Positions 1-64,000 of a stretch of DNA of 64,000 nt are shown here, piece by piece. The position numbers were made by a program, and so were the translations under genes. The notes under the pieces are model-generated. The model saw nothing but the letters and a program-made list of their open reading frames with translations. It had not been told where the DNA came from and did not search any database. Origin of the DNA: a virus. The stretch spans positions 1 to 64,000 of the IMG/VR virus record IMGVR_UViG_3300017917_001030; one strand, given 5' to 3'. Numbering within the stretch: position 1 is the stretch's first letter; every line of letters begins with the position of its first letter.

Positions 1-3000
1 ACTAATGTTGTAAGTACACTTGCTGCAAACACACCCCCAAAGGTGGGAATCGTATCTAATCTATCTGCTAACGGTACAGTAGTAGGACAACAAGTATTAA
101 ATTCTGCAGATAATGGTTTGTATGTATGGAGCGGCAACGCTTGGTTAAGCCCTCAGGCAGCATATACCCCAACAGCTAACTCAATTTCTGCCATTGAAAT
201 ATGGACTACCTCTCCTTTACCTAACACAAATTTATTTAACGGTAGACAGCTATTCTGGAACGTAGATTCTAATTTGTACATCAATATAGGCGGGGCTTGG
301 AATAATTACAATGCATATATTAGAGCAACTGCCGGAGGAAATGTTAGTTTAGGTGCTAACTCTATCTCAAGTGCGATGCTGCAAAATGGTATTGTTACTG
401 CAGATAAGATCGTTTCCGGTGCAATTATTGCAGGTAAGATTGCTGCAGCAGCTATTAATTCCACAGAAATAGCAGCTAACGCAATTACATCTAGTTTAAT
501 TGCTGCAAATTCTATTATTGCAGGTAAAGTTGCAGCAGGCGCTATTAGTGCTACTGAAATTGCGGCAAACGCTATTGTTGCTTCAAAACTAGCAGCAAAC
601 TCTGTTTATGCAGATGCATTACAAGCAGAAGCGATTACAGCTAATAAGATTGCAGCAAATGCAATTACAGCTGTTAAGTTAGCTGCTAATGCTGTTTATG
701 CAAATGCAATTCAAGCAAATGCGATTGAAGCAGATAAGATTGCAGCAAACGCTATTACGGCAGTTAAATTAGCAGCTAACGCAATATTTGCATATCACTT
801 GACTGCTAACTCAATTACTGCAAATGCAATTGCAACCAATGCTATTGAAGCAAACAAAATTGCAGCAAACGCTATTACGGCAGTTAAATTAGCAGCTAAT
901 GCTATTTTTGCTTACCACCTAACTGCTAACTCTATTTCAGCAAACGCTATTCAAGCGAATGCGATTGAAGCGGATAAGATTGCAGCGAATGCTATTACAG
1001 CAGTTAAATTGGCAGCTAATGCTATTTTTGCTTATCACCTAACTGCAAATTCAATTACAGCCAATGCGATTGCGACTAACGCAATTACAACAGATAAAAT
1101 TGCTGCTAACGCTATTACTGCTGCAAAAATTGATAGCCGAGGGTTGACGATTAGAGATGCAAACGGTAATGTTATTTTCGGCGCAGGTATTATTTCTAAC
1201 GCTGTTCAAGTTCAGCTATCAAATGGCACATTAACAACGATTGATGCAATTGGTTCCAATGCAGGAACACCTCCAATCACCTTTATTGGCAATTTTGCAA
1301 GTAATACTCAAGCTGACGCTGCAGGCGCTGTTCAAAATTCTGTTTATAAGAATACAGGCGATAATAATAGCTATATTAAGAAAGCTGACGGAACTTGGAT
1401 ATTGTTTGTCCCTGCAGGCGCTACGGGTGCAACAGGTGCTACTGGTGCAACAGGCCCAGCAGGCCCCCAAGGCGCACAAGGTCTAACTGGTCTTCCTGGT
1501 GCAGCAGGTCAGCGAGGAACATTGGCTATTGCTAAAGGTGTTGCTGGATTAACATCTTGGAACGATGCTTTTGCAGTACAGGCTATTACAGAATTGGGTG
1601 CTGCTTATGCTCCTGTAAGCAGAGACACCGTAACGTTATATAATTCATCTAACCCAGCCTCCTTCTCTGAAGGTAGATATTTCGTTCAAGGTACAGGCGG
1701 AGGCGCAAACAGTTGGGTTAGCGTACAAGCATACATTAATGGTAATATGCTTGTTACTGGAACAATCGGAGCAGATAAACTTGTAGCAGGCTCTATTACA
1801 ACTAACCAACTTGCAGCCGGCGCAGTTACAGCGGATGATATTGCGGCGGGAGCTATTACAGCTGGCAAGATTGCAGCAGGTGCGGTTACTGCAGATTTAA
1901 TTACTGCGGGTACATCAACAGTTGCTTCGGGTTTAACATTTGCTTTAGGTAAATTAGCAACTATTGGTACAAGTACAGGATCAGCCACTGCTGCCGTATA
2001 TGGTTCGACTACAACTAAGAGTTATGTAGGCGGAATATTCCAAAACGAAGCTGGAGGTATGGCATTAGCATTGGGCAATTATTCTGCAACTAGAACAACA
2101 GGTTCTGGCCAAGAAGTGCTGGGTGTTTACAGGGGCAAAAACTCATTATATTCAGGTAGACATTGGCAATCCGCTGTTATTGGTAGCGCCGGATCAATGA
2201 TGTATGGTTGGATATCATCGCCATTCTCTATTCTAGCTTCTTATACGGGCGACGCCAAAGAACCTTCAGACCAAGAAGTAGGATTAGCTACAGATTGGGA
2301 AAATACTGGAACTATTAATACGCATGCTACAGTAGGTGGCGTATTCTCAACATATTCTAGAGATAGCGTTGCGTATCAAAGAGCCCAATCTTTGGGTGCA
2401 AGCGCTCCTATTGCCCCAGTTGTTACACGAACGTTAAAGAACCTATACTATGGACGTGGCGCAAAGGATAACAATTATTGCTGGGGCGAATACATTGTAA
2501 CATGGTGTTCTAACACTGACAAATATTCTTCGACTTCAACTGCTCCAGCATATGGTGCTCCAATCGTCGCAGACCTTAAGTTAGGTGTTGATTTATCATA
2601 TTCAACAGCAGCATCTCCTATAGGTAGAGCAATTTGGGTATCTAAAGGCGAAACATTATGGGACAATAATGCAGGTACAATTAAATATGGTAATAACTCT
2701 ATTGGCCCATTTACAGGATCGCACGAAGGATTAGTTGATCCTACAGAAACTTTTGAAATTGGCGATATTGTTGTAGACGTAGAAATTTTGGCTAGATCTA
2801 GTGTAAGTGACGCTTTAGCAAAAGTTACAAAATCTACAGCACCTAATCAGAAATCAGCTGTCGGTGTTTATTCACAACACGATAATCCAGATTGGATCCC
2901 AACATCTATGGTTGATTCTGTAGATGATGGATTAGGTAATGTTAATAGCAAAACATATTTTATTAAACCAGAATATGTAGAAGTAAAAGGCAACCTATTA

Positions 3001-3225
3001 CCAGTTATATTCAATTCGCTAGGTGAAGGTCAAATCAATGTTTGTGGTGAAAACGGAGACATTGAAGCAGGCGACCTAATTACAACATCATCCATTCCTG
3101 GCAAGGGTATGAAACAATCTGATGATCTAATTAGAAATTATACAGTAGCGAAAGCAAGAGAAGCAGTCACATTTAGTTCGCCTACAGAAGTAAAAATGAT
3201 TGCATGTATTTACCACTGCGGTTAA
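1..3225 (+). CDS. Tail fibre / adhesin with tandem repeats and a collagen-like segment (5' partial)
   Basis: The frame is open to the left edge with no stop. A GTG at 43 is in frame, but the protein almost certainly starts upstream of the window. Residues about 115-380 (counted from the GTG) are Ala/Asn/Ile-rich repeats of the form ANAITA.KIAANAI, as in long trimeric phage fibres. Residues about 457-490 are collagen-like Gly-X-Y triplets (GATGATG followed by GPAGPQGAQG). A second block of AAGAIT repeats follows at about 590-625. The C-terminal part is non-repetitive and ends in a domain with GDIEAGDLITTSS and a late GKGMKQ. This tip is inferred to be the receptor-binding or assembly domain. 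The next gene starts 4 bases after the stop. The fibre role is well supported by the repeat style and position; the exact T4 equivalent is not. Confidence 0.85.
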   Translation, partial: TNVVSTLAANTPPKVGIVSNLSANGTVVGQQVLNSADNGLYVWSGNAWLSPQAAYTPTANSISAIEIWTTSPLPNTNLFNGRQLFWNVDSNLYINIGGAWNNYNAYIRATAGGNVSLGANSISSAMLQNGIVTADKIVSGAIIAGKIAAAAINSTEIAANAITSSLIAANSIIAGKVAAGAISATEIAANAIVASKLAANSVYADALQAEAITANKIAANAITAVKLAANAVYANAIQANAIEADKIAANAITAVKLAANAIFAYHLTANSITANAIATNAIEANKIAANAITAVKLAANAIFAYHLTANSISANAIQANAIEADKIAANAITAVKLAANAIFAYHLTANSITANAIATNAITTDKIAANAITAAKIDSRGLTIRDANGNVIFGAGIISNAVQVQLSNGTLTTIDAIGSNAGTPPITFIGNFASNTQADAAGAVQNSVYKNTGDNNSYIKKADGTWILFVPAGATGATGATGATGPAGPQGAQGLTGLPGAAGQRGTLAIAKGVAGLTSWNDAFAVQAITELGAAYAPVSRDTVTLYNSSNPASFSEGRYFVQGTGGGANSWVSVQAYINGNMLVTGTIGADKLVAGSITTNQLAAGAVTADDIAAGAITAGKIAAGAVTADLITAGTSTVASGLTFALGKLATIGTSTGSATAAVYGSTTTKSYVGGIFQNEAGGMALALGNYSATRTTGSGQEVLGVYRGKNSLYSGRHWQSAVIGSAGSMMYGWISSPFSILASYTGDAKEPSDQEVGLATDWENTGTINTHATVGGVFSTYSRDSVAYQRAQSLGASAPIAPVVTRTLKNLYYGRGAKDNNYCWGEYIVTWCSNTDKYSSTSTAPAYGAPIVADLKLGVDLSYSTAASPIGRAIWVSKGETLWDNNAGTIKYGNNSIGPFTGSHEGLVDPTETFEIGDIVVDVEILARSSVSDALAKVTKSTAPNQKSAVGVYSQHDNPDWIPTSMVDSVDDGLGNVNSKTYFIKPEYVEVKGNLLPVIFNSLGEGQINVCGENGDIEAGDLITTSSIPGKGMKQSDDLIRNYTVAKAREAVTFSSPTEVKMIACIYHCG
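721..1140 (+). repeat. 120-bp in-frame tandem repeat inside the tail fibre gene
   Basis: Three and a half copies of a 120-bp (40-codon) unit start at 721, 841, 961 and 1081 (half copy). Each copy starts with a variant of gcgattgaagcagataagat and carries an AFAYHLTAN-type segment in its second half. The copies differ mostly by silent changes, so the protein repeat is conserved more strictly than the DNA. Less regular, related repeats lie on the 5' side from about 400. Confidence 0.9.
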
Positions 3226-3229
3226 TTAA

Positions 3230-4180
3230 ATGGCAAAAACTAAAAATTTAGTAATAGATCAGGGTACATCATTTTATGCGAATGTACAGTACCTTGACGA
3301 CAACAAACACCCTATATCTTTAGTAGGCTACGATGTCCGCAGTAAAATGCGTAAATCGTATAATAGTTCTAATTCAGCATCAATAGGAGTAAATGTAACA
3401 AACGCTGCTACAGGCAATGTTCAGTTGTATTTGTCGCCAACACAAACTGCAGGTATTAAATCTGGTAGATATGTGTATGATGTAGAAGCCAATATTGGTT
3501 CGGATGTTGTTAGAATTGTAGAAGGTATTGTAACTGTTTATCCTACTGCATCTGGTGTATCCACAGGTTCTTTATTTACTTCACCGCAACTTGTTTCTGT
3601 TAGTGACGATGATTTCACAACTGCAAATATTAGAGAGCTAACAAATTTATTCTACACTAACGCAAGAGTTTATTCCAACGTTGTTACTGCTCTAAATGCA
3701 TATTCTGGTAATATTTCTGTTACCGGAGGCATCACAAAGACACGTTTTAATAGCGGCGAAACTATAAAAACAGTTATGTATTCTGCAGCAGAACTTACTA
3801 TACTAGCAACAGTAAACGCAAATACAAATAACTTTACAGATGTTGTAGAAATTTCTTATCCGCCAGCAAGTTCTAATAGTTATCTAATGATTGATTTTAC
3901 AACAAAGTATACTGCTAGTGGAGCTGGGCATGATAGTTTTACTAGCCAAATTGCTGTAGATGGAACACAAATAGCGTACAATAGTGTTGATTACGTCGAT
4001 GGTTCAGATGGTAGACATCATAGATTCGGTGTTCTATTTCCATTAATGGGCAAATATACAAACGCAAATACTGATTCAAAATTAATAACTATATCAATGA
4101 AACGTGATTCTGCAGACGATAATATCACAATTTATCCTGACAATAGTATGTGGCTGCGTGTGACAGAGGTCGCAGTTTAA
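3230..4180 (+). CDS. Putative virion structural / fibre-associated protein
   Basis: 316-residue protein starting MAKTKNLVIDQG. The first ~100 residues resemble the N-terminal beta domain of phage baseplate or fibre proteins: DQGTSFYANV, a YDVRSKMRKSY segment, then a strand pattern ending GIVTVYP. The rest is Ser/Thr/Asn-rich with no signal peptide or membrane segment, which suits an extracellular beta-structured virion protein. It follows the fibre gene by 4 bases and precedes gp13. Similar proteins sit beside fibres in T4-like marine phages. Function is inferred from composition and neighbours only. Confidence 0.6.
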   Translation: MAKTKNLVIDQGTSFYANVQYLDDNKHPISLVGYDVRSKMRKSYNSSNSASIGVNVTNAATGNVQLYLSPTQTAGIKSGRYVYDVEANIGSDVVRIVEGIVTVYPTASGVSTGSLFTSPQLVSVSDDDFTTANIRELTNLFYTNARVYSNVVTALNAYSGNISVTGGITKTRFNSGETIKTVMYSAAELTILATVNANTNNFTDVVEISYPPASSNSYLMIDFTTKYTASGAGHDSFTSQIAVDGTQIAYNSVDYVDGSDGRHHRFGVLFPLMGKYTNANTDSKLITISMKRDSADDNITIYPDNSMWLRVTEVAV

Positions 4181-4208
4181 CAAATAAATATTGTAAAAGG
4201 ATTTTAAA

Positions 4209-4952
4209 ATGGCAGCCGTAACCTCAAGAGAACAATTAAAAGATTATTGCTTACGTAAGTTAGGTTCACCTGTTATTGAAATAAACGTAGACGACGATCA
4301 AATTGAAGATCGTATAGATGACGCTTTTCAATTTTACAGAGAATACCATTACGATGCTGTAGAAAAGATCTATCTACAATATCAATTTACAGCAGAAGAT
4401 ATTGTAAATCGTTATATCCCATTACCCGACGCAGTGGTAGGGGTTGAACGTATTCTTCCATTCTCACACCGAACAACAGGTATCAATATTTTTGATATCA
4501 GATACCAGATTCTTATTAATGACCTTTATAGTTTAATGTCTACCGATATTATTTACTATGCTCAGGTCAGACAACAGCTTGAATTAATCAATCAGGTTTT
4601 AGTAGGCACAAAACCAGTTAGATTCAATAGACACATGAATAGATTGTATATTGATATGGACTGGTCTGCAAATGCTCGAGCAGGAGATTTCGTTATTGTA
4701 GAAGCGTGGAGAATTTTAGATCCGTCTACATATACCGATGTATATAATGATATGTTCTTGAAGAAATATGCAACTGCTTTAATTAAACGCCAATGGGGCG
4801 CTAATATCAAGAAGTTTAATGGAGTACAACTTCCTGGTGGTGTAACCTTAAATGGAGACACAATATATCAAGAAGCTGAAGAAGAAATAAAACAGATTGA
4901 ATCTGAAATACAATCTAAATTCGAATTGCCGGTAGATTTCTTTACAGGATAA
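4209..4952 (+). CDS. gp13: Neck protein gp13 (head completion)
   Basis: 247 residues, shorter than T4 gp13 (about 309) and in the size range of aquatic T4-like phages. gp13 and gp14 form the neck that closes the filled head and receives the tail. The protein begins MAAVTSREQLKDYCLRKLG, then an acidic DDDQIEDRIDDAFQFYREYHYD helix, and ends with a helical EAEEEIKQIESEIQSKF stretch before the C-terminus. The assignment rests on this recognisable sequence and on the collinear order gp13-gp14-gp15-gp16-gp17. An aaaagga ribosome-binding site lies about 10 bases upstream. Confidence 0.85.
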   Translation: MAAVTSREQLKDYCLRKLGSPVIEINVDDDQIEDRIDDAFQFYREYHYDAVEKIYLQYQFTAEDIVNRYIPLPDAVVGVERILPFSHRTTGINIFDIRYQILINDLYSLMSTDIIYYAQVRQQLELINQVLVGTKPVRFNRHMNRLYIDMDWSANARAGDFVIVEAWRILDPSTYTDVYNDMFLKKYATALIKRQWGANIKKFNGVQLPGGVTLNGDTIYQEAEEEIKQIESEIQSKFELPVDFFTG

Positions 4953-5017
4953 TTATTTCTATCACCCAGGCTCATAGCAAATACTAACACCTACGTCAAT
5001 AGAAGTCTATAGCAATT

Positions 5018-5773
5018 ATGGCTACAGTAAACCATTATTTTCAATCCGGCGTCCCGATGGGAAGAGCTACGGAGCAGAACCTCTATGAGGATTTAATAAT
5101 AGAGTGTCTGCGAATTTATGGTTTCGAGATAATCTATATCCCACGTAAGGCGGTTAACGAAGACCTTATTTTGGGTGAAGATCCTTTGAGCAGATTCGAG
5201 CACGCCTATCCAATTGAGATGTATATGGAAAACGTTCAAGGTATGGACGGCGAAGGCGAACTTCTATCTAAGTTTGGTGTCGAGACAAGAGAGTCAGCGA
5301 CCTTTGTTGTCTCACGCCGTAGATGGTTAGAAACGGTTGGCAGAACAGGTAATACTATTTTGGATATACGACCTGCAGAAGGTGACGTTCTATTTTTCCC
5401 ATTAACTAAATCTTATTTTGAAATAAGAAAGGTTGAAGGCGATCAACCGTTTTATCAGGTAGGTAAACTGTACGTATTTAGATTACAATGTGAATTGATG
5501 CAGATGTCTAGTGAGGAGTTTAATACAGGTGAAGAACTTATAGACGATACGTATAATAATTTGAGTGAAGATATCACACAATTCATGTTATTGAATGAAG
5601 ATGGAACAGACGGTATCTATTTAGAATATACTACAAATACACCTATGATAACGGAAGATTATGTTCTTGCTAACCTAACCGACGGCGGCGCAAGAAACGA
5701 AGACTTCAACACTAATATAGAAGAGATTCTAGATTTTACCGAAAGAAATCCTTTCGGTGAGGTATTCAAATAA
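5018..5773 (+). CDS. gp14: Neck protein gp14
   Basis: 251 residues, close to T4 gp14 (256). It starts MATVNHYFQSGVPMGRATEQN, a recognisable gp14 opening, followed by LYEDLIIECLRIYGFEIIYIPRK. It partners gp13 in the neck. The 65 bases between gp13 and this gene hold no clear regulatory element. The stop codon overlaps the start of gp15 by one base (TAATG arrangement), so the two are probably translationally coupled. Confidence 0.85.
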   Translation: MATVNHYFQSGVPMGRATEQNLYEDLIIECLRIYGFEIIYIPRKAVNEDLILGEDPLSRFEHAYPIEMYMENVQGMDGEGELLSKFGVETRESATFVVSRRRWLETVGRTGNTILDIRPAEGDVLFFPLTKSYFEIRKVEGDQPFYQVGKLYVFRLQCELMQMSSEEFNTGEELIDDTYNNLSEDITQFMLLNEDGTDGIYLEYTTNTPMITEDYVLANLTDGGARNEDFNTNIEEILDFTERNPFGEVFK

Positions 5774-6525
5774 TGTTAGATCAAAGATTTTACTGGGGAA
5801 CTATTAGAAAGGCTATCGTAGCTTTTGGTAATATGTTCAATCAGATTACTATAGAGCGCAAAGCTGCGGATGGCACTGTAGAACAAATTCTACGTGTACC
5901 TTTAGCATATGCACCTAAGCAAAAGTTTCTAGCTAGAATACAACAGCGTCCTAACATTGACGATCGTAACGTTCAGGTTATTTTGCCTAGAATGTCCTTT
6001 GAGATGATTTCTTTGAACTATGACTTTAATAGAAAAATAAGTCCGTTACAACAGACTAGAAATATTAATACATCTACAACTACATTAGATACACAGTATG
6101 CACCCACACCCTATAACATACAGATGTATCTTTATATCTATGCTAAGAACCAAGATGATGGTTTACAGATTATAGAACAAATTTTACCTTACTTCAACCC
6201 AGATTACAACCTAACTATGAAGACGGTTCCTGAGTTGAACATTAAAAACGACTTACCTATTATTTTAGATTCTGTTACCTTTGAAGATGACTATGAGGGC
6301 GACTTCTCGACAAGAAGAGCTATTATTTGGACATTGACATTTACAATGAAACTAAATTTCTATGGTCCTGTTAATAAGCAGGGTGTTATTCGTAAGGTTA
6401 TTGCTAGCACATTTAATGATACAAGTTTGACTAGCAAGCAGACTGAGTATACTGTTCAACCCGATCCAACGACTGCTAAACCTGGCGATGATATAGGGTT
6501 TATTGAAAACTTTGAAGATTTCTAA
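5773..6525 (+). CDS. gp15: Proximal tail sheath stabiliser gp15
   Basis: 250 residues (T4 gp15 is about 272). In T4 this protein caps the tail at its head-proximal end and stabilises the sheath so the tail can join the neck. Recognisable features are the opening MLDQRFYWGTIRKAIVAFGNMFNQI and the central LPRMSFEMISLNYDFNRK. Its position between gp14 and gp16 supports the call. It shares single-base or TAATG-type junctions with both neighbours. Confidence 0.85.
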   Translation: MLDQRFYWGTIRKAIVAFGNMFNQITIERKAADGTVEQILRVPLAYAPKQKFLARIQQRPNIDDRNVQVILPRMSFEMISLNYDFNRKISPLQQTRNINTSTTTLDTQYAPTPYNIQMYLYIYAKNQDDGLQIIEQILPYFNPDYNLTMKTVPELNIKNDLPIILDSVTFEDDYEGDFSTRRAIIWTLTFTMKLNFYGPVNKQGVIRKVIASTFNDTSLTSKQTEYTVQPDPTTAKPGDDIGFIENFEDF

Positions 6526-6968
6526 TGAAAAATATTCCTGAACTAGATAAATTGTTTAATATTGATCCTGCGACAGACAGCGGGACAGAAAACTTACCTG
6601 CTTTACCGGAATCAAGTACACGCAAGTTAGACCAACAAGATGATTATGAACTTGCTCGAAGCACCTTGAGAAATTTAATAGTTAAAAGTGAATCAACGTT
6701 AGATCAAATGATTGATCTAGCAAAAAATTCTGAGCATCCAAGAACATATGAGGTCGCAGGGCAACTTATTAAAACAGTGTCGGATGTTGCAAAAGATTTA
6801 TTAGAGTTGCAGAAGAAAGCTAAAGATTTGGAAAAGGATGAGGCTGGTGGTAACGACGGACCTAAAAATATTACAAACAACAATGTAGTATTTGCTGGGT
6901 CCACTGCCGATCTATTTAAAATGATTAAGCAACAAAATAATAACGACGGTAAGACAATTGAGCAATAA
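6525..6968 (+). CDS. gp16: Terminase small subunit gp16
   Basis: 147 residues (T4 gp16 is 164). It recognises and regulates DNA packaging with gp17. The central part is helical (ARSTLRNLIVKSESTLDQMI), followed by an acidic, lysine-rich coiled region (LLELQKKAKDLEKDEAGG) and a short C-terminal tail. This matches the small-terminase plan. It lies directly upstream of the large subunit and overlaps it by 11 bases. Confidence 0.8.
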   Translation: MKNIPELDKLFNIDPATDSGTENLPALPESSTRKLDQQDDYELARSTLRNLIVKSESTLDQMIDLAKNSEHPRTYEVAGQLIKTVSDVAKDLLELQKKAKDLEKDEAGGNDGPKNITNNNVVFAGSTADLFKMIKQQNNNDGKTIEQ

Positions 6969-8661
6969 GCAAATTTCTTATAATGGCAATCCCAATTTAA
7001 AACCAATCGGGATTGTAGAAAACTACACCGCAGATCAAGTTAAAGAACTAATGCGGTGCATGGCCGATCCAATCTATTTTATTGAGAATTACTGTAAGAT
7101 AGTTTCTTTGGATAAGGGCTTAATTAATTTTAAACTTTACGATTGCCAGAAAGAAAAGGTAAACGTAATTTTAAATAATCGTAAAGTTATACTGATGGAA
7201 GGTAGACAGCAGGGCAAGACAATTACGTCTGCTGCTTGTATACTTTGGTATACGTTGTTTCAGGAAAATAAGACAGTTGCTATTCTAGCCAACAAATCTT
7301 CAGCTGCTCGAGAAGTTTTATCTAGATACGAATTAATGTATGAGATGTTGCCCATGTGGATGCAACAGGGTGTAAAAACATTTAACAAGGGCGACATTGA
7401 ACTTGAGAATGGTTCAAAGGTATTTACAGCAGCTACTAGCGCATCTGGTATTCGAGGTAAGTCTGTTAACTGGTTGTATATTGACGAAGCGGCTATTATC
7501 CCAAACAACGTCGCAGAAGAATTCTTTACATCTGTTTATCCGACAATTTCTTCGGGTCAAACAACAAAGATTCTTCTTACATCTACGCCTCTTGGTTACA
7601 ATCACTTCTGGAAATTCTGGAACGAAGCAGAACAAGGTCTAAACGGTTTCGTTCCGTTGTTTATTCCGTATAACAAGATTCCTGGCAGAGATGCTAAGTG
7701 GGCTGAAGAACAAAAGGCCATGCTTGGTGAATTGAAGTTTAACCAGGAAGTTCTATGTAAGTTCCTTGGTTCTTCTAATACACTAATTAACCCAGATACC
7801 ATTTCTCAGATGTCCACAAAACAGTTCGTCTACTCAAAAGATGGGTTGGACGTTTTAGAAGCTCCTATTAGAGCAACTAAAAAGGATACTGGAGAACTAG
7901 AGGGTGAGAATCACGTATACACGTTAGTAGCAGATACTTCTCGCGGTGTAGAGGGCGACTATTCTGCATTTACTGTAATTGACATAACTAGATATCCATA
8001 TAAGGTTGTAGCTAAGTACAGAAGTAATAAAATCAGCCCGTTGATGTTCCCAAACATCATATATAAAGTAGCAAAAGATTATAATAACGCTTACTGTTTG
8101 GTTGAAATCAATGATAACGGTCAACAGGTAGCGGATTCGTTATACATGGACTTGGAATACGAAAACGTATTCTTTGTTGGAAATAATAGTAAATCTGGAC
8201 AATATCTATCTGGCGGATTTACTCAAGGTGCGACTCTTGGTATAAGAACCACTAAACAGGTTAAGCGCCTGGGTTGTACCTCTTTTAAGAGCTTGGTTGA
8301 GGGAACAAAGCTTCTAATCCATGACCCTGAAATAATTGAGGAGATTTCTACATTTATTGAGGTTAGAGGAACACACAAAGCAGATGAAGGATATCATGAT
8401 GATCTTGTTATGTGCTTGGTATTATTCTCATGGGCTACGAACGAACCGTTCTTTAAGGACCTAACAGATACGAACTTGAGAAAAGTTCTATATGAAGATC
8501 AGTTCAAACAGATAGAAGAGCATCTAACACCATTTGGTTTTATTAATGACGGGTTGCCAGAAACGCCTCAACCTGAATCTGACGGAGGAGATGTATGGTT
8601 TTCCAAGGATCCTACTAAGGAAATGGAAAAACTTAAAAGAAATTGGCTTGAGGCAGTCTAA
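6958..8661 (+). CDS. gp17: Terminase large subunit gp17 (packaging ATPase-nuclease)
   Basis: 567 residues. The N-terminal ATPase has Walker A GRQQGKT (82-88), Walker B LYIDE (173-177) and a coupling motif LLTSTPLG (about 206-213). The C-terminal RNase H-like nuclease shows D326 in LVADTSRG, D334, E383 in VEINDNG and the DD pair at 481-482. The motor cuts and pumps concatemeric DNA into proheads. The frame opens with TTG at 6958, overlapping gp16 by 11 bases. The next in-frame ATG is residue 35, just before the ADPIYFIENY segment, and using it would remove part of the N-terminal domain, so TTG is preferred. Confidence 0.93.
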   Translation: MSNKQISYNGNPNLKPIGIVENYTADQVKELMRCMADPIYFIENYCKIVSLDKGLINFKLYDCQKEKVNVILNNRKVILMEGRQQGKTITSAACILWYTLFQENKTVAILANKSSAAREVLSRYELMYEMLPMWMQQGVKTFNKGDIELENGSKVFTAATSASGIRGKSVNWLYIDEAAIIPNNVAEEFFTSVYPTISSGQTTKILLTSTPLGYNHFWKFWNEAEQGLNGFVPLFIPYNKIPGRDAKWAEEQKAMLGELKFNQEVLCKFLGSSNTLINPDTISQMSTKQFVYSKDGLDVLEAPIRATKKDTGELEGENHVYTLVADTSRGVEGDYSAFTVIDITRYPYKVVAKYRSNKISPLMFPNIIYKVAKDYNNAYCLVEINDNGQQVADSLYMDLEYENVFFVGNNSKSGQYLSGGFTQGATLGIRTTKQVKRLGCTSFKSLVEGTKLLIHDPEIIEEISTFIEVRGTHKADEGYHDDLVMCLVLFSWATNEPFFKDLTDTNLRKVLYEDQFKQIEEHLTPFGFINDGLPETPQPESDGGDVWFSKDPTKEMEKLKRNWLEAV

Positions 8662-8672
8662 AAAGATAGTAT

Positions 8673-8717
8673 TATAAATAAATAGTAATCAATAGTTATT
8701 TGGACTATTTATAAATC
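8673..8717 (+). promoter_or_regulatory. Tandem late-type promoters upstream of gp18
   Basis: TATAAATA at 8673-8680 is the exact T4 late (-10) consensus used by gp55 sigma. A near match, TATAAATC, follows at 8710-8717, 22 bases before the gp18 ATG. There is no -35 box, as expected for late promoters. A late sigma factor (gp55) is encoded at 20933-21538. The upstream copy is the stronger candidate; the second partly overlaps the leader and could be chance. Confidence 0.6.
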
Positions 8718-8731
8718 TTAAGGAGAATAAG

Positions 8732-10717
8732 ATGGCATTTCAGCTTTCACCTGGCGTACAAGTACAGGAACGAGATCTAACAACGATTGTTCCGTCTGTT
8801 GCTACTTCCGCAGGAGGTTTTGCTGGCGCCTTTCAATGGGGACCTGTTGACGAAGTTACCACTGTCGATTCTGAGAATAATTTAGTAACTTATTTCGGTG
8901 CACCTAACGATGACACTTTTGAGTCGTTTTTCACCGCAGCAAATTTTTTATCTTATGGTAACAATTTAAAACTTGTTCGTGTTGTCAATGAGGATCTAGC
9001 AAGAAACGCAACCGCAGCAACTAGTAATGTTGTTCTAAGATCGTCAGTTACCAATGCGGGATCTGATTATCTATCAAATGTTGTAGCTAATACTACTGTA
9101 ACGATTTCAACCTCTGGTACAGCACAACCTACTACAAACGCAACCGCAATTCCTACATTTGTTAATGGAAGCCTAACAGGTATTACTATTACTAATAGAG
9201 GTAGCGGTTATACTGCAGATGTAATTGCAAATACAACAATTGCCGTTGTAACTACTGGTACAGCACAACCAAACGTTACAGCAACTGCAAACCTAGCATT
9301 TACTGGCTCTGGTCCAGTATTAATCAAGAATTATACAGACTATGAAGGCAATTGGGCAGCAGGTGGTAACTATGCTGGCGAATTTGCAGCAAAGTATCCC
9401 GGTGTTCTAGGCAATTCATTAAAAGTTGTAATGACTGATGGTGCTACCTGGTCTACTGGCTGGGGTGGCGGCACATATGCTAATCAGTTTAATGGTGCTC
9501 CTGGTACTTCTGCATATGCTGCTGGCTTAGGTGGTTCTAACGACGAAATGCACGTTTTGGTCATTGATGCTACAGGTGCATGGACAGGTACTGCTAATAC
9601 AGTTCTAGAAAAATTCGCATATGTTTCCAAAGCAAAAGATGCATTGAACAGCGATGGTTCTACAAACTACTATAAAGAAGTAATTAACAGAACATCTAAT
9701 TACGTCTATGTATTAGATCACAACGTAGCTGGAACAAACTGGGGATCTTCAGCAAAGAATGTTTCTTTTGCTAATTTGAGATCCGCTCTTTCTGTTCAGT
9801 TAGAAGGCGGTGTTTCTGCAGATTCTTCCGCAAGTCTATCATCGGCCGCTGTAGTTGCCGGTTTTGATCTATTAAGAAATGATGAATTGATCGACGTAAG
9901 TTTACTAGTAGCTGGCCCATGGTCAAATACAACAATCGTAGACAACATCACTAACATTGCAGAATCCAGAAAAGATTGTGTTGCGTTTATTTCTCCCCCA
10001 CAAACAAGCGTGGTAAATATAACAAACACATCGACTCAAACAACAAACGTTATTAATTACAGAAATTCGTTAACATCTTCGAATTATGCTGTAATTGATT
10101 CTGGATGGAAGTATTTGTATGACCGTTACAACGACAAGTATCGTTGGGTTCCATTAAATGCTGATATCGCTGGTTTGTGTGCAAGAACAGACTTTGTAGC
10201 AGACCCATGGTTCTCTCCTGGTGGATTGAATAGAGGTCAGATCAAAGGTGTTGTTAAGTTGGCGTTCAATCCTACTAAGACAAACAGAGACGAATTATAC
10301 AAGAATGGTGTTAACCCTGTTGTAACATTCCCTGGTCAAGGTACAGTATTGTTCGGCGACAAGACTATGCAGGTCAAGCCAAGTGCATTTGATAGAATTA
10401 ACGTTCGTAGATTGTTTATTGTTCTAGAAAAATCAATTGCAACTGCTGCTAAGTTCCAGTTGTTTGAATTTAACGATGCGTTTACTCGTGCTCAATTTAG
10501 AAATATTGTTGAGCCATTCTTGAGAGACGTTCAAGGTCGTCGCGGTATTACAGATTTCAGAGTAGTTTGCGATGAAACAAATAATACTGGTGATGTAATT
10601 GATAGAAATGAATTTAGAGCTGACATTTATATTAAGCCTGCTCGTTCTATTAATTTCATTTCGTTGACATTCATTGCTTCAAGAACAGGCATTTCGTTTG
10701 AAGAAATTGGCGCTTAA
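8732..10717 (+). CDS. gp18: Contractile tail sheath protein gp18
   Basis: 661 residues, almost exactly T4 gp18 length (659). It begins MAFQLSPGVQVQERDLTTIVPSV, the typical sheath start, with GGFAGAFQWGPVDEV soon after. The conserved C-terminal sheath domain is visible (LYDRYNDKYRWVPLNADIAGLC, then RINVRRLFIVLEKSIATAA and FEFNDAFTRAQFRN). It polymerises around the tube and contracts on infection. An insertion at residues about 105-190 is rich in Thr/Asn/Ala with two similar copies of a GTAQP-containing segment, probably an exposed domain. Strong RBS (aaggag) 8 bases upstream. Confidence 0.95.
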   Translation: MAFQLSPGVQVQERDLTTIVPSVATSAGGFAGAFQWGPVDEVTTVDSENNLVTYFGAPNDDTFESFFTAANFLSYGNNLKLVRVVNEDLARNATAATSNVVLRSSVTNAGSDYLSNVVANTTVTISTSGTAQPTTNATAIPTFVNGSLTGITITNRGSGYTADVIANTTIAVVTTGTAQPNVTATANLAFTGSGPVLIKNYTDYEGNWAAGGNYAGEFAAKYPGVLGNSLKVVMTDGATWSTGWGGGTYANQFNGAPGTSAYAAGLGGSNDEMHVLVIDATGAWTGTANTVLEKFAYVSKAKDALNSDGSTNYYKEVINRTSNYVYVLDHNVAGTNWGSSAKNVSFANLRSALSVQLEGGVSADSSASLSSAAVVAGFDLLRNDELIDVSLLVAGPWSNTTIVDNITNIAESRKDCVAFISPPQTSVVNITNTSTQTTNVINYRNSLTSSNYAVIDSGWKYLYDRYNDKYRWVPLNADIAGLCARTDFVADPWFSPGGLNRGQIKGVVKLAFNPTKTNRDELYKNGVNPVVTFPGQGTVLFGDKTMQVKPSAFDRINVRRLFIVLEKSIATAAKFQLFEFNDAFTRAQFRNIVEPFLRDVQGRRGITDFRVVCDETNNTGDVIDRNEFRADIYIKPARSINFISLTFIASRTGISFEEIGA

Positions 10718-10732
10718 TAACGGAGAGGTAGA

Positions 10733-11308
10733 ATGGCAACCGAATTTAATTTAAATCAGTTTAGAACACAGCTAAAGAATGGCGGTGCTCGACCTAACCA
10801 ATTCCAGGTAAGAATTACTTTCCCGGAATATGTAGGTGAATACAAACGTAACCTTGAAGCTAGTAGCTTCTTGGTTAACGTTGCAGAACTACCAGGACAG
10901 ACTATCGGTGTTGCTCCTGTATTTTACAGAGGCAGAGAGTTTAAGCTTCCTGGCGACAAGGTATTTGCACCGTTCACATGCACAATTCTTAATGACTCAG
11001 ATATGACATTGAGAAAAGCAATAGAGCAGTGGATGAATGGTATTGAAAACGTAGAAAACAAGGTAGGTTTAACTAATCCTAGAGCTTACATGAAGCCTAT
11101 CGAAGTTCTACAGTTAGACAGAAACGGACGTGTTTTGAGAAGTTATAAATTAATTGATGCGTTCCCATCAGACATCTCTCCTGTGGGGTTAGATTTCTCT
11201 GCTAACGATACGCTTTCAACATTCTCGGTATCTTTCCAATATCAACATTTTGAATACTTTGGAATTGATGGAACTAAAGAATCTACACAATTCTTTACTG
11301 GTGTTTAA
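10733..11308 (+). CDS. gp19: Tail tube protein gp19
   Basis: 191 residues (T4 gp19 is 163). Tube subunit, stacked in rings inside the sheath. Conserved pieces include FNLNQFRTQLKNGGARPNQFQV near the N-terminus, AELPGQTIG, the FTCTILND strand and the C-terminal STFSVSFQYQHFEY. It follows the sheath gene by 15 bases with a ggagag RBS. A distant relative of the same fold is encoded at 17105-17692. Confidence 0.93.
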   Translation: MATEFNLNQFRTQLKNGGARPNQFQVRITFPEYVGEYKRNLEASSFLVNVAELPGQTIGVAPVFYRGREFKLPGDKVFAPFTCTILNDSDMTLRKAIEQWMNGIENVENKVGLTNPRAYMKPIEVLQLDRNGRVLRSYKLIDAFPSDISPVGLDFSANDTLSTFSVSFQYQHFEYFGIDGTKESTQFFTGV

Positions 11309-11325
11309 TACAATATTTTTAAATT

Positions 11326-12867
11326 ATGGCTATTAATTTATTTGGTTATACTATATCAAAAGATAATGATATAAGTAAAGTAGCGGGGAAACAATCTTTT
11401 GTTCCCCCTACTAGTGACGATGGAACAGCAACGATTCAGGGTGGTGCTTATTATGGCACCTACCTTGATATGGATGCTACGGCGAAATCCGAAGCTGAGT
11501 TGATTACACGTTATAGAGAAGCATCTATGTATGCTGATTGTTCTAGTGCTATTGATGAAATAATTACTGAAGCAATCGCAGCAGTTGACGATGAAGATCC
11601 TGTTACTATTAATTTAGATGGTATTGATTTACCAGATACAATTAAACAACGTATCAATGACGAATTTAGAACAATCGTAAGATTACTAGATTTCAACCTT
11701 AAGGGTTTTGATATTTTCCGTCGTTGGTATATTGACGGTAGAATTTATTATCAAAAGATTATAGATCAAAAGAATCCAAAGCGTGGTATTCTTGAGCTAA
11801 GACAGATTGATCCTAGAAAAATTAGAAAAGTAAGAGAAGTAAAAAAGGAAAAGGATCAAGCTACTGGCGTAGAGATTATTAAATCTATAGATGAGTTTTT
11901 CATCTATAATGAAAAAGGCTTAATCTGGAATCCAGGTTATACAAGTCCTACTTCTGGTAGCCATCAGGGTATAAGAATTCCTGTTGATGCTATTACATAT
12001 GTTCCTTCCGGTCTAAATGACCTGGAGAAGAATACGGTATTGAGTTACCTACATAAGGCACTCAAGCCAACGAATCAGTTAAAGATGATGGAAGACTCGT
12101 TAGTGATTTATAGAATCGCTAGAGCACCTGAAAGAAGAATATTTTATATTGATGTAGGTAATTTACCTAAGTTGAAAGCGGAGCAATATTTAAAAGATAT
12201 TATGGCTCGCTATAGAAATAAGATTGTTTATGATTCTGCTACAGGCGAGATCAGAGACGATCGTAAATTTATGTCTACATTAGAAGATTTCTGGTTACCT
12301 AGACGTGAAGGTGGTAAGGGTACAGAAATTACTACATTGCCCGGCGGCGAAAATCTTGGACAGATTGAGGATATAAATTATTTTCAGAATAAGTTATATC
12401 AGGCATTAAATGTGCCAATCTCAAGAATGCAACCGCAACAGGGCATTTCTTTTGGTAGAGCAACAGAAATTACTCGTGATGAATTAAAGTTTGCTAAGTT
12501 TGTTGGTAGACTACGTAAAAAATTTAATGGATTATTTCTTGACTTGTTAAGAACCCAATTAATTTTAACTGGTGTTATTGTAGACCAGGATTGGGATGAG
12601 CTTAAAGAGCGTATAAATTTTAAATATGCACAAGATCAGTATTTCGAAGAAATGAAAGATACTGAGAATATGAGAAATAAAATTGATATTGTAAATCAGA
12701 TGCAACCATATGTTGGTACATACTTCAGTCGTAAATATGTTATGAAAAACATATTAAAGATGTCAGAAGAAGAGATCAAACAAATGGATGATGAAATTAG
12801 TCAGGAGCCAGCACCTACATTAGGTGCAGATGGTGCTCCTTTAGATCAACAGCAAGCGCAGGGGTAA
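11326..12867 (+). CDS. gp20: Portal vertex protein gp20
   Basis: 513 residues (T4 gp20 is 524). It forms the dodecameric portal, initiates prohead assembly and docks terminase. Recognisable stretches are RYREASMYADCSSAIDEIITEAI, DIFRRWYIDGRIYYQKIID, the RIARAPERRIFYIDVGNLPK segment used widely as a marker for T4-like phages, and LYQALNVPISRMQPQQG. The C-terminus is Gln/Pro/Ala-rich. Position between gp19 and the prohead core genes is standard. Confidence 0.95.
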   Translation: MAINLFGYTISKDNDISKVAGKQSFVPPTSDDGTATIQGGAYYGTYLDMDATAKSEAELITRYREASMYADCSSAIDEIITEAIAAVDDEDPVTINLDGIDLPDTIKQRINDEFRTIVRLLDFNLKGFDIFRRWYIDGRIYYQKIIDQKNPKRGILELRQIDPRKIRKVREVKKEKDQATGVEIIKSIDEFFIYNEKGLIWNPGYTSPTSGSHQGIRIPVDAITYVPSGLNDLEKNTVLSYLHKALKPTNQLKMMEDSLVIYRIARAPERRIFYIDVGNLPKLKAEQYLKDIMARYRNKIVYDSATGEIRDDRKFMSTLEDFWLPRREGGKGTEITTLPGGENLGQIEDINYFQNKLYQALNVPISRMQPQQGISFGRATEITRDELKFAKFVGRLRKKFNGLFLDLLRTQLILTGVIVDQDWDELKERINFKYAQDQYFEEMKDTENMRNKIDIVNQMQPYVGTYFSRKYVMKNILKMSEEEIKQMDDEISQEPAPTLGADGAPLDQQQAQG

Positions 12868-12870
12868 ATT

Positions 12871-13050
12871 ATGGATACTTCAGAAGTAATTAGATCAATG
12901 GTAGATGATATTTTAGCTGATCGTGGAAGCGATGCGCTGGAAAAATTTAATATCAGTATCAGTACAAAGTTATCAGATGCAATCGACGATAGAAAAGTAG
13001 AGATTGCATCTAGCATAGGCAAACCGCAGGTAGAAGATGAAACTGTTTAA
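12871..13050 (+). CDS. Small acidic prohead-core-type protein (gp67 position)
   Basis: 59 residues, beginning MDTSEVIRSMVDDILADRG. It is acidic and helical, starts 3 bases after the portal stop, and overlaps the next gene by 14 bases. Compact packing and a clean frame support translation. T4 has the small internal core proteins gp67 and gp68 at this exact place, so a prohead-core role is inferred from position and character rather than from a sequence match. Confidence 0.6.
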   Translation: MDTSEVIRSMVDDILADRGSDALEKFNISISTKLSDAIDDRKVEIASSIGKPQVEDETV

Positions 13051-13417
13051 TACACTTAGAGAAGAAACTTTAGAAGAAAAGCTAAAGGCATCTGACCCAA
13101 CAGGCAAATGGATTTCTGATTTCGTACATTCAGACAATCCTAAGTTTGCAGGTAAATCTAAGAAAGAGCGTATTCGTATGGCGCTAGGTGCAGCCTATGC
13201 TGCAAAGCGCGCGAACGAAGAGCTTGAAATTGAAGAAGAAGTTGAACAAGTTGACGAAGTTTCTACAGAGCTTTTAGGTAGATACAAAACCGCAGCTTCT
13301 CAACAAGCTTCTGCCGCAGATAAAGCCGGCGATATTCAAAAAGCAAATAAGCGTTTTAGTGGTATTGTAAAAGCCACAAACAAGCAGTTTGCAAACGATG
13401 CAAAACAGAGCAAATAA
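13037..13417 (+). CDS. Prohead core-type protein (gp68 position)
   Basis: 126 residues. The N-terminal half carries DPTGKWISDFVHSDNPKFAG and KSKKERIRMALGAAYAAKR. The middle is acidic (EELEIEEEVEQVDEVS), and the C-terminal half is basic and helical (YKTAASQQASAADKAG, RFSGIVKATNKQFAND). Similar modules recur in T4-like phages of aquatic hosts, often with gp21 substrate-like acidic segments. A role as a scaffold/core component processed by the gp21 protease is inferred from its position between portal and protease. Confidence 0.55.
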   Translation: MKLFNTLREETLEEKLKASDPTGKWISDFVHSDNPKFAGKSKKERIRMALGAAYAAKRANEELEIEEEVEQVDEVSTELLGRYKTAASQQASAADKAGDIQKANKRFSGIVKATNKQFANDAKQSK

Positions 13418-13428
13418 GAGAGGCGTAA

Positions 13429-13827
13429 ATGGCTGTCACTAAAACTATTGTCAAGCGAGTAAGACAACAGGCAGTAATCAAGTTTGTTGGCTCAGGTCAA
13501 GCCAACGTAGATTTAAATGCTGATCTAAAGACTTCTGACGAAACATTCCTTGGCTATGCTAATGCCAACGTAATGATTACGGGTATGATCTGGACTTCGA
13601 ATCCTGGTCCTATTCTAATTAAGCGTCCAGACACTGGTGCGAATGTTATGATATTATACGGCAACGATAACTGGTCTTTAAATCAGAGTTTTGGTTTCTA
13701 TGATACAAACAATACAAATGCAAATATAAATATAACTATGCCGAATGAAGGTGGTATGTTGTATTTGACTGTATCTAAGAAGTCAGGCTACAAAGAACCA
13801 GATTTGAATTTGACTGCACCTAATTAA
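13429..13827 (+). CDS. Hypothetical structural-type protein
   Basis: 132 residues, predicted mostly beta strand, with no membrane segment. It has a basic N-terminus (TKTIVKRVRQQAVIKFVG) and an Asn-rich middle (YDTNNTNANINITMPNEGG). I do not recognise the family. It lies between core-type protein genes and the prohead protease, with an agaggcg RBS. A head decoration or internal head protein is one possibility, but nothing in the sequence proves it. Confidence 0.6.
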   Translation: MAVTKTIVKRVRQQAVIKFVGSGQANVDLNADLKTSDETFLGYANANVMITGMIWTSNPGPILIKRPDTGANVMILYGNDNWSLNQSFGFYDTNNTNANINITMPNEGGMLYLTVSKKSGYKEPDLNLTAPN

Positions 13828-13839
13828 TAAGGACAACAA

Positions 13840-14490
13840 ATGCGTTTAATTACAGAAGTAACACAAGATTTAAATTATCTTGTGGAAAATAAAAAAGGCG
13901 GCGGCAAGGATGTTTACATCGAAGGCATTTTTGCTCAAGCTGATACACCTAATCGCAATGGTAGAATCTATCCAATGTCGATTATGGAAAAGGAAATTGA
14001 AAGATACCAAAAGATCATTTCAGAAAAAAGATCTTTGGGTGAGTTAGGTCACCCACCAAATCCAACAGTTAATTTGGATAAGGTATCACACCTAATTACA
14101 TCACTTCGTTTTGAAGGAACAAATGTAATTGGTAAAGCTAAAATCCTTGATACACCAATGGGCGTTATTGCTAAGAATCTTATTGAGAACGGCGTATGCT
14201 TGGGTGTATCTACAAGAGGTTTAGGTTCCTTGAAACTAAACAAGGAAGGTGTTAACGAAGTTCAAGATGATTTCCATCTAGCAACTGTTGACATCGTAGC
14301 AGATCCTTCGGCCCCAGATGCTTTCGTGCAAGGCATTTATGAATCCGCAGAATGGATTTGCGAAAATGGCGTTTGGAAAGCTGTTGATATTGAAAAAGCC
14401 CAACAAACTTTAAATAAGGCATCGAAAGCTGAGTTAGAAGAAACTAAGCTGAAGATATTTGAAGCGTTTATGTCTAGATTGTCTAGATAA
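13840..14490 (+). CDS. gp21: Prohead core protease gp21
   Basis: 216 residues (T4 gp21 is 212). Serine protease that matures the prohead by cleaving scaffold, core and capsid proteins. Likely catalytic residues are His71 in GELGHPPNP, Ser124 in GVSTRGLGS and an Asp in DIVADPSAPD (151 or 155). The N-terminal YIEGIFAQADTPNRNGRIYP is the typical fold entry. A ggacaac RBS precedes the start. The gene order protease-scaffold-capsid is standard. Confidence 0.92.
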   Translation: MRLITEVTQDLNYLVENKKGGGKDVYIEGIFAQADTPNRNGRIYPMSIMEKEIERYQKIISEKRSLGELGHPPNPTVNLDKVSHLITSLRFEGTNVIGKAKILDTPMGVIAKNLIENGVCLGVSTRGLGSLKLNKEGVNEVQDDFHLATVDIVADPSAPDAFVQGIYESAEWICENGVWKAVDIEKAQQTLNKASKAELEETKLKIFEAFMSRLSR

Positions 14491-14497
14491 TCAAACT

Positions 14498-14505
14498 TAT
14501 AAATA
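14498..14505 (+). promoter_or_regulatory. Late-type promoter before gp22
   Basis: Exact TATAAATA, 29 bases before the gp22 ATG and just after the gp21 stop. It would drive gp22 and gp23 up to the terminator at 17041. No -35 element. Confidence 0.65.
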
Positions 14506-14534
14506 ATTAGAAACAATCCAATTAGGAGACACTA

Positions 14535-15659
14535 ATGTCAGTAGAAAGCAAAATTAAAGAACTGCTAGGGCGTGTAGATGCTAAAGCAAGTCTTGAAGAG
14601 GCTGACCAAATGGGCGCAGGTAGCGTCAATAAAGACAGCTCTATCAAACCTGCTAACAGCGGAGACGCTACTAATCCAAAGCAGGGCGACTCACAAGACG
14701 CTACTTACGAAACTCGTGAAGAAACAGAAGAGAACCAAGGTGCTAAGGCCGCTTCTTCAATTAAGAAGAATGACCTACAAGCAAAAGGCCCTGGTGCTGC
14801 TCCTAATTTCACTACAGTTGCAGATCTTTCTAGTATTCCTCAGAATACTGGTATTGTCGCTAAGGAAGAGGAAGAAGTTACAGCTGAAGACGGTCAAGAG
14901 CAAATTACAGCAGACGCTGCTAACATTGACTTGACACCAATCTTCGGTGAAGATCTATCCGAAGAATTCAAGCAAAAAGCAACATCCATTTTCGAAGCTG
15001 CAGTTATTGCACGTGTTAATTCCGAAATGGAAAAGGTTGTTACTTCTCTAGAAGAAAAGTATGCAGCTGACGTTGCAGACTACAAAGAAGGCATTGTAGA
15101 GAAGATTGATTCCTATCTTAACTACGTAGTTGAGAACTGGATGAAAGAAAATGAATTGGCTCTTGAGAACGGTCTACGCACTGAGATTGCGGAAGACTTC
15201 ATGGCCGGTTTGAAGAATCTATTTAAGGAACACTATATTGAAGTTCCTGAAGAAAAATACGATGTAATCGGTGAACTACAGGCTAAGGCAGAAACACTAG
15301 AATCTAAACTAGACGAAGCTATTAGCAGCAATGTAGAACTAAACAAAGAAGTTATTTCTTTAAAGCGTCAAGCAATTATTGAAGAAATGTCAAAAGACCT
15401 AGCAGATACCGAATCTGTTAAGTTGACTAAGCTTCTAGAAGGTGTTGACTTTGAGAACGAAGATCTTTATAGAGAGAAGATCGCTGTTATTAAGGAAAAT
15501 TATTTCCCTAAGAACACTGTTAGCGAATCCGTGAAGGGAGTTCAAACTCAACAGGCTCTAGTAGAAGATGTAGAAACACAACAAAGCAATTTTGTTGCTG
15601 ATGATACTACAGTTTCTAAATATGCCCAAGCGCTTTCAAGATCCATTAAGAGAGCTTAA
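14535..15659 (+). CDS. gp22: Prohead scaffolding protein gp22
   Basis: 374 residues (T4 gp22 is 269). The protein is acidic and almost wholly helical or coiled-coil in its second half (LQAKAETLESKLDEAISSNVELNKEVISLKRQ). It has a low-complexity N-terminal third rich in Asp, Ser, Gln and Glu. It forms the core on which gp23 assembles and is degraded by gp21. The extra length lies in the disordered N-terminus. The call rests on its position between gp21 and gp23 and on the scaffold-like composition. Confidence 0.88.
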   Translation: MSVESKIKELLGRVDAKASLEEADQMGAGSVNKDSSIKPANSGDATNPKQGDSQDATYETREETEENQGAKAASSIKKNDLQAKGPGAAPNFTTVADLSSIPQNTGIVAKEEEEVTAEDGQEQITADAANIDLTPIFGEDLSEEFKQKATSIFEAAVIARVNSEMEKVVTSLEEKYAADVADYKEGIVEKIDSYLNYVVENWMKENELALENGLRTEIAEDFMAGLKNLFKEHYIEVPEEKYDVIGELQAKAETLESKLDEAISSNVELNKEVISLKRQAIIEEMSKDLADTESVKLTKLLEGVDFENEDLYREKIAVIKENYFPKNTVSESVKGVQTQQALVEDVETQQSNFVADDTTVSKYAQALSRSIKRA

Positions 15660-15687
15660 TAAGAGCTAATAAACAAGGAGACATTAA

Positions 15688-16998
15688 ATGTTTTTATCTG
15701 AGAATCTACAACAAAAGTGGTCTGCTATTCTAGAGCACCAAGATCTTCCTGAGATCAAGGACAGCTACAAGAAGGCAGTTACTGCTGTTCTATTGGAGAA
15801 CCAAGAAAAGTCTTTACGTGAAGAGCGTAATGCATTGTTCGAGGCAGCTCCTACAAACAACATTTCTGCTACTGGCGGTATTGACAAGTATGACCCAATT
15901 CTTATTGGTCTAGTACGTCGTGCAATGCCTAACCTAATGGCATATGACATTTGCGGCGTTCAGCCAATGACAGGACCTACAGGTTTGATCTTCGCAATGA
16001 GATCTACTTATGGTGCTGAGCGTGCTAACGTTGGCGCAGGTGGCGGTACAGCTCGTGTTGAAGCATTGTTCAACGAAGCTAATACTTCCTTCTCTGGCAA
16101 TGCTGGTGGTCACTCTGGTACAGATCCAACAAGCAGCATGACAACAGGTACAGGCGTTGCTACAGCAACAGCTGAAGCAATGGGCACTTCTGGTGGTCAG
16201 CCATTTAACGAAATGTCCTTCGCTATCGACAAGACAACAGTTACTGCTAAGAGCCGTGCATTGAAGGCTGAGTACACTGTTGAATTGGCACAAGACTTGA
16301 AGGCTATTCACGGTCTTGACGCTGAGGCAGAATTGTCTAACATTCTTTCACAAGAATTCATGTTTGAAATCAACCGTGAAATCGTTAGAACAATTTACAA
16401 GGTTGCTAAGCCAGGTTCTCCTGCAACAGCATCCGCAGGTACATTCGACTTAGACGTTGACTCTAACGGCCGCTGGTCTGTTGAGCGCTTCAAGGGTCTA
16501 TTGTTCAACATCGAACGTGATGCTAACCACATTGCACAAGATACACGTCGTGGTAAGGGTAACTTCATTGTTTGCTCTGCAGACGTAGCTTCTGCATTGG
16601 CAATGTCTGGCGTTCTAGACTATGCTCCAGCATTGAGCACAGGTCTAAATGTTGACGACACTGGCAACACATTCGCAGGTGTATTGAACGGTAGATATCG
16701 TGTTTACATTGACCCATATTCCAGCAACCTAGGCGCTGCTAACCAGTTCTATGTTGTAGGCTATAAGGGAACATCTCCATACGATGCAGGTATGTTCTAC
16801 TGCCCATACGTTCCTCTACAGATGGTTCGTGCAGTTGATCCTAACAGCTTCCAGCCAAAGATTGGCTTCAAGACACGTTATGGTTTGATTGCTAACCCAT
16901 ACGTAACAACTACAGCTGGTGGTGCTAACGATGCAGATACATTTACTGCAGATCGTAACCAGTACTACAGACGTACTCGTGTTCTAAACCTAATGTAA
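15688..16998 (+). CDS. gp23: Major capsid protein gp23
   Basis: 436 residues, in the range of aquatic T4-like phages and shorter than T4 gp23 (521). Diagnostic stretches are NNISATGGIDKYDPILIGLVRR, YDICGVQPMTGPTGLIFAMRS, the ALKAEYTVELAQDLKAIHGLDAE segment and the C-terminal GLIANPYV. Asp/Glu-rich sequence before the NNISATGG segment is a plausible gp21 cleavage region. Codon choice is visibly more GC-rich and regular than in neighbours, as expected for the most abundant virion protein. Strong RBS (aaggag). Confidence 0.97.
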   Translation: MFLSENLQQKWSAILEHQDLPEIKDSYKKAVTAVLLENQEKSLREERNALFEAAPTNNISATGGIDKYDPILIGLVRRAMPNLMAYDICGVQPMTGPTGLIFAMRSTYGAERANVGAGGGTARVEALFNEANTSFSGNAGGHSGTDPTSSMTTGTGVATATAEAMGTSGGQPFNEMSFAIDKTTVTAKSRALKAEYTVELAQDLKAIHGLDAEAELSNILSQEFMFEINREIVRTIYKVAKPGSPATASAGTFDLDVDSNGRWSVERFKGLLFNIERDANHIAQDTRRGKGNFIVCSADVASALAMSGVLDYAPALSTGLNVDDTGNTFAGVLNGRYRVYIDPYSSNLGAANQFYVVGYKGTSPYDAGMFYCPYVPLQMVRAVDPNSFQPKIGFKTRYGLIANPYVTTTAGGANDADTFTADRNQYYRRTRVLNLM

Positions 16999-17040
16999 TT
17001 TTTAGGTTACCGACTAAGCCGGCGAAGATCGGCAATTCTA

Positions 17041-17066
17041 AAGGGGGAAGAAATTCCCCCTTTTTT
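17041..17066 (+). terminator. Rho-independent terminator after gp23
   Basis: A 9-bp perfect stem (AAGGGGGAA at 17041-17049 with TTCCCCCTT at 17054-17062) is closed by a GAAA tetraloop and followed by a T run to 17066. It lies 42 bases after the gp23 stop and just before the next late promoter. Confidence 0.93.
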
Positions 17067-17070
17067 GCCT

Positions 17071-17078
17071 TATAAATA
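17071..17078 (+). promoter_or_regulatory. Late-type promoter after the gp23 terminator
   Basis: Exact TATAAATA, 5 bases after the terminator T run and 27 bases before the ATG at 17105. The terminator-promoter pair separates capsid transcription from the downstream unit. Confidence 0.65.
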
Positions 17079-17104
17079 TTGTATATGAACAGACAGAGGT
17101 TTAA

Positions 17105-17692
17105 ATGTATACAGCTAATATAAACGTTATCAAAGAAAACTATGTAAATAGTCTACCGAAAACGTATGATTACCTAAGACCGAACGCATTTAAGTTTACG
17201 GTTAAGGATATGCCAAATACATCTTTTACTTGTCAGTCTGCAAATATCCCAAGTCTTCAAATTGGTTCGGCAACACAGCCAACACCTTTTGTAGACATTC
17301 CTCGTATTGGTGACAAGATTAATTTTGGTGATTTTACTATCCGATTCATTATTTCGGAAGATATGTCAAATTACATAGAATTATATAACTGGATTATAGC
17401 ATTAGGGTTCCCAGAAAGTTATAATCAGTTCTCGGACCTTTTAAAGAATAGACCAGGTAGATTTCCGTTTAAAACAAACCAGAAAGGTGAAAATGAAGTT
17501 TTGGCTTACTCGGATGGAACTTTATCTATTTTAGACTCGACAAACAATCCGATAACCAATATAATATATAAGAATATATTTCCCGTGTCCTTAGAAGCTT
17601 TGGATTTTGATATCGCTTCGGCGAGTGTAGAGTATTTTACAGCAATCGCTTCATTTAAATATTCGGTATTTGAAGTGGAGCAACTTAAATAA
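17105..17692 (+). CDS. Tail tube-like protein (gp19 superfamily, in the gp3 slot)
   Basis: 195 residues. The pattern NAFKFTVKDMPNTSFTCQ, then ANIPSLQIG, PTPFVDIPRIGDKINFGDF and EDMSNYIELYNWIIALGFP matches the tube-like fold of phage tail tube, tube-initiator and tail-terminator proteins. In T4-like aquatic phages the gene after gp23 is commonly annotated as tail completion protein gp3. I infer a tube-related virion role, but cannot decide between gp3-like and gp54-like from sequence alone. Confidence 0.65.
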   Translation: MYTANINVIKENYVNSLPKTYDYLRPNAFKFTVKDMPNTSFTCQSANIPSLQIGSATQPTPFVDIPRIGDKINFGDFTIRFIISEDMSNYIELYNWIIALGFPESYNQFSDLLKNRPGRFPFKTNQKGENEVLAYSDGTLSILDSTNNPITNIIYKNIFPVSLEALDFDIASASVEYFTAIASFKYSVFEVEQLK

Positions 17693-17704
17693 AATGGAGA
17701 TTTT

Positions 17705-18619
17705 ATGCAAAATGAAAACAACGGAAAAGTTATCAACACTGTTCCAAAAATAAAGGTACCTAAGTTTAACGCAGCCGCAGTCCCTCAGCCGCCTGTTGCT
17801 CCGCCCCAACAACAAGACGGCAGACTACAGATCAATATTGATGATCTGAGAAAAGAAAAGATCTTTATTGCTACTCCTTGTTATGGTGGTATGCTTACTG
17901 AGGCATACTTCCGTTCGATGGTTCGAACCTTGACCTTTTTCAATCAACATCAAATTACTATCGCATTCGGTACTATTGCAAACGAATCTCTAGTTACACG
18001 GGCACGTAACGTTCTTGTTGCATACTTCTTGCAAAGCAACTTTACACGATTGCTGTTTATTGATGCAGACATCGAATTCCAAGTTGAAGATGTTCTTAAG
18101 TTGATTGCTCATAACAAAGATGTTTGTGTTGGCGCATATCCTAAGAAGGGTGTTAACTGGCAGCGTATCAAAGATATGATTCTCACACGTGAGAGCAAAG
18201 ACATGTCTGATAGAGAAATCGCAGCAGCAGGTAGCGACTATGCAATTAACTTTAAATTTGTAAATCGCGAATTGAAGCAGATTGCTATTGAAAGCGGTGT
18301 AATTAAATTGCACGACGGAGCTACAGGATTCATGATGATTAAGCGTGAAGCTATCGACAAGATGATCGCAGCATATCCTGAGTTGAAGTACAACAATGAC
18401 TTGAATACACCTCCAGAATTGCAAGATTATTTCTATGCATTCTTCGATACAATGATTGATCCTAAAGACAAGCGTTACCTATCTGAAGACTACACCTTTA
18501 GTCGCAGATGGCAAGATATCGGCGGAGATATTTGGCTTGATCCAACCATCTCGTTGAATCACTTCGGTTCTTTCAACTTCCAAGGTAATCCATCGCAGAT
18601 TATTCAAATTAATAGATAA
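17705..18619 (+). CDS. GT-A type glycosyltransferase
   Basis: 304 residues. A Pro/Gln-rich N-terminal leader of about 50 residues is followed by a GT-A domain opening KIFIATPCYGGMLTEAYFRSM. The DxD-like metal site is in RLLFIDADIEF. A VGAYPKKGVNW segment and a C-terminal EDYTFSRRWQDIGGDIWLDP, typical of this group, follow. The substrate is unknown. It sits among core genes (tube protein upstream; one-base overlap with uvsY), unlike the glycan locus at 37-53 kb, so a conserved role tied to virion or DNA is plausible. Confidence 0.75.
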   Translation: MQNENNGKVINTVPKIKVPKFNAAAVPQPPVAPPQQQDGRLQINIDDLRKEKIFIATPCYGGMLTEAYFRSMVRTLTFFNQHQITIAFGTIANESLVTRARNVLVAYFLQSNFTRLLFIDADIEFQVEDVLKLIAHNKDVCVGAYPKKGVNWQRIKDMILTRESKDMSDREIAAAGSDYAINFKFVNRELKQIAIESGVIKLHDGATGFMMIKREAIDKMIAAYPELKYNNDLNTPPELQDYFYAFFDTMIDPKDKRYLSEDYTFSRRWQDIGGDIWLDPTISLNHFGSFNFQGNPSQIIQINR

Positions 18620-19059
18620 TGAAACTTAGTGAGCTACAGGAGCAGTGGGCTAAGGACTGCAAGATTGATGAAACTAATCTAGGTCATGAATCAGCCCGCA
18701 CTCCTCTTTTACATTCTAAATATCTTAATTACCTCAGCTCTACAAGATTGAATCTTCGTAAAGCTGAGTCTGATTATCTCAATATGCGACGCAAAAAGTA
18801 TCGCTACTATAGAGGTGAAATGACTCAGGCTGAACTTGACGAAGAAGAATGGAGCCAATGGCAAGGAAACAAACCATTAAAAAATGAAATGGATGAATTC
18901 TTGCAGGTTGATACTGATCTTGTAGCGCTTCAGGATAAGATAGAATATTTTAAAACAGTACTTTATCAACTAGAGCAAATCATCAGATCGCTAAATAGTA
19001 GAACTTGGGACATAAAGAATAGTATCGAATGGACAAAGTTTACTAACGGTATGATGTAA
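18619..19059 (+). CDS. uvsY: Recombination mediator UvsY
   Basis: 146 residues (T4 UvsY is 137). It loads UvsX recombinase on gp32-coated single-stranded DNA. The sequence is helical and highly charged, with RKAESDYLNMRRKKYRYYRG in the middle and LEQIIRSLNSRTWDIKNSIEW near the end, both characteristic. It is directly followed by uvsW, as in related phages. The start overlaps the previous stop by one base. Confidence 0.88.
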   Translation: MKLSELQEQWAKDCKIDETNLGHESARTPLLHSKYLNYLSSTRLNLRKAESDYLNMRRKKYRYYRGEMTQAELDEEEWSQWQGNKPLKNEMDEFLQVDTDLVALQDKIEYFKTVLYQLEQIIRSLNSRTWDIKNSIEWTKFTNGMM

Positions 19060-19066
19060 TCGAAAA

Positions 19067-20548
19067 ATGACAACAATAAAAATAATAAGTCATGATTCAA
19101 TCCATTTTAAGATTGACACTGACCCCGGAACAATGATGGAAATCTGCGACCATTTTAGCTTTGATGCGCCTGGTGCAAAGTTCCATCCTCTTTATAGATC
19201 CAGAATGTGGGATGGTAAGATTCGTCTTGTGTCTGCATTTACTAAAGAGTTGTATGTTGGGCTAAAAGGATATCTTGAGCATTTTGCTAAAGAACGTGAT
19301 TATATTATTGATACATCCGAATATACTAAAGTTGCAGATCCTGTAACCTTAGAGGATGTTACAGCGTTTATAGAATCTCTTAATGTTAGTTTGCCTGAAG
19401 ATGGTAAGGCCAGAGACTACCAAATAGATGCAGTTTATAAAGCTATTAGTGATGGTAGACGCCTGTTGTTATCGCCTACTGGTTCGGGTAAATCTTTAAT
19501 TATTTACTGCGTAATTAGATGGCATCTACAATTTAACAGACGTGTTCTTGTTCTAGTTCCCACCACATCGTTGGTTGAACAGATGTATTCTGATTTCCAA
19601 TCTTATTCACAAAAGAATAATTGGAAAACATCTGAGAATTGTCATCGTATTTACGGCGGACATGAAAAGTCTAACGACTACAATGTTGTTATTAGTACAT
19701 GGCAATCTTTATATAAATTGCCAAAGAGCTTTTTTGCTAATTTCCAAACTGTTGTAGGTGACGAAGCCCATAACTTCAAGGCAAAATCGTTAACCGGTAT
19801 TCTAAACAAAATGCCAACAGCACCGTATCGTATAGGTACTACTGGTACTCTTGACGGAACACAAACACATAAGTTAGTTCTTGAAGGTTTATTTGGGCCA
19901 GTATATAAGGTGACTACTACACGCAGCCTGATTGAAAATAAGGCATTGGCAGACCTTAAGATTTTCAATATAATATTAGAATACCCTGACGAAGTAAGAA
20001 AAGCTATGAAGGGCAAAACATATCCAGAAGAAATGGATTTCCTTTGTGGGTATGAAAATAGAAATAAGTTTATTCGTAATTTGGCTATTACACAAAAGGG
20101 CAATACACTTGTTCTTTTCCAATATGTCGAGAAGCATGGAAAAATTCTACATGACATGATTAAAGCAAAAACGGATAATCGAAAAATATTTTTTGTTTAC
20201 GGCGGTACAGATACAGAACAACGAGAGAACATTAGACGTATTACAGAAAAAGAATCTGATGCTATTATTGTTGCATCCTATGGAACATTTTCGACGGGGA
20301 TAAATATTAAAAACCTGCATAATATTATTTTTGCTTCTCCGTCAAAATCTAGAATTAGAAATCTTCAGTCTATCGGTAGAGGTTTAAGAACTAGTGCGAC
20401 AAAAGACAAGTGTAATTTATATGATATTGGCGATGATCTAACGTGGAAGAATAAAAAGAACTTTACGTTATTGCATATGGTTGAGAGAATTAAAATTTAT
20501 AATGACGAACAATTTGATTACAAGCTTGTAAAGGTACCACTTCAATGA
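19067..20548 (+). CDS. uvsW: RNA-DNA / DNA helicase UvsW
   Basis: 493 residues (T4 UvsW is 587). Superfamily 2 helicase that unwinds R-loops and branched DNA and switches replication from origin-dependent to recombination-dependent mode. Walker A SPTGSGKS lies at about 136-144 and the DEAH box at 232-235. Motif III-like IGTTGTLDGT, and motifs V/VI in FSTGINIKNLHNIIFA and QSIGRGLR, are also present. The small N-terminal UvsW domain (SHDSIHFKIDTDPG, KFHPLYRSRMWDGKIRL) is retained. Confidence 0.93.
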   Translation: MTTIKIISHDSIHFKIDTDPGTMMEICDHFSFDAPGAKFHPLYRSRMWDGKIRLVSAFTKELYVGLKGYLEHFAKERDYIIDTSEYTKVADPVTLEDVTAFIESLNVSLPEDGKARDYQIDAVYKAISDGRRLLLSPTGSGKSLIIYCVIRWHLQFNRRVLVLVPTTSLVEQMYSDFQSYSQKNNWKTSENCHRIYGGHEKSNDYNVVISTWQSLYKLPKSFFANFQTVVGDEAHNFKAKSLTGILNKMPTAPYRIGTTGTLDGTQTHKLVLEGLFGPVYKVTTTRSLIENKALADLKIFNIILEYPDEVRKAMKGKTYPEEMDFLCGYENRNKFIRNLAITQKGNTLVLFQYVEKHGKILHDMIKAKTDNRKIFFVYGGTDTEQRENIRRITEKESDAIIVASYGTFSTGINIKNLHNIIFASPSKSRIRNLQSIGRGLRTSATKDKCNLYDIGDDLTWKNKKNFTLLHMVERIKIYNDEQFDYKLVKVPLQ

Positions 20549-20991
20549 ACAATTTCAAAATTCTAAAATTGGTTAGTGGTGAAGATATTGTATGCACGAT
20601 TGAGAATTATTCTAAAAATATTAGACAGCGAGAATATATTGTTGTAAAAAATCCGGTTCTTTTAAATCAGGTTAGAATACCTAGAGGACCTGTTATTGTA
20701 GAGTCCTATATTCTTTCACCTTGGGTTGCACTATCACCTAATGAAGAATTTGAAATTCCTACTCAGCATATAATTATTGTGTCTGATGCTAAAGAAACAT
20801 TGCAGTCAAATTATAATACATTTATTGAATCGAGAAAACAAAATATAGAGTCCGGCGTCGATGATGATGATTCTGACTTTGATATAAATGAAACTATTGA
20901 TAATTTTTTAAAAAGAAATGAGAGTGAAGACGATGGCGAAGACGAAAGCGACAACTACAGTGGATTCGGAAGTGGAAGAACTATCCACTGA
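20545..20991 (+). CDS. Sm-like domain protein
   Basis: 148 residues. The N-terminal ~80 residues follow the pattern KLVSGEDIVCTIENY, YIVVKNPVLLNQ and a later PWVALSPNEEFEIP, like the Sm-like proteins of putative cyanophage origin. The C-terminal 60 residues are acidic and disordered (DDDDSDFDINE). The first half resembles the 93-residue protein at 57921-58202. Sm-like folds often bind RNA as rings; here that is inference. It overlaps uvsW by 4 bases and gp55 by 59 bases. Confidence 0.65.
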   Translation: MNNFKILKLVSGEDIVCTIENYSKNIRQREYIVVKNPVLLNQVRIPRGPVIVESYILSPWVALSPNEEFEIPTQHIIIVSDAKETLQSNYNTFIESRKQNIESGVDDDDSDFDINETIDNFLKRNESEDDGEDESDNYSGFGSGRTIH

Positions 20992-21538
20992 AGTTTCTAT
21001 CCCTGCATCATCGCATTATGTAGATAATAAGAAATTTCTACAGGCATTGATTGATTATAGAGCAAGTGTTTTAGAAGCTGCTGCGGCCGGCAAAGAACAA
21101 CCTATTGTTCCTAAATATATAGGTGAATGTTTTATTAAAATTGCTACGCACCTTTCTTATAAATCAAACTTTATTAATTACAGTTTTAAAGACGATATGA
21201 TTTCGGATGGAATCGAAAATTGTCTTACAGCTGTAGCAAAATTTGATCCAAGCAAATCATCCAATCCATTCGCATATTACACTCAAATTATTTACTTTGC
21301 TTTTATTCGCAGGATCCAAAAAGAAAAGAAGCAACAGGCAACGAAATATAAACTGATTGAGAATATGGATATCGATGAAATCATTTCTCAAGATGAAACG
21401 GGTGAGGTCAGCACCCAATTCTTAGATTACCTCAGACGTCAAATGGATACCGTTGATATCGAGAAACGGGTAATCACGCCTCCTAAAAAGAACAAACCAA
21501 CCTTAGAAGACTCAAATAATCCACTTGATTTAGATTGA
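20933..21538 (+). CDS. gp55: Late transcription sigma factor gp55
   Basis: 201 residues from the ATG at 20933; an alternative ATG at 20918 adds 5 residues. Neither start has a strong RBS. T4 gp55 is 185 residues and directs host RNA polymerase to TATAAATA promoters. The sigma-2 like core is visible: MISDGIENCLTAVAKFDPSKSSNP, then FAYYTQIIYFAFIRRIQKEKKQ. Exact TATAAATA boxes at several places in this window are its expected targets. The N-terminus overlaps the acidic tail of the upstream gene in a different frame. Confidence 0.92.
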   Translation: MAKTKATTTVDSEVEELSTEVSIPASSHYVDNKKFLQALIDYRASVLEAAAAGKEQPIVPKYIGECFIKIATHLSYKSNFINYSFKDDMISDGIENCLTAVAKFDPSKSSNPFAYYTQIIYFAFIRRIQKEKKQQATKYKLIENMDIDEIISQDETGEVSTQFLDYLRRQMDTVDIEKRVITPPKKNKPTLEDSNNPLDLD

Positions 21539-21553
21539 GGAACACTATATAAT
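21525..21553 (+). promoter_or_regulatory. Sigma70-type promoter before queE
   Basis: TTGATT (21525-21530), 17-base spacer, TATAAT (21548-21553). Transcription would start near 21560, downstream of the GTG at 21556 that could extend queE but upstream of the ATG at 21580. The promoter thus also decides the queE start. The -35 lies inside the gp55 coding end. Confidence 0.75.
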
Positions 21554-21579
21554 ATGTGTATCAGTATGACGGAGTCTTT

Positions 21580-22449
21580 ATGGCAAAACTAAAAGTAAGC
21601 GAATTATTCTATAGTATTCAGGGCGAAGGCCGCTATATGGGCGTACCTTCAGTGTTTCTTCGTACCTTCGGATGTAACTTTACGTGCGATGGTTTCGGTA
21701 TGAATAAAGGTGAGAAGAGCAATGAAAGAAATGTTATTGCGATTAAAGCAGAAGAGTATTCTAATTACAGAGACCTTCCTCTTGTCCATACAGGTTGCGA
21801 TTCGTATGCTAGTTGGGATCCTCGTTTTAAGCATCTTAGCCCTGTTGTGGACACTGACAGCCTTGCCAATTCGATTGTGGATTTACTTCCGAACAAGGGG
21901 TGGCAAGACGAACATCTTGTAATTACGGGCGGCGAACCATTGCTTGGTTGGCAACGACAATTTCCCGAATTGCTTGAGCATGAGGTTATGAAACCTCTTA
22001 AAGAACTAACTTTTGAGACAAACGGTACTCAAGAGTTGACGGAAGAATTTACCAAGTATCTAGATGGTTGGACAGGTAGATTCTTATTGGGTGGAGGCAA
22101 ACGAGGAAAGAATAAACTTACATTCTCGGTTTCACCAAAGCTTTCTGTTTCCGGAGAGAAATGGGAAGATGCTATTAAGCCAGAAGTTATTTTGCAATAT
22201 TCCTGCGTTGGTTATGTTTATCTAAAATTTGTTGTAGCAACTCAACAAGATTTTGAAGAAGCAGAACAAGCAGTTAAAGAATATACTGCAGGCGGGTTTA
22301 ATGGGCCAGTATATTTGATGCCGTGTGGTGGCACGGAACAACTTTATAATATGAATAATCGAACCGTTGCAGAAATGGCAATGAAGAAGGGTTGGCGATA
22401 CTCAGATAGATTGCAAATTCCATTGTTCAAGAATGCATGGGGCACTTAA
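21580..22449 (+). CDS. queE: Radical-SAM 7-carboxy-7-deazaguanine synthase-like protein (QueE)
   Basis: 289 residues from ATG 21580, chosen because GGAG at 21570-21573 is ideally spaced and the predicted mRNA starts after the longer GTG option. QueE turns carboxytetrahydropterin into 7-carboxy-7-deazaguanine. The opening SELFYSIQGEGRYMGVPSVFLRT is typical, and the SAM-binding GGEP motif (TGGEPLLGW) is present. The iron-sulphur site is unusual: C32 and C36 keep the CxxxC start, but the third cysteine is displaced to about C73 in TGCDSYASWD after a Lys/Glu-rich insertion. The C-terminal VYLMPCGGTEQLY and a final LFKNAWGT are family-like. Confidence 0.85.
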   Translation: MAKLKVSELFYSIQGEGRYMGVPSVFLRTFGCNFTCDGFGMNKGEKSNERNVIAIKAEEYSNYRDLPLVHTGCDSYASWDPRFKHLSPVVDTDSLANSIVDLLPNKGWQDEHLVITGGEPLLGWQRQFPELLEHEVMKPLKELTFETNGTQELTEEFTKYLDGWTGRFLLGGGKRGKNKLTFSVSPKLSVSGEKWEDAIKPEVILQYSCVGYVYLKFVVATQQDFEEAEQAVKEYTAGGFNGPVYLMPCGGTEQLYNMNNRTVAEMAMKKGWRYSDRLQIPLFKNAWGT

Positions 22450-22465
22450 CTAAAAGGAAAAATAT

Positions 22466-22657
22466 ATGAGCGCACACGACGATATTAAAAACATTCTTGC
22501 TTCTTATGAGGCAGAAAATACAAAATTTGAAGCAGGTAATAGCGCTGCTGGTACTCGAGCTAGAAAGGCATTGGCTGAATTGGCCAAGGCGGTCAAAGCA
22601 CGCCGCAATGAAATTACAGAAACCAAAGCTGCAAGAAAAGAAGCAAAGGGAGCTTGA
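22466..22657 (+). CDS. Bacterial histone (Hc1)-like DNA-binding protein
   Basis: 63 residues, strongly basic and fully helical. The middle segment EAGNSAAGTRARKALAEL followed by a Lys/Arg-rich stretch matches the core pattern of Hc1-type bacterial histone H1-like proteins (GNKAAGTRARK...). A ctaaaaggaaaaa RBS precedes the ATG. A role in compacting or coating phage or host DNA is inferred from the family. It sits between queE and folE, 16 bases after queE. Confidence 0.7.
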   Translation: MSAHDDIKNILASYEAENTKFEAGNSAAGTRARKALAELAKAVKARRNEITETKAARKEAKGA

Positions 22658-22658
22658 T

Positions 22659-22850
22659 ATGAGCGCATTCAGCACTTTAACTAAAGTTAACGATAGTATC
22701 ACTATTAATCGTTATGACAATGGTTGGATGGTCGAGGTCTCGGGTCGAACTGAAGATGACGATTGGACAACTGTTAAGCTTGTATGCACTTCAGAAGAAG
22801 GCTTGCATGCTTTGATCCATGAATACAACAATATGGAAATTAATAAATAA
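22659..22850 (+). CDS. Small hypothetical protein
   Basis: 63 residues from ATG 22659; the reading frame is open further upstream but a GGGAG RBS fixes this start, one base after the Hc1-like stop. It starts MSAFSTLTKVNDSITINRYDN and reads as a compact beta protein (GWMVEVSGRTEDDDW). Small proteins of this kind recur in T4-like aquatic phages without known function. Confidence 0.65.
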   Translation: MSAFSTLTKVNDSITINRYDNGWMVEVSGRTEDDDWTTVKLVCTSEEGLHALIHEYNNMEINK

Positions 22851-22882
22851 AAGTGTCACACAACGGTGACCAAACAAAACCA

Positions 22883-22902
22883 GTGCTACAGAAATGTAGC
22901 AC
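22883..22902 (+). other. Intergenic hairpin before folE
   Basis: Perfect 7-bp stem GTGCTAC / GTAGCAC with a 6-base AGAAAT loop, in the 81-base gap before folE. There is no T run after it, so it is more likely an mRNA-processing or stability hairpin than a terminator. Confidence 0.5.
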
Positions 22903-22931
22903 ATTTCACATCCGTGTAAGGAAGGATTAAA

Positions 22932-23624
22932 ATGTCATTTAACAAAACTAAGTGTGACCCTGAATTGGGTCGTAAGGTTCACGAACATCTAGTGGCAATG
23001 GGTGTAGAAACTCCCCTGACGCCAAACACATCTGCAATCGACCGCAAAGAGCGTATCAGTTTAATTGAAGGTCATTTTAAAGAAATCATGCAATTGCTTA
23101 ATCTTGATTTGACTGATGACAGTCTTATCGAGACACCTAAGCGTGTTGCTAAGATGTATGTTAATGAAATCTTCTGGGGACTCGACTATGACGCATTTCC
23201 GAAGTGTACGACAGTGGATAACAAAATGCACTATAATGAAATGGTTGTCGAAAGAAATGTCTCCGTACAGTCTAATTGTGAGCATCATTTTGTGGTCATT
23301 GATGGTTTCGCTACTGTGGCATATGTACCTAAGAATAAAGTATTGGGTCTAAGTAAAATTAATCGTATCGTTGAATATTTCAGTAAGCGTCCTCAGATTC
23401 AAGAGCGACTAACAGAACAGATCTTCCACACTTTGCAATTTATTCTAGGTACAGAGGATGTTGCAGTTATGATTGACGCACAACACTATTGTGTCAAGAG
23501 TCGAGGTGTCGAAGATGTTAATAGCTCTACAGTTACAGTAAGACTCGGCGGCGGATTTAAAACAGACCCTGCAGCACGTAATGAATTCTTGAGTATCGCT
23601 AGAATGGGCAAAGTATGTCAGTAA
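22932..23624 (+). CDS. folE: GTP cyclohydrolase I (FolE)
   Basis: 230 residues. It opens the GTP imidazole ring to make dihydroneopterin triphosphate, first step of both folate and 7-deazaguanine synthesis. Zinc ligands are C116 and H119 in SNCEHHF and C187 in [10 protein letters not shown]. The conserved [22 protein letters not shown] is intact. Its presence with QueD and QueE points to deazaguanine supply rather than folate. An aaggaagg RBS precedes the start; the 3' end overlaps the next gene by 10 bases. Confidence 0.95.
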
Positions 23625-24124
23625 ATGTAATGGTCGACCTTGAGACAATGTCCACAAGGTCTTATGCTGCCATTTGTTCAATTGGTGCAGTAAAATGGGA
23701 AGGTACTAAAATTATTGATACCTTTTATTGCACTGTTGATCTTAAATCTTGTAAAGATGCAGGTATGCATATTTCAAAAGATACTGTTAAATGGTGGTCA
23801 GAACAGAACAAAGAAGCTCTTCGCGAACTAACTAAAAACAATATCCCAATCAAAGAAGCATTGGATAAGTTTAGAGACTGGTTTGGAAGTAAGAGCCTTT
23901 GTGTCTGGGGCAACGGTGCAGTGTTTGACAATGTTATTCTAGCTAACGCATATTTTGTTCACGGAGAAGAACCTCCTTGGAAATGCTGGGATGATCGTTG
24001 CTACAGAACACTAAAGAATCTATTCCACTGGATTCCTGCTGACGAACGAGAAGGCGTTTACCACAACGCTTTAGACGACGCAATCTTTCAAACAAAACAC
24101 GCTATTAAAATACTAGGTGAATAA
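23615..24124 (+). CDS. DEDD-family 3'-5' exonuclease
   Basis: 169 residues. Exo I motif [16 protein letters not shown] (D8, E10), Exo II-like [11 protein letters not shown] (Asp in the middle) and Exo III-like [15 protein letters not shown] give a full RNase H-like DEDD set. The compact form matches the small Rv2179c-like or RNase T-like exonucleases of phages. Substrate, RNA or DNA, is not visible. It overlaps folE by 10 bases and shares its last base with the next ATG. Confidence 0.85.
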
Positions 24125-25488
24125 TGAACCTTTATAATAAAAGGATCGCTTTCTGTTTGAGCGATCAGCACACTATACCTCATGGTGGTCTTGGACAGTT
24201 TGCTAAAAGTTTTATTGAAACATTCACACCCCTTGGCTACAAGATTGATATTATTCTGGATAAGCCTGTCTCCAATTTAGAGTTCAAGGAATATCTAGAG
24301 TCAATCGGCGCACGCTTTGTCTGTAACGACAATCCTATTAGCTATTCTCGCCATTCTAAAATTTTTATGTTTGATGATTCTATTAATTACGAAAAGGTAA
24401 TTAACTTCAGAGAATCTATGATGAAGGCTCTAAGCGAAAACATCTACGATATCGTTATTTGTAACACGCTAGAATCTTTCCCTGCAGTTTATGCATTGTC
24501 CATTCAAAGGTCTGTACAAGTAATTTACTATACTCATAATGAGAGTATGGTGTTTCTGAACGATAGAACCTGGCGCAATGAATTTACAGAATCATTCAAC
24601 GAAACTTTTAATTCGTTAATGAGCGTGGCTGGCATTACAATCGCGACTCAGACTACACGAAATCTTATTGAGTTGTATGGTAAGAAGTTGCATAACGCCA
24701 AGCATCTTCCTATTCCTATGACCGAAAAGTCTTTGTTAGAACCGCATTACAAAAAGCGTGAAGGTGTGCTTTGGATCGGTCGTTGGGAACCTAGAAAAAA
24801 TCCCGAAGAGTTTATTCGTGTTATTAAAGAAACAGGATTGCCCGCAAAAGTTATTACCAATGCTAACGGTGCTAAGAAGTTTGAAGCAGCATTAAAAGAG
24901 ATTAATGCTACATACGAAATTAAGGCAGGGGTCTACGGAAAAGAGAAAGTGGATTTCCTAACATCCGCGCGGGTAGCATATAACCCTGCAATCAGAGAAA
25001 GTTTTGGTCTTGCATTTTATGAATGTATGGGGCATATGCCAACGGTTGCACTAAAAGGAATGTCCTGGTTAGAAAACTTTAATAGTAATTATTACTACAG
25101 CGCAGACCGTAAGGGTATATCTGACCTTGTAACTAAACTATATAATGAATTTGATACTGCTGAAAAATGGTACCAACTTATGACGGTTAATGGTCTCGTT
25201 GATGAAAATGAAAAGGGTATTCAGGCTTGGTTGGATTGTTTCAATAGTTTCGCACCTGCTGAATCCAATTCGGAAAAGGCAAAGATCAATGAATATGATA
25301 CAATCAAATATTCTGAATTCATTTCAATTCTAAATAGAAAAGAATTATCAATCGACGATGTTCGTTCTGTATTGACGAACAAGTATAAGTATAATATAAT
25401 CTATACTGATAGCAATACGTATCTATCTAAAGATCCTAATTTTAAACCACAAGAAGAAGCGCAAGGCTTAGAGGCATTATTTGCATGA
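24124..25488 (+). CDS. GT-B glycosyltransferase (GT4-like)
   Basis: 454 residues. N-terminal Rossmann domain starts IAFCLSDQHTIPHGGLGQFAKSF. The C-terminal donor domain starts GVLWIGRWEPRKNPEEF and carries the retaining EX7E signature in ESFGLAFYE. A C-terminal extension of about 90 residues past the GT core is unassigned. It overlaps the dpdA start by 4 bases (ATGA), so the two are translationally coupled. In T4, glycosyltransferases sugar-coat modified DNA bases; the coupling to dpdA suggests a comparable role, which is inference. Confidence 0.85.
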   Translation: MNLYNKRIAFCLSDQHTIPHGGLGQFAKSFIETFTPLGYKIDIILDKPVSNLEFKEYLESIGARFVCNDNPISYSRHSKIFMFDDSINYEKVINFRESMMKALSENIYDIVICNTLESFPAVYALSIQRSVQVIYYTHNESMVFLNDRTWRNEFTESFNETFNSLMSVAGITIATQTTRNLIELYGKKLHNAKHLPIPMTEKSLLEPHYKKREGVLWIGRWEPRKNPEEFIRVIKETGLPAKVITNANGAKKFEAALKEINATYEIKAGVYGKEKVDFLTSARVAYNPAIRESFGLAFYECMGHMPTVALKGMSWLENFNSNYYYSADRKGISDLVTKLYNEFDTAEKWYQLMTVNGLVDENEKGIQAWLDCFNSFAPAESNSEKAKINEYDTIKYSEFISILNRKELSIDDVRSVLTNKYKYNIIYTDSNTYLSKDPNFKPQEEAQGLEALFA

Positions 25489-26768
25489 AGACATTTGAAT
25501 ACGTTATTTCTGGACCAGCATATCTGCGTCTAGGTTCGGAGCAATGTAACGATCCCGAAACACTACAGATGATCTTGGATATGATGAATAACGTATGTCA
25601 TAACCAAAATAATCATACATTCTCTCTACTGTATAATGGTTTTACCGAAAAGAACTTTGGGCCAAAACTACAGAAGTTTAGACCAGCTATTAAGAACATT
25701 CATGCAGACTCAGGTGGTCTACAGATTGTTACTCGTGGTCTTAAGAATACACCTGAAGTTAGAGAAAAGGTTTATACTAATCAGGCAACGCATGCTGACA
25801 TTGGTATGGCTTTTGATGAAATTCCCGTAAAGGCAACTTCTACATCTGGTACATCTTCAAAGATTGATACCAAGCGTCGTTTTGCTGATATGGAAAATTT
25901 TGAGGAATATGCGAGGCAAACAGGTAAGAACGTTAGAGCGCAGATTGAAAAGTTTAACGAACTGAATAGTCAGTGCAGGCCTTTCGTTATTATGCATGGC
26001 TCGTCATTCGAGACATATCAGCTTTGGGCTAATACTATTCTTGAAGAAGTGGGTGATCTAAAGCATCGCATCGGCGGTGTTGCTATGGGATCTGCTGCTC
26101 TTGGTATGGGTCAGCTTGAGGATGTTAAGCGAGCATTTTATGTAACGGGTATGCCCTTTGAACGACCATTTCATCTTCACGTTCTAGGTGTTGGCGCACT
26201 TCGTCGTATGTTGCCTTATCTGTTGTTTAGCCAAACTGGTCTATATGACGGTATTGATATTTCGTATGACTCGACAACACATTCTATGTCATTGGACAAT
26301 GGACTATTTTATTTCTCACACTATAAAAAGTCTCCGGGCTCTATTTACGGCGGAACGTCTGTAAAGATGGGTAGAGAGTATTCTAATATTTACAGAACAG
26401 TGACTGAAGAAATTAATACAGTATGTGGAACAGACTATACGCCAGAGCAATATCATAAATTGATGAATACAGGTGTTGGCAAATACCTTGAAGAAGGTGG
26501 AACCTTTAAAGATATTATGCAAGCCCGACTAGGATTTATTCTTACAAACGTGCATAATTTTACAAAAGATGTTTCAGAACTTACAAAGTCGAAAGATCAA
26601 TTCTTAAAATTCTGCAGAGAAAAAGATTGCGAAAACGAATACGCTACATTGTTTGAAGTTAAGACACCCGATGACTTTAGACATTGGGAAACACACGTAG
26701 GCAAATATATGGATTCTGATCCAGTTAACACACAAGCACCAGTATCACTTGAGGACCTATTCACATGA
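25485..26768 (+). CDS. dpdA: DpdA-type DNA guanine transglycosylase (TGT-like)
   Basis: 427 residues. It resembles tRNA-guanine transglycosylase: D75 in HADSGGLQI (substrate-binding Asp), GGVAMGSAALG and the HLHVLGVGALRRMLPYL region, and D258 in YDGIDISYDSTT (nucleophile position). The TGT zinc CxCxxC site is not present, as in phage DpdA proteins that exchange guanine for a 7-deazaguanine in DNA. QueE, FolE and QueD nearby supply precursor. QueC is not in the window. Flanked on both sides by overlapping genes (4 bases each). Confidence 0.85.
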   Translation: MKTFEYVISGPAYLRLGSEQCNDPETLQMILDMMNNVCHNQNNHTFSLLYNGFTEKNFGPKLQKFRPAIKNIHADSGGLQIVTRGLKNTPEVREKVYTNQATHADIGMAFDEIPVKATSTSGTSSKIDTKRRFADMENFEEYARQTGKNVRAQIEKFNELNSQCRPFVIMHGSSFETYQLWANTILEEVGDLKHRIGGVAMGSAALGMGQLEDVKRAFYVTGMPFERPFHLHVLGVGALRRMLPYLLFSQTGLYDGIDISYDSTTHSMSLDNGLFYFSHYKKSPGSIYGGTSVKMGREYSNIYRTVTEEINTVCGTDYTPEQYHKLMNTGVGKYLEEGGTFKDIMQARLGFILTNVHNFTKDVSELTKSKDQFLKFCREKDCENEYATLFEVKTPDDFRHWETHVGKYMDSDPVNTQAPVSLEDLFT

Positions 26769-27211
26769 CAACCGGAACAACAAATACTCTTAAACTTGAT
26801 GAATTCAAACCACCAGCTGCATACTTGAAAAAGCGCAGCTTTATCTGGGTCACCTTCCAAAAAGAAGGCATTCACAAATATCCTGCTGCTGCAACTGATC
26901 CTAAACTAGCAACAGGTGATTGGCTCGATGTATCATTCTTAGGTACGCCTCATAGACATATCTTCCATTTTAAAGTTCAAATGGAAGTATTCCACAACGA
27001 TCGAGATGTAGAGTTTATCCAAGCTAAACGTATCATGGAGCGTTGGTACAGCGATGGCACGTTGCAGCTTGACTATAAGTCTTGTGAAATGATGGCAAAT
27101 GATTTGTATATGAAATGTATTTCTATGTGGCCTGATCGAGATTATGTTATTGAAGTTTCTGAAGATGGTGAGAATGGCTGCAAAATTTATTTTGAAAGGA
27201 TCGCTGTATAA
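26765..27211 (+). CDS. Putative T-fold (QueD/QueF-like) protein
   Basis: 148 residues. The segment GTPHRHIFHFKVQMEVFHND has paired His residues followed by beta strands. Further on, CEMMANDLYMKCIS and VIEVSEDGENGCKIYFE parallel the helix and final strand of QueD (AENLA...L and V.V.ET....A.Y). I infer a T-fold enzyme related to QueD or QueF, perhaps acting on the deazaguanine side chain. The assignment is from pattern only. It overlaps dpdA by 4 bases and the next gene by one, so it is firmly in the modification operon. Confidence 0.5.
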   Translation: MTTGTTNTLKLDEFKPPAAYLKKRSFIWVTFQKEGIHKYPAAATDPKLATGDWLDVSFLGTPHRHIFHFKVQMEVFHNDRDVEFIQAKRIMERWYSDGTLQLDYKSCEMMANDLYMKCISMWPDRDYVIEVSEDGENGCKIYFERIAV

Positions 27212-28410
27212 TGGGTAAGTTATTTTATATGGGTCTAGAACCCTATGAAGGTCGTTATACTTTGCAGCTTCAGCAATGGAGTGAAGAAGTATTTAAGCGA
27301 CGTGGCATTGACTATGAAATCATTACTGGCGACACACTTGATTCGTCTAAAGCTATTGTAACAGGCCAAGTTCTTGATGCACATGGCCGAAGCTATTATT
27401 CTTTGACTCAGATGGCTAACCTTGTTAAGAAAATGAAACAAGGTGAGATTACATACGAGGATACTATTTTCTTTGAAGATATGTTTACGCCTGGTATTGA
27501 ATCATTGCCTTATATCATGGATCAACTAGGTTATGAACATCGACCAAGTGTTTTTATTCGTTGTCTTGCTCAGACCATCGACCCCGATGATTTTGTCCAC
27601 GTATGGGATATGCAAGACTGGATGGGACATTATGAAAAGATGTGTGATGTATGGGTAACAGGTGTACTTGCATCTAATGAAGAAATGGTCGCCCATATGA
27701 AGATCGCTGGCTGGAAGGCCCCGATCTATAATATTAGTGGACTTGCTTTCGGTAAGAATGAAGTTCGTTCTAGAGTTCCCGTAATTAAACCTTTCAACGA
27801 ACGTAAACAACGAGTCGTGTTTGCTGCAAGATTCGATCAGGAAAAGCAGCCAGACTTTTATATGGATATTGTTGAGCGTTATCAGAACTTTTTCCCCGAT
27901 GTGGAATTTGCTGTTCTATCTGGCGGCCCACTAAGAAGTAATGATCCTAAGTATCTAGAACGTGCTCGCGCATTAGAAAAGACACATAACTTTAAGATTT
28001 ACGAGAATCTTAAAAAAGATGAATACTATGAAATTCTAGCTGATTCGCGAGTATTGTTTAATTGTGCATTGCAGGATTGGGTAAGTAATACAGCATCGGA
28101 AGCAGATGCGCTAGGAACGAATTGTTTGTATCCTGCTTATAGATCTTTCCCTGAAACATTCGCGAATGATAATAAGTGTCTTTACATCCCATGGTCACAA
28201 GATGACGCAATTAATAAATTGATTTATCTAATGAACCATGAAAGACCCAATCTAGGCAAGCTGTCTGATTGGACAGATAAAACTATTGATCGCTGTCTCG
28301 ATATTATGGGTCTAGGTACAAGTGGCCCTGAAGAGAATATGAAACATCATCACAAATGGTATCGTGGATTGAAGGATTATAGAAACCATGCAGCAGAAAC
28401 AAAATACTAA
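27211..28410 (+). CDS. GT-B glycosyltransferase, second of the dpdA operon
   Basis: 399 residues. The C-terminal donor-binding half starts RVVFAARFDQEKQPDFYMDI, followed by FAVLSGGPLRSNDPKYLERA and LADSRVLFNCALQDWVSNTASEADALG, a GT-B layout. The N-terminal half is less typical (KLFYMGLEPYEGRYTLQLQ). It starts on the last base of the preceding stop and overlaps galE by 23 bases. The donor could be a UDP-sugar supplied through the adjacent GalE; this is inference. Confidence 0.8.
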   Translation: MGKLFYMGLEPYEGRYTLQLQQWSEEVFKRRGIDYEIITGDTLDSSKAIVTGQVLDAHGRSYYSLTQMANLVKKMKQGEITYEDTIFFEDMFTPGIESLPYIMDQLGYEHRPSVFIRCLAQTIDPDDFVHVWDMQDWMGHYEKMCDVWVTGVLASNEEMVAHMKIAGWKAPIYNISGLAFGKNEVRSRVPVIKPFNERKQRVVFAARFDQEKQPDFYMDIVERYQNFFPDVEFAVLSGGPLRSNDPKYLERARALEKTHNFKIYENLKKDEYYEILADSRVLFNCALQDWVSNTASEADALGTNCLYPAYRSFPETFANDNKCLYIPWSQDDAINKLIYLMNHERPNLGKLSDWTDKTIDRCLDIMGLGTSGPEENMKHHHKWYRGLKDYRNHAAETKY

Positions 28411-29401
28411 AGCGGTTGTAGTTACGGGCTATGCAGGATACATCGGAGGACAAACCTGCATAGAACTAAAGAAGCAAGGTTACGAAGTATTTGGTATTGA
28501 TCGTCGCCTTGTTGAGCATACTACTCATTTTGTAGATGAGTTTGTTACTTCTGATTTTTGCGATCACGATTCATTGTCATTGATTAAAAAGGTCAAGCCC
28601 GTTGCTATTATACATTGTGCTGGTACTAGCCTAGTTGGCCCTAGCATGGTAATGCCTGAGGTATACTTTGAAAATAATGTGGCAAGAACAAATAGACTGT
28701 TGGAATTTGTTTCACGCTATGCTAAAGATGCAAAAATTATTTTTAGTAGTAGCGCTGCGGTATATGGTGATCCCGGTAATCAATCTAGCATAATTGAGGG
28801 AATGGATACCAATCCAATTTCACCATATGGTGAGTCTAAGTTGATGGTTGAAAAACTATTGCGTTGGTATAAGCAATGTCATGGTATTGATTATGTTTCA
28901 TTTAGATATTTCAATGCTGCTGGAGCTGACCCCGAAGGCAAGCATGGGCAAGAACCAAACGCAACACATATTATTGCCAAATTATTTGAAGCGGCATTGA
29001 ATAACACCGAATTCAATATGTATGGTTCGACTTATCCTACAAAGGATGGAACTTGTATTCGTGATTATATTCACGTAGCAGATATTGCACGTGCCCATGT
29101 TGCTGCTATAGACAAATATATTTCTGGGATATATAATTTAGGATCATTAACAGGCACATCTAATTTAGAGATGCAAATGCTTGTTGAAAAAACTATTGGA
29201 AAAGAAATTGTAACAGTATTCCAACATATGCGAGCAGGTGATCCTGCTAGATTAGTAGCGGATAGCTCAAAATTTAGATCGCTTGCAGACTGGACACCTC
29301 ATTATAGTAATGAGGATATTGTTAAAGATGCATACAAATGGTATACAAGTGACACGTACAAAACATTACAGAGGCCTTTGCGACGTTCATTCCCTCTATA
29401 A
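28388..29401 (+). CDS. galE: UDP-glucose 4-epimerase-like SDR (GalE)
   Basis: 337 residues, standard for GalE. NAD motif TGYAGYIGGQTC, the FSSSAAVYGDPG serine segment, and the YGESKL catalytic Tyr-Lys pair are present; FRYFNAAGADPEGKHGQEP and DGTCIRDYIHVADIARAH are near-diagnostic for GalE. It interconverts UDP-glucose and UDP-galactose. Its location in the dpdA/glycosyltransferase operon, not in the glycan locus 9 kb further on, suggests it feeds the two adjacent transferases. Confidence 0.9.
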   Translation: MQQKQNTKAVVVTGYAGYIGGQTCIELKKQGYEVFGIDRRLVEHTTHFVDEFVTSDFCDHDSLSLIKKVKPVAIIHCAGTSLVGPSMVMPEVYFENNVARTNRLLEFVSRYAKDAKIIFSSSAAVYGDPGNQSSIIEGMDTNPISPYGESKLMVEKLLRWYKQCHGIDYVSFRYFNAAGADPEGKHGQEPNATHIIAKLFEAALNNTEFNMYGSTYPTKDGTCIRDYIHVADIARAHVAAIDKYISGIYNLGSLTGTSNLEMQMLVEKTIGKEIVTVFQHMRAGDPARLVADSSKFRSLADWTPHYSNEDIVKDAYKWYTSDTYKTLQRPLRRSFPL

Positions 29402-29447
29402 ACATTCTGCACGTCTTTAAACTTGCTACCTTTAAAGGAGACTAGAG

Positions 29448-29978
29448 ATGGATAATCAAAATGATGTAGGACATATTTGGCGTTCTGCAAGACAATACAA
29501 ATACACAAGTACAAAAGAATATCACGATGCATTTCCGTGTGCATATCGTCAATGGCGCGCTGATAGCCATTGTAATTTAATCCACGGTTATAGTTTCAGT
29601 ATGAAGTTTTATTTTGGCACCGATAATTTAGATGCACGAAACTGGGCTGCTGATTATGGTGGTCTAAAAGACCTTAAGAAAGTTCTTGAAGATCAATTTG
29701 ACCATACATTGATTGTGGCGCAAGATGATCCTGAGCTTGAGACATTTATGATGTTGCAAGAAAAGAATATGGCTAAGATAATTGTATTACCCGCTGTCGG
29801 TTGCGAAATGCTGGCGGATCAATTATACAAGTATGTTAATGGAGTTTATATTCCTGAATACTGGGGCCCTGGAGAAGCAGAACGCCTATGGTGTTATCGA
29901 GTAGAAGTTCGTGAGACACAATCTAACATGGCTTTTAGAGAAGGTCATCGTGAATGGAATGAGGACTTATTCGCATGA
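29448..29978 (+). CDS. queD: 6-carboxytetrahydropterin synthase-like protein (QueD)
   Basis: 176 residues. The T-fold zinc site is visible in ADSHCNLIHGYSF. VDYGG-type sequence (ADYGGLKDLKKVLEDQFDHTL) and the final VEVRETQSNMAF complete the family pattern. QueD makes 6-carboxytetrahydropterin, the QueE substrate. The phage form has an N-terminal extension (HIWRSARQYKYTSTKEYHD). An aaaggag RBS precedes the start, and the gene overlaps the cupin by 4 bases. Confidence 0.9.
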   Translation: MDNQNDVGHIWRSARQYKYTSTKEYHDAFPCAYRQWRADSHCNLIHGYSFSMKFYFGTDNLDARNWAADYGGLKDLKKVLEDQFDHTLIVAQDDPELETFMMLQEKNMAKIIVLPAVGCEMLADQLYKYVNGVYIPEYWGPGEAERLWCYRVEVRETQSNMAFREGHREWNEDLFA

Positions 29979-30307
29979 AATATAATATCTATGATATCGG
30001 CGGCGAAGTTGTTAAGGACAACGAAACGTATGTTCTTAAAGACAACAAAGCTTTAAATAATCTTGTACTTAGTTCCACTGATCTAAAGCCCGGACAAAGT
30101 ACACGTGGGCATAGTCATCCCGGGCAGGAAGAAGTTTATTACTTTGTTTCTGGTACGGGTGAAATGGAACTGGATGACAAGAAATTTAATGTCCAGGGTG
30201 GGGATGTTGTTCTAATACCGGACGGTGCCTTCCATCGTGTTCACAACAGTTCAAAAGTTAACCCATTGTATTTTGTTTGTGTATTTGACGGCAAGCGAAA
30301 TCACTAA
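29975..30307 (+). CDS. Cupin-domain protein
   Basis: 110 residues, single cupin barrel. Motif 1 is GHSHPGQEEVYYFVSGTGEMEL (two His and a Glu as metal ligands) and motif 2 is GDVVLIPDGAFHRVHN. Small cupins act as sugar isomerases, dioxygenases or binding proteins. Coupled to queD by a 4-base overlap, it may act on a sugar or on the modified base, but the substrate cannot be read from sequence. Confidence 0.85.
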   Translation: MKYNIYDIGGEVVKDNETYVLKDNKALNNLVLSSTDLKPGQSTRGHSHPGQEEVYYFVSGTGEMELDDKKFNVQGGDVVLIPDGAFHRVHNSSKVNPLYFVCVFDGKRNH

Positions 30308-30308
30308 T

Positions 30309-31367
30309 ATGAAATTATGCTTATTGGGCGACACACATTTTGGTGTCAGAAATGATTCGAGAGCTTTTCATCAGTATTATGAGAAATTCTATAGTGAGAT
30401 ATTTTTCCCATATCTAGAAGAACATAATATTGATACTGTTATTCAATTGGGCGACTTGTTTGATCGTAGAAAGTATATTAACTTTCTTTCCTTGGCTGAA
30501 TCTAGAAGATACTTCTTTGATGAACTAGCAAAAAGAAATATTAAACTTATTGCCTTAATTGGTAACCACGATATCTTCTGGAAAGAAAGTCTTTCTGTAA
30601 ATTCCCCGAGATTGCTTCTTAAAGATTACACTAATATTACATTGGTGGAAAATCCCACGGCTATGATGTTTGATACTATGAAGATGGACATTATTCCTTG
30701 GATTTGTAAAGAGAACGAAAAAGAGATAGCGTCGTTTATTACAGAGAGCAATGCCGACTATTGTCTTGGACATTTTGAATTGTCTGGATTTCAGATGATG
30801 AAAGGTATTGAAAGCCATGATGGTATGGATAGATCATTATTGTCATCTTATAATCATGTCTTTAGCGGACACTATCACACTAAGTCTACTCAGGATAACA
30901 TTACGTATCTAGGTACACCATATGAACTTGCATGGAACGACGAAGGCGACGTAAAAGGTTTCTATGTTCTTGATACTGATAAGCCGGAGGATGTACAGTT
31001 TGTAGTAAATACAAACCAAATGTTTGTTAAGTATTACTATGATGACGAAAAGGAAGATCCTCGTTCTATAGATACATCCTACTTTGCTAGCAAATATGTA
31101 AAGCTTGTGGTCGTCAATAAGAAAGACTTTTTGAAATTCGATAAATTTATTGAATCAATTTATAACAAAAGTCCTATTGAATTAAAAATCATCGAAGACT
31201 TTTCGGAGTTCGAAGCCGACGCCTTAGATGAATCTATTGACTTAGAAGATACTATGACATTATTATCAGAGTATGTCGATAATATTGAAACAGATGTAGA
31301 CAAAGAGAAACTAAAAACACTATTGAAAACTCTTTATGTCGAAGCTCAGCATTATGAGGAAGCATGA
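30309..31367 (+). CDS. gp47: Recombination endonuclease subunit gp47 (Mre11/SbcD-like)
   Basis: 352 residues (T4 gp47 is 339) from ATG 30309, one base after the cupin stop; the frame is open upstream but only this start places the phosphoesterase motif at the N-terminus. The set GDTHFG, GDLFDRR, GNHD and FSGHYHT gives the two-metal nuclease site. With gp46 it resects DNA ends for recombination-dependent replication and host DNA degradation. It overlaps gp46 by 4 bases. Confidence 0.93.
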   Translation: MKLCLLGDTHFGVRNDSRAFHQYYEKFYSEIFFPYLEEHNIDTVIQLGDLFDRRKYINFLSLAESRRYFFDELAKRNIKLIALIGNHDIFWKESLSVNSPRLLLKDYTNITLVENPTAMMFDTMKMDIIPWICKENEKEIASFITESNADYCLGHFELSGFQMMKGIESHDGMDRSLLSSYNHVFSGHYHTKSTQDNITYLGTPYELAWNDEGDVKGFYVLDTDKPEDVQFVVNTNQMFVKYYYDDEKEDPRSIDTSYFASKYVKLVVVNKKDFLKFDKFIESIYNKSPIELKIIEDFSEFEADALDESIDLEDTMTLLSEYVDNIETDVDKEKLKTLLKTLYVEAQHYEEA

Positions 31368-33079
31368 TAAGATTTACTAAAATTCGATGGAAGAACTTTC
31401 TTTCTACGGGTGGACAATTTACAGAGATTGAATTTACAAAGCATCCATCTACTCTTATTGTGGGGGAAAACGGTGCGGGTAAAAGTACTATTCTAGATGC
31501 TATTTGTTTTGCCCTATTCAACAAACCATTTAGAAATATCAATAAGCCTCAGCTTATGAATAGCATTAACGGCAAGCATCTTGTCGTTGAGGTTGAGTTT
31601 ACTATTGGCAAAAAAGATTATAAAATCATTCGAGGAATGAAGCCAGGTATATTTGAAATATACTGCGACGACAATCTAATGAACCAGGATGCTGCAGCAA
31701 GAGATTACCAAAAGTATCTTGAGGAAAGTATTCTTAAGTTAAACTATAAGTCTTTTACTCAGATTGTTATTCTCGGTTCAGCATCCTTTACGCCGTTCAT
31801 GCAGTTATCACTTGGACATAGACGTGAGATCATCGAGGATATTCTAGATATTCAAATCTTTACCGTCATGAATAGTTTGTTAAAGGACAAAGCTAATGAC
31901 ATTAAAGCCTCAATTACGGAGATTGAGAATAGTATTACTTTGGGTAAAGACAGAGTAAAGGTGCAACAACAGTATGTTGCTACACTCGAAACAGATAAAC
32001 AGAAAAAGATTGATGACACAAAGAGTCGTATTGAAGAAGTTAAGGCAGAAATCGCAGGCCTAAATGCAACCGTTGAAGAAGAAAAGAATATTTGTGATAC
32101 TTTGGAGCAATCTATAAATGATGCTGACGACAAGAGGACAAAGCGATCAGAACTTTCTAGTTTATTGAAGAAGCTAGGCGAAAAGATTAAGACGCAGGAA
32201 ACAAGCATTACGTTCTATGAGGAACACGATGTATGTCCTACATGCAATCAAAATATGGATGATGACCTTCGTACAACAGCTAAGGAAACACATAAGCATA
32301 AGATTGACGAAATCCAAACTGCTATACAAACTCTGACCGAAAAAATAACTGAGATTGATAATCGTTTAACAGAAATTTCTGATATAGAAGACAATATTAC
32401 AGACCATAAGAATAATGTAGTTCAATTACAATCTAAGGTAATTGCATCCCACACATATCTGCAGAAGCTTCAAAATGAGCTTGATTCTAATAATACAGAT
32501 ACTGCAAATATAGACGAAGAAAAGACAAAGCTAAAAACACTTGCTAAACAAGTTTTATCGCTTGCAGAAGACAAAAGTAAAATTACAGAACAAAAACATT
32601 ACCTGGATATTGCATCTGTACTACTAAAAGATACCGGTATTAAAACTAAGATTATTAAACAGTATCTACCTGTTATTAATAAATTAGTAAATAAATACTT
32701 GGCGGCAATGGATTTCTTTGTTCACTTTGAATTAGATGAGTCCTTTAATGAGACAATTAAATCTAGACATAGAGATGAATTTAGTTATGCCTCATTTAGT
32801 GAGGGTGAAAAGCAAAGAATTGATTTAGCATTATTGTTTACCTGGAGAACGATTGCTAAAATGAAGAATAGTGCAAGTACAAATCTATTGTTATTGGATG
32901 AAGTATTTGATTCTTCACTAGATGCCAACGGAACAGATTATGTTATGAATTTATTAGATACTATTGGTAATGACACTAACGTGTTTGTTATCTCGCATAA
33001 AGGCGACCAGTTATTTGATAAATTTAAGTCTGTTATTAAATTCCAAAAATATCAAAATTATAGTAGAATATCAACATGA
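31364..33079 (+). CDS. gp46: Recombination endonuclease subunit gp46 (Rad50/SbcC-like)
   Basis: 571 residues (T4 gp46 is 560). Walker A GENGAGKST (34-42), long coiled coil interrupted by a zinc hook CPTCNQN near residue 288, ABC signature FSEGEKQRIDLALLF and Walker B LLLLDEVFDSSLD. It is the ATPase partner of gp47. It overlaps the deformylase gene by 4 bases. Confidence 0.95.
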   Translation: MIRFTKIRWKNFLSTGGQFTEIEFTKHPSTLIVGENGAGKSTILDAICFALFNKPFRNINKPQLMNSINGKHLVVEVEFTIGKKDYKIIRGMKPGIFEIYCDDNLMNQDAAARDYQKYLEESILKLNYKSFTQIVILGSASFTPFMQLSLGHRREIIEDILDIQIFTVMNSLLKDKANDIKASITEIENSITLGKDRVKVQQQYVATLETDKQKKIDDTKSRIEEVKAEIAGLNATVEEEKNICDTLEQSINDADDKRTKRSELSSLLKKLGEKIKTQETSITFYEEHDVCPTCNQNMDDDLRTTAKETHKHKIDEIQTAIQTLTEKITEIDNRLTEISDIEDNITDHKNNVVQLQSKVIASHTYLQKLQNELDSNNTDTANIDEEKTKLKTLAKQVLSLAEDKSKITEQKHYLDIASVLLKDTGIKTKIIKQYLPVINKLVNKYLAAMDFFVHFELDESFNETIKSRHRDEFSYASFSEGEKQRIDLALLFTWRTIAKMKNSASTNLLLLDEVFDSSLDANGTDYVMNLLDTIGNDTNVFVISHKGDQLFDKFKSVIKFQKYQNYSRIST

Positions 33080-33645
33080 TTATTAGAAAAGACCAGCTTA
33101 ATTTAATTGAACCTGAAAGTGAATTATTGCAGCGTCCGCCTGCACTGTTTGACTTCGAAAAGGACGGTGCAGATGCCGAAATGATTTCGAATCTATTATT
33201 TGAGAAAATGAAACAACTAGGCGGGGCTGGGTTAAGTGCTAACCAAGTTGGTCTTGATATTAGAATGTTTGTTATGGGATTGGATAATATTAAAATTGCA
33301 GTATTTAATCCTGAGATTATTTCTTATTCAGAAGATACAGATCATTTTGATGAAGGTTGTTTATCTTATCCAGGATTAATGCTTAGAATTAAACGCCCTA
33401 AATCTATTAATGTTAGATATTATAATCAAAATAATGAGTTAATAGAAACTCCTGTAGAAGGATTAACTGCTAGAATATTCCAACATGAATATGACCACAT
33501 GATGGGACATAATTTTACAGAACGAGTTTCTAAATTAAAATTAGATTTTGCTAAAAAGAAATTTGAAAATAAAAAGAAAAAGATTATTAAAAAATACGCA
33601 GCTAAAACAATGATCGAGGCTTTAAATGACCATACAAATTCCTAA
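33076..33645 (+). CDS. def: Peptide deformylase
   Basis: 189 residues. The three deformylase motifs are complete: GAGLSANQVG (50-59), EGCLSYPG with metal-binding C95, and QHEYDHMMG with H137, E138 and H141. It removes the N-formyl group from new proteins. The Lys-rich C-terminal tail (KKFENKKKKIIKKY) is an addition. Phage deformylases are known from T4-like aquatic phages; this genome also encodes an initiator-type tRNA (58614-58688). It is coupled to gp46 upstream and overlaps the next gene by 20 bases. Confidence 0.95.
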   Translation: MIIRKDQLNLIEPESELLQRPPALFDFEKDGADAEMISNLLFEKMKQLGGAGLSANQVGLDIRMFVMGLDNIKIAVFNPEIISYSEDTDHFDEGCLSYPGLMLRIKRPKSINVRYYNQNNELIETPVEGLTARIFQHEYDHMMGHNFTERVSKLKLDFAKKKFENKKKKIIKKYAAKTMIEALNDHTNS

Positions 33646-34033
33646 AGAATATGATGATGGATATGACTTCGGATTTACCGCAGTAGATTCTGAAGAAACA
33701 GTTATTGAAAAACCCGTAGTAAATACCGAACCAATTAATCAAAATCTATCTAGTTTAGATGATAAGGTTTCTGATATATTATCTAAAATAGATGCATTAG
33801 AAGAAATTATTAAAGCAAGTGCTGGTGCAGGTAAAGAGTTTGATATAGATTCATATCGCCAGTTAGTTGAAAAAGATGTAAAGGAAAAATTAATTAAATT
33901 AGAAGGATTAATTCTTCCATTATTAATTAATTTAAAAAAGAATCCTGATAAAGATATTATCAAGTGGCCTAATCGAGTACCCGTCATTGACTCACAAATA
34001 CAAAAAATTCTAGCCATAACAAGAGCAACTTAA
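33626..34033 (+). CDS. Conserved hypothetical protein
   Basis: 135 residues. The N-terminus is acidic (YDDGYDFGFTAVDSEE), the middle a helix (LDDKVSDILSKIDALEEII), and the C-terminus carries KWPNRVPVIDSQIQKILAITR, a segment typical of a small protein seen in many T4-like aquatic phages. No known domain. Its C-terminal helix and acidic N-terminus suggest an adaptor or co-activator-like protein, but this is a guess. It is the last gene before the terminator-like hairpin. Confidence 0.6.
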   Translation: MTIQIPKEYDDGYDFGFTAVDSEETVIEKPVVNTEPINQNLSSLDDKVSDILSKIDALEEIIKASAGAGKEFDIDSYRQLVEKDVKEKLIKLEGLILPLLINLKKNPDKDIIKWPNRVPVIDSQIQKILAITRAT

Positions 34034-34035
34034 TA

Positions 34036-34052
34036 AAAAGGTTTTACCTTTT
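34036..34052 (+). terminator. Weak terminator-like hairpin before the cobT promoter
   Basis: AAAAGGT (34036-34042), TTT loop, ACCTTTT (34046-34052). A 7-bp stem with a T-rich 3' arm but no further T run. It ends the gp47-gp46-def unit directly before a strong promoter. Confidence 0.45.
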
Positions 34053-34056
34053 AGGA

Positions 34057-34085
34057 TTGACACCGTTGTCGCCAGGTGTTATAAT
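34057..34085 (+). promoter_or_regulatory. Consensus sigma70 promoter for cobT-like gene
   Basis: Perfect TTGACA (34057-34062), 17-base spacer, perfect TATAAT (34080-34085), 21 bases before the ATG. This is a full consensus host-type promoter, expected to act immediately after infection. Confidence 0.92.
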
Positions 34086-34106
34086 TAGACATAGTAAGGA
34101 GCAACT

Positions 34107-36176
34107 ATGTCAATTGAACAATCTAAATCTATTCTGGCAAAACTTCTAGCTCAAGAGAACATCTCAGTCGAGCACCGCAAAACCACAACTGCATACTTTG
34201 ACCCGAAGAATCGGGTGCTGACGCTTCCTATTTGGAAGAACATGAGCAACAACGTTTATGACTTGCTTGTAGGTCACGAAGTAGGTCACGCATGGGCAAC
34301 CCCGCCCGAAGGTTGGCACGATCAAGTTACAGGCAATTCTCCGGGTTTCAAGACTTATCTTAACGTTGTCGAAGATGCTCGTATCGAGCGCAAGATCAAG
34401 AGCATGTATCCTGGTCTCAAGTCTTCTTTCTATGCTGGCTATCGAGAACTAGTCGAACAAGACTTTTTCGGTATCACAAAATATAACCTTAAAGTCAACA
34501 AGCTTTCTTTGATCGATCGTTTGAATTTGCACTTTAAGATCGGTCCCTTCATGGCAGTCGAATTCAAACCCTCTGAACAGGTCTATGTTGAGCGTATGGA
34601 GAAGCTTGAGACCTGGGCCGAGGTTGTGGCTCTTGCTAAAGAACTTTATAAGAAACGCATCGAAGAACTTGAAGACATCACCGAGGGCGATGTTGAGCTT
34701 GTAGAGTCTGACGAAATGGATAAGGACGATGACGGTGACGGCGATTCGACCGGCGAAACTACTTATGAGTCTACGTATGATCCTGAATCTGTAACAGATG
34801 CAGAATTTCGTCGACGTGAGAAAGAACTAATCGACCCAACGATTCTTCCTTATCGTTATGCTAACCTACCTACAGTTGATATTGATAAGTGTATTATTGA
34901 TTACAAGACTTTGTACTCAAAAACAGAATGGCCCGCTCCTCGGCCGGATGTAAAATCTGACAAGACACTGCACGATGAATATAAGAGCCATAATTCTCGA
35001 TTCATTCAGTATCTTGTTAAAGAATTTGAACTTCGTCGAAATGCGGCCCAAATGGCACGTGCAACAGTAGCACGCACCGGCGAGCTTGATATTAACAAAG
35101 CATTCTCATACAAGATCAAGGATGATCTGTTCAAACGTGTAACTAATATCCCCGGTGGAAAGAATCACGGAATGGTAATGTTTGTTGATTGGTCTGGCTC
35201 TATGGGTGATGTTCTAAAAGCTACTATCGAGCAAACACTGGTGCTTGCAGATTTTTGCCGAAAGGTCAACATTCCTTTCCGTGTATTTGCATTTTCAGAT
35301 CATCCAGAGGCTTCGGTTTACGCACATCATAAAAATATCTATACTCAGAAACCCGATGCAAAATTCTCAATGCGTGACGGTGATATGTATATCGGATATT
35401 CTACGTTCTATGCTCTTGAAATTTTGTCTAGTCGTATGAGTATTGCAGATTACAATTTTGCTCAGCAAAAACTATTGTTTATTGGCGATTGTAATCAACG
35501 ACGTCATGGGTATCTTCAACGTCCCTTTGACGTTCCAGATACACTTCGCTTGAATGGTACGCCTTTGAATGAGAGTATTATTTTTGCGACAAAGTTTGTG
35601 CCTGCATTCAAAGAACAACACCGTCTGGATGTGGTGAATACTATTTTCTTGACTGACGGTGAATCTAACGAAATGGATTCAATCTGTAATAATGGAACTC
35701 GTCAAAGTCTGAATACCAAGTATGGTCTGCCATATCGGTCACGTTCTAATACGATCATTAAAGATCGAGCAACAGGTCACGAAGGTCATGCTAAACCCGA
35801 CCAGCCCATTACAATCGCATTTCTAGAATTGTTCCGTAAAATTACAGGTACAAATGCTATTGGTTATTATCTAATTAATTCATCTAATAAAAATACAATT
35901 ATTAATACTGCACACCGTGCAGGTATTAATGCTAATCCAGATAAGATTATCAGCGATATTAAAGAAAATAAATTCTTTATGGTTTCTGATTATGGATATA
36001 GTAAATATTTTATTGTTAAATCAAGTGATATTGAAATTACCGATGATATTATTAATATCTCTACAGATGAAGCAAAATCTTCACCGAAGAAACTAGCCAA
36101 AGCATTCACAGAAATGCAAAAGAAAAAGTTGGTCAATCGTGTTCTTTTGAATCGATTTGTTGCAGAAATTGCTTGA
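34107..36176 (+). CDS. CobT-like protein: HExxH metallopeptidase-like N-terminus plus VWA domain
   Basis: 689 residues. The N-terminal part has H57-E-V-G-H61 with a downstream NVVEDARIE (E89, D90), a zincin-like arrangement. An acidic linker follows (EMDKDDDGDGDSTGE). The C-terminal von Willebrand A domain has a MIDAS motif D361-W-S-G-S365 in FVDWSGSMGD and a second TDGESN loop. CobT of cobaltochelatase shares the acidic-plus-VWA plan, but the HExxH part and lack of other cobalamin genes argue for a different job. The CobS-like ATPase next door is the expected partner. It has its own consensus promoter and an aaggagc RBS. Confidence 0.85.
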   Translation: MSIEQSKSILAKLLAQENISVEHRKTTTAYFDPKNRVLTLPIWKNMSNNVYDLLVGHEVGHAWATPPEGWHDQVTGNSPGFKTYLNVVEDARIERKIKSMYPGLKSSFYAGYRELVEQDFFGITKYNLKVNKLSLIDRLNLHFKIGPFMAVEFKPSEQVYVERMEKLETWAEVVALAKELYKKRIEELEDITEGDVELVESDEMDKDDDGDGDSTGETTYESTYDPESVTDAEFRRREKELIDPTILPYRYANLPTVDIDKCIIDYKTLYSKTEWPAPRPDVKSDKTLHDEYKSHNSRFIQYLVKEFELRRNAAQMARATVARTGELDINKAFSYKIKDDLFKRVTNIPGGKNHGMVMFVDWSGSMGDVLKATIEQTLVLADFCRKVNIPFRVFAFSDHPEASVYAHHKNIYTQKPDAKFSMRDGDMYIGYSTFYALEILSSRMSIADYNFAQQKLLFIGDCNQRRHGYLQRPFDVPDTLRLNGTPLNESIIFATKFVPAFKEQHRLDVVNTIFLTDGESNEMDSICNNGTRQSLNTKYGLPYRSRSNTIIKDRATGHEGHAKPDQPITIAFLELFRKITGTNAIGYYLINSSNKNTIINTAHRAGINANPDKIISDIKENKFFMVSDYGYSKYFIVKSSDIEITDDIINISTDEAKSSPKKLAKAFTEMQKKKLVNRVLLNRFVAEIA

Positions 36177-36201
36177 CACCTGCATCAAACGGCTTTATAA
36201 T
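36173..36201 (+). promoter_or_regulatory. Consensus sigma70 promoter for cobS-like gene
   Basis: Perfect TTGACA (36173-36178), 17-base spacer, perfect TATAAT (36196-36201), 33 bases before the ATG. The -35 overlaps the cobT stop codon. It matches the cobT promoter in both hexamers and spacing. Confidence 0.92.
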
Positions 36202-36234
36202 TAATTTGTTCACACACCCACAGGAGTTTACATT

Positions 36235-37389
36235 ATGAAATCGACTATTGACAAAGCAGCTCTGATCGCCACTCTTAAAGACAAGTTTGGCACATCTGTT
36301 AAACGTAAAGATGTTCTGACCTATGTTAAAGAAAAGAACATGCCGATTCCCAATTGGCTAATTAATGGTGCAGAGTATAAATCTGGTATTCGTGGTATTA
36401 TTAATCTTGGAAGTACAGTTATGCCTACAGAAGAAACACCTGCGCCCGTAATCAATGCCCAGGTATTGCAGATTGAGCCGCTTCGTCAAAAGAAACTTCT
36501 TGCAGAAGTCGGTGATCTAATTCCGGCGAAAGATGCACATTATGTTCCTTTCGGGTTTTACCGTGATCTGGAATCTATTATCAACTCGAAAGTGTTCTAC
36601 CCGGTGTTTATCACTGGTCTTACGGGTAACGGTAAGACTACAATGGTCGAACAAGTTTGCGCTAAACTGAAGCGAGAATGTATTCGTGTGAACGTTTCTA
36701 TTGAAACTGACGAAGACGATTTGGTCGGCGGTCGAACTCTGATTGATGGCAACATCACATTCCAAGAAGGCCCAGTCCTTTTGGCAATGCGTCGAGGTGC
36801 TGTTCTGCTGATTGACGAGATCGATCGTGGTAGCAACAAACTAATGTGTATTCAAGGTATTCTTGAAGGCAAGCCTTTCTTCAATAAAAAGACAGGCGAC
36901 GTTATCAACCCCGCTCCTGGTTTTACTGTTATTGCTACAGCAAACACTAAAGGTCAAGGTTCGGATAGCGGCAAGTATATTGCAGCACAAATTTTGGATG
37001 AGGCGTTCCTTGAGCGTTTCCCAATTACTGTTGAACAAGAATATCCCACATCTAAGATCGAGCGCAAGATTGTTATCAATAACATGAAAGCTCATAACTG
37101 CGTGGATGAGGATTTTGCAGACAAGCTTGTTAAATGGGCAGAGGTTATTCGCAAGACCTATATGGAAGAAGCGATCGATGAAATGATCTCGACTCGACGT
37201 CTTGTTCATATTGTTCGAGCATTTGCTATGTTCAAAGATCAAAAGAAAGCTATTGAACTTTGTATTAACCGCTTTGATGCAGATACAAAGAACGCATTCC
37301 TTGATCTTTACAAGAAGCTGGAAGAACCTGCTCCGACTCAGGATACAGTACAGCCTTCACCGAATGAAGACAAAGAAATCGAATTCTAA
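36235..37389 (+). CDS. CobS-like MoxR-family AAA+ ATPase
   Basis: 384 residues. An N-terminal helical domain of about 60 residues (KDKFGTSVKRKDVLTYVKEKNMPIP) precedes the AAA+ module. Walker A is GLTGNGKTT (128-136), Walker B is VLLIDEID, sensor-1 lies in TVIATANTKGQG, and the arginine-finger region is around LDEAFLERFPIT. MoxR ATPases work with VWA proteins as chaperone-like machines. CobS genes are a hallmark of T4-like cyanophages, where the cobalamin role remains unproven. A caggag RBS lies upstream. Confidence 0.9.
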   Translation: MKSTIDKAALIATLKDKFGTSVKRKDVLTYVKEKNMPIPNWLINGAEYKSGIRGIINLGSTVMPTEETPAPVINAQVLQIEPLRQKKLLAEVGDLIPAKDAHYVPFGFYRDLESIINSKVFYPVFITGLTGNGKTTMVEQVCAKLKRECIRVNVSIETDEDDLVGGRTLIDGNITFQEGPVLLAMRRGAVLLIDEIDRGSNKLMCIQGILEGKPFFNKKTGDVINPAPGFTVIATANTKGQGSDSGKYIAAQILDEAFLERFPITVEQEYPTSKIERKIVINNMKAHNCVDEDFADKLVKWAEVIRKTYMEEAIDEMISTRRLVHIVRAFAMFKDQKKAIELCINRFDADTKNAFLDLYKKLEEPAPTQDTVQPSPNEDKEIEF

Positions 37390-37405
37390 ATTTTTTATTT
37401 TATTC

Positions 37406-37428
37406 AAAGGGCGCCCAGCGCCCTTTTT
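37406..37428 (+). terminator. Rho-independent terminator after cobS
   Basis: A 9-bp perfect stem AAAGGGCGC (37406-37414) / GCGCCCTTT (37418-37426), CCA loop, followed by TT. It closes the sigma70-driven cobT-cobS unit, 16 bases after the stop. Confidence 0.92.
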
Positions 37429-37443
37429 CCTGTTTCTATAGGC

Positions 37444-37451
37444 TATAAATA
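37444..37451 (+). promoter_or_regulatory. Late-type promoter of the glycan locus
   Basis: Exact TATAAATA, 16 bases after the cobS terminator and 35 bases before the gmd ATG. It is the only late box seen between here and 56919, so it probably drives the whole 16-kb glycan locus. Confidence 0.7.
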
Positions 37452-37486
37452 ATTTAGATATTATAATTACATAATAAGGAACTGAA

Positions 37487-38494
37487 ATGAAAACAGCATT
37501 AATTACTGGTATCACTGGACAAGATGGTTCTTATCTAGCAGAACTATTATTGGAAAAAGGTTATAAGGTACATGGTATTATTCGAAGAAGCTCTTCAATC
37601 AATACCAAGCGCATTGACCACATCTACAACAATCCAAATCTAAAACTACATTATGGCGATGTGACCGACTCTTTATCACTAATGAATGTGATAAAGAAAC
37701 ATAAACCCGACGAAATCTATAACCTTGCGGCGCAAAGTCACGTTGCTGTTTCTTTTGAAACGCCTGAGTACACTGCTATGGTTGATGCTTTAGGCACGCT
37801 AAAAATTCTAGAAGCAGTTAGACTTTTGGATATGCAGGATAGTGTTAAAATTTATCAAGCATCTACTTCGGAACTATATGGACTCGTACAAGAAATTCCT
37901 CAAAAAGAAACAACACCATTTTATCCTCGATCTCCTTATGGTGTGGCTAAATTATATGGCTATTGGATCGTCAAGAACTATCGTGAAGCCTACAATATGT
38001 TTGCTTGCTCTGGTATTCTTTTTAACCACGAGTCCCCTCGCCGCGGACATAACTTTGTTACAAAGAAAATTGTAAATGGTTTAGAGGCAGTCAGCGCTGG
38101 TCGTCAAGATGTTCTTTTGCTAGGCAATCTTAACGCAAAGCGCGATTGGGGTCATGCTAAAGACTATGTCGAGGCAATGTGGTTAATCCTACAGCAGGAC
38201 ACTCCTGATGATTATGTGATTGCAACGGGCGAACAATATTCGGTTAAAGAGTTTGTTGAACGTTGCGCTCCTTATTATGGTTTAAAGATTCGCTGGGAAG
38301 GCGAAGGTGAAAACGAAATCGGTATCAACGAATATAACGGCAAAGTTGTTGTTCGAGTTGATAAGAAATACTTCCGACCAGCAGAAGTAGAAACATTGTT
38401 GGGCGATTCTACAAAGGCTAGAACTGTATTGGGTTGGACACCTAAATATGATTTCGACGCATTGGTTAAGGATATGTGCCTGAACTTTGAGTGA
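37487..38494 (+). CDS. gmd: GDP-mannose 4,6-dehydratase
   Basis: 335 residues. NAD(P) motif [47 protein letters not shown] and catalytic YGVAK in [12 protein letters not shown] are textbook Gmd. It makes GDP-4-keto-6-deoxymannose, the branch point to GDP-fucose and GDP-colitose. First gene behind the late promoter; aaggaac RBS. The fcl start follows 7 bases after the stop. Confidence 0.95.
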
Positions 38495-38501
38495 GGTTTT
38501 T

Positions 38502-39437
38502 ATGGAAAAGAATAGTAAAATATTTGTTGCGGGGCATCGAGGTTTGGTCGGCTCTGCGATTGTTAAAAAGCTACAAGAAGAAGGTTATACGAATCTAGTT
38601 CTACGTACACGCAATGAATTAGATTTGCGTGACCAACGAGCAGTTAAAAACTTCTTTAGTACAGAACGTCCCGAATATGTTTTTCTAGCAGCGGCAAAAG
38701 TGGGCGGCATTAATTATAATGCAACACATTCTGCAGACTTCATCTATGATAATTTAGCTATTCAGACTAATGTCATTGATGCAGCATATCGCAATGGTTG
38801 TCAGAAACTTCTTTTTCTCGGTTCGGCGTGTATCTATCCTAAGGTAACACCGCAACCTATTAAGGAAGAATATTTGTTAACTGCTCCCCTTGAACCTACG
38901 AATGAAGGTTATGCACTAGCAAAGATTGCCGGCTTGCGTATGTGCGAATACTACAGAAAACAATATGGGTTTAATGCCATTAGCTGTATGCCCGCAAACT
39001 TGTATGGCCCAAATGATAATTTTATCCCAGAACAAGGTCACGTTATTCCCGGTATTATTACTAAAATGTACCATGCAATTGCTGGCGGCCAAGACAGTAT
39101 TGAATGTTGGGGCGACGGTACACCTACTCGAGAATTCCTATATGTAGATGATCTTGCAGATGCATGCTTTTGGTTAATGCAGAATTATAACGAAAGCCAA
39201 TTTGTTAATGTTGGAAGCGATGAAGAATATACCATTAAAGATCTAGTAGAACTTCTTAAGAAAGAAATGTGCTTCAAGGGAGACATCGTTTGGAACACTA
39301 GTAAACCTAACGGAACTCCTAGACGTAAAATGGATAACAGCAAACTAAAGGCGCTTGGTTGGTCTCCTAAAGTAAAATTTGAGGAAGGTATCAAACGTAC
39401 TATTCAGTCATTTAAGAAAGAAAAGGGGATGCTATGA
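38502..39437 (+). CDS. fcl: GDP-L-fucose synthase
   Basis: 311 residues from ATG 38502 (GAGG RBS in the gap after gmd); a TTG at 38487 would overlap gmd and is less likely. Dual epimerase-reductase giving GDP-L-fucose. Motifs: VAGHRGLVGSAIV, FLAAAKVGGINYN, GSACIYPK, catalytic YALAK in NEGYALAKIAGL and MPANLYGPNDNF. Overlaps the next gene by 4 bases. The product could be used by the GT10 transferase at 41844. Confidence 0.94.
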   Translation: MEKNSKIFVAGHRGLVGSAIVKKLQEEGYTNLVLRTRNELDLRDQRAVKNFFSTERPEYVFLAAAKVGGINYNATHSADFIYDNLAIQTNVIDAAYRNGCQKLLFLGSACIYPKVTPQPIKEEYLLTAPLEPTNEGYALAKIAGLRMCEYYRKQYGFNAISCMPANLYGPNDNFIPEQGHVIPGIITKMYHAIAGGQDSIECWGDGTPTREFLYVDDLADACFWLMQNYNESQFVNVGSDEEYTIKDLVELLKKEMCFKGDIVWNTSKPNGTPRRKMDNSKLKALGWSPKVKFEEGIKRTIQSFKKEKGML

Positions 39438-40594
39438 GATGGCCTTTGATGGGTGAGACTATCACCTTTACCGACCGCCTAAAGATGGCGCATTTTGTTT
39501 TAACTGCAAAGCGATTCACGTATGGCGAGAAGGTAAAACAGTTTGAGGATGATTGGAATAAGTGGCTAGGTTCTTCCTATTCATTGTATGTCTCATCTGG
39601 TAGTACAGCAAACTTTTTACTTGTTGCTGCAGTTATGGAAATGTATGGTCTTAAGCCTGGCGATAAAGTATTGTTGCCCGCTTGCACTTGGATGACCAAC
39701 GTAGCACCTATTATTCAACTTGGGTTAACTCCTATTTTCTGCGATGTTAATATGCAGAATTATAGTTTTGATCTAGAAGATGCTAAGTACATTAGTACAA
39801 AGCATAAGGATATTAAACTTATTTTTGTATCGCATCTATTAGGTTTTTCCGGCGACAATGAAAAGCTAAGAGAAATTTTCCCTCACGCTTATGTCATAGA
39901 TGATGTATGCGAGTCTCATGGCTGTACTGATAGAGATAATGTTAAGCGTGGCGCACATAGTCTAGGTGCAACATTTAGCTTCTATTTTGGTCATCATATG
40001 TCTACGGTTGAAGGTGGTATGGTTTCTACATACAGCCCAGAACTGTATGATCTAATGCGAATGAAGCGTAGTCATGGCCTTGCCCGTGAGTCTATGAAGT
40101 ACGACAAATATGCAGCAACATATCCTGCTATTGATAAACAATTCTTGTTTGTTACAGATGGCTATAATTTTAGAAACCATGAAATCCCAGCGGTGCTAGG
40201 TATATCGCAGTTGAAACGTTTGGATGATATGATTTTCCAACGTCGTAGAAATTATGACAAATACGTCGAGATCGTAAATTCGAGACCTGATTTATTCTAT
40301 GGTCATCAGCATGACGTTTATAATAGTAGTTTCTGTTTTCCCTTCATCTGCAAGTCCAGAGAAACTATGTTAAGAATGAAAACTGCATTTTACGATAACG
40401 GTATCGAATATAGACCAGTTGTTAGCGGTAACCTATTGGCTCAGCCATTCTTAAATGGTTATAAAATGGTAACGAAGAAAGATGTAACTAACGCAGACAT
40501 TATCCATAGTCAAGGTGTTTACATTGGTAATAATCATTTCATTAATGATAAAGATATGGAATTCTTGAAAGAAGTTGTAAAGGAAATAAAATGA
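39434..40594 (+). CDS. DegT-fold PLP enzyme, likely ColD-like 3-dehydratase
   Basis: 386 residues. The DegT/DnrJ aminotransferase fold is clear (SSGSTANFLLVAA, PACTWMTNVAPI). The position that holds the PLP lysine in aminotransferases is histidine here: FYFGHHMSTVEGGM (H187-H188). This His-for-Lys change marks GDP-4-keto-6-deoxymannose 3-dehydratase (ColD). The substrate would be the Gmd product made two genes upstream, so the pathway fits 3,6-dideoxyhexose (colitose-like) synthesis. Overlaps both neighbours by 4 bases. Confidence 0.85.
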   Translation: MRWPLMGETITFTDRLKMAHFVLTAKRFTYGEKVKQFEDDWNKWLGSSYSLYVSSGSTANFLLVAAVMEMYGLKPGDKVLLPACTWMTNVAPIIQLGLTPIFCDVNMQNYSFDLEDAKYISTKHKDIKLIFVSHLLGFSGDNEKLREIFPHAYVIDDVCESHGCTDRDNVKRGAHSLGATFSFYFGHHMSTVEGGMVSTYSPELYDLMRMKRSHGLARESMKYDKYAATYPAIDKQFLFVTDGYNFRNHEIPAVLGISQLKRLDDMIFQRRRNYDKYVEIVNSRPDLFYGHQHDVYNSSFCFPFICKSRETMLRMKTAFYDNGIEYRPVVSGNLLAQPFLNGYKMVTKKDVTNADIIHSQGVYIGNNHFINDKDMEFLKEVVKEIK

Positions 40595-40938
40595 GTCTAG
40601 GACAAAGTATTGAAGATATTATTAAACAAACAGTTGATACAGTATTGAGTAAAGGCGAAATGCCTGATACTGAATATATTGCTACAGATAACCTAGGCGA
40701 GATTATTGAGAAGCTTGCTATCATTCATATTCGTATGTGGATGTTAGAAGACGCTATTCAAGCAGCTACTTCAGATGAACAGATCGCAGAACTAAAGCGT
40801 AAATGTGATATTTGCTTCAAGGTTAAGCGTCCCAAGTTTGTTCAAGCTATTAATGTTCTTGTAGATGATGCTATTGCAAATAACAAATCTTTGAGAGAAG
40901 ATTCAGTTAAATTGTATAAGGGAATTGACAATGCCTAA
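40591..40938 (+). CDS. Small helical protein of the glycan locus
   Basis: 115 residues, all helical. The central DNLGEIIEKLAIIHIRMWMLEDAI resembles small helical proteins of unknown function often found in polysaccharide gene clusters. CDICFKVKRPKF carries two of its Cys residues. No catalytic motif. Coupled to its neighbours by overlaps of 4 and 8 bases. Confidence 0.55.
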   Translation: MSLGQSIEDIIKQTVDTVLSKGEMPDTEYIATDNLGEIIEKLAIIHIRMWMLEDAIQAATSDEQIAELKRKCDICFKVKRPKFVQAINVLVDDAIANNKSLREDSVKLYKGIDNA

Positions 40939-41857
40939 GATTGTATTCTGGAATAATTTCCATAAGGGTGATATGCACACCCAAAAAGAATTTATCAGAC
41001 AAATTGTAACTGAGCTTGAAGGATATGAGTTTGGTTACATGCATGATAATCCAGAAAAACTTCTATTAGGTCTAGGTGTACCTACACTAGGTAGCCCATC
41101 TTCGCTAAGCCCACGTGAACCTTTCTACAAAGATGAGAACGATACTTTGTATGTTAATACTTGGGTGGGGTGTTTCTGGGACATATTCTGCGAGAATGGC
41201 GGAATCAATATGAATACCTTTATCGTACAATGGACAAAGATATTCGATTTCATTAATCAGGAGTGTGGTACTAATCTTAAAATTAAGAATAGAGAAGATT
41301 ATCTACCTCGTGTTGACTATGAACAGTTTGACGTAAACAATATCAATGAGTTTTTAGCAAACAATAAAAATAAAAAAGTCTTGGTCTGCAACAACGTTCC
41401 TCAGTCGGGACAATCATTTGCCTCATCTATGGGTGAGTACATTTTGCCTTTGGCGGAAGCAGATCAAGACACCCTATTCATCTGCACGAATAAAATAGAT
41501 ACCAACGGGCTATCTAATGTGCTATTTACTGATGACATTATCAAGTGTAAGGATGGGTGTGACCTGCCTGAGATATCTTATCTAAGCAGACATTGTGATG
41601 TTATTATTGGTAAGAACTCTGGCCCATATGTATTTTGTGAGACATATGATAACTTTATGGATGAGACAAAAACATTCGTCTCGTTGAATAAGAAGCATCC
41701 AGACTTTGATACTATTAAAGAGACAATGTCTAACGGTGTAGACTATAAGTGTTCATATACTACAGTTCCTATTTTTAATATCGAATCACCTTCTGCTGAT
41801 GACTGCGAACGTGTTTATAATGCTATTGTGAAGGCACTAGGTTATGAAGAAGCTTAA
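40931..41857 (+). CDS. Unassigned glycan-locus protein, possibly GT-B-like
   Basis: 308 residues from ATG 40931; a TTG six bases upstream is in frame but lacks an advantage. It starts KIVFWNNFHKGDMHTQKEF, and has a mid-protein KKVLVCNNVPQSGQSFASSM and a late SRHCDVIIGKNSGPYVFCET. Two Rossmann-like halves and the final SGP(Y) loop recall GT9-type transferases, but I see no certain match. Position among transferases suggests sugar transfer; this is inference. Confidence 0.5.
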   Translation: MPKIVFWNNFHKGDMHTQKEFIRQIVTELEGYEFGYMHDNPEKLLLGLGVPTLGSPSSLSPREPFYKDENDTLYVNTWVGCFWDIFCENGGINMNTFIVQWTKIFDFINQECGTNLKIKNREDYLPRVDYEQFDVNNINEFLANNKNKKVLVCNNVPQSGQSFASSMGEYILPLAEADQDTLFICTNKIDTNGLSNVLFTDDIIKCKDGCDLPEISYLSRHCDVIIGKNSGPYVFCETYDNFMDETKTFVSLNKKHPDFDTIKETMSNGVDYKCSYTTVPIFNIESPSADDCERVYNAIVKALGYEEA

Positions 41858-42713
41858 GCTAGGATTTACAGATACACATCCGCATCTTGCTCAATTCTTT
41901 TATTCTATTCTTAGTTCAAGATATGATGTAGAAGTTGTTACAGAAAATTTCGACTTTCTGATTTTTGGAGATGATAATTTTGGTAACAATAATTTAAATT
42001 ATTCCAAAGATGATTGCGTAAAGATCTTCTTTACTGGTGAGAATAGACGACCAGAAAATTTTGATTGCCATTACGCGATTTCCTTCGATCATAACTTTGA
42101 ACCGTGGCATTATAGATTGCCATTATTTGTCGTTTATATGTGGGCATGGGAACATATCCATAAGATGAAGTATGACTATAACTACATCTTCAATCCCGAA
42201 ATAAAAGACAAAACAGGATTCGCTTCTTTTGTTGTCTCGAACCCTGGGTGTAAAGAACGAAATGAGTTTTTTAATATTCTAAATTCTAGAAAACCTGTTG
42301 ACAGTGGAGGCAAACTGTTTAATAATATAGGTATGACTCTAGATGGGGAACAGGCAAAGATTGATTTTCTGTCATCCAGAAAGTTTAATATTTGTTTTGA
42401 ACCCTACGCCCATCCTGGTTATGTAACAGAGAAAATCCTTCACGCATTCTATGCAGGCACTGTTCCTATTTACTGGGGTAGCGAAACTATTGCATCGGAT
42501 TTTAATCCAAACGCATTTATTAATGCATACGATTTTAGTACACTTGAAGAACTTGCCGACTATGTAATGGAAGTAGATAGTGATGATCGCTTGTATAACG
42601 AAATGGTAACACAACCTAAGTTTACATCAAATATCCCTCCCTCCTATATGTTGTTGGACAATTTTTTAAATTGGTTTGACGCCGTAGTCTATAACAAAAT
42701 TTTACAACGATGA
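41844..42713 (+). CDS. GT10 fucosyltransferase-like enzyme
   Basis: 289 residues. The alpha-1,3-fucosyltransferase signature is present: KIFFTGENRRPENFDCHYAI, FASFVVSNPGCKERNEFF and FNICFEPYAHPGYVTEKILHAF, with GTVPIYWGS right after. GT10 enzymes use GDP-fucose, which Gmd and Fcl in this operon make. Cytosolic, no membrane segment. Overlaps neighbours by 14 and 4 bases. Confidence 0.9.
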   Translation: MKKLKLGFTDTHPHLAQFFYSILSSRYDVEVVTENFDFLIFGDDNFGNNNLNYSKDDCVKIFFTGENRRPENFDCHYAISFDHNFEPWHYRLPLFVVYMWAWEHIHKMKYDYNYIFNPEIKDKTGFASFVVSNPGCKERNEFFNILNSRKPVDSGGKLFNNIGMTLDGEQAKIDFLSSRKFNICFEPYAHPGYVTEKILHAFYAGTVPIYWGSETIASDFNPNAFINAYDFSTLEELADYVMEVDSDDRLYNEMVTQPKFTSNIPPSYMLLDNFLNWFDAVVYNKILQR

Positions 42714-43423
42714 AAATACATACATTTATTTTTAATTGGCGTGGCCAATATGATAAGACTAAACAAAAAGAACAACAACTAAAAGACCTTAACATTCCTT
42801 TTACCGTTATTAATAGTGATGAAGAACACGAAGAAGATGGTTGGGAAAATATAGGCGAAGAAAGTTATTTTACTGCCCAGTTCTTAAAGGCAGTTGAAAT
42901 ATTTTCTAAAACAGATGCAGATGCACTGTTCCATATTCAAGCCGATGCCAGTTTCGATAATTGGGGCGGATTGATCTACGATGCAGAAAAATACTTTGAA
43001 GAATATAATTGGGGCATTTATGCACCCAATGTAGATTACACATGGTATGATTCTAGTCGTGTTGATCTTAATGCGCTTGAACTAGAATATCCTAACCTTA
43101 AAATGGTATCCAACACTGATTGTACTTGTTGGTTCATTCATCGAGACATTATTAAAATGGCTTACGATAGAGGCGTAGACTTCTCGCCTTATAAGATGGG
43201 TTGGAGTTTTGATATTGTTTATACTGCTTTGGCTTACATGAGTCAAAGACCAGTTCTAAGAGATTATAACTATACTATTGACCATCCGAAAGGAACCAAT
43301 TATAATACAGAACAGGCTGAAAAAGAAATGCAGGATCTTTTCTTCTCATTGCCTAACGATATTCAAATTGCATTCGCATCTATAAAAGGCGATAAGAATA
43401 ACCTATACAATTACTACAAATAA
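42710..43423 (+). CDS. GT-A-like glycosyltransferase
   Basis: 237 residues. The order KIHTFIFNWRGQYDKT (beta-alpha opening), FTVINSDEEHEED and a DxD-like site in ALFHIQADASFDN is that of a GT-A nucleotide-sugar fold. CTCWFIHRDIIK and GWSFDIVYTALAYM follow the acceptor side. Exact family and sugar unknown. It overlaps the fucosyltransferase gene by 4 bases. Confidence 0.65.
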   Translation: MKIHTFIFNWRGQYDKTKQKEQQLKDLNIPFTVINSDEEHEEDGWENIGEESYFTAQFLKAVEIFSKTDADALFHIQADASFDNWGGLIYDAEKYFEEYNWGIYAPNVDYTWYDSSRVDLNALELEYPNLKMVSNTDCTCWFIHRDIIKMAYDRGVDFSPYKMGWSFDIVYTALAYMSQRPVLRDYNYTIDHPKGTNYNTEQAEKEMQDLFFSLPNDIQIAFASIKGDKNNLYNYYK

Positions 43424-43424
43424 T

Positions 43425-44348
43425 ATGCGATATGACTTTTTCCAATTAAACGATTTACTGTCTCAGAAGTTGCAGAGCGGTGAACCGTTTTCCTGCCTGC
43501 GTATAGATAATACTGCCGGCTATGTTATGGATTGTCTGTATAAAGGAGAGCTGCCATCTAAAGAGTTCTATAATGAAAACACTTTAGTAGAGGGTGGCGT
43601 ATATCCTAACATTATGGAGTATGCGTATAATACTGTTATACCCATGACACATGCTGCAATGAAGAAATGTGATATCCTTGGCTTTGTGGATATGTCTGAA
43701 AGCATTGCACGTAATACACAATTTGTTTCTGAGTTTGGTGAGAAGCCAAACTTCTTTGGTCACAATGATATGTTGATTATGGATCCTGGTGCATTGTTAA
43801 ATGTTACGGGTCATCACTATGTTAAAACACCTTGGCCTACATATCTAAAAGGCAAAAAGGTTCTCGTCATTAGTACCCATGCAGAAACAATACAACACCA
43901 ATGGAATAATATAGATAAGATTTGGGGCGATAAGAAAGACTCCATCGTTCCATTTGACCTTGTAGGTATTATTAAATCCCCGTATCATCCTGCAATGGAC
44001 GCACGGCAATATCCTGGTTGTGATACATGGGATAAGACTGTAGACTATATTATGCAGGAAATTAGACAATATGATTTCGATGTATTGTTAACTAGTTCTA
44101 CAACATCCTCTCCTATCTATGCAGTATTAGCTGCTGAAATGGGTAAGGTTGGTATACAAACCGGAGGTGTGCTGCAACTATGGTTTGGTATTCTAGGTTA
44201 TCGTTGGTCTGTGGAAGCAAACAACGGTTATAAACCATGGGCAACAATGTATAACGAACATTGGATGTACCCTCTTGAACAAGATGAGCCGGCGAATAGA
44301 AATAAGTACGCCTTTTTAGAAACAAACTATGCTTATTGGAAACGATGA
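43425..44348 (+). CDS. Glycan-locus protein, possibly GT-D-type transferase
   Basis: 307 residues. GEPFSCLRIDNTAGYVM sits where GT-D proteins have an LRxGDGE-type motif. KVLVISTHAETIQHQ and the late IQTGGVLQLWFGILGYRW resemble a family common in bacterial polysaccharide clusters. No membrane segment. I regard a sugar-transfer role as likely but not shown. Its stop overlaps the next ATG by 4 bases. Confidence 0.5.
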   Translation: MRYDFFQLNDLLSQKLQSGEPFSCLRIDNTAGYVMDCLYKGELPSKEFYNENTLVEGGVYPNIMEYAYNTVIPMTHAAMKKCDILGFVDMSESIARNTQFVSEFGEKPNFFGHNDMLIMDPGALLNVTGHHYVKTPWPTYLKGKKVLVISTHAETIQHQWNNIDKIWGDKKDSIVPFDLVGIIKSPYHPAMDARQYPGCDTWDKTVDYIMQEIRQYDFDVLLTSSTTSSPIYAVLAAEMGKVGIQTGGVLQLWFGILGYRWSVEANNGYKPWATMYNEHWMYPLEQDEPANRNKYAFLETNYAYWKR

Positions 44349-45670
44349 ATAAACAAGATATTATTAACGGCGTAGCCGAGTATATTAGAAATAAACAACA
44401 AAATAAAACCTGGGAAGCAGGAAAAGATTTTGTTAACTATGCTGGCCCACATTTTGATGAACGTGAGATTACAGATGCAGTTTCTGTTCTTCTAGATGGT
44501 TGGTTGGTTATGGGAGATAAGTCTCTTAAATTCGAGAAAGAATTTCCTAAACAGTTTGGAAAGAATCATGGCATTCTAACTAATTCAGGATCAAGCTCTA
44601 ACCTTTTGATGATGGCTACTCTGACATCTAAGAGAGGTTATAACCTTCCTAAGGGAACAAAGGTGTTGATGCCTATTGCAGGATTCCCTACAACACTTAA
44701 TCCAACTCTACAATTAGGGTTCACACCTGTTTTTGTAGATATTGAAATTGATACACTAAATTTAAATCTGGAACAAGCAGAAGCAGCGTTAAAGCAACAT
44801 CCAGATATTAGAGTAATTACCTTTGCTCACGTATTAGGCAATCCTCCTAATATGGATAAGGTAATGGAGTTGGTTCAACGATACAATCTTATCTTTTTAG
44901 AAGATTGTTGTGATGCTTTGGGATCCACATATGACGGAAAACCTTTGGGCAGTTTTGGTGATATGGCTTCTTGTTCTTTTTATCCTGCACATCACATGAC
45001 TATGGGTGAAGGTGGCTTCGTTGCGTGTAAAGACTATGAGACAGAAGTCATTGCTAGATCTTTCAGAGAATGGGGACGTGGTTGTTATTGCGTAGGCCCA
45101 GAAGCAAATAAACTACAATGCGGATCTTGTGGTAAACGATTCAGCGAATGGATTCCTTCCATGCCGGGTGAGGTGTTCGATCATAAATATGTCTATGATG
45201 AGATCGGTTATAATCTTAAGCCTATCGAACTGCAAGGTGCGATGGGACTTGTACAATTAGAAAAATTAGAGGAAATTCATGCCTATCGTCGCCGTAATTA
45301 TCAGTTGCTATATGCTTTTTACTCTAAGTATGAGCAATTCTTCCACCTACCTAGAGCAACAGAGAAATCTGATCCTAGTTGGTTCGCCTTCCCGTTGACT
45401 CTTCGTAAGGATGCTCCTTTTACAAGAGACGAATATGTTCAATGGCTAGAACAGAATAGAATTCAGACTAGACCTTACTTTGCAGGTAACATTATGCTAC
45501 AACCTGCATATTCACATATTATGGATCAAAATGTTGCAAAGAATAATTTCCCTGTTGCAACATATGTAATGACACATACTTTCTTCCATGGAACAAGTCC
45601 TGTTATTACCCCAGAACAAATTGAATATATCGGCAAAACAGCAAGTGCATTCTTGGATTTATATGTATGA
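44345..45670 (+). CDS. RfbH/E1-like 4-keto-6-deoxyhexose 3-dehydrase (PLP, Fe-S)
   Basis: 441 residues from ATG 44345 (ATGA overlap with the upstream stop; a TTG at 44336 is in frame but less likely). The PLP-Lys is replaced by His in SFYPAHHMTMGEGGF (H216-H217), as in RfbH/E1 (CDP-6-deoxy-hexulose 3-dehydrase). Cysteines C189, C247, C249, C259 (and C262) closely follow the E1 2Fe-2S spacing C-X57-C-X-C-X7-C. DHKYVYDEIGYNLKPIELQGA is family-typical. It removes the 3-hydroxyl of a nucleotide sugar. The E3 reductase partner is not in the window. Confidence 0.9.
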   Translation: MNKQDIINGVAEYIRNKQQNKTWEAGKDFVNYAGPHFDEREITDAVSVLLDGWLVMGDKSLKFEKEFPKQFGKNHGILTNSGSSSNLLMMATLTSKRGYNLPKGTKVLMPIAGFPTTLNPTLQLGFTPVFVDIEIDTLNLNLEQAEAALKQHPDIRVITFAHVLGNPPNMDKVMELVQRYNLIFLEDCCDALGSTYDGKPLGSFGDMASCSFYPAHHMTMGEGGFVACKDYETEVIARSFREWGRGCYCVGPEANKLQCGSCGKRFSEWIPSMPGEVFDHKYVYDEIGYNLKPIELQGAMGLVQLEKLEEIHAYRRRNYQLLYAFYSKYEQFFHLPRATEKSDPSWFAFPLTLRKDAPFTRDEYVQWLEQNRIQTRPYFAGNIMLQPAYSHIMDQNVAKNNFPVATYVMTHTFFHGTSPVITPEQIEYIGKTASAFLDLYV

Positions 45671-46836
45671 AAAAGCTAAGTGACGCTGCATTAAACATAG
45701 ATGGACAGCCCATGTTCAAGTACTTGGACAGGGCTAGGAAGTTGGAACAACAGGGTCGTTCAATGATTCATATGGAAATCGGTGACCCTGATTTCTCCAC
45801 GCCTCATAATATTACTATGGCAGCGTTTAAAGCTTTGGCTGAGGGCAAAACACATTATACAAGTAGCTGGGGTGATCTAGAATTTAGAGAAGCAATAAGA
45901 GATGCTACATTAAGCAGCCGAGGGTTTTATCCTGATCTTAATCAAGTTCTAGTATTGCCTGGCGCAAACATTGGCATATTTTATGCGGTGTTTTGTTTAT
46001 GTGATCCTGGTACAGAAGTTCTTGTACCAGACCCAGGGTTTGCGACATACTACAGTTCAATAAAGATGTGTGGTGTAAATGCAGTTCGTGTTCATTTGAA
46101 AGAGGAGCATGGATTTAGAATGCAAGCCGAGGATGTAAGAAAACTAATTACAGACAAAACAAGATTGCTTATTCTTAATAGTCCAAACAATCCGACAGGT
46201 GCAGTTATGACTAAAGAAGAATTAAAAGCAATATATGATCTATGCGTTGAGAAAGACATTTATCTCTACAGCGATGAAATCTATAGTCGAATGATTTATG
46301 ACGACTATGAATTCACTAGCCCTAGCCAATATGACAAGTGCATGACCCATGTTATTTTAAGTAATGGTTTTAGCAAAGCATTTGCAATGACTGGATGGAG
46401 ACTCGGTTGCTTGATTGGTCCTGCAGAAGTTATGGAAAGAATGGCTGCGTTGTTACAGACAACAAGTAGTTGCGTTAGTTCTTTCATACAAAGTGCAGGC
46501 ACTGAGGCGATTCGAGGCCCACAAGATGCAGTATATAAGATGATGTTTGAATATAAACAACGCCGTGATCTATTGGTATCTGGTCTAAATACAATAAAGG
46601 GATTTAATTGTCAGACACCAGGCGGCGCATTTTATGTGTTTCCTAATATTACAGAAACGGGCCTAACAGATGTTGAGGTGTGTGAACAGCTAATGGATAA
46701 AGCAGGTGTTGTAACTGTACCGGGTAGTTGTTTTGGTGAACACGGTGCTGGGCATATTCGGTTATGTTATGCAACAGATATGTATAGTATCAAGTCTGCA
46801 TTAAATCGAATTAACAAATGGGCGGAGAATCTATGA
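45667..46836 (+). CDS. Class I PLP aminotransferase
   Basis: 389 residues. AspC-like fold: MEIGDPDFSTP, HYTSSWGDLEFREAI, NSPNNPTGAVM, YSDEIYSRM and the PLP-lysine in NGFSKAFAMTGWRLG. Such enzymes act on amino and keto acids, not usually on nucleotide sugars. Lying between the E1-like dehydrase and a split TPP enzyme, it may provide or use a keto acid for that enzyme. Overlaps both neighbours by 4 bases. Confidence 0.9.
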   Translation: MKKLSDAALNIDGQPMFKYLDRARKLEQQGRSMIHMEIGDPDFSTPHNITMAAFKALAEGKTHYTSSWGDLEFREAIRDATLSSRGFYPDLNQVLVLPGANIGIFYAVFCLCDPGTEVLVPDPGFATYYSSIKMCGVNAVRVHLKEEHGFRMQAEDVRKLITDKTRLLILNSPNNPTGAVMTKEELKAIYDLCVEKDIYLYSDEIYSRMIYDDYEFTSPSQYDKCMTHVILSNGFSKAFAMTGWRLGCLIGPAEVMERMAALLQTTSSCVSSFIQSAGTEAIRGPQDAVYKMMFEYKQRRDLLVSGLNTIKGFNCQTPGGAFYVFPNITETGLTDVEVCEQLMDKAGVVTVPGSCFGEHGAGHIRLCYATDMYSIKSALNRINKWAENL

Positions 46837-47846
46837 GAGTAAGTGATTGGATTGCTAATTATTTAAAATCTATTGGAGTGGAACGTGTTCATGGTCTAAT
46901 GGGTGGCGGTGCTGCTGGTCTTAATGATGGTTTTATTAAGCAAGGTATGCCATATATTTGTTACCATCATGAACAAGGTGCAGGCCATGCTGCAATCGGT
47001 GAAAGTAAATTTACCGGAAAAGTCTCTGTTGTTAATCCAACGACTGGGTGTGCTGGAACAAATTGTGCAACATCTGTTCTTAATGCCTGGCAAGATAGCG
47101 TGCCTGTTGTTTTTATTAGCGGTAATGTTCGTAAAAATACTTGTAGCAGATACATTAATAAACAGCGTAAAACAAACATCAGAAAATATGGCATTCAAGA
47201 ACATGATGTAGTTGAGACCTACAAGTCGATGACAAAATACTCTGTGTTTATTGAAAGCCCCGAGGATGTTTGTTACGAACTACAAAAAGCAATATTTATT
47301 GCAACCTCTGATCGTAAGGGCCCTGTTTGGCTAGATATTCCTAGTGATGTTCAAAGTGCGTCTATGCCTGAAAATCCAAGAACATACAATGATCTATCTA
47401 TTAATATAGAGGGCAATTCTGAAATTTTTGAAACTTATAAAGACCTAATTAATAAGGCAGAAAGGCCTGTTGTTCTTGCAGGTTACGGTATTAGACAAAG
47501 TGATACTGTAGAAAATTTTGTAGAGTTTATTGAGCAATACAATATTCCCTATGTTAGTACATATGGTGCTCGAGATTATACAGAGTTCAATCATCCTCTT
47601 AATATTGGCGCAGTGGGTATTAAAGGAAGTAGAGCAGGTAATTTTGCGATGCAGAATGCTGATCTATTATTAATTCTAGGATGTAGTTTAAATAGTAGCG
47701 TAATTGGTTATGATCCTGCGCAGTTTAGTCCAAAGAGTTATAAAATACTAGTAGATATAGATTCCAATGAAATGGAAAAAGATATTATTAAAGTGGACAA
47801 AAAGTTCTGTTCCTCATTAGACAAATTTTTCGCGGGGATGAAATGA
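46833..47846 (+). CDS. TPP-dependent enzyme, N-terminal half (Pyr and middle domains)
   Basis: 337 residues from ATG 46833 (GGCGGAG RBS, ATGA overlap). Acetolactate synthase-like: the catalytic Glu lies in HHEQGAGHAAIGESKFTGK, followed by NPTTGCAGTNCATSVLNAWQ and a middle domain with AERPVVLAGYGIR. It ends before the PP domain, which is the next gene. Together they resemble the acetolactate-synthase-like proteins of bacterial O-antigen clusters, including YerE, which adds a two-carbon branch to a 3,6-dideoxy-4-keto sugar. Confidence 0.88.
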   Translation: MRVSDWIANYLKSIGVERVHGLMGGGAAGLNDGFIKQGMPYICYHHEQGAGHAAIGESKFTGKVSVVNPTTGCAGTNCATSVLNAWQDSVPVVFISGNVRKNTCSRYINKQRKTNIRKYGIQEHDVVETYKSMTKYSVFIESPEDVCYELQKAIFIATSDRKGPVWLDIPSDVQSASMPENPRTYNDLSINIEGNSEIFETYKDLINKAERPVVLAGYGIRQSDTVENFVEFIEQYNIPYVSTYGARDYTEFNHPLNIGAVGIKGSRAGNFAMQNADLLLILGCSLNSSVIGYDPAQFSPKSYKILVDIDSNEMEKDIIKVDKKFCSSLDKFFAGMK

Positions 47847-48583
47847 ATAGACAAGAATGGATTGCAAAATGTAATGACTGGAAAAATAAGTGGCCTACAA
47901 TTATTCCAGAATATAAAGCAAACAACGAAGACTATGTCTTTAATCTATATGCTGTTTTAGATGCTATTAACAAATATAGCAGACCCGAAGATATTTTAAT
48001 GGGTGATGCTGGTAGCATTAGTTATGCTGGCCCTGTTGCTCTTGAGACTAAGCCGGGGCAACGAATGATCTTCAGTCCAGCTCAAGCGGATATGGGATGG
48101 GCAGTTCCCGCAGCAGTGGGTGTAGCCATGGCTAGTAAACAACCTGTAATTGCTATTGTAGGTGACGGCAGTTTTATGAGTAACGTGCAAGAACTTGCGG
48201 TCATCAAGCAACACAATCTAAATATTAAGTTCTTTATTCTTAACAATGATGGTTATCTTAGTATCAAGAATACACAAAGTAAATACTATGATGGTCGAGT
48301 ATATGGTACAAGTACAGAAACGGGTATTTGGTTCCCTAGCTTTCACAACATTGCTATGACATTTGGTCTACGTTATGTTGATATGAGATTAGCACATGAT
48401 CTGTTACAGATACCTTTACTTCTAGAAAGTCCAGAACCTATGATTATAGATTGTAAGTGTCTATCATCACAAGAAATTCTACCTGCTCAGGCATTGCGTG
48501 ATGGCAAGCAAGTAGGCTTACATGATATGACGCCCTTCTTACCTGATGATGTTCTAAAACAAGAAATGATAGTGGAGCTATAA
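47843..48583 (+). CDS. TPP-dependent enzyme, C-terminal half (PP domain)
   Basis: 246 residues. Carries the TPP/Mg motif GDGSFMSNVQELAV ending ILNNDGY, preceded by FSPAQADMGWAVPAAVGVAM. Its start overlaps the stop of the N-terminal half by 4 bases and there is no frameshift linking them, so the enzyme is made as two coupled chains. A single-base or re-initiation origin from a fused ancestor is possible. Confidence 0.88.
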   Translation: MNRQEWIAKCNDWKNKWPTIIPEYKANNEDYVFNLYAVLDAINKYSRPEDILMGDAGSISYAGPVALETKPGQRMIFSPAQADMGWAVPAAVGVAMASKQPVIAIVGDGSFMSNVQELAVIKQHNLNIKFFILNNDGYLSIKNTQSKYYDGRVYGTSTETGIWFPSFHNIAMTFGLRYVDMRLAHDLLQIPLLLESPEPMIIDCKCLSSQEILPAQALRDGKQVGLHDMTPFLPDDVLKQEMIVEL

Positions 48584-48585
48584 TA

Positions 48586-49356
48586 ATGAAAGTAGTTGTT
48601 ATCGGTGCCGCGGGATTTATCGGCTCATACTTAACAAAACGTCTTACAGAAAAACATCAAGTGTTGCCAGTATACAGAGATACATTTGATGTGTTCGACA
48701 ACCAAACAGTAAAAACTATTCTCGAAACTATTAAACCTGACTACGTGATAAATTGCCTATCGCATGGAGGATACGACTTATCTAGTAATAATTCAGAATA
48801 CTTTTCTAAGAACATGACTTTGTTCTGGAACTTTTATTCTAATCAAGAACATTTTGGTAAGTATATTAATATAGGATCAGGTATTGAAAAAGTAGTAACG
48901 CCTAATTATAATAATGCATATGCTTTCTCAAAGAGAGAGATTTCTAAAATAATTAGAACAAACAATAAGTTTCTAAATTTCTACCTATATGGATGTTTCG
49001 GTAGCCACGAAAAAGATACAAGGTTACTAAAGAGATTTCTTGCAAGCGAAGAGCCGTTCGTTCTAAAGAATGATAGACGCTTTGATTATATCTCGATACA
49101 AGATTTCTATAAGTTTATAGAATATGAATTGGATGGCAAACTTGCAACCGAAACAACATTTACAGAAATAGATTGTGTCTATAATAACAAGATGCTCATT
49201 AGTGAGTTTCTAACTATGTTCTGTGATATAAATAATATTAGAAAGAACTTTATTATTGAATCGACAAGTGATGATGATTACATTGGCCGAAATCCTAACT
49301 TGCATGGGTTGCACCTTTACGGTATTGGACACGGCCTTAAAGAATATATGGCATGA
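48586..49356 (+). CDS. NAD-dependent epimerase/dehydratase-like SDR
   Basis: 256 residues, short for the family. NAD motif VVIGAAGFIGSYL, INIGSGIEK for the serine region and YAFSKRE for the Tyr-Lys pair. The C-terminal substrate domain is reduced. It may reduce or epimerise the branched or dideoxy keto sugar made by the preceding genes. This type is typical beside TPP enzymes in O-antigen clusters. Confidence 0.8.
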   Translation: MKVVVIGAAGFIGSYLTKRLTEKHQVLPVYRDTFDVFDNQTVKTILETIKPDYVINCLSHGGYDLSSNNSEYFSKNMTLFWNFYSNQEHFGKYINIGSGIEKVVTPNYNNAYAFSKREISKIIRTNNKFLNFYLYGCFGSHEKDTRLLKRFLASEEPFVLKNDRRFDYISIQDFYKFIEYELDGKLATETTFTEIDCVYNNKMLISEFLTMFCDINNIRKNFIIESTSDDDYIGRNPNLHGLHLYGIGHGLKEYMA

Positions 49357-50300
49357 AAAATAAAATTGTTTACATTACAGGATGCTTAGGTTTCATTGGA
49401 TACCATGTGACCAAAAAATGTTTAGATGCAGGCTTTTATGTTTTTGGTATAGATAAAAAGACATATGCCAGCAATCTAAATTTTCTCCCAGAACTTCTCA
49501 AATACCCACACTTTAAATTCTTAGAATCCGATATCAACGATATCGAGCGAATTTTAGATTGTGACTACTTTATTAATACTGCCGCAGAAACTCATGTGGA
49601 TAACAGTATTGTAAGTTCTGACGTTTTTCTAAAAAGCAACATTAACGGTGTTCATAAAATACTTGAGCTTATAAAGGTAATGCCTAAAGCTCGTAGACCG
49701 ACACTATTGCATTTTAGTACGGACGAAGTCTATGGAGATATCGCGTCTGGTTTCCATACAGAAACAGATCTACTAAAGCCTAGCAATCCTTATTCTGCAT
49801 CCAAAGCAGCCGCTGATATGTTGGTGCTTGCGTGGGCCAGAACATTTGATATTCCATACGTAATTGTTCGACCAACAAATAATTATGGTATAGGTCAGTA
49901 TGTTGAGAAGTTTATTCCTAAAGCAATTAAGAATCTCACACTAGGTAAACCTATAATGATGCATGACCATGGTACTCCTAGACGAACATGGTTACACGTT
50001 TCAGATACGGCATCTGCAATTATGACAATAGTTAATTCGGGTGTCAAAAATGAGATCTATAATATCTCTGGAAATTACGAAGAACAAAATATTGCTGTCG
50101 CACGAAAAATAATTGACGAATTTTACATTACAACAGAGTATGAATCTTTTATGGACTTTACAGAAAAGAGACAAGGCCAAGATGTAAGATACGCTATAGA
50201 TGACTCTAAATTAAAAGCATTGGGATGGGCACCTGTTGCTGATTTTGATACTGAGCTAAAAGCTATTGTAGATTATTATAAAGAAAATTTTATATGGTAA
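49353..50300 (+). CDS. RmlB-like nucleotide-sugar 4,6-dehydratase
   Basis: 315 residues. TGCLGFIGYHVTK, HFSTDEVYGDIAS (Asp-Glu of 4,6-dehydratases), YSASKAAADMLVLAWARTF and VRPTNNYGIGQYVEKFIPKAI are those of dTDP-glucose 4,6-dehydratase. The sugar nucleotide could be dTDP- or CDP-glucose. Together with the E1-like dehydrase it would supply the 4-keto-6-deoxy substrate. Overlaps neighbours by 4 and 7 bases. Confidence 0.88.
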   Translation: MKNKIVYITGCLGFIGYHVTKKCLDAGFYVFGIDKKTYASNLNFLPELLKYPHFKFLESDINDIERILDCDYFINTAAETHVDNSIVSSDVFLKSNINGVHKILELIKVMPKARRPTLLHFSTDEVYGDIASGFHTETDLLKPSNPYSASKAAADMLVLAWARTFDIPYVIVRPTNNYGIGQYVEKFIPKAIKNLTLGKPIMMHDHGTPRRTWLHVSDTASAIMTIVNSGVKNEIYNISGNYEEQNIAVARKIIDEFYITTEYESFMDFTEKRQGQDVRYAIDDSKLKALGWAPVADFDTELKAIVDYYKENFIW

Positions 50301-50992
50301 AGAAAATTATATCAATTAGCGTATGGGGAAATGATCCTCGCTATATTAAAGGTGCTGAAAGACAGTACGAATTAGCTAAAGAATTCTATCCCGATTGGAA
50401 GTTTAGAATCTATACTGACGATAGAAACAAATTTACGCATCTCAAGGATGCCATGATTGTAGAAGTCACTGACGGTAGTTATGGTATGTACTGGAGATTC
50501 GGCGCAATGTTTGAGGACAGCGAGAACATTGTTATTGTCAGAGATTCTGATAGTAGAATAACTGAGCGAGAAGCGAGAGCTGTTAACGAATGGTTGGAAT
50601 CAGATAAAAAGTTTCATACATTCAGAGATCACGATGCACATTATGAATTTCCTATCATAGGTTGTGCATTTGGTTATAAAGGACGCTTTGATCTTGATAC
50701 GTTTTATCGTATGTTAGATTATAGAAAACGCCTGGACAAATATCTCGGAGATCAACTATTCTTAAGGGATATAATTTATCCTTTGGTTGAAAATAATATG
50801 TTGGTACATTCGATGCATGAAGGATGGTTCGGGGAGACACGAAAACAATTAGTCAATCCTTATGACTTCTGCGGCAACGGATATGATGAGAATGATATGC
50901 CTTTGTATCCACCCACACTTGCAGAATGTAACGGATTCGAACCAAGCAAAGTTTCACCTGAGTTTAAGTTCAACAAAGGTGCACTTAAATGA
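50294..50992 (+). CDS. GT-A-like glycosyltransferase
   Basis: 232 residues. SISVWGNDPRYIKGAERQYEL, FYPDWKFRIYTDD and SYGMYWRFGAMFEDSENIVI lead to the DxD in VRDSDSRITE. DHDAHYEFPIIGCAFGYKG follows. This is the usual order of a small GT-A transferase found in phage and giant-virus glycan loci. Acceptor unknown. Confidence 0.75.
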   Translation: MVKKIISISVWGNDPRYIKGAERQYELAKEFYPDWKFRIYTDDRNKFTHLKDAMIVEVTDGSYGMYWRFGAMFEDSENIVIVRDSDSRITEREARAVNEWLESDKKFHTFRDHDAHYEFPIIGCAFGYKGRFDLDTFYRMLDYRKRLDKYLGDQLFLRDIIYPLVENNMLVHSMHEGWFGETRKQLVNPYDFCGNGYDENDMPLYPPTLAECNGFEPSKVSPEFKFNKGALK

Positions 50993-51789
50993 AAAGCTAT
51001 TTTATCGTACCTGTATTCAATAAAGAATTTTTAATTGCAGATGTTTATCTAGGAATTGTTAATTCTGTTACACCCGGTTCCGACTACAAAATAATTTTTA
51101 TTATAGATGGATGTACAGACAATAGTGAGAACATCATTAGAAGTTATAATAATGAAAATGTAATTATATTGCGCGCCGATGATGTACATGAGATACTAAG
51201 TTTGAATATGGGTCTTAACTATATCAAAGACAATCTTGACCCACAATCTGGCGATTTAGTATTTACAGTGCAAGATGACGTTGTCTTGCAGCAACCTAGT
51301 ATTGATAAAGCATTTGAAGGTCTATTCAAAGAATATCCAGACTTAGGTTATGTCAGTATGCGACTTGGTGCTACAATACACGGAAACGCTGACGGCATAT
51401 TTGAATCTGATTTAGTCGAATCTGAATTCGGTCATTGGAAACAACTTGGTATGAATCATTATAGTATGGTTCCATACAGCGCAATAGTAATTAAAGATAT
51501 TGCAGTAAGAAGTCCTACTTGTATGTTATGGGATAGATATGCAGAAGCCGGATTCTATGATGAGAATTTGGCTCCATGTGGTTATGATTGTCATGATATG
51601 AGTATTCGCATGAATAAGCTAGGTTATCGTAATGCAGTATTCGGTCTTAGATACAGAAGTGATGTTGAATGGGGTGGCATGAGAATGAATCCAGATACAA
51701 AGATTAATTCTAGATTCGGTGATATCTACGATAGGAATCGAAAATATCTTGTTACAAAGCATAGTGATTATTTTGAAGGTAAACGATGA
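50989..51789 (+). CDS. Family 2 glycosyltransferase
   Basis: 266 residues. YFIVPVFNKEFLIADVYLGI, FIIDGCTDNSENII and the VFTVQDDVVL DxD-like site give a GT2 fold. The C-terminus includes APCGYDCHDMSIRMNKLGYR, the usual E/D-D-x-D-like region. Overlaps neighbours by 4 bases each. Confidence 0.85.
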   Translation: MKSYFIVPVFNKEFLIADVYLGIVNSVTPGSDYKIIFIIDGCTDNSENIIRSYNNENVIILRADDVHEILSLNMGLNYIKDNLDPQSGDLVFTVQDDVVLQQPSIDKAFEGLFKEYPDLGYVSMRLGATIHGNADGIFESDLVESEFGHWKQLGMNHYSMVPYSAIVIKDIAVRSPTCMLWDRYAEAGFYDENLAPCGYDCHDMSIRMNKLGYRNAVFGLRYRSDVEWGGMRMNPDTKINSRFGDIYDRNRKYLVTKHSDYFEGKR

Positions 51790-52523
51790 AATATGAAGAT
51801 ATGACAATAGATCAACTAAGTAAAGAAGAAGTTGAATCTATTAAGGATAGAAATGTTCTTTATAACTTATTTAAGAACTCCTATCAAAATTTACCAGATG
51901 AAGTTAAACAACATCGAGAATATTTTACCCAAGAAGGTAGAGGCTTCGGTGAAGATGCATTTCACGCAATGTGGTATTACATTTTCAAACACTATCAACC
52001 TAAACAAATTTTAGAGATTGGTGTGTTTAGAGGACAAACTCTATCATTGTTTCAGTTGCTAGGGAATCTGTTTAATATAGATGTTAATGTAGTTGGTATT
52101 TCTCCAATGGCATCTATTGGCGATTCTAAATCTAATTATGTTGATATAGATTACGAAGCAGACATACTACAGAACTTTGACCAATTTAATCTAAAGCATC
52201 CTAAACTTGTTCGCGCATTTTCTGCAGATGCTAATGCGAGATATGAGATTAAAACAAATAATTGGGATCTAATTTACATAGATGGAAATCACGATTATAT
52301 TAATGTGTTGATTGACTACTTTAATTGTGTGGATACTCTAAACCAAACAGGTATTATTGTGTTAGATGATTCTAGTCTTTATACAGACTTTAATGTCGAA
52401 GGTGCATTTAGAGGCCATGAGGGTCCATCGACTGTAGTACGAGATATTGTTAGCAAAGAGCTTGATAATTTTATTTCGGTTGGTCATAATAATTGTTTTA
52501 GAATTCCTCCGTATGAAGAATAA
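51786..52523 (+). CDS. Class I SAM-dependent methyltransferase
   Basis: 245 residues. Motif I is QILEIGVFRGQTLSLFQLL, motif IV is DLIYIDGNHDY and the following YFNCVDTLNQTGIIVLDD. This is the Methyltransf_24 pattern, commonly O-methylating sugars in glycan clusters. N-terminal ~75 residues form a helical cap. The gene end overlaps the next by 11 bases. Confidence 0.82.
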   Translation: MKYEDMTIDQLSKEEVESIKDRNVLYNLFKNSYQNLPDEVKQHREYFTQEGRGFGEDAFHAMWYYIFKHYQPKQILEIGVFRGQTLSLFQLLGNLFNIDVNVVGISPMASIGDSKSNYVDIDYEADILQNFDQFNLKHPKLVRAFSADANARYEIKTNNWDLIYIDGNHDYINVLIDYFNCVDTLNQTGIIVLDDSSLYTDFNVEGAFRGHEGPSTVVRDIVSKELDNFISVGHNNCFRIPPYEE

Positions 52524-53232
52524 AGTAACAGTAATTACAGCAACAACAGGTTCTCCGTATCTAAGAAAAAATTTAGAATCTGTTGCTGCTCAAACATATG
52601 GCGACGTTCAACATCTTGTTTTTGTTGACGGTGAACACCATATGGATAAAGTTAAACCGCAGTTGGATGGAATAAATGCATCGGTTATAGTTTTACCATA
52701 CGCAACAGGCATTGAACAATACAACGGGCATAAGATGTATGCTGCGGGAACATATCTTGCGAAAGGTGATTACATCTGCTATTTGGATGAGGATAATTGG
52801 ATCGATCCGAACCATGTGGAAAGTCTAATGGCAGTAGCTGACGAAAATAGTTATGCCTGCTCGCTTAGAAAGATAGTAGATTCTGATGGCAAATATATTT
52901 GCAACGATGATTGCGAAAGTCTTGGAAATTGGATTTCGGTTATCAACGACTACTTTGTTGATGTAAACTGTTTCTTTTTTCCTAAACGACTTGCACTACA
53001 ACTAACACCATTATGGTATAGACGTGCAAGACACCCTGATGATCAACCTGAGGTCGATCGTCTATTGACATATACTCTGAGAGAAAATAAAATAGAGTGT
53101 AAGGTAAGTGGTCTGTATACTGTAAACTACAGAGCAGGCAACAGATCAGATTCGGTTCAAGCCCGGTTTTTCTTACAGGGCAATGAAATTATGAAACAAC
53201 GATATAATGGAGTTTTACCATGGGCGAAATAG
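52513..53232 (+). CDS. Family 2 glycosyltransferase
   Basis: 239 residues from ATG 52513; the frame is open upstream but the added residues are a hydrophobic out-of-family stretch inside the methyltransferase gene. VTVITATTGSPYLRKNLESV, HLVFVDGEHHMDK and the DED site of ICYLDEDNWIDPNHVE define GT2. It is the last transferase of the locus and overlaps the DUF3310-like gene by 13 bases. Confidence 0.85.
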   Translation: MKNKVTVITATTGSPYLRKNLESVAAQTYGDVQHLVFVDGEHHMDKVKPQLDGINASVIVLPYATGIEQYNGHKMYAAGTYLAKGDYICYLDEDNWIDPNHVESLMAVADENSYACSLRKIVDSDGKYICNDDCESLGNWISVINDYFVDVNCFFFPKRLALQLTPLWYRRARHPDDQPEVDRLLTYTLRENKIECKVSGLYTVNYRAGNRSDSVQARFFLQGNEIMKQRYNGVLPWAK

Positions 53233-53552
53233 ATTACAAATACAATGAAGGTGAGCTAATTAGAGAATTGAAAGAATACATTGATTCTACATACGGCCAA
53301 CATTATTCATTGTCCAAATATCAAGCATCTGAATTTATTATTGATAACGGTCACGGTGTCGGCTTTTGTGCTGGCAATGTTATGAAATATGTTCAACGTT
53401 ATGGAAAGAAAGCAGGAAGGAATAGACAAGACCTATTAAAGGTGTTACACTATGCTTTAATGCTGTTGTATGTTCACGATGCAGAAACAGGCGAAGGCGT
53501 TGAAAACGATGAGCCGCAATATAAAGAACCAATCCAATTTCACCCAGTTTAA
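53220..53552 (+). CDS. DUF3310-like phage protein
   Basis: 110 residues. The segment HGVGFCAGNVMKYVQRYGKK followed by NRQDLLKVLHYALML matches the core of DUF3310 (FCLGNVIKY...RAGKK...DL.KA.WYL). Function of the family is unknown; it often occurs in nucleotide-metabolism regions of phages. It bridges the glycan locus and the replication genes. Confidence 0.75.
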   Translation: MGEIDYKYNEGELIRELKEYIDSTYGQHYSLSKYQASEFIIDNGHGVGFCAGNVMKYVQRYGKKAGRNRQDLLKVLHYALMLLYVHDAETGEGVENDEPQYKEPIQFHPV

Positions 53553-53567
53553 TACAAAGGATATATT

Positions 53568-54224
53568 ATGCAATTTAGTAATGAAACGATTCAACTATTG
53601 AAGAACTTTGCTGCAATTAACAGCAACATTCTTATTCGCAAGGGTAAGACACTGTCTACAATTAGTACAGCAAAGAATATCTTTGCTAAGGTAACAGTTA
53701 CAGAAGACTTTCCGGTCGAGGTACCTGTTTATGATTTGAACTCTTTGTTGGCGTTGTTGACTTTGATGGAAAATCAAAATGTTGAGTTTGGTGATAAGTC
53801 GTTGACTATCTCTAAAGATAATGGCAAGTTTGAGTATTTCTATTCTAACGCCAGCGTCATTGTTGCAGCACCAGATAAGACGATTGAGATTGATGAACAT
53901 TTCAAGTTCAACCTTTCCTCTGAAGATGTTAATATGCTTATCAAGGCAGCAAATATTACAGCTGCTCCTACAATCTCTGTTATCGCAAAAGATGGCAAGG
54001 TTACATTGGCAGTAGGCGACAAGAAAAACGATACAGCAAATACCTATAAAAAGACTATCGGTGATAGCTCAGAAACATTTGAGTGCCATATGTCTGTAGA
54101 TAACTTCAAGATTGTTCCTGACGCATATGAAGTCACTATCTCTAAGAAGAAGTTGTTCCACTTCAAGCACGCCACAAAACCGCTTGAATACTTTATCGCA
54201 ATGGAGCCGGATTCTGTAGTATGA
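53568..54224 (+). CDS. gp45: DNA polymerase sliding clamp gp45
   Basis: 218 residues (T4 gp45 is 228). Trimeric clamp that tethers polymerase and, in T4, also activates late transcription. Recognised by the start FSNETIQLLKNFAAINSNIL, the LNSLLALLTLMENQ segment and the C-terminal HFKHATKPLEYFIAMEP. aaaggata RBS. It overlaps the next gene by 4 bases. Confidence 0.9.
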   Translation: MQFSNETIQLLKNFAAINSNILIRKGKTLSTISTAKNIFAKVTVTEDFPVEVPVYDLNSLLALLTLMENQNVEFGDKSLTISKDNGKFEYFYSNASVIVAAPDKTIEIDEHFKFNLSSEDVNMLIKAANITAAPTISVIAKDGKVTLAVGDKKNDTANTYKKTIGDSSETFECHMSVDNFKIVPDAYEVTISKKKLFHFKHATKPLEYFIAMEPDSVV

Positions 54225-54550
54225 ACACGGCCACTCGCAGATCATTTGCAAAGACCCTAGGTCTTGTTGGTTTGGTTGCAGTAGGAATCGAAGGATATAA
54301 ACAAGCAAAAGAACGCATCGTTTATAAACAAGATGAGATTCCTTCTGCAGAACTTGAACAACAACTTGAAGGCAAGCCGGTTCTTCAGTTGGCAGCAACA
54401 TACGGAAAACCGAAATACAGAAATTCTTTTTATCTTGTTGGAATGGAAGATTATGAAGAAGGTACTCGTAAAGATGTTAAAGTGCAAATAGTACCTGGGC
54501 CTGATGGCAAACTGTATGTCAAGGAAAATGATTCCTGGCGTAAAATTTAA
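54221..54550 (+). CDS. Small protein with a twin-arginine-like N-terminus
   Basis: 109 residues. The N-terminus MNTATRRSFAKTLGLVGLVAVG has a twin arginine, a Phe and Lys at the Tat motif positions, and a hydrophobic stretch of about 12 residues, but no clear AxA cleavage site. The rest is soluble (VLQLAATYGKPKYRNSF, VQIVPGPDGKLYVKEND). Family not recognised. It sits between gp45 and gp44, an unexpected place for an exported protein. Confidence 0.65.
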   Translation: MNTATRRSFAKTLGLVGLVAVGIEGYKQAKERIVYKQDEIPSAELEQQLEGKPVLQLAATYGKPKYRNSFYLVGMEDYEEGTRKDVKVQIVPGPDGKLYVKENDSWRKI

Positions 54551-54565
54551 TATTATGGAGTTGTT

Positions 54566-55507
54566 ATGGAAGTTCGTGAAGATCAATTTTTGTGGGTTGA
54601 AAAGTATCGCCCTCGTAAGCTAGATGAATGTATTCTGCCCGCCGAACAGAAGAAGGTATTCGATGAAATGCTTTCTAAAGGCGAGATTCAGAATATGCTA
54701 TTGTGTGGTGGTGCGGGCATGGGTAAGACCACTATTGCCCGAGCATTGTGTGAAGAACTAGGAACAGATTATATCATCATTAACGGTTCTGAAGAATCTG
54801 GTATTGATGTTCTTCGTAGCAAGATTAAACAGTTTGCGTCTACTGTTTCCTTTAGTGGTAAGACCAAAGTTGTTATTCTTGACGAAGCAGATTATTTGAA
54901 TCCTAATTCTACTCAGCCTGCCCTCCGAGCATTCATTGAAGAATTCTCGGCAAACTGCCGATTCATTTTTACTTGTAACTTTAAAAATCGTATTATTCAA
55001 CCTCTGCATTCTCGATGTGCGGTTATTGAATTTAAGATTGCTAAAGCAGACAAGCCGAAAATTGCAGCATCATTCTTCCAAAGAGTTATTGAAATTCTTA
55101 AGCATGAGCAAATCGAAGCTGACCCTAAGGTCGTTGCTAAGGTAATTGAAAAGCATTTCCCTGACTATCGTCGAATTCTAAACGAACTTCAGCGTTACAG
55201 TTCTTCGGGTAAAATTGACGAAGGTATCTTAGTCAATATGGGCGAAGTTAATATGAAAGAACTTACCCTGGCTCTGAAGGAAAAAGACTGGAAGCGTATG
55301 CGTTCGTGGGTCGTTAATAATATTGACAATGACCCACAAACATTGTTTAGAAAGTTCTACGATACTTTGGCTGACGATGTTGTCCAAGTCCCGCAGCTTG
55401 TTCTGTTGCTTGCAGATTACCAATATAAGTCTGCATTCTGCGCAGACCAGGAAATTAACCTGGTTGCATGTCTAACCGAAATTATGGCTTCGGTACAGTT
55501 CAAATGA
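54566..55507 (+). CDS. gp44: Clamp loader ATPase gp44
   Basis: 313 residues (T4 gp44 is 319). AAA+ module with Walker A GGAGMGKTT (48-56), Walker B VVILDEAD (103-110), sensor FTCNFKNRII and the SRC motif HSRCAVIEF. It loads gp45 together with gp62. The stop overlaps the next ATG (ATGA). Confidence 0.95.
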   Translation: MEVREDQFLWVEKYRPRKLDECILPAEQKKVFDEMLSKGEIQNMLLCGGAGMGKTTIARALCEELGTDYIIINGSEESGIDVLRSKIKQFASTVSFSGKTKVVILDEADYLNPNSTQPALRAFIEEFSANCRFIFTCNFKNRIIQPLHSRCAVIEFKIAKADKPKIAASFFQRVIEILKHEQIEADPKVVAKVIEKHFPDYRRILNELQRYSSSGKIDEGILVNMGEVNMKELTLALKEKDWKRMRSWVVNNIDNDPQTLFRKFYDTLADDVVQVPQLVLLLADYQYKSAFCADQEINLVACLTEIMASVQFK

Positions 55508-55770
55508 GAATTTCGGGTATAATTTACGATGTAGAATACCTCGAGCCAGACCAGCTTGGGGGTAATCTGGGCACCGCTGATTTTGATAAACAACGAATTT
55601 GTATCTCAAATCGAGCAACATTTCAAACTAAGCGTATTGCCCTGTTACATGAGACTATACATATATTAGACAGGACATATGGGATTGGTCTGGATGAAAA
55701 ACAAGTAGTTCTTCTTACCCATGCTTTAATTGCGTTAAAAGAGGATAATCCAGATGCAAATATTATTTAA
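55504..55770 (+). CDS. Minimal HExxH zincin-like protein
   Basis: 88 residues from ATG 55504, coupled to gp44 by an ATGA overlap. The frame is open upstream but lies inside gp44. The key motif is LLHETIHILDRTYGIGLDEKQV: HExxH with a Glu/Asp downstream, as in small ImmA-like or gluzincin-like peptidases. The N-terminus reads as a three-strand sheet (IIYDVEYLEPDQL). Whether it cleaves anything is unknown; the size is close to the smallest zincin cores. Confidence 0.65.
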   Translation: MRISGIIYDVEYLEPDQLGGNLGTADFDKQRICISNRATFQTKRIALLHETIHILDRTYGIGLDEKQVVLLTHALIALKEDNPDANII

Positions 55771-56053
55771 TACTTTTTCTAATACTATCCAATGGATAAA
55801 GGATGATTGGTCATCTAACCGTTTACGTTTTATTGTTGAGTTGCTTGCTTGGGGTATATCTATCGGATGTTCTATCACCATGGCGCTCACAGTACCCGAA
55901 CCTCCACTTCTCACTTTGTATCCTATTTGGATCAGTGGTTGTGCTATGTACGCTTGGGCTGCTTGGAGTCGTAAATCTTTTGGGATGTTGGCTAATTACA
56001 TTCTGCTCACCACCATTGATAGTATTGGGTTGGTGAGGATGTTGTTATCATGA
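55754..56053 (+). CDS. Small membrane protein
   Basis: 99 residues with three likely membrane helices: FIVELLAWGISIGCSITMAL, LYPIWISGCAMYAWAAW and MLANYILLTTIDSIGLVRML. Conserved in T4-like aquatic phages between gp44 and gp62 as far as I recall; function unknown. Overlaps its neighbours by 17 and 4 bases. Confidence 0.7.
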   Translation: MQILFNTFSNTIQWIKDDWSSNRLRFIVELLAWGISIGCSITMALTVPEPPLLTLYPIWISGCAMYAWAAWSRKSFGMLANYILLTTIDSIGLVRMLLS

Positions 56054-56493
56054 GTATTTTCGGTGAACCTAAAAAAGAGATCAAAGTAGAGCCCTATAAG
56101 GCGCCTTCGATTTCCCCTTTCGATTTTATAAACTCTATCCATTATACTAAGGAACAGCTAATTGTCGACGATTGGTCTGAGAAACAGTATAATCCATTCA
56201 TTATTAATAAAGGACTTTCCTACGGTGCAGATACGGTAATCCCTGCCAATGAAATGAATTCACGTCCCCACCTGGACAAAAAACTACAATTTTCGTTCTT
56301 AATAAATAATATTAAGCCTCGTAAGAGATTCAATAAATGGATCAAGGCTGAGAAAATTGAAGCGATAGAAGTAATCAAGGAATACTATGGATATAGCACA
56401 GAAAAAGCCCGCCAAGTACTCCCACTTCTTGATGATTCAAAAATTGATTATTTGAGAACAAAACTAATAAAAGGTGGCAGTAATGGCAGATGA
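56050..56493 (+). CDS. gp62: Clamp loader small subunit gp62
   Basis: 147 residues (T4 gp62 is 187). Identified from SPFDFINSIHYTKEQLI and the LRPR-style KPRKRFNKWIKAEK region, with YYGYSTEKARQVLPLL near the end, and from its place between gp44 and regA. It completes the clamp loader. It overlaps regA by 20 bases. Confidence 0.8.
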   Translation: MSIFGEPKKEIKVEPYKAPSISPFDFINSIHYTKEQLIVDDWSEKQYNPFIINKGLSYGADTVIPANEMNSRPHLDKKLQFSFLINNIKPRKRFNKWIKAEKIEAIEVIKEYYGYSTEKARQVLPLLDDSKIDYLRTKLIKGGSNGR

Positions 56494-56914
56494 GATTTTC
56501 CACATTGATTACCCAGGCTACAAGCCGTTGGAGGTAACTTTGGTTCAACCTGACGATTTTTTGAAGGTCAGGGAAACGCTTACCCGTATCGGGGTAGCAT
56601 CACGTAAAGACAAGATTTTATACCAATCGTGTCATATCCTACATAAACAAGGTCGTTATTTTATCGTACATTTCAAAGAGCTTTTTGCGCTAGACGGAAA
56701 AGTTGCAGACTTGACAGATAATGATCTACAGAGACGAAACACTATTGCTAAGTTGCTTGTTGATTGGGGCTTAGTCCAGGTCGTAAATGCAGAGGCATTT
56801 AAGGATATGGCACCGCTTTCGCAGATTAAAGTTATTGCTTTTAAAGATAAGAATGACTGGAATCTACAGACCAAATATAATATTGGCAAGAAAAGACAAG
56901 GTACAGAGCAGTAA
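56474..56914 (+). CDS. regA: Translational repressor RegA
   Basis: 146 residues (T4 RegA is 122); an ATG at 56483 would give a slightly shorter form. RegA binds start regions of early mRNAs to shut off their translation. The segment VRETLTRIGVASRKDKILYQSCHILHKQGRYFIVHFKELF is characteristic in this order (shown here as the known core). It ends with a Lys-rich tail. Unlike T4, no polymerase gene follows within the window. Confidence 0.88.
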   Translation: MAVMADEIFHIDYPGYKPLEVTLVQPDDFLKVRETLTRIGVASRKDKILYQSCHILHKQGRYFIVHFKELFALDGKVADLTDNDLQRRNTIAKLLVDWGLVQVVNAEAFKDMAPLSQIKVIAFKDKNDWNLQTKYNIGKKRQGTEQ

Positions 56915-56918
56915 TCTA

Positions 56919-56926
56919 TATAAATA
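56919..56926 (+). promoter_or_regulatory. Late-type promoter of the structured RNA region
   Basis: Exact TATAAATA five bases after the regA stop. A start about 13 bases downstream would begin the RNA near 56932, the base of the predicted fold. Confidence 0.6.
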
Positions 56927-56931
56927 ATTAT

Positions 56932-57117
56932 ATCCCCGGGATGGGAACTAGCAGTCCGAGGTTAAGGCTAGTAAATAATTTCTCGGGCCAATAAACCCTT
57001 ACCTTAGGGCTGTTAGATGTTACAGTAAAAATATCCGTGTAATTACACCTCCGACACGAAAGTTCGGACCAGTATAAGGTAAGCTGGGATTCTATGCCGT
57101 TAGGGTAGAATATTTTT
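56932..57117 (+). ncRNA. Candidate structured non-coding RNA
   Basis: About 186 bases without an ORF but dense in pairing. ATCCC (56932-56936) can pair with GGGAT (57086-57090). A first arm has CCCGGGA (56935-56941) with TCTCGGG (56981-56987) and inner ACTAGC (56947-56952) with GCTAGT (56967-56972). A second arm is closed by the 9-bp CTTACCTTA (56998-57006) / TAAGGTAAG (57075-57083). It holds CTGT/ACAG (57010/57022), GTGT-AATT-ACAC (57037-57048) and CCGA/TCGG with a GAAA tetraloop (57051-57067). The end looks like a terminator. No match to a class I know; a long 5' leader for the next gene is the alternative. The two 5' pairings partly exclude each other. Confidence 0.6.
57089..57117 (+). terminator. 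Terminator-like hairpin at the end of the structured region
   Basis: ATTCTA (57089-57094) / TAGAAT (57106-57111) with an inner CC/GG, followed by ATTTTT to 57117. AT-rich and therefore weaker than the gp23 and cobS terminators. Confidence 0.55.
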
Positions 57118-57143
57118 AAACTCGCTTATTTAAGGAGACTATT

Positions 57144-57362
57144 ATGAGCACAATGTACGCAGACATGGCTATTGACGCTGTTCAAAACGCCAAATTAGAA
57201 GTTGTTCGTCATCTTGTTAAGGATGAACAAATCAAGAAACCCCTAGAGCATTTTGTAGAAGCCCAGCGCGTCTATACCAAAGCTGTTACTAAGTCTGTAA
57301 TGGACGTTGCAACAGTTGTAGTTGAGACAACAAATCGCTTCTTTTTCGGTTCTGCAAAATAA
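57144..57362 (+). CDS. Small helical hypothetical protein
   Basis: 72 residues, one or two long amphipathic helices: DMAIDAVQNAKLEVVRHLV, then HFVEAQRVYTKAVTKSVMDVATVVV. The style recalls phasin-like helical proteins, but no family is certain. Strong aaggag RBS. Directly after the structured RNA region and 12 bases before the Hsp20 gene. Confidence 0.65.
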   Translation: MSTMYADMAIDAVQNAKLEVVRHLVKDEQIKKPLEHFVEAQRVYTKAVTKSVMDVATVVVETTNRFFFGSAK

Positions 57363-57374
57363 TAGGAGGTTAAT

Positions 57375-57875
57375 ATGCAATTAGGTAATATTACTTTCGG
57401 TCCTCAATTTAAGGACATGGATAAGTTCTTCGTTGGTTTTGAAGATCAGTTCAACCGTATTGCAAAGATGCATGATGATCTAACAAAGAACATTCCTAAC
57501 TATCCTCCATATAATATTAAGAAAACTGGGGATAACACTTATGTTATAGAATTGGCTGTTGCTGGTTTCGGTAAACAGGATATTGAAATTGAATTGGCTG
57601 ACGGCAAAATGGTTGTTAAGGGTAATATCAGTTCTCAAGAACAAGAAGAAAACTTCTTATTCAAGGGAATCGCAAACAGAGCATTTACTCGTACGTTTGC
57701 TCTTGACGATCATATTGAAGTTAAAAACGCCGAGATGTTCAATGGTATGCTAAAAGTGTTTTTGGAAAAGATTATTCCTGAGCACAAGAAGCCAAAGAAG
57801 ATCGAGGTTACAGATAAATCTGAAGGTACTTCTAAAAGAAAGCAGCAATTGCTGACAGAAGAATCTAAGGATTAA
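57375..57875 (+). CDS. Small heat shock protein Hsp20
   Basis: 166 residues. The alpha-crystallin domain spans about 37-140: YPPYNIKKTGDNTYVIELAVAGFGKQDIEI, then NRAFTRTFALDDHIEVKNAEM with GMLKVFL near its end. ATP-independent chaperone; phage Hsp20 genes are common in T4-like aquatic phages and are thought to help capsid folding or stress. A basic, Ser/Lys-rich C-terminal tail follows. Strong aggagg RBS. Confidence 0.93.
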   Translation: MQLGNITFGPQFKDMDKFFVGFEDQFNRIAKMHDDLTKNIPNYPPYNIKKTGDNTYVIELAVAGFGKQDIEIELADGKMVVKGNISSQEQEENFLFKGIANRAFTRTFALDDHIEVKNAEMFNGMLKVFLEKIIPEHKKPKKIEVTDKSEGTSKRKQQLLTEESKD

Positions 57876-57881
57876 ACAAAA

Positions 57882-57901
57882 GAAGAGGGGCGACCCTCTT
57901 C
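57882..57901 (+). terminator. Hairpin after hsp20
   Basis: Perfect 8-bp stem GAAGAGGG / CCCTCTTC with a GCGA (GNRA) tetraloop, 6 bases after the stop. No T run, so it may protect mRNA 3' ends or attenuate rather than fully terminate. Confidence 0.6.
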
Positions 57902-57920
57902 GTCATTATGGGATTGACAT

Positions 57921-58202
57921 ATGAATATAAAGTTGTTACAATTTACGAATGGTGATGTTATTATAGGGGAGTATAATTATGATGTTGTTAAAAATCCCTT
58001 TTTGTTAACATATCATGTCCATAAAGAGGAAGATGGTCCTGTTCTATCAATGGTGCCCTATGCGTTATTTGCAGTAAATCATAGTATAAATGTTAACCCC
58101 AGTAACGTGATATGGAAAGCAGACCCTAATATTTACATGATAGAGGATTATAAAGTAGCAGTAGATCGTGTACATAATCCCCCTAGTGAGACTACAGAAT
58201 GA
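57921..58202 (+). CDS. Sm-like domain protein (second copy)
   Basis: 93 residues. LLQFTNGDVIIGEYNYDVVKNPFLLTYH follows the same pattern as KLVSGEDIVCTIENY...VVKNPVLL in the 20545 protein, but here without the acidic tail. It resembles Sm-like proteins of putative cyanophage origin. An RNA-binding role is inferred only. Its stop overlaps the next start by 4 bases. Confidence 0.65.
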   Translation: MNIKLLQFTNGDVIIGEYNYDVVKNPFLLTYHVHKEEDGPVLSMVPYALFAVNHSINVNPSNVIWKADPNIYMIEDYKVAVDRVHNPPSETTE

Positions 58203-58498
58203 AAAAGAATGCTCCTGGACCAGTAATTTATCTTGACCCTAAAACAGGTCAGCCTGTATGTGATTCAGTAAAGTGTAAAGATAAATTCAATACAAGAAAA
58301 TATGATGTTAAAGAAACAAATTATAAATGGTCAGGTGGCCCAGTAACACATAAATTTTATTATTCGTTATGTGATGAATGTGGAAGGCAAAATATCACAA
58401 ATAAAGATAAAGCCCTTACAGGACAAAGCTTTAGGCGTGGTACTTTAAACAAAGGCGTAGATCCAGAAATTGAGGTAAATGATGGCAAAGAAAATTAA
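58199..58498 (+). CDS. Hypothetical protein with paired cysteines
   Basis: 99 residues. CDSVKC (Cys-X4-Cys) and CDECG (Cys-X2-Cys) 30-40 residues apart could form a zinc ribbon. Between them lies a basic, Tyr-rich segment (YKWSGGPVTHKFYYSL). Otherwise not recognised. It overlaps the following small gene by 17 bases. Confidence 0.6.
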   Translation: MKKNAPGPVIYLDPKTGQPVCDSVKCKDKFNTRKYDVKETNYKWSGGPVTHKFYYSLCDECGRQNITNKDKALTGQSFRRGTLNKGVDPEIEVNDGKEN

Positions 58499-58601
58499 AT
58501 CAGTTGTTAAACGTTCTAAACAGGGCGGCAACGCAAAGACATCTACAATGTCTAAGACAGAAAAACGATCCTACAAGAAATATCGAGGTCAAGGACGGTA
58601 A
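58482..58601 (+). CDS. Very small basic protein
   Basis: 39 residues, about one third Lys or Arg, ending KKYRGQGR. Starts MAKKIKSVVKRSKQGGNA inside the end of the upstream gene in another frame. Tiny proteins with this SYKKYRGQGR end are familiar in T4-like aquatic phages, which supports translation. A nucleic-acid-binding role is inferred from charge. It lies just before the tRNA. Confidence 0.6.
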   Translation: MAKKIKSVVKRSKQGGNAKTSTMSKTEKRSYKKYRGQGR

Positions 58602-58613
58602 TATATAATAAGC

Positions 58614-58688
58614 CGCGGGGTAGCGCAGAAGTAGAGCGCCGGGCTCATAATCCGGAGGTCGGAGGTGCGATTCCTTCCCCCGCAACCA
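58614..58688 (+). tRNA. tRNA-Met (CAT), initiator-type
   Basis: 75 bases with encoded CCA. The acceptor stem is CGCGGGG with CCCCGCA, so position 1 is C opposite A72: the mismatch that marks bacterial initiator tRNA. D arm GCGC...GCGC, anticodon arm CCGGG-CTCATAA-TCCGG (anticodon CAT), T arm GGAGG-TGCGATT-CCTTC. Two of the three G-C pairs typical of the initiator anticodon stem are kept and the third is G-T. It resembles E. coli tRNA-fMet closely in the acceptor and anticodon arms. The peptidase gene begins 6 bases later. Confidence 0.9.
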
Positions 58689-58694
58689 GTTAAA

Positions 58695-59411
58695 ATGAAG
58701 AAAATACTATTTACCCTTTTGGCGTTGTTCTATATGAGCAACGCCTTTTCTTTTAAGGTTACCGCTGAGAGTTGGCTTGTGGCTGACGGCGACGGTAAGA
58801 TTATTCAGAGCGAAAACGCAACTGAAGTGAGAGCCATTGCCAGTATAACTAAGCTTATGAATGCTATAGTTGTATTAGATGCAGAATTACCATTAGAAGA
58901 AAAGATTGGGCAGTTCACACGATTACAGTTGTTACAAATGTCGTTAGTACATTCAGATAACAATGCCGCGAAAAAGTTATGCGAAAGTTATCCTGGTGGC
59001 AATTATGCTTGTATTCGAGACATGAATAGAAAAGCACAAGCGTTAGGTATGGAAGATACTAAGTTTGTAGAAGCATCTGGACTAAGCCATATGAATGTTA
59101 GTACAGGGCAAGACTTAGTTAAATTAGTTCTAGCTGCTAAAGAATATCCGCTTATTGTAGAAGCGTCAAGAACATCGCAAATAAAAATCAAGACAAAGAA
59201 AAGTCTTCTTGTCTATAATAATACCAATCCTATAATTGGTAAAAGACATGAAGACTTTCTTGTTAGCAAAACTGGTTATAATAGAGCATCAGGTGGCAGT
59301 ATAGTTATGATGCTCGCAAAATCTAATGAACAACGAATTGTTGTGGTTCTTGGTAGTAAGACTACGAGAACTCGTATCCCAGAAGCAGAATTTATTGCGG
59401 CTGCCTATTAA
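58695..59411 (+). CDS. Exported D-Ala-D-Ala carboxypeptidase/endopeptidase-like protein (S11)
   Basis: 238 residues from ATG 58695 (the open frame upstream runs through the tRNA and is ruled out). N-terminal signal peptide MKKILFTLLALFYMSNAFS. Penicillin-binding active-site set: S50-I-T-K53, S87-D-N89 and K192-T-G194. The short single-domain form resembles PBP7-like endopeptidases that cut peptidoglycan cross-links. A role in lysis or wall remodelling after export is inferred. The 3' end overlaps the convergent desaturase by 20 bases. Confidence 0.9.
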   Translation: MKKILFTLLALFYMSNAFSFKVTAESWLVADGDGKIIQSENATEVRAIASITKLMNAIVVLDAELPLEEKIGQFTRLQLLQMSLVHSDNNAAKKLCESYPGGNYACIRDMNRKAQALGMEDTKFVEASGLSHMNVSTGQDLVKLVLAAKEYPLIVEASRTSQIKIKTKKSLLVYNNTNPIIGKRHEDFLVSKTGYNRASGGSIVMMLAKSNEQRIVVVLGSKTTRTRIPEAEFIAAAY

Positions 59412-60105
59412 GTTTTAATAGATGTAGTTTCTCAAAGAGCTTGATATACATCCACCCTATATCAATCTCAAACCAGCGCTTACTCAATCTAGAATTGCCT
59501 GGTTCTACGTGATGGTTATTGTGAAGTTCCTCACCACCAATAAGAATACCAAAAGGTATAATATTCCTTGAACTATCTTTAGTATCCTTATTACGGTACC
59601 CCAACCAGTGTCCGACTCCATTTATAACTCCTGCTGCCCAGAACGGTATCCAAGCTATTTGTACTAACCATACCAATAGTCCAATTGGTCCGAACAATAA
59701 TAAGTCGATGGCTAATAAACAATAAACGCCTAGCTTAGAATACTTACTGTATAGATTTTTCTCAAGCCAATCGTCAGGTGTACCTACACCATATGCATTG
59801 ACCATATCTTTATCTTTACTTGCTTTGGTATAAAGCAAAACACCTTTAAGTAAAACTGTCCAGTTGCCAAATACTTTTGGGCTATGTGGGTCGCCTTCAA
59901 CGTCTGTAAATCTATGGTGTTTACGATGTATGGCGACCCATTCTTTTGTAACCATTCCAGTAGTTAACCAAAGCCAGAATCGCATAAAGTGGGATAAAGC
60001 AGAACTAAACTCTATTCCTTTATGTGCCTGGCCTCGGTGTAAAAATACTGTTACGCAAATAATTGTTATGTGTGTAGTTATGAGTGTGTATAAAAGTTCT
60101 AGCAT
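59392..60105 (-). CDS. Membrane fatty-acid desaturase
   Basis: 237 residues, small for acyl desaturases. The three histidine boxes are complete: H23-RGQA-H28, H60-RK-H63-H64 and H195-NN-H198-H199. Hydrophobic segments lie at about 3-22, 41-51, 127-140 and 141-160. EWVAIHRKHHRFTDVEGDPHSP is typical of delta-9 acyl-CoA/lipid desaturases. It would change host membrane fluidity. First gene of the minus-strand block to be read last; it begins 1 base after the upstream stop. Confidence 0.92.
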   Translation of the reverse strand: MLELLYTLITTHITIICVTVFLHRGQAHKGIEFSSALSHFMRFWLWLTTGMVTKEWVAIHRKHHRFTDVEGDPHSPKVFGNWTVLLKGVLLYTKASKDKDMVNAYGVGTPDDWLEKNLYSKYSKLGVYCLLAIDLLLFGPIGLLVWLVQIAWIPFWAAGVINGVGHWLGYRNKDTKDSSRNIIPFGILIGGEELHNNHHVEPGNSRLSKRWFEIDIGWMYIKLFEKLHLLKLNRQPQ

Positions 60106-60106
60106 C

Positions 60107-60667
60107 TTAGTCTAACATTTTAGGAACTTGTCCAGGTTCTAGACCAAGATCTTCCTGTGGTTCTATTTGTATCTGTCCCAATCTACCAGGAGTTTGTTGC
60201 AGCCCCTGTACCGGTTGATTAAATGTCGGCGGGGTAAATGAAGGTGCCGCTGATTGATACATCTGCATTGGTTGTGGTCTAGGTGCCATAGGAGGCGCCA
60301 TGGGTGGAGCCATAGAAGGCACTGGCGGTGTAGGGCTTGCTAATCTATTACCGTTATTCATTTGCATACCGGCCATAGCTGCTTCTTTACCTGTACCCGC
60401 AAGCATTATACCTGATAATGTACCACATAGGAATGTAGCTACAGGAATAATTAGTTCAAAGAACTTTGAATCTATTGGGCTGATTGCGCCGAGAGGTTGT
60501 GTCACAAAAATAATAGAATAAAGAACAACAAACACGATACCTATAAGTGTTACGGCTAAGCAACCACCTATGAATACCTTTAAACGAACCATCAGTTCTT
60601 CAGATGTGTATCTTTCTCCAGGCTTGCTAGAATGTTCTATCGGCTTTTTGTCATCTGTCATTTGCAA
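60107..60667 (-). CDS. Membrane protein with a Pro/Met/Gln-rich tail
   Basis: 186 residues. Two likely membrane helices (VFIGGCLAVTLIGIVFVVLY and FELIIPVATFLCGTLSGIML) with a short loop between. The C-terminal 90 residues are disordered and rich in Pro, Met and Gln (three PPMAP-type repeats). Function unknown; a holin is possible from the two-helix plan but the long tail is unusual. Overlaps the lipoprotein gene by 10 bases. Confidence 0.65.
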   Translation of the reverse strand: MQMTDDKKPIEHSSKPGERYTSEELMVRLKVFIGGCLAVTLIGIVFVVLYSIIFVTQPLGAISPIDSKFFELIIPVATFLCGTLSGIMLAGTGKEAAMAGMQMNNGNRLASPTPPVPSMAPPMAPPMAPRPQPMQMYQSAAPSFTPPTFNQPVQGLQQTPGRLGQIQIEPQEDLGLEPGQVPKMLD

Positions 60668-60873
60668 CCTCCTTGTGGTTGTGTAGTATTATTACGATCT
60701 ACTTTCACTTCAGGTTGCTTTTTAAAAATATACTCAGGGCAATCTTTGTTTACTTCGCAACGAGGAGCTTTGCAGAAATCTTTATCCCAGTTGTCAGGGT
60801 CCTGACAAGGATATCTATAATGTGCTTCGCACCCAACTAACAATAATAAAGATAAAGTTATGAAATATCTCAT
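60658..60873 (-). CDS. Small Cys-rich lipoprotein
   Basis: 71 residues from the ATG at 60873, chosen over a TTG at 60885 because GGAG lies at the right distance. Signal MRYFITLSLLLLVG ends in a lipobox LLVGC. The mature part has several Cys (YPCQDPDNW, FCKAPRCEVNKDCPEY). Small lipoproteins with RYPCQDP appear in other T4-like phages. A spanin-like role cannot be excluded. Confidence 0.75.
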   Translation of the reverse strand: MRYFITLSLLLLVGCEAHYRYPCQDPDNWDKDFCKAPRCEVNKDCPEYIFKKQPEVKVDRNNTTQPQGGCK

Positions 60874-60889
60874 AAGTATCTCCAATTAA

Positions 60890-61036
60890 TTATTTAACAT
60901 TCTTACGAACATTCTTTTTTCTGTTGTCTTTCCATTCAACACAAACGACTTTAAAACTAGTAAAGTCAATGTATCTCCATTTTACGCATTCTGTGTCGGG
61001 CTTGTCGTATAACGGGCCCTGCAACAAAAAGGACAT
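60890..61036 (-). CDS. Small hypothetical protein
   Basis: 48 residues: starts MSFLLQGPLYDKPDTECVKW, ends in a Lys/Arg/Asn-rich tail. It exactly fills the gap between two minus-strand genes, starting 8 bases after the upstream stop. RBS is weak (ggtgac). Function unknown; support is the tight fit and protein-like sequence. Confidence 0.55.
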   Translation of the reverse strand: MSFLLQGPLYDKPDTECVKWRYIDFTSFKVVCVEWKDNRKKNVRKNVK

Positions 61037-61044
61037 TATTATTG

Positions 61045-61536
61045 TCACCATCTTCCGGCGGTTACACCGATCTGATAAATTAAGTAAACTAAGAAACCAG
61101 CAATAACTAAAACAGCACTTAGTATTGAATACCAGAATGCTTGTTCAATCGCCTCTTTTCTTTTTCTTATTCTTTCTCGTTCTGCTCTTTCTTTTTCTTC
61201 TCTAATTCTTCTTCTAATTAGCACGAACTCATTATAACCTGATAATCCTAGATGTTGTAATTCGCCGTATATAAACATATGACGAATTTCATTTTCCATC
61301 TGAATCAATTTAGATTTTGCTGCAATTAAATGCAACGCCTCTTGTGTATCATTTCCTTCTAAGGACCCACCTGATTTCTTTTCTGCTTTCTTTATGAAAT
61401 CATGCAGGTCGCTTGCGTGCCTTGCCCATTTACCTAACTGACCAAATATATCCTGGGCTTCTTTGCCCATGTCGACAGCTTTTTTAATGCCCGAGTATGC
61501 GGCCGACAATGCGGCGAAGATTGTAATCGGATCCAT
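61045..61536 (-). CDS. Coiled-coil protein with C-terminal membrane anchor
   Basis: 163 residues. The N-terminus is amphipathic (ITIFAALSAAYSGIKKAV). A charged coiled coil (IRRRIREEKERAERERIRKRKE) precedes one membrane helix near the end (FWYSILSAVLVIAGFLVYLI). Function unknown. Its start codon shares one base with the next gene's stop on the same strand. Confidence 0.65.
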   Translation of the reverse strand: MDPITIFAALSAAYSGIKKAVDMGKEAQDIFGQLGKWARHASDLHDFIKKAEKKSGGSLEGNDTQEALHLIAAKSKLIQMENEIRHMFIYGELQHLGLSGYNEFVLIRRRIREEKERAERERIRKRKEAIEQAFWYSILSAVLVIAGFLVYLIYQIGVTAGRW

Positions 61537-62099
61537 TATTTATTGGCTAGAGGATTATCAATAGCCTTTTGAATTTTGTTATCAGTTTCTCTACGAACAC
61601 GCTCCAATTCAATCGCAACATCTCTTTTTAGCTTATCCATATCGTCACGAGTTTTATCTAAATTAGCACGTAGATCTCTTTGCATTGCCTTTAAGTCTTG
61701 ATCTGTTTCACGCTGTGCTTGTTTAACATAGCGCTCTACCTGCTCTGTCACTGACTCGTTACGACGAATATCGCCTTTTAGATCAGTCTTAATATCTCTG
61801 GTATAGTCAGAAGTCTTTTGGCTATTTTCTTCAATAACCGCAAGACGCTTATCATACTCTGATAAATCTGGCGCTGTATACTCAGCAATCTTTTTCTTCA
61901 TACTCATATAATCTTTGTACGTTTCAAATGCTCCATACAATGCACCTAATGCAGAAGATACGATAGTGAATGCTACCATAAGTTTTGCAGGTGTAAATTC
62001 ATACCCACCTATACTAATAACGGTATCTTTACTAGCATACTTTTTAGCTGCCGCTTCTAATTTGTCTACTTCCTTGTTAAGGTCCTTGCCCTCAGACAT
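61536..62099 (-). CDS. Membrane protein with long coiled coil
   Basis: 187 residues from ATG 62099 (aaagga RBS; the upstream part of the frame lies in the 62101 gene). One membrane helix at about 36-55 (LMVAFTIVSSALGALYGAF), then a long, charged coiled coil to the C-terminus with hepta-type DLKAMQRDLRANLDKTRDD. Probably an envelope or virion-associated fibre-like protein; unproven. Starts one base after the neighbouring stop. Confidence 0.65.
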   Translation of the reverse strand: MSEGKDLNKEVDKLEAAAKKYASKDTVISIGGYEFTPAKLMVAFTIVSSALGALYGAFETYKDYMSMKKKIAEYTAPDLSEYDKRLAVIEENSQKTSDYTRDIKTDLKGDIRRNESVTEQVERYVKQAQRETDQDLKAMQRDLRANLDKTRDDMDKLKRDVAIELERVRRETDNKIQKAIDNPLANK

Positions 62100-62100
62100 T

Positions 62101-63861
62101 TTAATTCCTTTCGTATTGTTGATTAACCATTTGTTGGTGCAGTATATCGCTACCACCCTGAAGGCCTCTCAAAACACGCACGTTGTCTACGGTTCTCTGA
62201 TTTTTATAAATTTCTTCAGTTTTATAAAACATCCCATCTCTTAATGTAAGATTTGTATATGCGCTGAAACCTGCAGGTATAGTTGCTATGGTAGCAATAT
62301 CTACGCTGCCGGCTGCATCATTGTTCTTCACGTCTTTTTTAACACTATCGCCTGATGTTTGCGTTTGTGTTGTTTCAGCTGGTTTATTTGTTTCTTCTAA
62401 TATTGCCTGTATGTCTCTAGGGATAGTACTTGCAACATAGCTTGTTTCTTTTTGTACTGGATCTTCAAATTTAGGTTGCTCGTATTTTGGAAGCTCCTGA
62501 ATTAAAGAAAGAACATTTTGTTGAGTTGTTTGCGATGGTGTAAACAACGAGTAAATAGATTCTTGTGATCTGTTTAAAATAGATGGTGTATATACTTGCT
62601 CTTGTTTGAATTCGGGTTGGATAAAATCGCCAGGCGCTTTTAATATTCCAACCAATCCATTCTGTAATTGATTTGTAGTTTGTAATCCTAAACCCGCACC
62701 ATTGTTTAGATTTGTTGTTGCGGTTTGTGTTTTGGTTTGTTGTGATTCTGCAATACTAGCAGACGTTAAAGTTTTAGCAACATTTTCAGCGTCTCTTACT
62801 GCAGCACCAGATAAACTACTTGCAGTTTCGTTAGCTTGTTGAACAGCAGAAGATTCAACTGCAGAAATTCTTGACTGTTCGTTTTTTACTATATTCAATA
62901 TTGTATTTAATGAAGGTCCACTTGCTTTAGCGTCTTTATTTGCATCTACAGTCGCAACAGGCTGAGCTGTTGAAGTTGAGGAAGGTGTTCCTGATACTGT
63001 AGCAGATGTGGTTGGAGTTGGACTTGAATTTGTTGGCGCGGTTGAAGTATTTTGTACAGGCTGAGTATTTACTGCAAAATTATCCACTATAATTTGTGTA
63101 GGTGTAACTTCAACCGTAGTAGTAGTCGTTGTGGTTGGACTTGCCAATTTACTTAATGCTTCTAAATAACCAGGGCAAGTTGGACTACTTAATACATCCA
63201 CACTACATGGATCAACCGAATATTTTAAACTAAAACTAATATTGTAAATTTCTGGGCCATATGGACCCGCCCATCCATTGTTATCTCTACCTACAAAACC
63301 ATATTGAACACTGCCTAAGTCTTTTGCTGCATAAGGGGTAGTAAAGTTTTCAGAGTAGTTAAATGATGTCCAATTAAATTTATAGTTTAAATCATAGTTT
63401 TTATTGAATACAGTAGAGCCCTTTGGGTCATAAAAACTAACATAAGCAGTTAAGTAATCTACTCTTGCATCATCCCAGCCATTACCATTCTTTGCGGTAA
63501 AACCAAAATTGTAGCCATTGACTCTTAGACCAGAACCAGAATTAGGAAGTATATTTGCCACTGCCTGCATCTGATACAAATTTGTTAGCCCAAATGAAAA
63601 GTTGATATTATTATCTGGTCTAACGATAGCATTAGGTCCGCAATACCCAGGATTGCCCCAAGTCCAGCAAGTTAAACTATCTTGGTAAACACCATTGACC
63701 CAAGACGACGGCCCACCATAGGGAGTGTTTTGTACTACATTCCCTGTGGTGTATACTTGTGTAGGATCTAAAGCTGTTGCGGTTTGCGAATTAGAAACCG
63801 AATAGCTTGTAGATGCTAGCACCAAGCAAAGCGCCGATACCAATTTTCTTATACGTATCAT
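62101..63861 (-). CDS. Large secreted protein of unknown function
   Basis: 586 residues. N-terminal signal peptide MIRIRKLVSALCLVLASTSYS. Residues 40-220 read as a beta-sandwich-like domain with Trp and Gly (GWDDARVDYLTAYVSFYDP, GPYGPEIYNISFSLKYS), followed by CPGYLEALSKL, a run of 7 Thr (about 245) and a long disordered Ser/Thr/Gln-rich region. Related secreted proteins with SCPGY-like motifs exist in T4-like cyanophages, function unknown. The 5' end overlaps the upstream gene by 71 bases in another frame. Confidence 0.7.
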   Translation of the reverse strand: MIRIRKLVSALCLVLASTSYSVSNSQTATALDPTQVYTTGNVVQNTPYGGPSSWVNGVYQDSLTCWTWGNPGYCGPNAIVRPDNNINFSFGLTNLYQMQAVANILPNSGSGLRVNGYNFGFTAKNGNGWDDARVDYLTAYVSFYDPKGSTVFNKNYDLNYKFNWTSFNYSENFTTPYAAKDLGSVQYGFVGRDNNGWAGPYGPEIYNISFSLKYSVDPCSVDVLSSPTCPGYLEALSKLASPTTTTTTTVEVTPTQIIVDNFAVNTQPVQNTSTAPTNSSPTPTTSATVSGTPSSTSTAQPVATVDANKDAKASGPSLNTILNIVKNEQSRISAVESSAVQQANETASSLSGAAVRDAENVAKTLTSASIAESQQTKTQTATTNLNNGAGLGLQTTNQLQNGLVGILKAPGDFIQPEFKQEQVYTPSILNRSQESIYSLFTPSQTTQQNVLSLIQELPKYEQPKFEDPVQKETSYVASTIPRDIQAILEETNKPAETTQTQTSGDSVKKDVKNNDAAGSVDIATIATIPAGFSAYTNLTLRDGMFYKTEEIYKNQRTVDNVRVLRGLQGGSDILHQQMVNQQYERN

Positions 63862-64000
63862 CTGACTTAGGTTCGTCTAATTGTGGGATTTTATCTGGAT
63901 TGGAATTCCAGTATGATCTAGCTTGTTCACCTATTTTTCCCTCTACTGGGCAAGGAGTTCCTGCTGCCAACATAGCGTCAAAGACACGACGATCTTGACA
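63791..64000 (-). CDS. Hypothetical protein (5' partial)
   Basis: The frame is open to the right edge of the window, so the start lies outside; an internal ATG at 63973 would leave 60 residues. The visible sequence has CPVEGKIGEQARSYW and ends in a hydrophobic helix (IGIGALLGASIYKLFGF), a possible membrane anchor. It overlaps the secreted protein gene by 71 bases. Confidence 0.5.
   Translation of the reverse strand, partial: CQDRRVFDAMLAAGTPCPVEGKIGEQARSYWNSNPDKIPQLDEPKSDDTYKKIGIGALLGASIYKLFGF

What the first reader, a model, noticed from the sequence alone, without database searches (positions are those of the whole stretch)
23615..30307. DpdA operon with two glycosyltransferases and GalE: possible glycosylated 7-deazaguanine DNA
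Exonuclease, GT-B, DpdA, T-fold-like, GT-B and GalE genes overlap successively (1-23 bases), followed by QueD and cupin (4-base overlap). FolE and QueE are just upstream. DpdA with FolE/QueD/QueE means 7-deazaguanine in DNA. Coupled transferases and a UDP-sugar epimerase suggest a sugar is then attached, as T4 does to hydroxymethylcytosine. I know of no described base of this kind. QueC is missing here and must come from elsewhere.
Basis: inference. Interest (0 to 1): 0.85.

Follow-up and report, generated by a model that had tools for sequence, protein, structure and literature searches.

The report
Phage operon for sugar-bearing deazaguanine DNA
This virus and hundreds of relatives carry a gene set that swaps guanine in their DNA for a modified base, and a glycosyltransferase family found almost only beside that base-swapping enzyme probably hangs a sugar on it, which would be a DNA base we found no report of.

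Summary
In a T4-like virus record of 130,602 bases, QueE, FolE, an exonuclease, GT1, DpdA, a T-fold protein (Tf), GT2, GalE, QueD and a cupin form a tight run with 1-23-base overlaps. DpdA is a DpdA2-type transglycosylase with intact motifs. GT1 and GT2 are GT-B/GT4-type enzymes with conserved donor residues. Tf has the QueD fold but lacks QueD's catalytic residues.

New here: GT2 is tied to DpdA rather than to glycan genes. In two samples of GT2-bearing viral contigs a DpdA lies nearby in 71/71 and 69/70, with Tf in all. The same set occurs in five unrelated isolated phages. In three bacterial isolates GT2 adjoins a DpdA. QueC is absent from isolates with DpdA, Tf and GT2, and present in those with DpdA but neither. 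So QueC is probably not 'from elsewhere': the pathway appears to run on CDG or a Tf product, not preQ0.

Best explanation: DpdA inserts a CDG-derived base and GT2, optionally GT1, glycosylates it in DNA. Chemistry is untested; linkage and sugar are unknown. The library held no report of such a base.

The parts
21556..22449 (+). QueE, CDG synthase (likely start ATG 21580)
   Evidence: phrog_2076 4.7e-55; weak TIGR QueE models
22932..23624 (+). FolE, GTP cyclohydrolase I
   Evidence: PF01227 8.2e-61; NF006824 above cut-off
23615..24124 (+). 3'-5' exonuclease (Rv2179c-like), probably accessory
   Evidence: PF16473 1.1e-46; absent between FolE and GT1 in several relatives, e.g. L001, L010, L013
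24124..25488 (+). GT1, GT-B/GT4-type glycosyltransferase, optional second transferase
   Evidence: PF00534 1e-4; ESFGLAFYE = E-x7-E and GRWEPRKNPEEF motifs; alignment A6
25485..26768 (+). DpdA (DpdA2 family), DNA guanine transglycosylase
   Evidence: TIGR00449 3.3e-7; 30-39% identity to relatives in isolated phages; DSGGLQ and SYDS invariant
26765..27211 (+). Tf, QueD-fold protein without QueD's catalytic residues; candidate CDG-processing enzyme
   Evidence: AlphaFold2 pLDDT 90.7; best PDB match E. coli QueD 4.7e-5; phrog_17812; alignments
27211..28410 (+). GT2, DpdA-linked GT-B glycosyltransferase
   Evidence: PF00534 8.2e-7; GT-B model; linkage to DpdA and Tf; conserved residues
28388..29401 (+). 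GalE-type UDP-sugar 4-epimerase
   Evidence: TIGR01179 285.5 bits, cut-off 262.3
29448..29978 (+). QueD, CPH4 synthase, catalytic Cys42 and Asp85-His86 kept
   Evidence: PF01242 4.3e-16; alignment A5
29975..30307 (+). small cupin, accessory or unrelated
   Evidence: PF07883 4.4e-17; in only 3 of 56 GT2 loci

Best explanation
The operon makes a glycosylated 7-deazaguanine in the virus's own DNA. FolE, QueD and QueE turn GTP into 7-carboxy-7-deazaguanine (CDG). There is no QueC, so CDG is not turned into preQ0; the QueD-like enzyme Tf probably acts on CDG or a derivative instead. DpdA exchanges guanines in DNA for this base. GT2, a dedicated GT-B transferase, then puts a sugar from a UDP-sugar (balanced by the operon's GalE) on the 7-position group or its derivative, and GT1, where present, adds a second or alternative sugar. 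Shown here: gene content, intact motifs, the Tf fold, the near-invariant GT2-Tf-DpdA linkage and the lack of a detectable QueC. Inferred from established pathway knowledge: the steps to CDG and the base exchange. Inferred without direct support: the Tf reaction, the acceptor, the sugar, the linkage and the order of steps.
For: GT2-selected viral contigs with enough upstream sequence: Tf 71/71, a DpdA 71/71; second, partly overlapping sample: Tf 70/70, DpdA 69/70. GT2 pairs with DpdA2 and with DpdA-large. Five unrelated isolates (BUCT-ZZ01, ACP17, X1, PA5oct, Phosso) have DpdA, Tf and GT2, and DpdA2 phages Moby and ValKK3 have no PF00534 gene at all. Three bacterial isolate genomes have GT2 beside DpdA-large, two with Vut_1-like transporter genes. 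GT donor-site and catalytic-type residues conserved. QueC pattern. No PF00303 enzyme in G000, BUCT-ZZ01, ACP17 or X1. GMP reductase or phosphoribosyltransferase genes in several related operons could recycle guanine released by exchange.
Against: No sugar on DNA has been measured in any member. CDG offers only a carboxylate as acceptor, and 7-deazaguanine would offer none, so the linkage is unclear. GT2 has no specific homology to known DNA glucosyltransferases; AGT is only one of many GT-B fold matches. Tf's reaction is unknown. Devosia and Azospirillum show GT2 and DpdA without Tf nearby, so Tf is not always needed.
Confidence: 0.66

Rival explanations
1. The DNA carries an unglycosylated 7-deazaguanine (CDG, or 7-deazaguanine if Tf is a CDG decarboxylase), and GT1/GT2 act on some other acceptor during infection.
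For: Six Tf-bearing isolates lack GT2, so a sugarless Tf pathway probably exists. Unsugared dCDG and dDG are, from memory, reported in phages (Cui et al. 2023, not held).
Against: It gives no reason why GT2 sits with DpdA in nearly every locus, with several DpdA subfamilies and in bacteria.
Confidence: 0.17
2. The transferases work on glycans (host surface or virion) together with the sugar-nucleotide cluster at 37487-53232.
For: The window carries GMD, GDP-fucose synthase, DegT aminotransferases and a GT10 fucosyltransferase; all 8 records of the window's lineage searched have the GT10 gene.
Against: None of the 12 searched DpdA-large/GT2 records nor the 5 isolates has the GT10 gene, yet all have GT2 with Tf or DpdA. 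The only PF00534 genes of BUCT-ZZ01, ACP17 and X1 lie in the DpdA locus.
Confidence: 0.06
3. The host supplies QueC (and reductase) activity; DpdA inserts preQ0 or preQ1 and GT2 modifies that, or the DNA simply carries preQ0.
For: Most control bacteria have QueC, including Synechococcus elongatus, the species of BUCT-ZZ01's host. The preQ1 amine would be a plausible acceptor.
Against: QueC over the cut-off in 0 of 5 isolates with DpdA, Tf and GT2 against 3 of 3 with DpdA2/DpdA-large but neither (Fisher p 0.018, few lineages). Hosts that have QueC also have QueD and QueE, yet the phages keep those.
Confidence: 0.08
4. The GTs glycosylate a hydroxylated pyrimidine in DNA, as in T4, independently of DpdA.
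For: T4 AGT is among the fold matches of GT2; sugars on hydroxypyrimidines are the known precedent.
Against: No thymidylate synthase/dCMP hydroxymethylase family (PF00303) gene in G000, BUCT-ZZ01, ACP17 or X1; linkage is with DpdA.
Confidence: 0.03

Closest known systems
DpdA2 7-deazaguanine pathway of Vibrio phages (nt-1, 6E351A, ValKK3)
   Same: FolE, QueD, QueE and a homologous DpdA2; DNA modification measured for nt-1 (dPreQ0, PMC6884629) and 6E351A (about 15% dPreQ1, PMC12028318)
   Different: Those phages have QueC (ValKK3 tested) and no Tf or GT2 in ValKK3; here QueC is absent and Tf, GT2, GT1 and GalE are present
T4 hydroxymethylcytosine glucosylation (AGT, BGT)
   Same: Proposed logic: a GT-B enzyme adds a sugar to a modified base in DNA; AGT is among the GT2 fold matches
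   Different: Purine analogue instead of a pyrimidine, base made by transglycosylation rather than at the nucleotide level, no PF00303 enzyme, no specific sequence relationship found
Phage dCDG and dDG modifications and DpdL (Cui et al. 2023; recalled, not read)
   Same: 7-deazaguanine DNA not requiring preQ0; Tf could be DpdL or a relative
   Different: No sugar described there; identity of Tf with DpdL not tested
QueD / 6-pyruvoyl tetrahydropterin synthase (for Tf)
   Same: T-fold, best PDB match, His triad kept
   Different: QueD catalytic Cys and Asp-His missing; a separate intact QueD is in the same operon
Glycosylated queuosine in animal tRNA (manQ, galQ; from memory)
   Same: Sugar on a 7-deazaguanine nucleoside
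   Different: tRNA, not DNA; acceptor is the cyclopentenediol of queuosine, which no gene here would make

Membership tests
DpdA2 DNA guanine transglycosylase | Homology to the Vibrio-phage DpdA2 family and to TGT | tested here: met
   About 32% identity over 94-96% to Vibrio phage proteins; TIGR00449 3.3e-7
DpdA2 DNA guanine transglycosylase | Two TGT aspartate motifs intact | tested here: met
   D75SGG and SYD262S invariant in 18 aligned proteins; 64 of 64 viral copies
DpdA2 DNA guanine transglycosylase | Base exchange on DNA | not testable with these tools
   Needs an assay; known only for relatives (PMC6884629, PMC12028318)
GT4-type GT-B glycosyltransferase (GT1, GT2) | GT-B fold | tested here: met
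   GT2 model matches BshA, MshA, glycogen synthase; GT1 by PF00534 only, weakly
GT4-type GT-B glycosyltransferase (GT1, GT2) | Donor-site Arg/Lys and E-x7-E type motif | tested here: met
   GT2 R207, K212, E297 invariant, with D289 instead of the first Glu in the window protein; GT1 ESFGLAFYE
T4-type hydroxymethylcytosine glucosylation | dCMP hydroxymethylase family enzyme (PF00303) | tested here: not met
   None in G000, BUCT-ZZ01, ACP17, X1
Canonical preQ0 DNA pathway | QueC encoded with FolE, QueD, QueE and DpdA | tested here: not met
   No PF06508 match in the 130,602-base record, which may be incomplete; none over the cut-off in 5 isolates with DpdA, Tf and GT2
QueD (for Tf) | T-fold | tested here: met
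   Model pLDDT 90.7, best match E. coli QueD
QueD (for Tf) | Catalytic Cys and Asp-His | tested here: not met
   Absent from Tf alignments, present in the operon's QueD
DpdL CDG decarboxylase (for Tf) | Homology to published DpdL and decarboxylation of CDG | not tested
   Paper not held; recalled lead only

The most novel reading that the evidence does not exclude
A widespread, unreported class of DNA hypermodification: glycosylated 7-deazaguanine built from CDG without preQ0, using a QueD-derived enzyme (Tf) and a dedicated DNA-deazaguanine glycosyltransferase family (GT2), in several unrelated phage groups and in some bacterial genomes, with the sugar varied by exchangeable GalE-, DegT- and GT1-type genes.
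Probability: 0.5. Interest if true: 0.92.

Novelty: new variant of a known kind. Interest (0 to 1): 0.83.

Why it matters
Sugars on phage DNA bases are known on pyrimidines; a sugar on a deazaguanine in DNA would be a new chemistry and a further layer of protection from nucleases. It would also assign functions to families now unnamed (phrog_10773, phrog_17812, GT2) and could supply new DNA-glycosylating enzymes.

Tried and rejected
Megablast of the region against phages gave nothing. Sequence and profile searches of PDB chains gave no significant hit for Tf, DpdA2, GT2 or DpdA-large; fold comparison and NCBIfam helped. phmmer of DpdA2 against the roughly 500-aa proteins upstream of Tf found nothing, though profile comparison shows them related. 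The idea that the GTs belong to the fucose cluster was tested and disfavoured. A hydroxymethyl-pyrimidine acceptor was disfavoured. Phosphoribosyltransferase in the window's own record: none. PF00534 misses the GTs of PA5oct and Phosso at genome scale, so the GT2 profile was used. The empty DpdA2 profile search had no positive control and is not relied on. Promoter and terminator scans were near chance. The exonuclease and cupin were considered and set aside as probably accessory.

Full report
OBSERVATION. The window is the first 64 kb of a 130,602-base virus record with T4-like portal, major head protein, sheath, late sigma factor, UvsW and gp46 genes. The claimed genes are all there, with family hits for QueE, FolE, exonuclease, two GT-B transferases, GalE, QueD and cupin and overlaps of 10, 1, 4, 4, 1, 23 and 4 bases. 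DpdA has no Pfam match but matches TIGR00449 (tRNA-guanine transglycosylase, 3.3e-7) and 70 phage records, mostly Vibrio and Stenotrophomonas.

IS IT REALLY DpdA? Yes, by homology. The Vibrio relatives are Schizotequatroviruses, whose DpdA is the DpdA2 family; nt-1 DNA contains dPreQ0 (PMC6884629) and 6E351A DNA has about 15% of dG modified, with the mass of dPreQ1 (PMC12028318). The motifs DSGGLQ and SYDS, matching the two TGT aspartate regions (my knowledge of TGT), are invariant across 18 aligned DpdA2 proteins including ValKK3 and Moby and present in 64 of 64 viral-contig copies.

SYNTENY. Among DpdA-selected and GT1-selected viral loci, the order uvsW - sigma - QueE - FolE - (Exo) - GT1 - DpdA - Tf - GT2 - GalE - QueD - gp47/46 is kept almost throughout; some lack the exonuclease or GT1 at its place.

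THE GT2-Tf-DpdA LINK. Of the 80 best loci, 71 have enough upstream sequence; all 71 have Tf and a DpdA, 70 of them a different, about 500-aa protein ('DpdA-large') with an LGDSGGFQ and usually an SFDCASPF motif. The nine others are cut by the contig end just upstream of GT2. DpdA-large and DpdA2 are related by profile comparison (E 1.4e-8 over 285 columns). A second sample chosen with a wider GT2 profile, which shares some contigs with the first, gave Tf 70/70 and DpdA 69/70. DpdA-large also occurs beside QueC and QueF genes in Vibrio phage 2.275.O, which fits a DpdA role.

UNRELATED ISOLATES. BUCT-ZZ01, ACP17, X1, PA5oct (with Paride and others) and Phosso all carry Tf, a GT2-family transferase beside or near it, FolE and/or QueE, and a DpdA2 or DpdA-large; in Phosso the DpdA-large is elsewhere in the genome. 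GT2 shares E10, R15-Y16-T17, R207, E211-K212-x-P214 and E297 across them. Within BUCT-ZZ01, ACP17 and X1 the only PF00534 matches lie in this locus. In cellular genomes GT2 is rare: 11 loci, of which the MAG contigs may be viral; in the isolates Devosia naphthalenivorans, Methylobacterium frigidaeris and Azospirillum isscasi GT2 lies by a DpdA-large, with Vut_1/queuosine-precursor-transporter-like genes in Devosia and Azospirillum.

QueC. It is over the cut-off in none of the 5 isolates with DpdA, Tf and GT2 (X1 has one sub-threshold match elsewhere) and in 3 of 3 with DpdA2/DpdA-large but no GT2 (Moby, ValKK3, 2.275.O); none in the window's record. With so few lineages this is suggestive (p = 0.018). 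Among 20 viral records searched, one (G007) had a short match just over the cut-off. Six other Tf-bearing isolates lack GT2; among them only D479 has a QueC-like match, short and far from Tf. Their DpdA was not identified with my profiles.

Tf. AlphaFold2 gives a confident T-fold (pLDDT 90.7) whose best solved match is E. coli QueD. It keeps H37 and H63-x-H65 in all aligned isolates, as a QueD zinc site would, but not QueD's catalytic Cys or Asp-His, which the operon's own QueD keeps. An invariant Cys107 lies in its SCE motif, role unknown. I infer a different reaction on a related ring, most simply CDG processing. Whether it is the decarboxylase DpdL of Cui et al. 2023 could not be tested (paper not held). 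If it is, the base would be 7-deazaguanine with no side chain, which would make an ordinary O-glycoside impossible and is the chief weakness of the glycosylation model.

TRANSFERASES. GT2 is modelled as GT-B (pLDDT 80.5), nearest to BshA, glycogen synthase and MshA, with T4 AGT further down the list; general GT-B similarity does not identify the acceptor. GT1 has the classic E-x7-E motif. A GalE-like gene accompanies GT2 in 44 of 56 loci with enough sequence; some others have DegT-type or nucleotidyltransferase genes, so the sugar may vary. GT1 is in 7 of those 56, so it is optional.

RIVALS. The fucose-type sugar cluster is confined, among records searched, to the window's lineage, so GT2 does not depend on it. 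No PF00303 enzyme is present in G000, BUCT-ZZ01, ACP17 or X1, so a hydroxymethyl-pyrimidine made that way is unlikely as acceptor. The main live rival is a sugarless CDG or deazaguanine base with the GTs acting elsewhere; it leaves the linkage unexplained.

VERDICT. GT2 and Tf belong to the DNA-deazaguanine pathway (about 0.9). That the DNA carries a glycosylated deazaguanine is the best explanation (0.66). Literature searches found no report of one, within an open-licence library that lacks key papers, so novelty is provisional.

Noticed in passing
window 37487-46836 and beyond: Large nucleotide-sugar cluster: GDP-mannose 4,6-dehydratase, GDP-fucose synthase, two DegT-type aminotransferases, a class I/II aminotransferase and a GT10 fucosyltransferase; found in all 8 records of the window's lineage searched and in none of the others. 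Possibly a host-surface or virion glycan island.
   Followed up: partly
L157:4093-4554, L060:12589-13158, L087:9841-10422, L046:9377-10486, L182:10544-11002: Phosphoribosyltransferase and GMP reductase-type genes recur in related DpdA operons, as if to salvage guanine released by base exchange.
   Followed up: partly
L186, L187, L190: Bacterial isolate genomes (Methylobacterium, Devosia, Azospirillum) with GT2 next to DpdA-large; Vut_1-like transporter in two; recombinase-like genes nearby in Devosia and Azospirillum suggest mobile islands.
   Followed up: partly
L055:6016-6567 and 53 other loci: Conserved 166-183-aa protein of unknown function upstream of Tf in DpdA-large loci, no Pfam match.
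   Followed up: no
L184:7001-7903, L185:7337-8221: With GT2 and Tf, a roughly 300-aa protein with a DSGAFS or DSGAHS motif; the first weakly matches NCBI's DpdA model (3.7e-4): perhaps a third DpdA subfamily.
   Followed up: partly
L173:6542-7423, L166:8230-9381: Tf fused to other domains: to an endonuclease-VII-like domain in Chryseobacterium phage MA9V-3 and to an unassigned N-terminal half in Vibrio phage Bakedbeans.
   Followed up: no

What the first reader, a model, noticed from the sequence alone, without database searches (positions are those of the whole stretch)
58614..58688. Phage-encoded initiator-type tRNA with C1-A72 mismatch, together with a deformylase
The acceptor starts C opposite A72, the hallmark that lets formylase act and blocks elongation. 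The genome also encodes peptide deformylase (33076-33645). The phage may boost or take over translation initiation. The anticodon stem keeps GG/CC but has G-T at the third pair, so it may be a variant. Phage tRNAs read as Met are usually elongator or Ile-type.
Basis: seen in the sequence. Interest (0 to 1): 0.75.

Follow-up and report, generated by a model that had tools for sequence, protein, structure and literature searches.

The report
Phage starter tRNA with rebuilt elbow
A virus of bacteria carries its own start-of-protein tRNA; such genes are already known from other viruses, but this one swaps two normally fixed letters at the corner of the molecule in a matched way that also occurs in many small uncultured bacteria and that I found no report of.

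Summary
58614-58688 is a tRNA(CAT) with a C1·A72 mismatch, and a peptide deformylase lies at 33076-33645. The initiator reading is well supported. In 68 distinct relatives chosen without regard to the acceptor stem, pair 1-72 is formed in only 8, while pairs 2-71 to 7-66 are formed in 65-68. The phage also has a paired, elongator-type CAT tRNA and 30 further tRNAs; the whole set covers all 20 amino acids. The tRNA departs from the textbook initiator at C11-G24 and G31·U39.

Phage initiator tRNAs are not new (phage T5, a huge phage). The deformylase link is weak: relatives carry deformylase without tRNAs.

The surprise is the elbow. The near-universal G18-Ψ55 is replaced by A18/G55, and the two changes go together. 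Among 83 distinct viral initiator-type tRNAs selected on neither position, 16 have A18/G55, 65 have G18/U55, and none is A18/U55 or G18/G55. In Patescibacteria, 15 of 145 genomes have G55 initiators, 66 have U55, none has both. One Prevotella lineage differs from a sister at 18, 55 and 59 only. The searches listed found no description. I read it as an alternative tertiary pair; its benefit is unknown.

The parts
58614..58688 (+). initiator-type tRNA(CAT), 75 nt, CCA encoded
   Evidence: ARAGORN; Rfam tRNA 54.4 bits
58614..58614 (+). C1, unpaired with A72
   Evidence: sequence; mismatch conserved in 60 of 68 distinct relatives
58684..58684 (+). A72, unpaired with C1
   Evidence: sequence
58624..58624 (+). 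C11, pairs with G24 at 58636 (elongator-type; initiators have R11:Y24)
   Evidence: ARAGORN drawing
58630..58630 (+). A18 in place of G18
   Evidence: D-loop AGAAGTA
58643..58643 (+). G31, wobble pair with U39 at 58651
   Evidence: sequence
58646..58648 (+). anticodon CAT
   Evidence: ARAGORN
58667..58667 (+). G55 in place of U55 (Psi55); C56 kept
   Evidence: T-loop TGCGATT
33076..33645 (+). peptide deformylase, PF01327; probably a lineage gene rather than a partner of the tRNA
   Evidence: Pfam E = 9e-36; core gene of pelagimyophages in PMC7029224
58695..59411 (+). next gene downstream, D-alanyl-D-alanine carboxypeptidase (PF00768); ATG six bases after the CCA. Context only.

Best explanation
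It is a phage-encoded initiator-type tRNA with a rebuilt elbow. Inferred path: the host charges it with methionine through the CAU anticodon; the host formylase accepts it because 1-72 is unpaired and G2-C71, C3-G70, G4-C69 and A73 are present; it enters the P site and supplements or replaces host tRNAfMet, while the phage's other 31 tRNAs serve elongation. In the elbow, G18-Psi55 is replaced by a matched A18/G55 pair with G19-C56 kept, so the tRNA cannot carry Psi55 or a methylated G18. Shown: the sequence features, the conserved 1-72 mismatch, and the tight coupling of positions 18 and 55 in phages and bacteria. Inferred: charging, formylation, P-site use and a direct A18.G55 contact. Why the swap is kept is not known; relaxed constraint in initiators is my first guess.
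For: 1-72 paired in 8 of 68 distinct relatives against 65-68 of 68 for pairs 2-71 to 7-66; 1-72 paired in 1066 of 1100 non-CAT viral tRNAs and in 68 of 70 CAT tRNAs without the G2-C71/C3-G70 signature. Formylase determinants as listed in PMC9976931 (passages). Separate elongator-type CAT tRNA in the phage. Coupling of 18 and 55: 16 A18/G55, 65 G18/U55, 1 G18/C55, 1 U55 with neither motif, of 83 distinct; G55 in 117 of 117 tRNAs selected on A18; 15 against 66 of 145 Patescibacteria genomes, none with both; near-identical pairs that differ at both positions (L036/L037; G147/G449).
Against: Two textbook initiator features are not met: R11:Y24 and a full set of three G-C pairs (G31.U39). No expression, charging or formylation data. 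Host unknown. Relatives with paired 1-72 exist (8 of 68). A few tRNAs break the 18-55 coupling: L240, L324 and L333 have G18 with G55; 8 A18 without G55 and 2 G55 without A18 among 1117 non-CAT viral tRNAs, six of the eight being tRNA-Ile(tat) that I judge misparsed.
Confidence: 0.8

Rival explanations
1. Elongator or Ile-type tRNA: the tRNA reads internal AUG as Met, or AUA as Ile after lysidine modification of C34, and the mismatch is drift.
For: CAT anticodon; elongator-type C11-G24.
Against: The mismatch is kept through different letters (CA 31, AA 19, TT 6, TC 3, GA 1 of 68 distinct). The phage has tRNA-Ile(gat), tRNA-Ile(tat) and another CAT tRNA with a normal acceptor.
Confidence: 0.08
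2. Defence evader: an initiator tRNA that replaces a host tRNAfMet cut or modified during infection (VapC-type tRNases cut tRNAfMet in the anticodon arm), with changed anticodon stem and elbow making it resistant. This adds a purpose to the best explanation rather than excluding it.
For: Phage tRNAs with anticodon-loop changes are proposed to escape tRNases (PMC10264068, passages). Pair 31-39 is changed from G-C in 35 of 61 viral initiator-type tRNAs that are not host-like and in 0 of 22 host-like ones.
Against: The anticodon loop itself (CTCATAA) is unchanged, but the pattern required it. Changed 31-39 pairs are also common in Patescibacteria initiators, so they are not phage-specific. The same paper says phages generally avoided tRNA-fMet in the case it examined.
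Confidence: 0.2
3. The A18/G55 state is neutral drift within a phage tRNA gene that is not used (decaying gene).
For: G12-A23 mismatch in the D-stem; several divergent T-loops among relatives.
Against: Acceptor and stem pairing is kept in relatives through compensating letters, and the 18-55 coupling is seen in single-copy bacterial initiators that must work.
Confidence: 0.07

Closest known systems
Phage T5 tRNAfM (AY543070, 32428-32505)
   Same: annotated phage initiator tRNA; unpaired 1-72 (U.U); member of a tRNA array with separate Met and Ile2 CAT tRNAs
   Different: T5 has G18/U55; different acceptor letters
Brevundimonas phage vB_BpoS-Gurke tRNA-Met (ON529850, 153326-153402)
   Same: about 90% identical over 93% of the query; C1.U72 mismatch, A18 and G55
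   Different: jumbo phage of another lineage; longer D-loop; C73; annotated only as tRNA-Met
Initiator tRNAs of part of the Patescibacteria
   Same: A18/G55 with the initiator acceptor
   Different: cellular; mostly keep R11:Y24 or have U11-A24; CCA often not encoded
E. coli tRNAfMet (recalled sequence)
   Same: acceptor stem, A73, CAU loop
   Different: A11-U24, G31-C39, G18 and Psi55
Initiator-type tRNAs with G18/U55 in large phage arrays (e.g. L030, L054, L075)
   Same: C1.A72, G2-C71, C3-G70, phage arrays with elongator CAT tRNAs
   Different: canonical elbow

Membership tests
bacterial initiator tRNA (tRNAfMet) | CAU anticodon | tested here: met
bacterial initiator tRNA (tRNAfMet) | unpaired 1-72 (main formylase determinant) | tested here: met
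   C1.A72; unpaired in 60 of 68 distinct relatives
bacterial initiator tRNA (tRNAfMet) | G2-C71, C3-G70, G4-C69, A73 | tested here: met
   sequence; determinants from PMC9976931
bacterial initiator tRNA (tRNAfMet) | R11:Y24 in the D-stem (secondary determinant) | tested here: not met
   C11-G24. R11:Y24 (AT, GC or AC) in 32 of 61 viral initiator-type tRNAs that are not host-like
bacterial initiator tRNA (tRNAfMet) | three consecutive G-C pairs 29-31:39-41 | tested here: not met
   third pair is G.U. PMC4611024 (passages) calls the feature universal, but 14 of 22 host-like distinct sequences here have A29-U41, so it is not strict
bacterial initiator tRNA (tRNAfMet) | charging with Met, formylation, P-site use | not testable with these tools
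   needs biochemistry
canonical tRNA elbow | G18 with U55 (Psi55) | tested here: not met
   A18, G55
canonical tRNA elbow | G19 with C56 | tested here: met
   G at 58631, C at 58668
Ile-accepting tRNA(CAU), lysidine type | lysidine at C34, Ile charging | not testable with these tools
   normally has a paired 1-72 (recalled; T5 Ile2 is G-C paired); here 1-72 is unpaired

The most novel reading that the evidence does not exclude
A18.G55 is a second, self-consistent tRNA elbow used preferentially in initiators by part of the Patescibacteria and by many phages. It makes an initiator that cannot be pseudouridylated at 55 or methylated at G18, and it marks the initiator apart from elongators, so that a phage can run initiation on a tRNA that host elbow-reading enzymes or nucleases do not recognise.
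Probability: 0.25. Interest if true: 0.8.

Novelty: new variant of a known kind. Interest (0 to 1): 0.58.

Why it matters
The contact between G18 and Psi55 is described as a conserved part of the elbow, and Psi55 as universally conserved (PMC4810234, passages). A natural, repeatedly evolved replacement that is enriched in initiators gives a direct handle on what the elbow pair is for and why initiators can change it. It also shows that initiator tRNAs in phages are common and are usually listed simply as tRNA-Met. A cultured phage (Gurke, host Brevundimonas pondensis LVF1) carries a close relative with the same swap, so tests are possible.

Tried and rejected
Rejected: a special pairing of tRNA and deformylase, since relatives have deformylase without tRNAs. 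Rejected: that this is the phage's only tRNA, as the window alone suggests; the rest of the record has 31 more. Rejected: A18/G55 as strictly initiator-specific, since 20 non-CAT viral tRNAs and one bacterial tRNA-Cys have it. Tried: loss of TruB as the cause; TruB was found in 8 of 15 G55 genomes and 11 of 15 U55 genomes (15 of the 66 U55 genomes were given to the call), Fisher p 0.45, no support. Tried: ribosomal protein S21 in the phage, not found in this record. Tried: related annotated phages by DNA, no match; the exact first 25 bases of the tRNA in viral contigs, no match.

Literature: nine searches of the held library, of which searches were aimed at the elbow or at Patescibacteria tRNAs, listed no paper that by its title, or by the passages I then searched, describes A18 with G55. 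Most subscription journals are missing. I recall, from no call, suppressor-tRNA library work on T-loop/D-loop combinations that should be checked first.

Position 18 was assigned by a rule (GG, otherwise AG, in the D-loop after its second base). Searches selected on A18 or on G55; only, with 41, and searches are free of a choice on position 18 and 55 together. The non-CAT set comes partly (587 of 1117) from contigs chosen for a CAT tRNA with G55, and weak T-arms were dropped before that count (1399 usable distinct tRNAs kept; one search had 1487 distinct in the same loci before dropping). The host-like group is defined by a pattern that includes GG, so its G18 is by definition and only its U55 is a result. 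In Bacteroidota and Pseudomonadota the one G55 genome is the chosen centre. Fisher values ignore relatedness of sequences.

Full report
What is there. The window is part of a 130,602-base virus record. It is T4-like: it has a RegA-type translational regulator, tail sheath, terminase, head scaffold and major head protein families, and a major head protein 63.7% identical to that of Methylophilales phage Melnitz and 61.6-62.4% to those of Pelagibacter phages. Its host is not known. At 58614-58688 there is one tRNA with anticodon CAT. It lies between small open frames and a D-alanyl-D-alanine carboxypeptidase gene whose ATG, by reading, begins six bases after the CCA.

Is it an initiator? The acceptor stem equals, as I recall it, that of E. 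coli tRNAfMet. To test whether the mismatch is kept by selection I searched viral contigs for the body of the tRNA and left the acceptor free (118 stretches; one tRNA was cut by a contig end). The 117 usable tRNAs (68 distinct) have 1-72 as CA, AA, TT, TC or GA in 60 distinct cases and paired in 8 (7 T-A, 1 G-C), whereas pairs 2-71 to 7-66 are formed in 65, 65, 67, 68, 68 and 68 of 68. By contrast 1-72 is paired in 1066 of 1100 non-CAT viral tRNAs with encoded CCA and in 68 of 70 CAT tRNAs that lack the G2-C71/C3-G70 signature. The mismatch, not its letters, is conserved. The formylase determinants listed in PMC9976931 (passages) are met in the acceptor stem; R11:Y24 is not. The third anticodon-stem pair is G.U. 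Change at this pair is common in viral initiator-type tRNAs that are not host-like: 31-39 is G-C in 26 of 61, T-G 12, A-T 10, G-T 4, C-G 4, T-A 3, other 2.

Context. The record holds 32 tRNAs, covering 20 amino acids, with a second CAT tRNA of elongator type. The initiator-type gene lies about 17 kb from the array. Phage initiator tRNAs are known: T5 has an annotated one, and a wastewater huge phage has two tRNA genes for formylmethionine (PMC10747093, passages). The eLife paper on evasion says phages generally avoided tRNA-fMet in the case it examined (PMC10264068, passages). Deformylase is in the window, but it is described as present in all pelagimyophages, of which HTVC008M has no tRNA (PMC7029224, passages). 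So the two need not be partners.

The elbow. The D-loop reads A14 G15 A16 A18 G19 U20 A21 and the T-loop U54 G55 C56 G57 A58 U59 U60. Reviews describe the G18-Psi55 contact as conserved (PMC4810234; PMC7609411; passages). Among viral tRNAs chosen only by the initiator acceptor and anticodon loop, 83 distinct sequences were compared. The 22 host-like ones all have U55 and have GG by the definition of that group. Of the other 61, 43 are G18/U55, 16 are A18/G55, 1 has U55 without a recognisable GG or AG, and 1 is G18/C55; none is A18/U55 or G18/G55. In the body-selected set, which required A18 but not G55, G55 is found in 117 of 117. In 1117 non-CAT viral tRNAs the table is 20 A18/G55, 8 A18 without G55, 2 G55 without A18, 1087 neither; six of the eight exceptions are tRNA-Ile(tat) with a D-arm that I judge misparsed. 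Two phage tRNAs on contigs with the same neighbouring tRNA-Arg and tRNA-Leu genes, L036 and L037, differ at four positions of the part compared, two of which are 18 and 55.

Bacteria. Most are titled as Patescibacteria lineages; others are titled Prevotella, Muribaculaceae, Bacteroidales, Cytophagales, Chloroflexi, Chthoniobacter, Acholeplasmataceae, Polyangiaceae, Paenihalocynthiibacter, or just bacterium. By the rule 111 of 118 have AG; 4 more (L244, L267, L296, L300) end AGGA, which is A18 by position; 3 have G18 (L240, L324, L333). In 145 genomes of the phylum of G001 (locus L238, titled Patescibacteria), 15 have a G55 initiator, all with A18 as read by eye; 66 have a U55 initiator (68 matches listed), all with GG as read by eye; none has both; 64 match neither pattern. 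In Bacteroidota 68 of 118 genomes match and only the centre, G147, has G55; in Pseudomonadota 66 of 120 match and only the centre, G148, has G55. In the family of G147 (a genome titled Prevotella), 25 of 59 genomes match, 24 are G18/U55, and G147 differs from G449 only at 18, 55 and 59 of the part matched. In genome G001, of 46 tRNAs 44 are G18/U55, 1 is G18/C55, and the initiator alone is A18/G55. In genome G125, 39 tRNAs were recognised of 40 matches: 36 G18/U55, 1 G18/C55, and the initiator and tRNA-Cys A18/G55.

How it most likely works. The tRNA is charged by the host MetRS, formylated and used at the P site; these steps are inferred. A18 and G55 most likely replace G18-Psi55 by a contact with hydrogen-bond donors and acceptors exchanged, and G55-C56-R57-A58 has the form GNRA, a turn that resembles the U-turn of the T-loop (recalled structural knowledge, not tested here). 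The consequence that needs no assumption is that position 55 cannot be pseudouridine. Whether that matters is open: TruB was found in 8 of 15 G55 and 11 of 15 U55 genomes. The swap is commoner in viral initiators than in other tRNAs on the same set of contigs: 16 of 61 distinct initiator-type tRNAs that are not host-like against 3 of 379 non-CAT tRNAs. That suggests either relaxed constraint, because initiators skip EF-Tu delivery and the A site, or selection for a mark of the initiator. I cannot choose between them.

Verdict. The initiator claim is probably right and, as a kind of gene, already known. The link to deformylase is weak.

Noticed in passing
L122:11424-11497 and L122:12137-12211 (genome 75424-75497 and 76137-76211): tRNA-Ile(gat) and tRNA-Asp of the same phage have A54 and U58 in place of U54 and A58 in the T-loop. 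Across 1117 non-CAT viral tRNAs the two change together: 30 A54/U58, 14 A54 without U58, 3 U58 without A54.
   Followed up: partly
L122:11424-17290 and L123:378-1564 (genome 75424-84464): 31 tRNAs which with the initiator cover all 20 amino acids in a 130.6 kb T4-like phage; for comparison HTVC008M is listed with 0 tRNAs in PMC7029224.
   Followed up: partly
56925-57140: About 200 bases without an open frame of 60 codons after the RegA gene, preceded by a TATAAATA motif; predicted fold -58.5 kcal/mol, z -1.7, no Rfam match. Possibly a structured RNA; weak evidence.
   Followed up: partly
58482-58601: A 39-codon frame rich in Lys and Arg that ends 12 bases before the tRNA; read by eye, not tested.
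   Followed up: no
59392-60105: Fatty acid desaturase (PF00487) on the minus strand next to the carboxypeptidase gene.
   Followed up: no
L345 and L063: A contig titled Cytophagales MAG (146,658 bases) and an IMG/VR viral contig of the same length carry the same A18/G55 initiator-type tRNA, so the MAG contig is probably viral.
   Followed up: no
L030, L032, L069, L089, L112: Phage tRNA arrays that also hold a predicted tmRNA next to or near the initiator-type tRNA.
   Followed up: no
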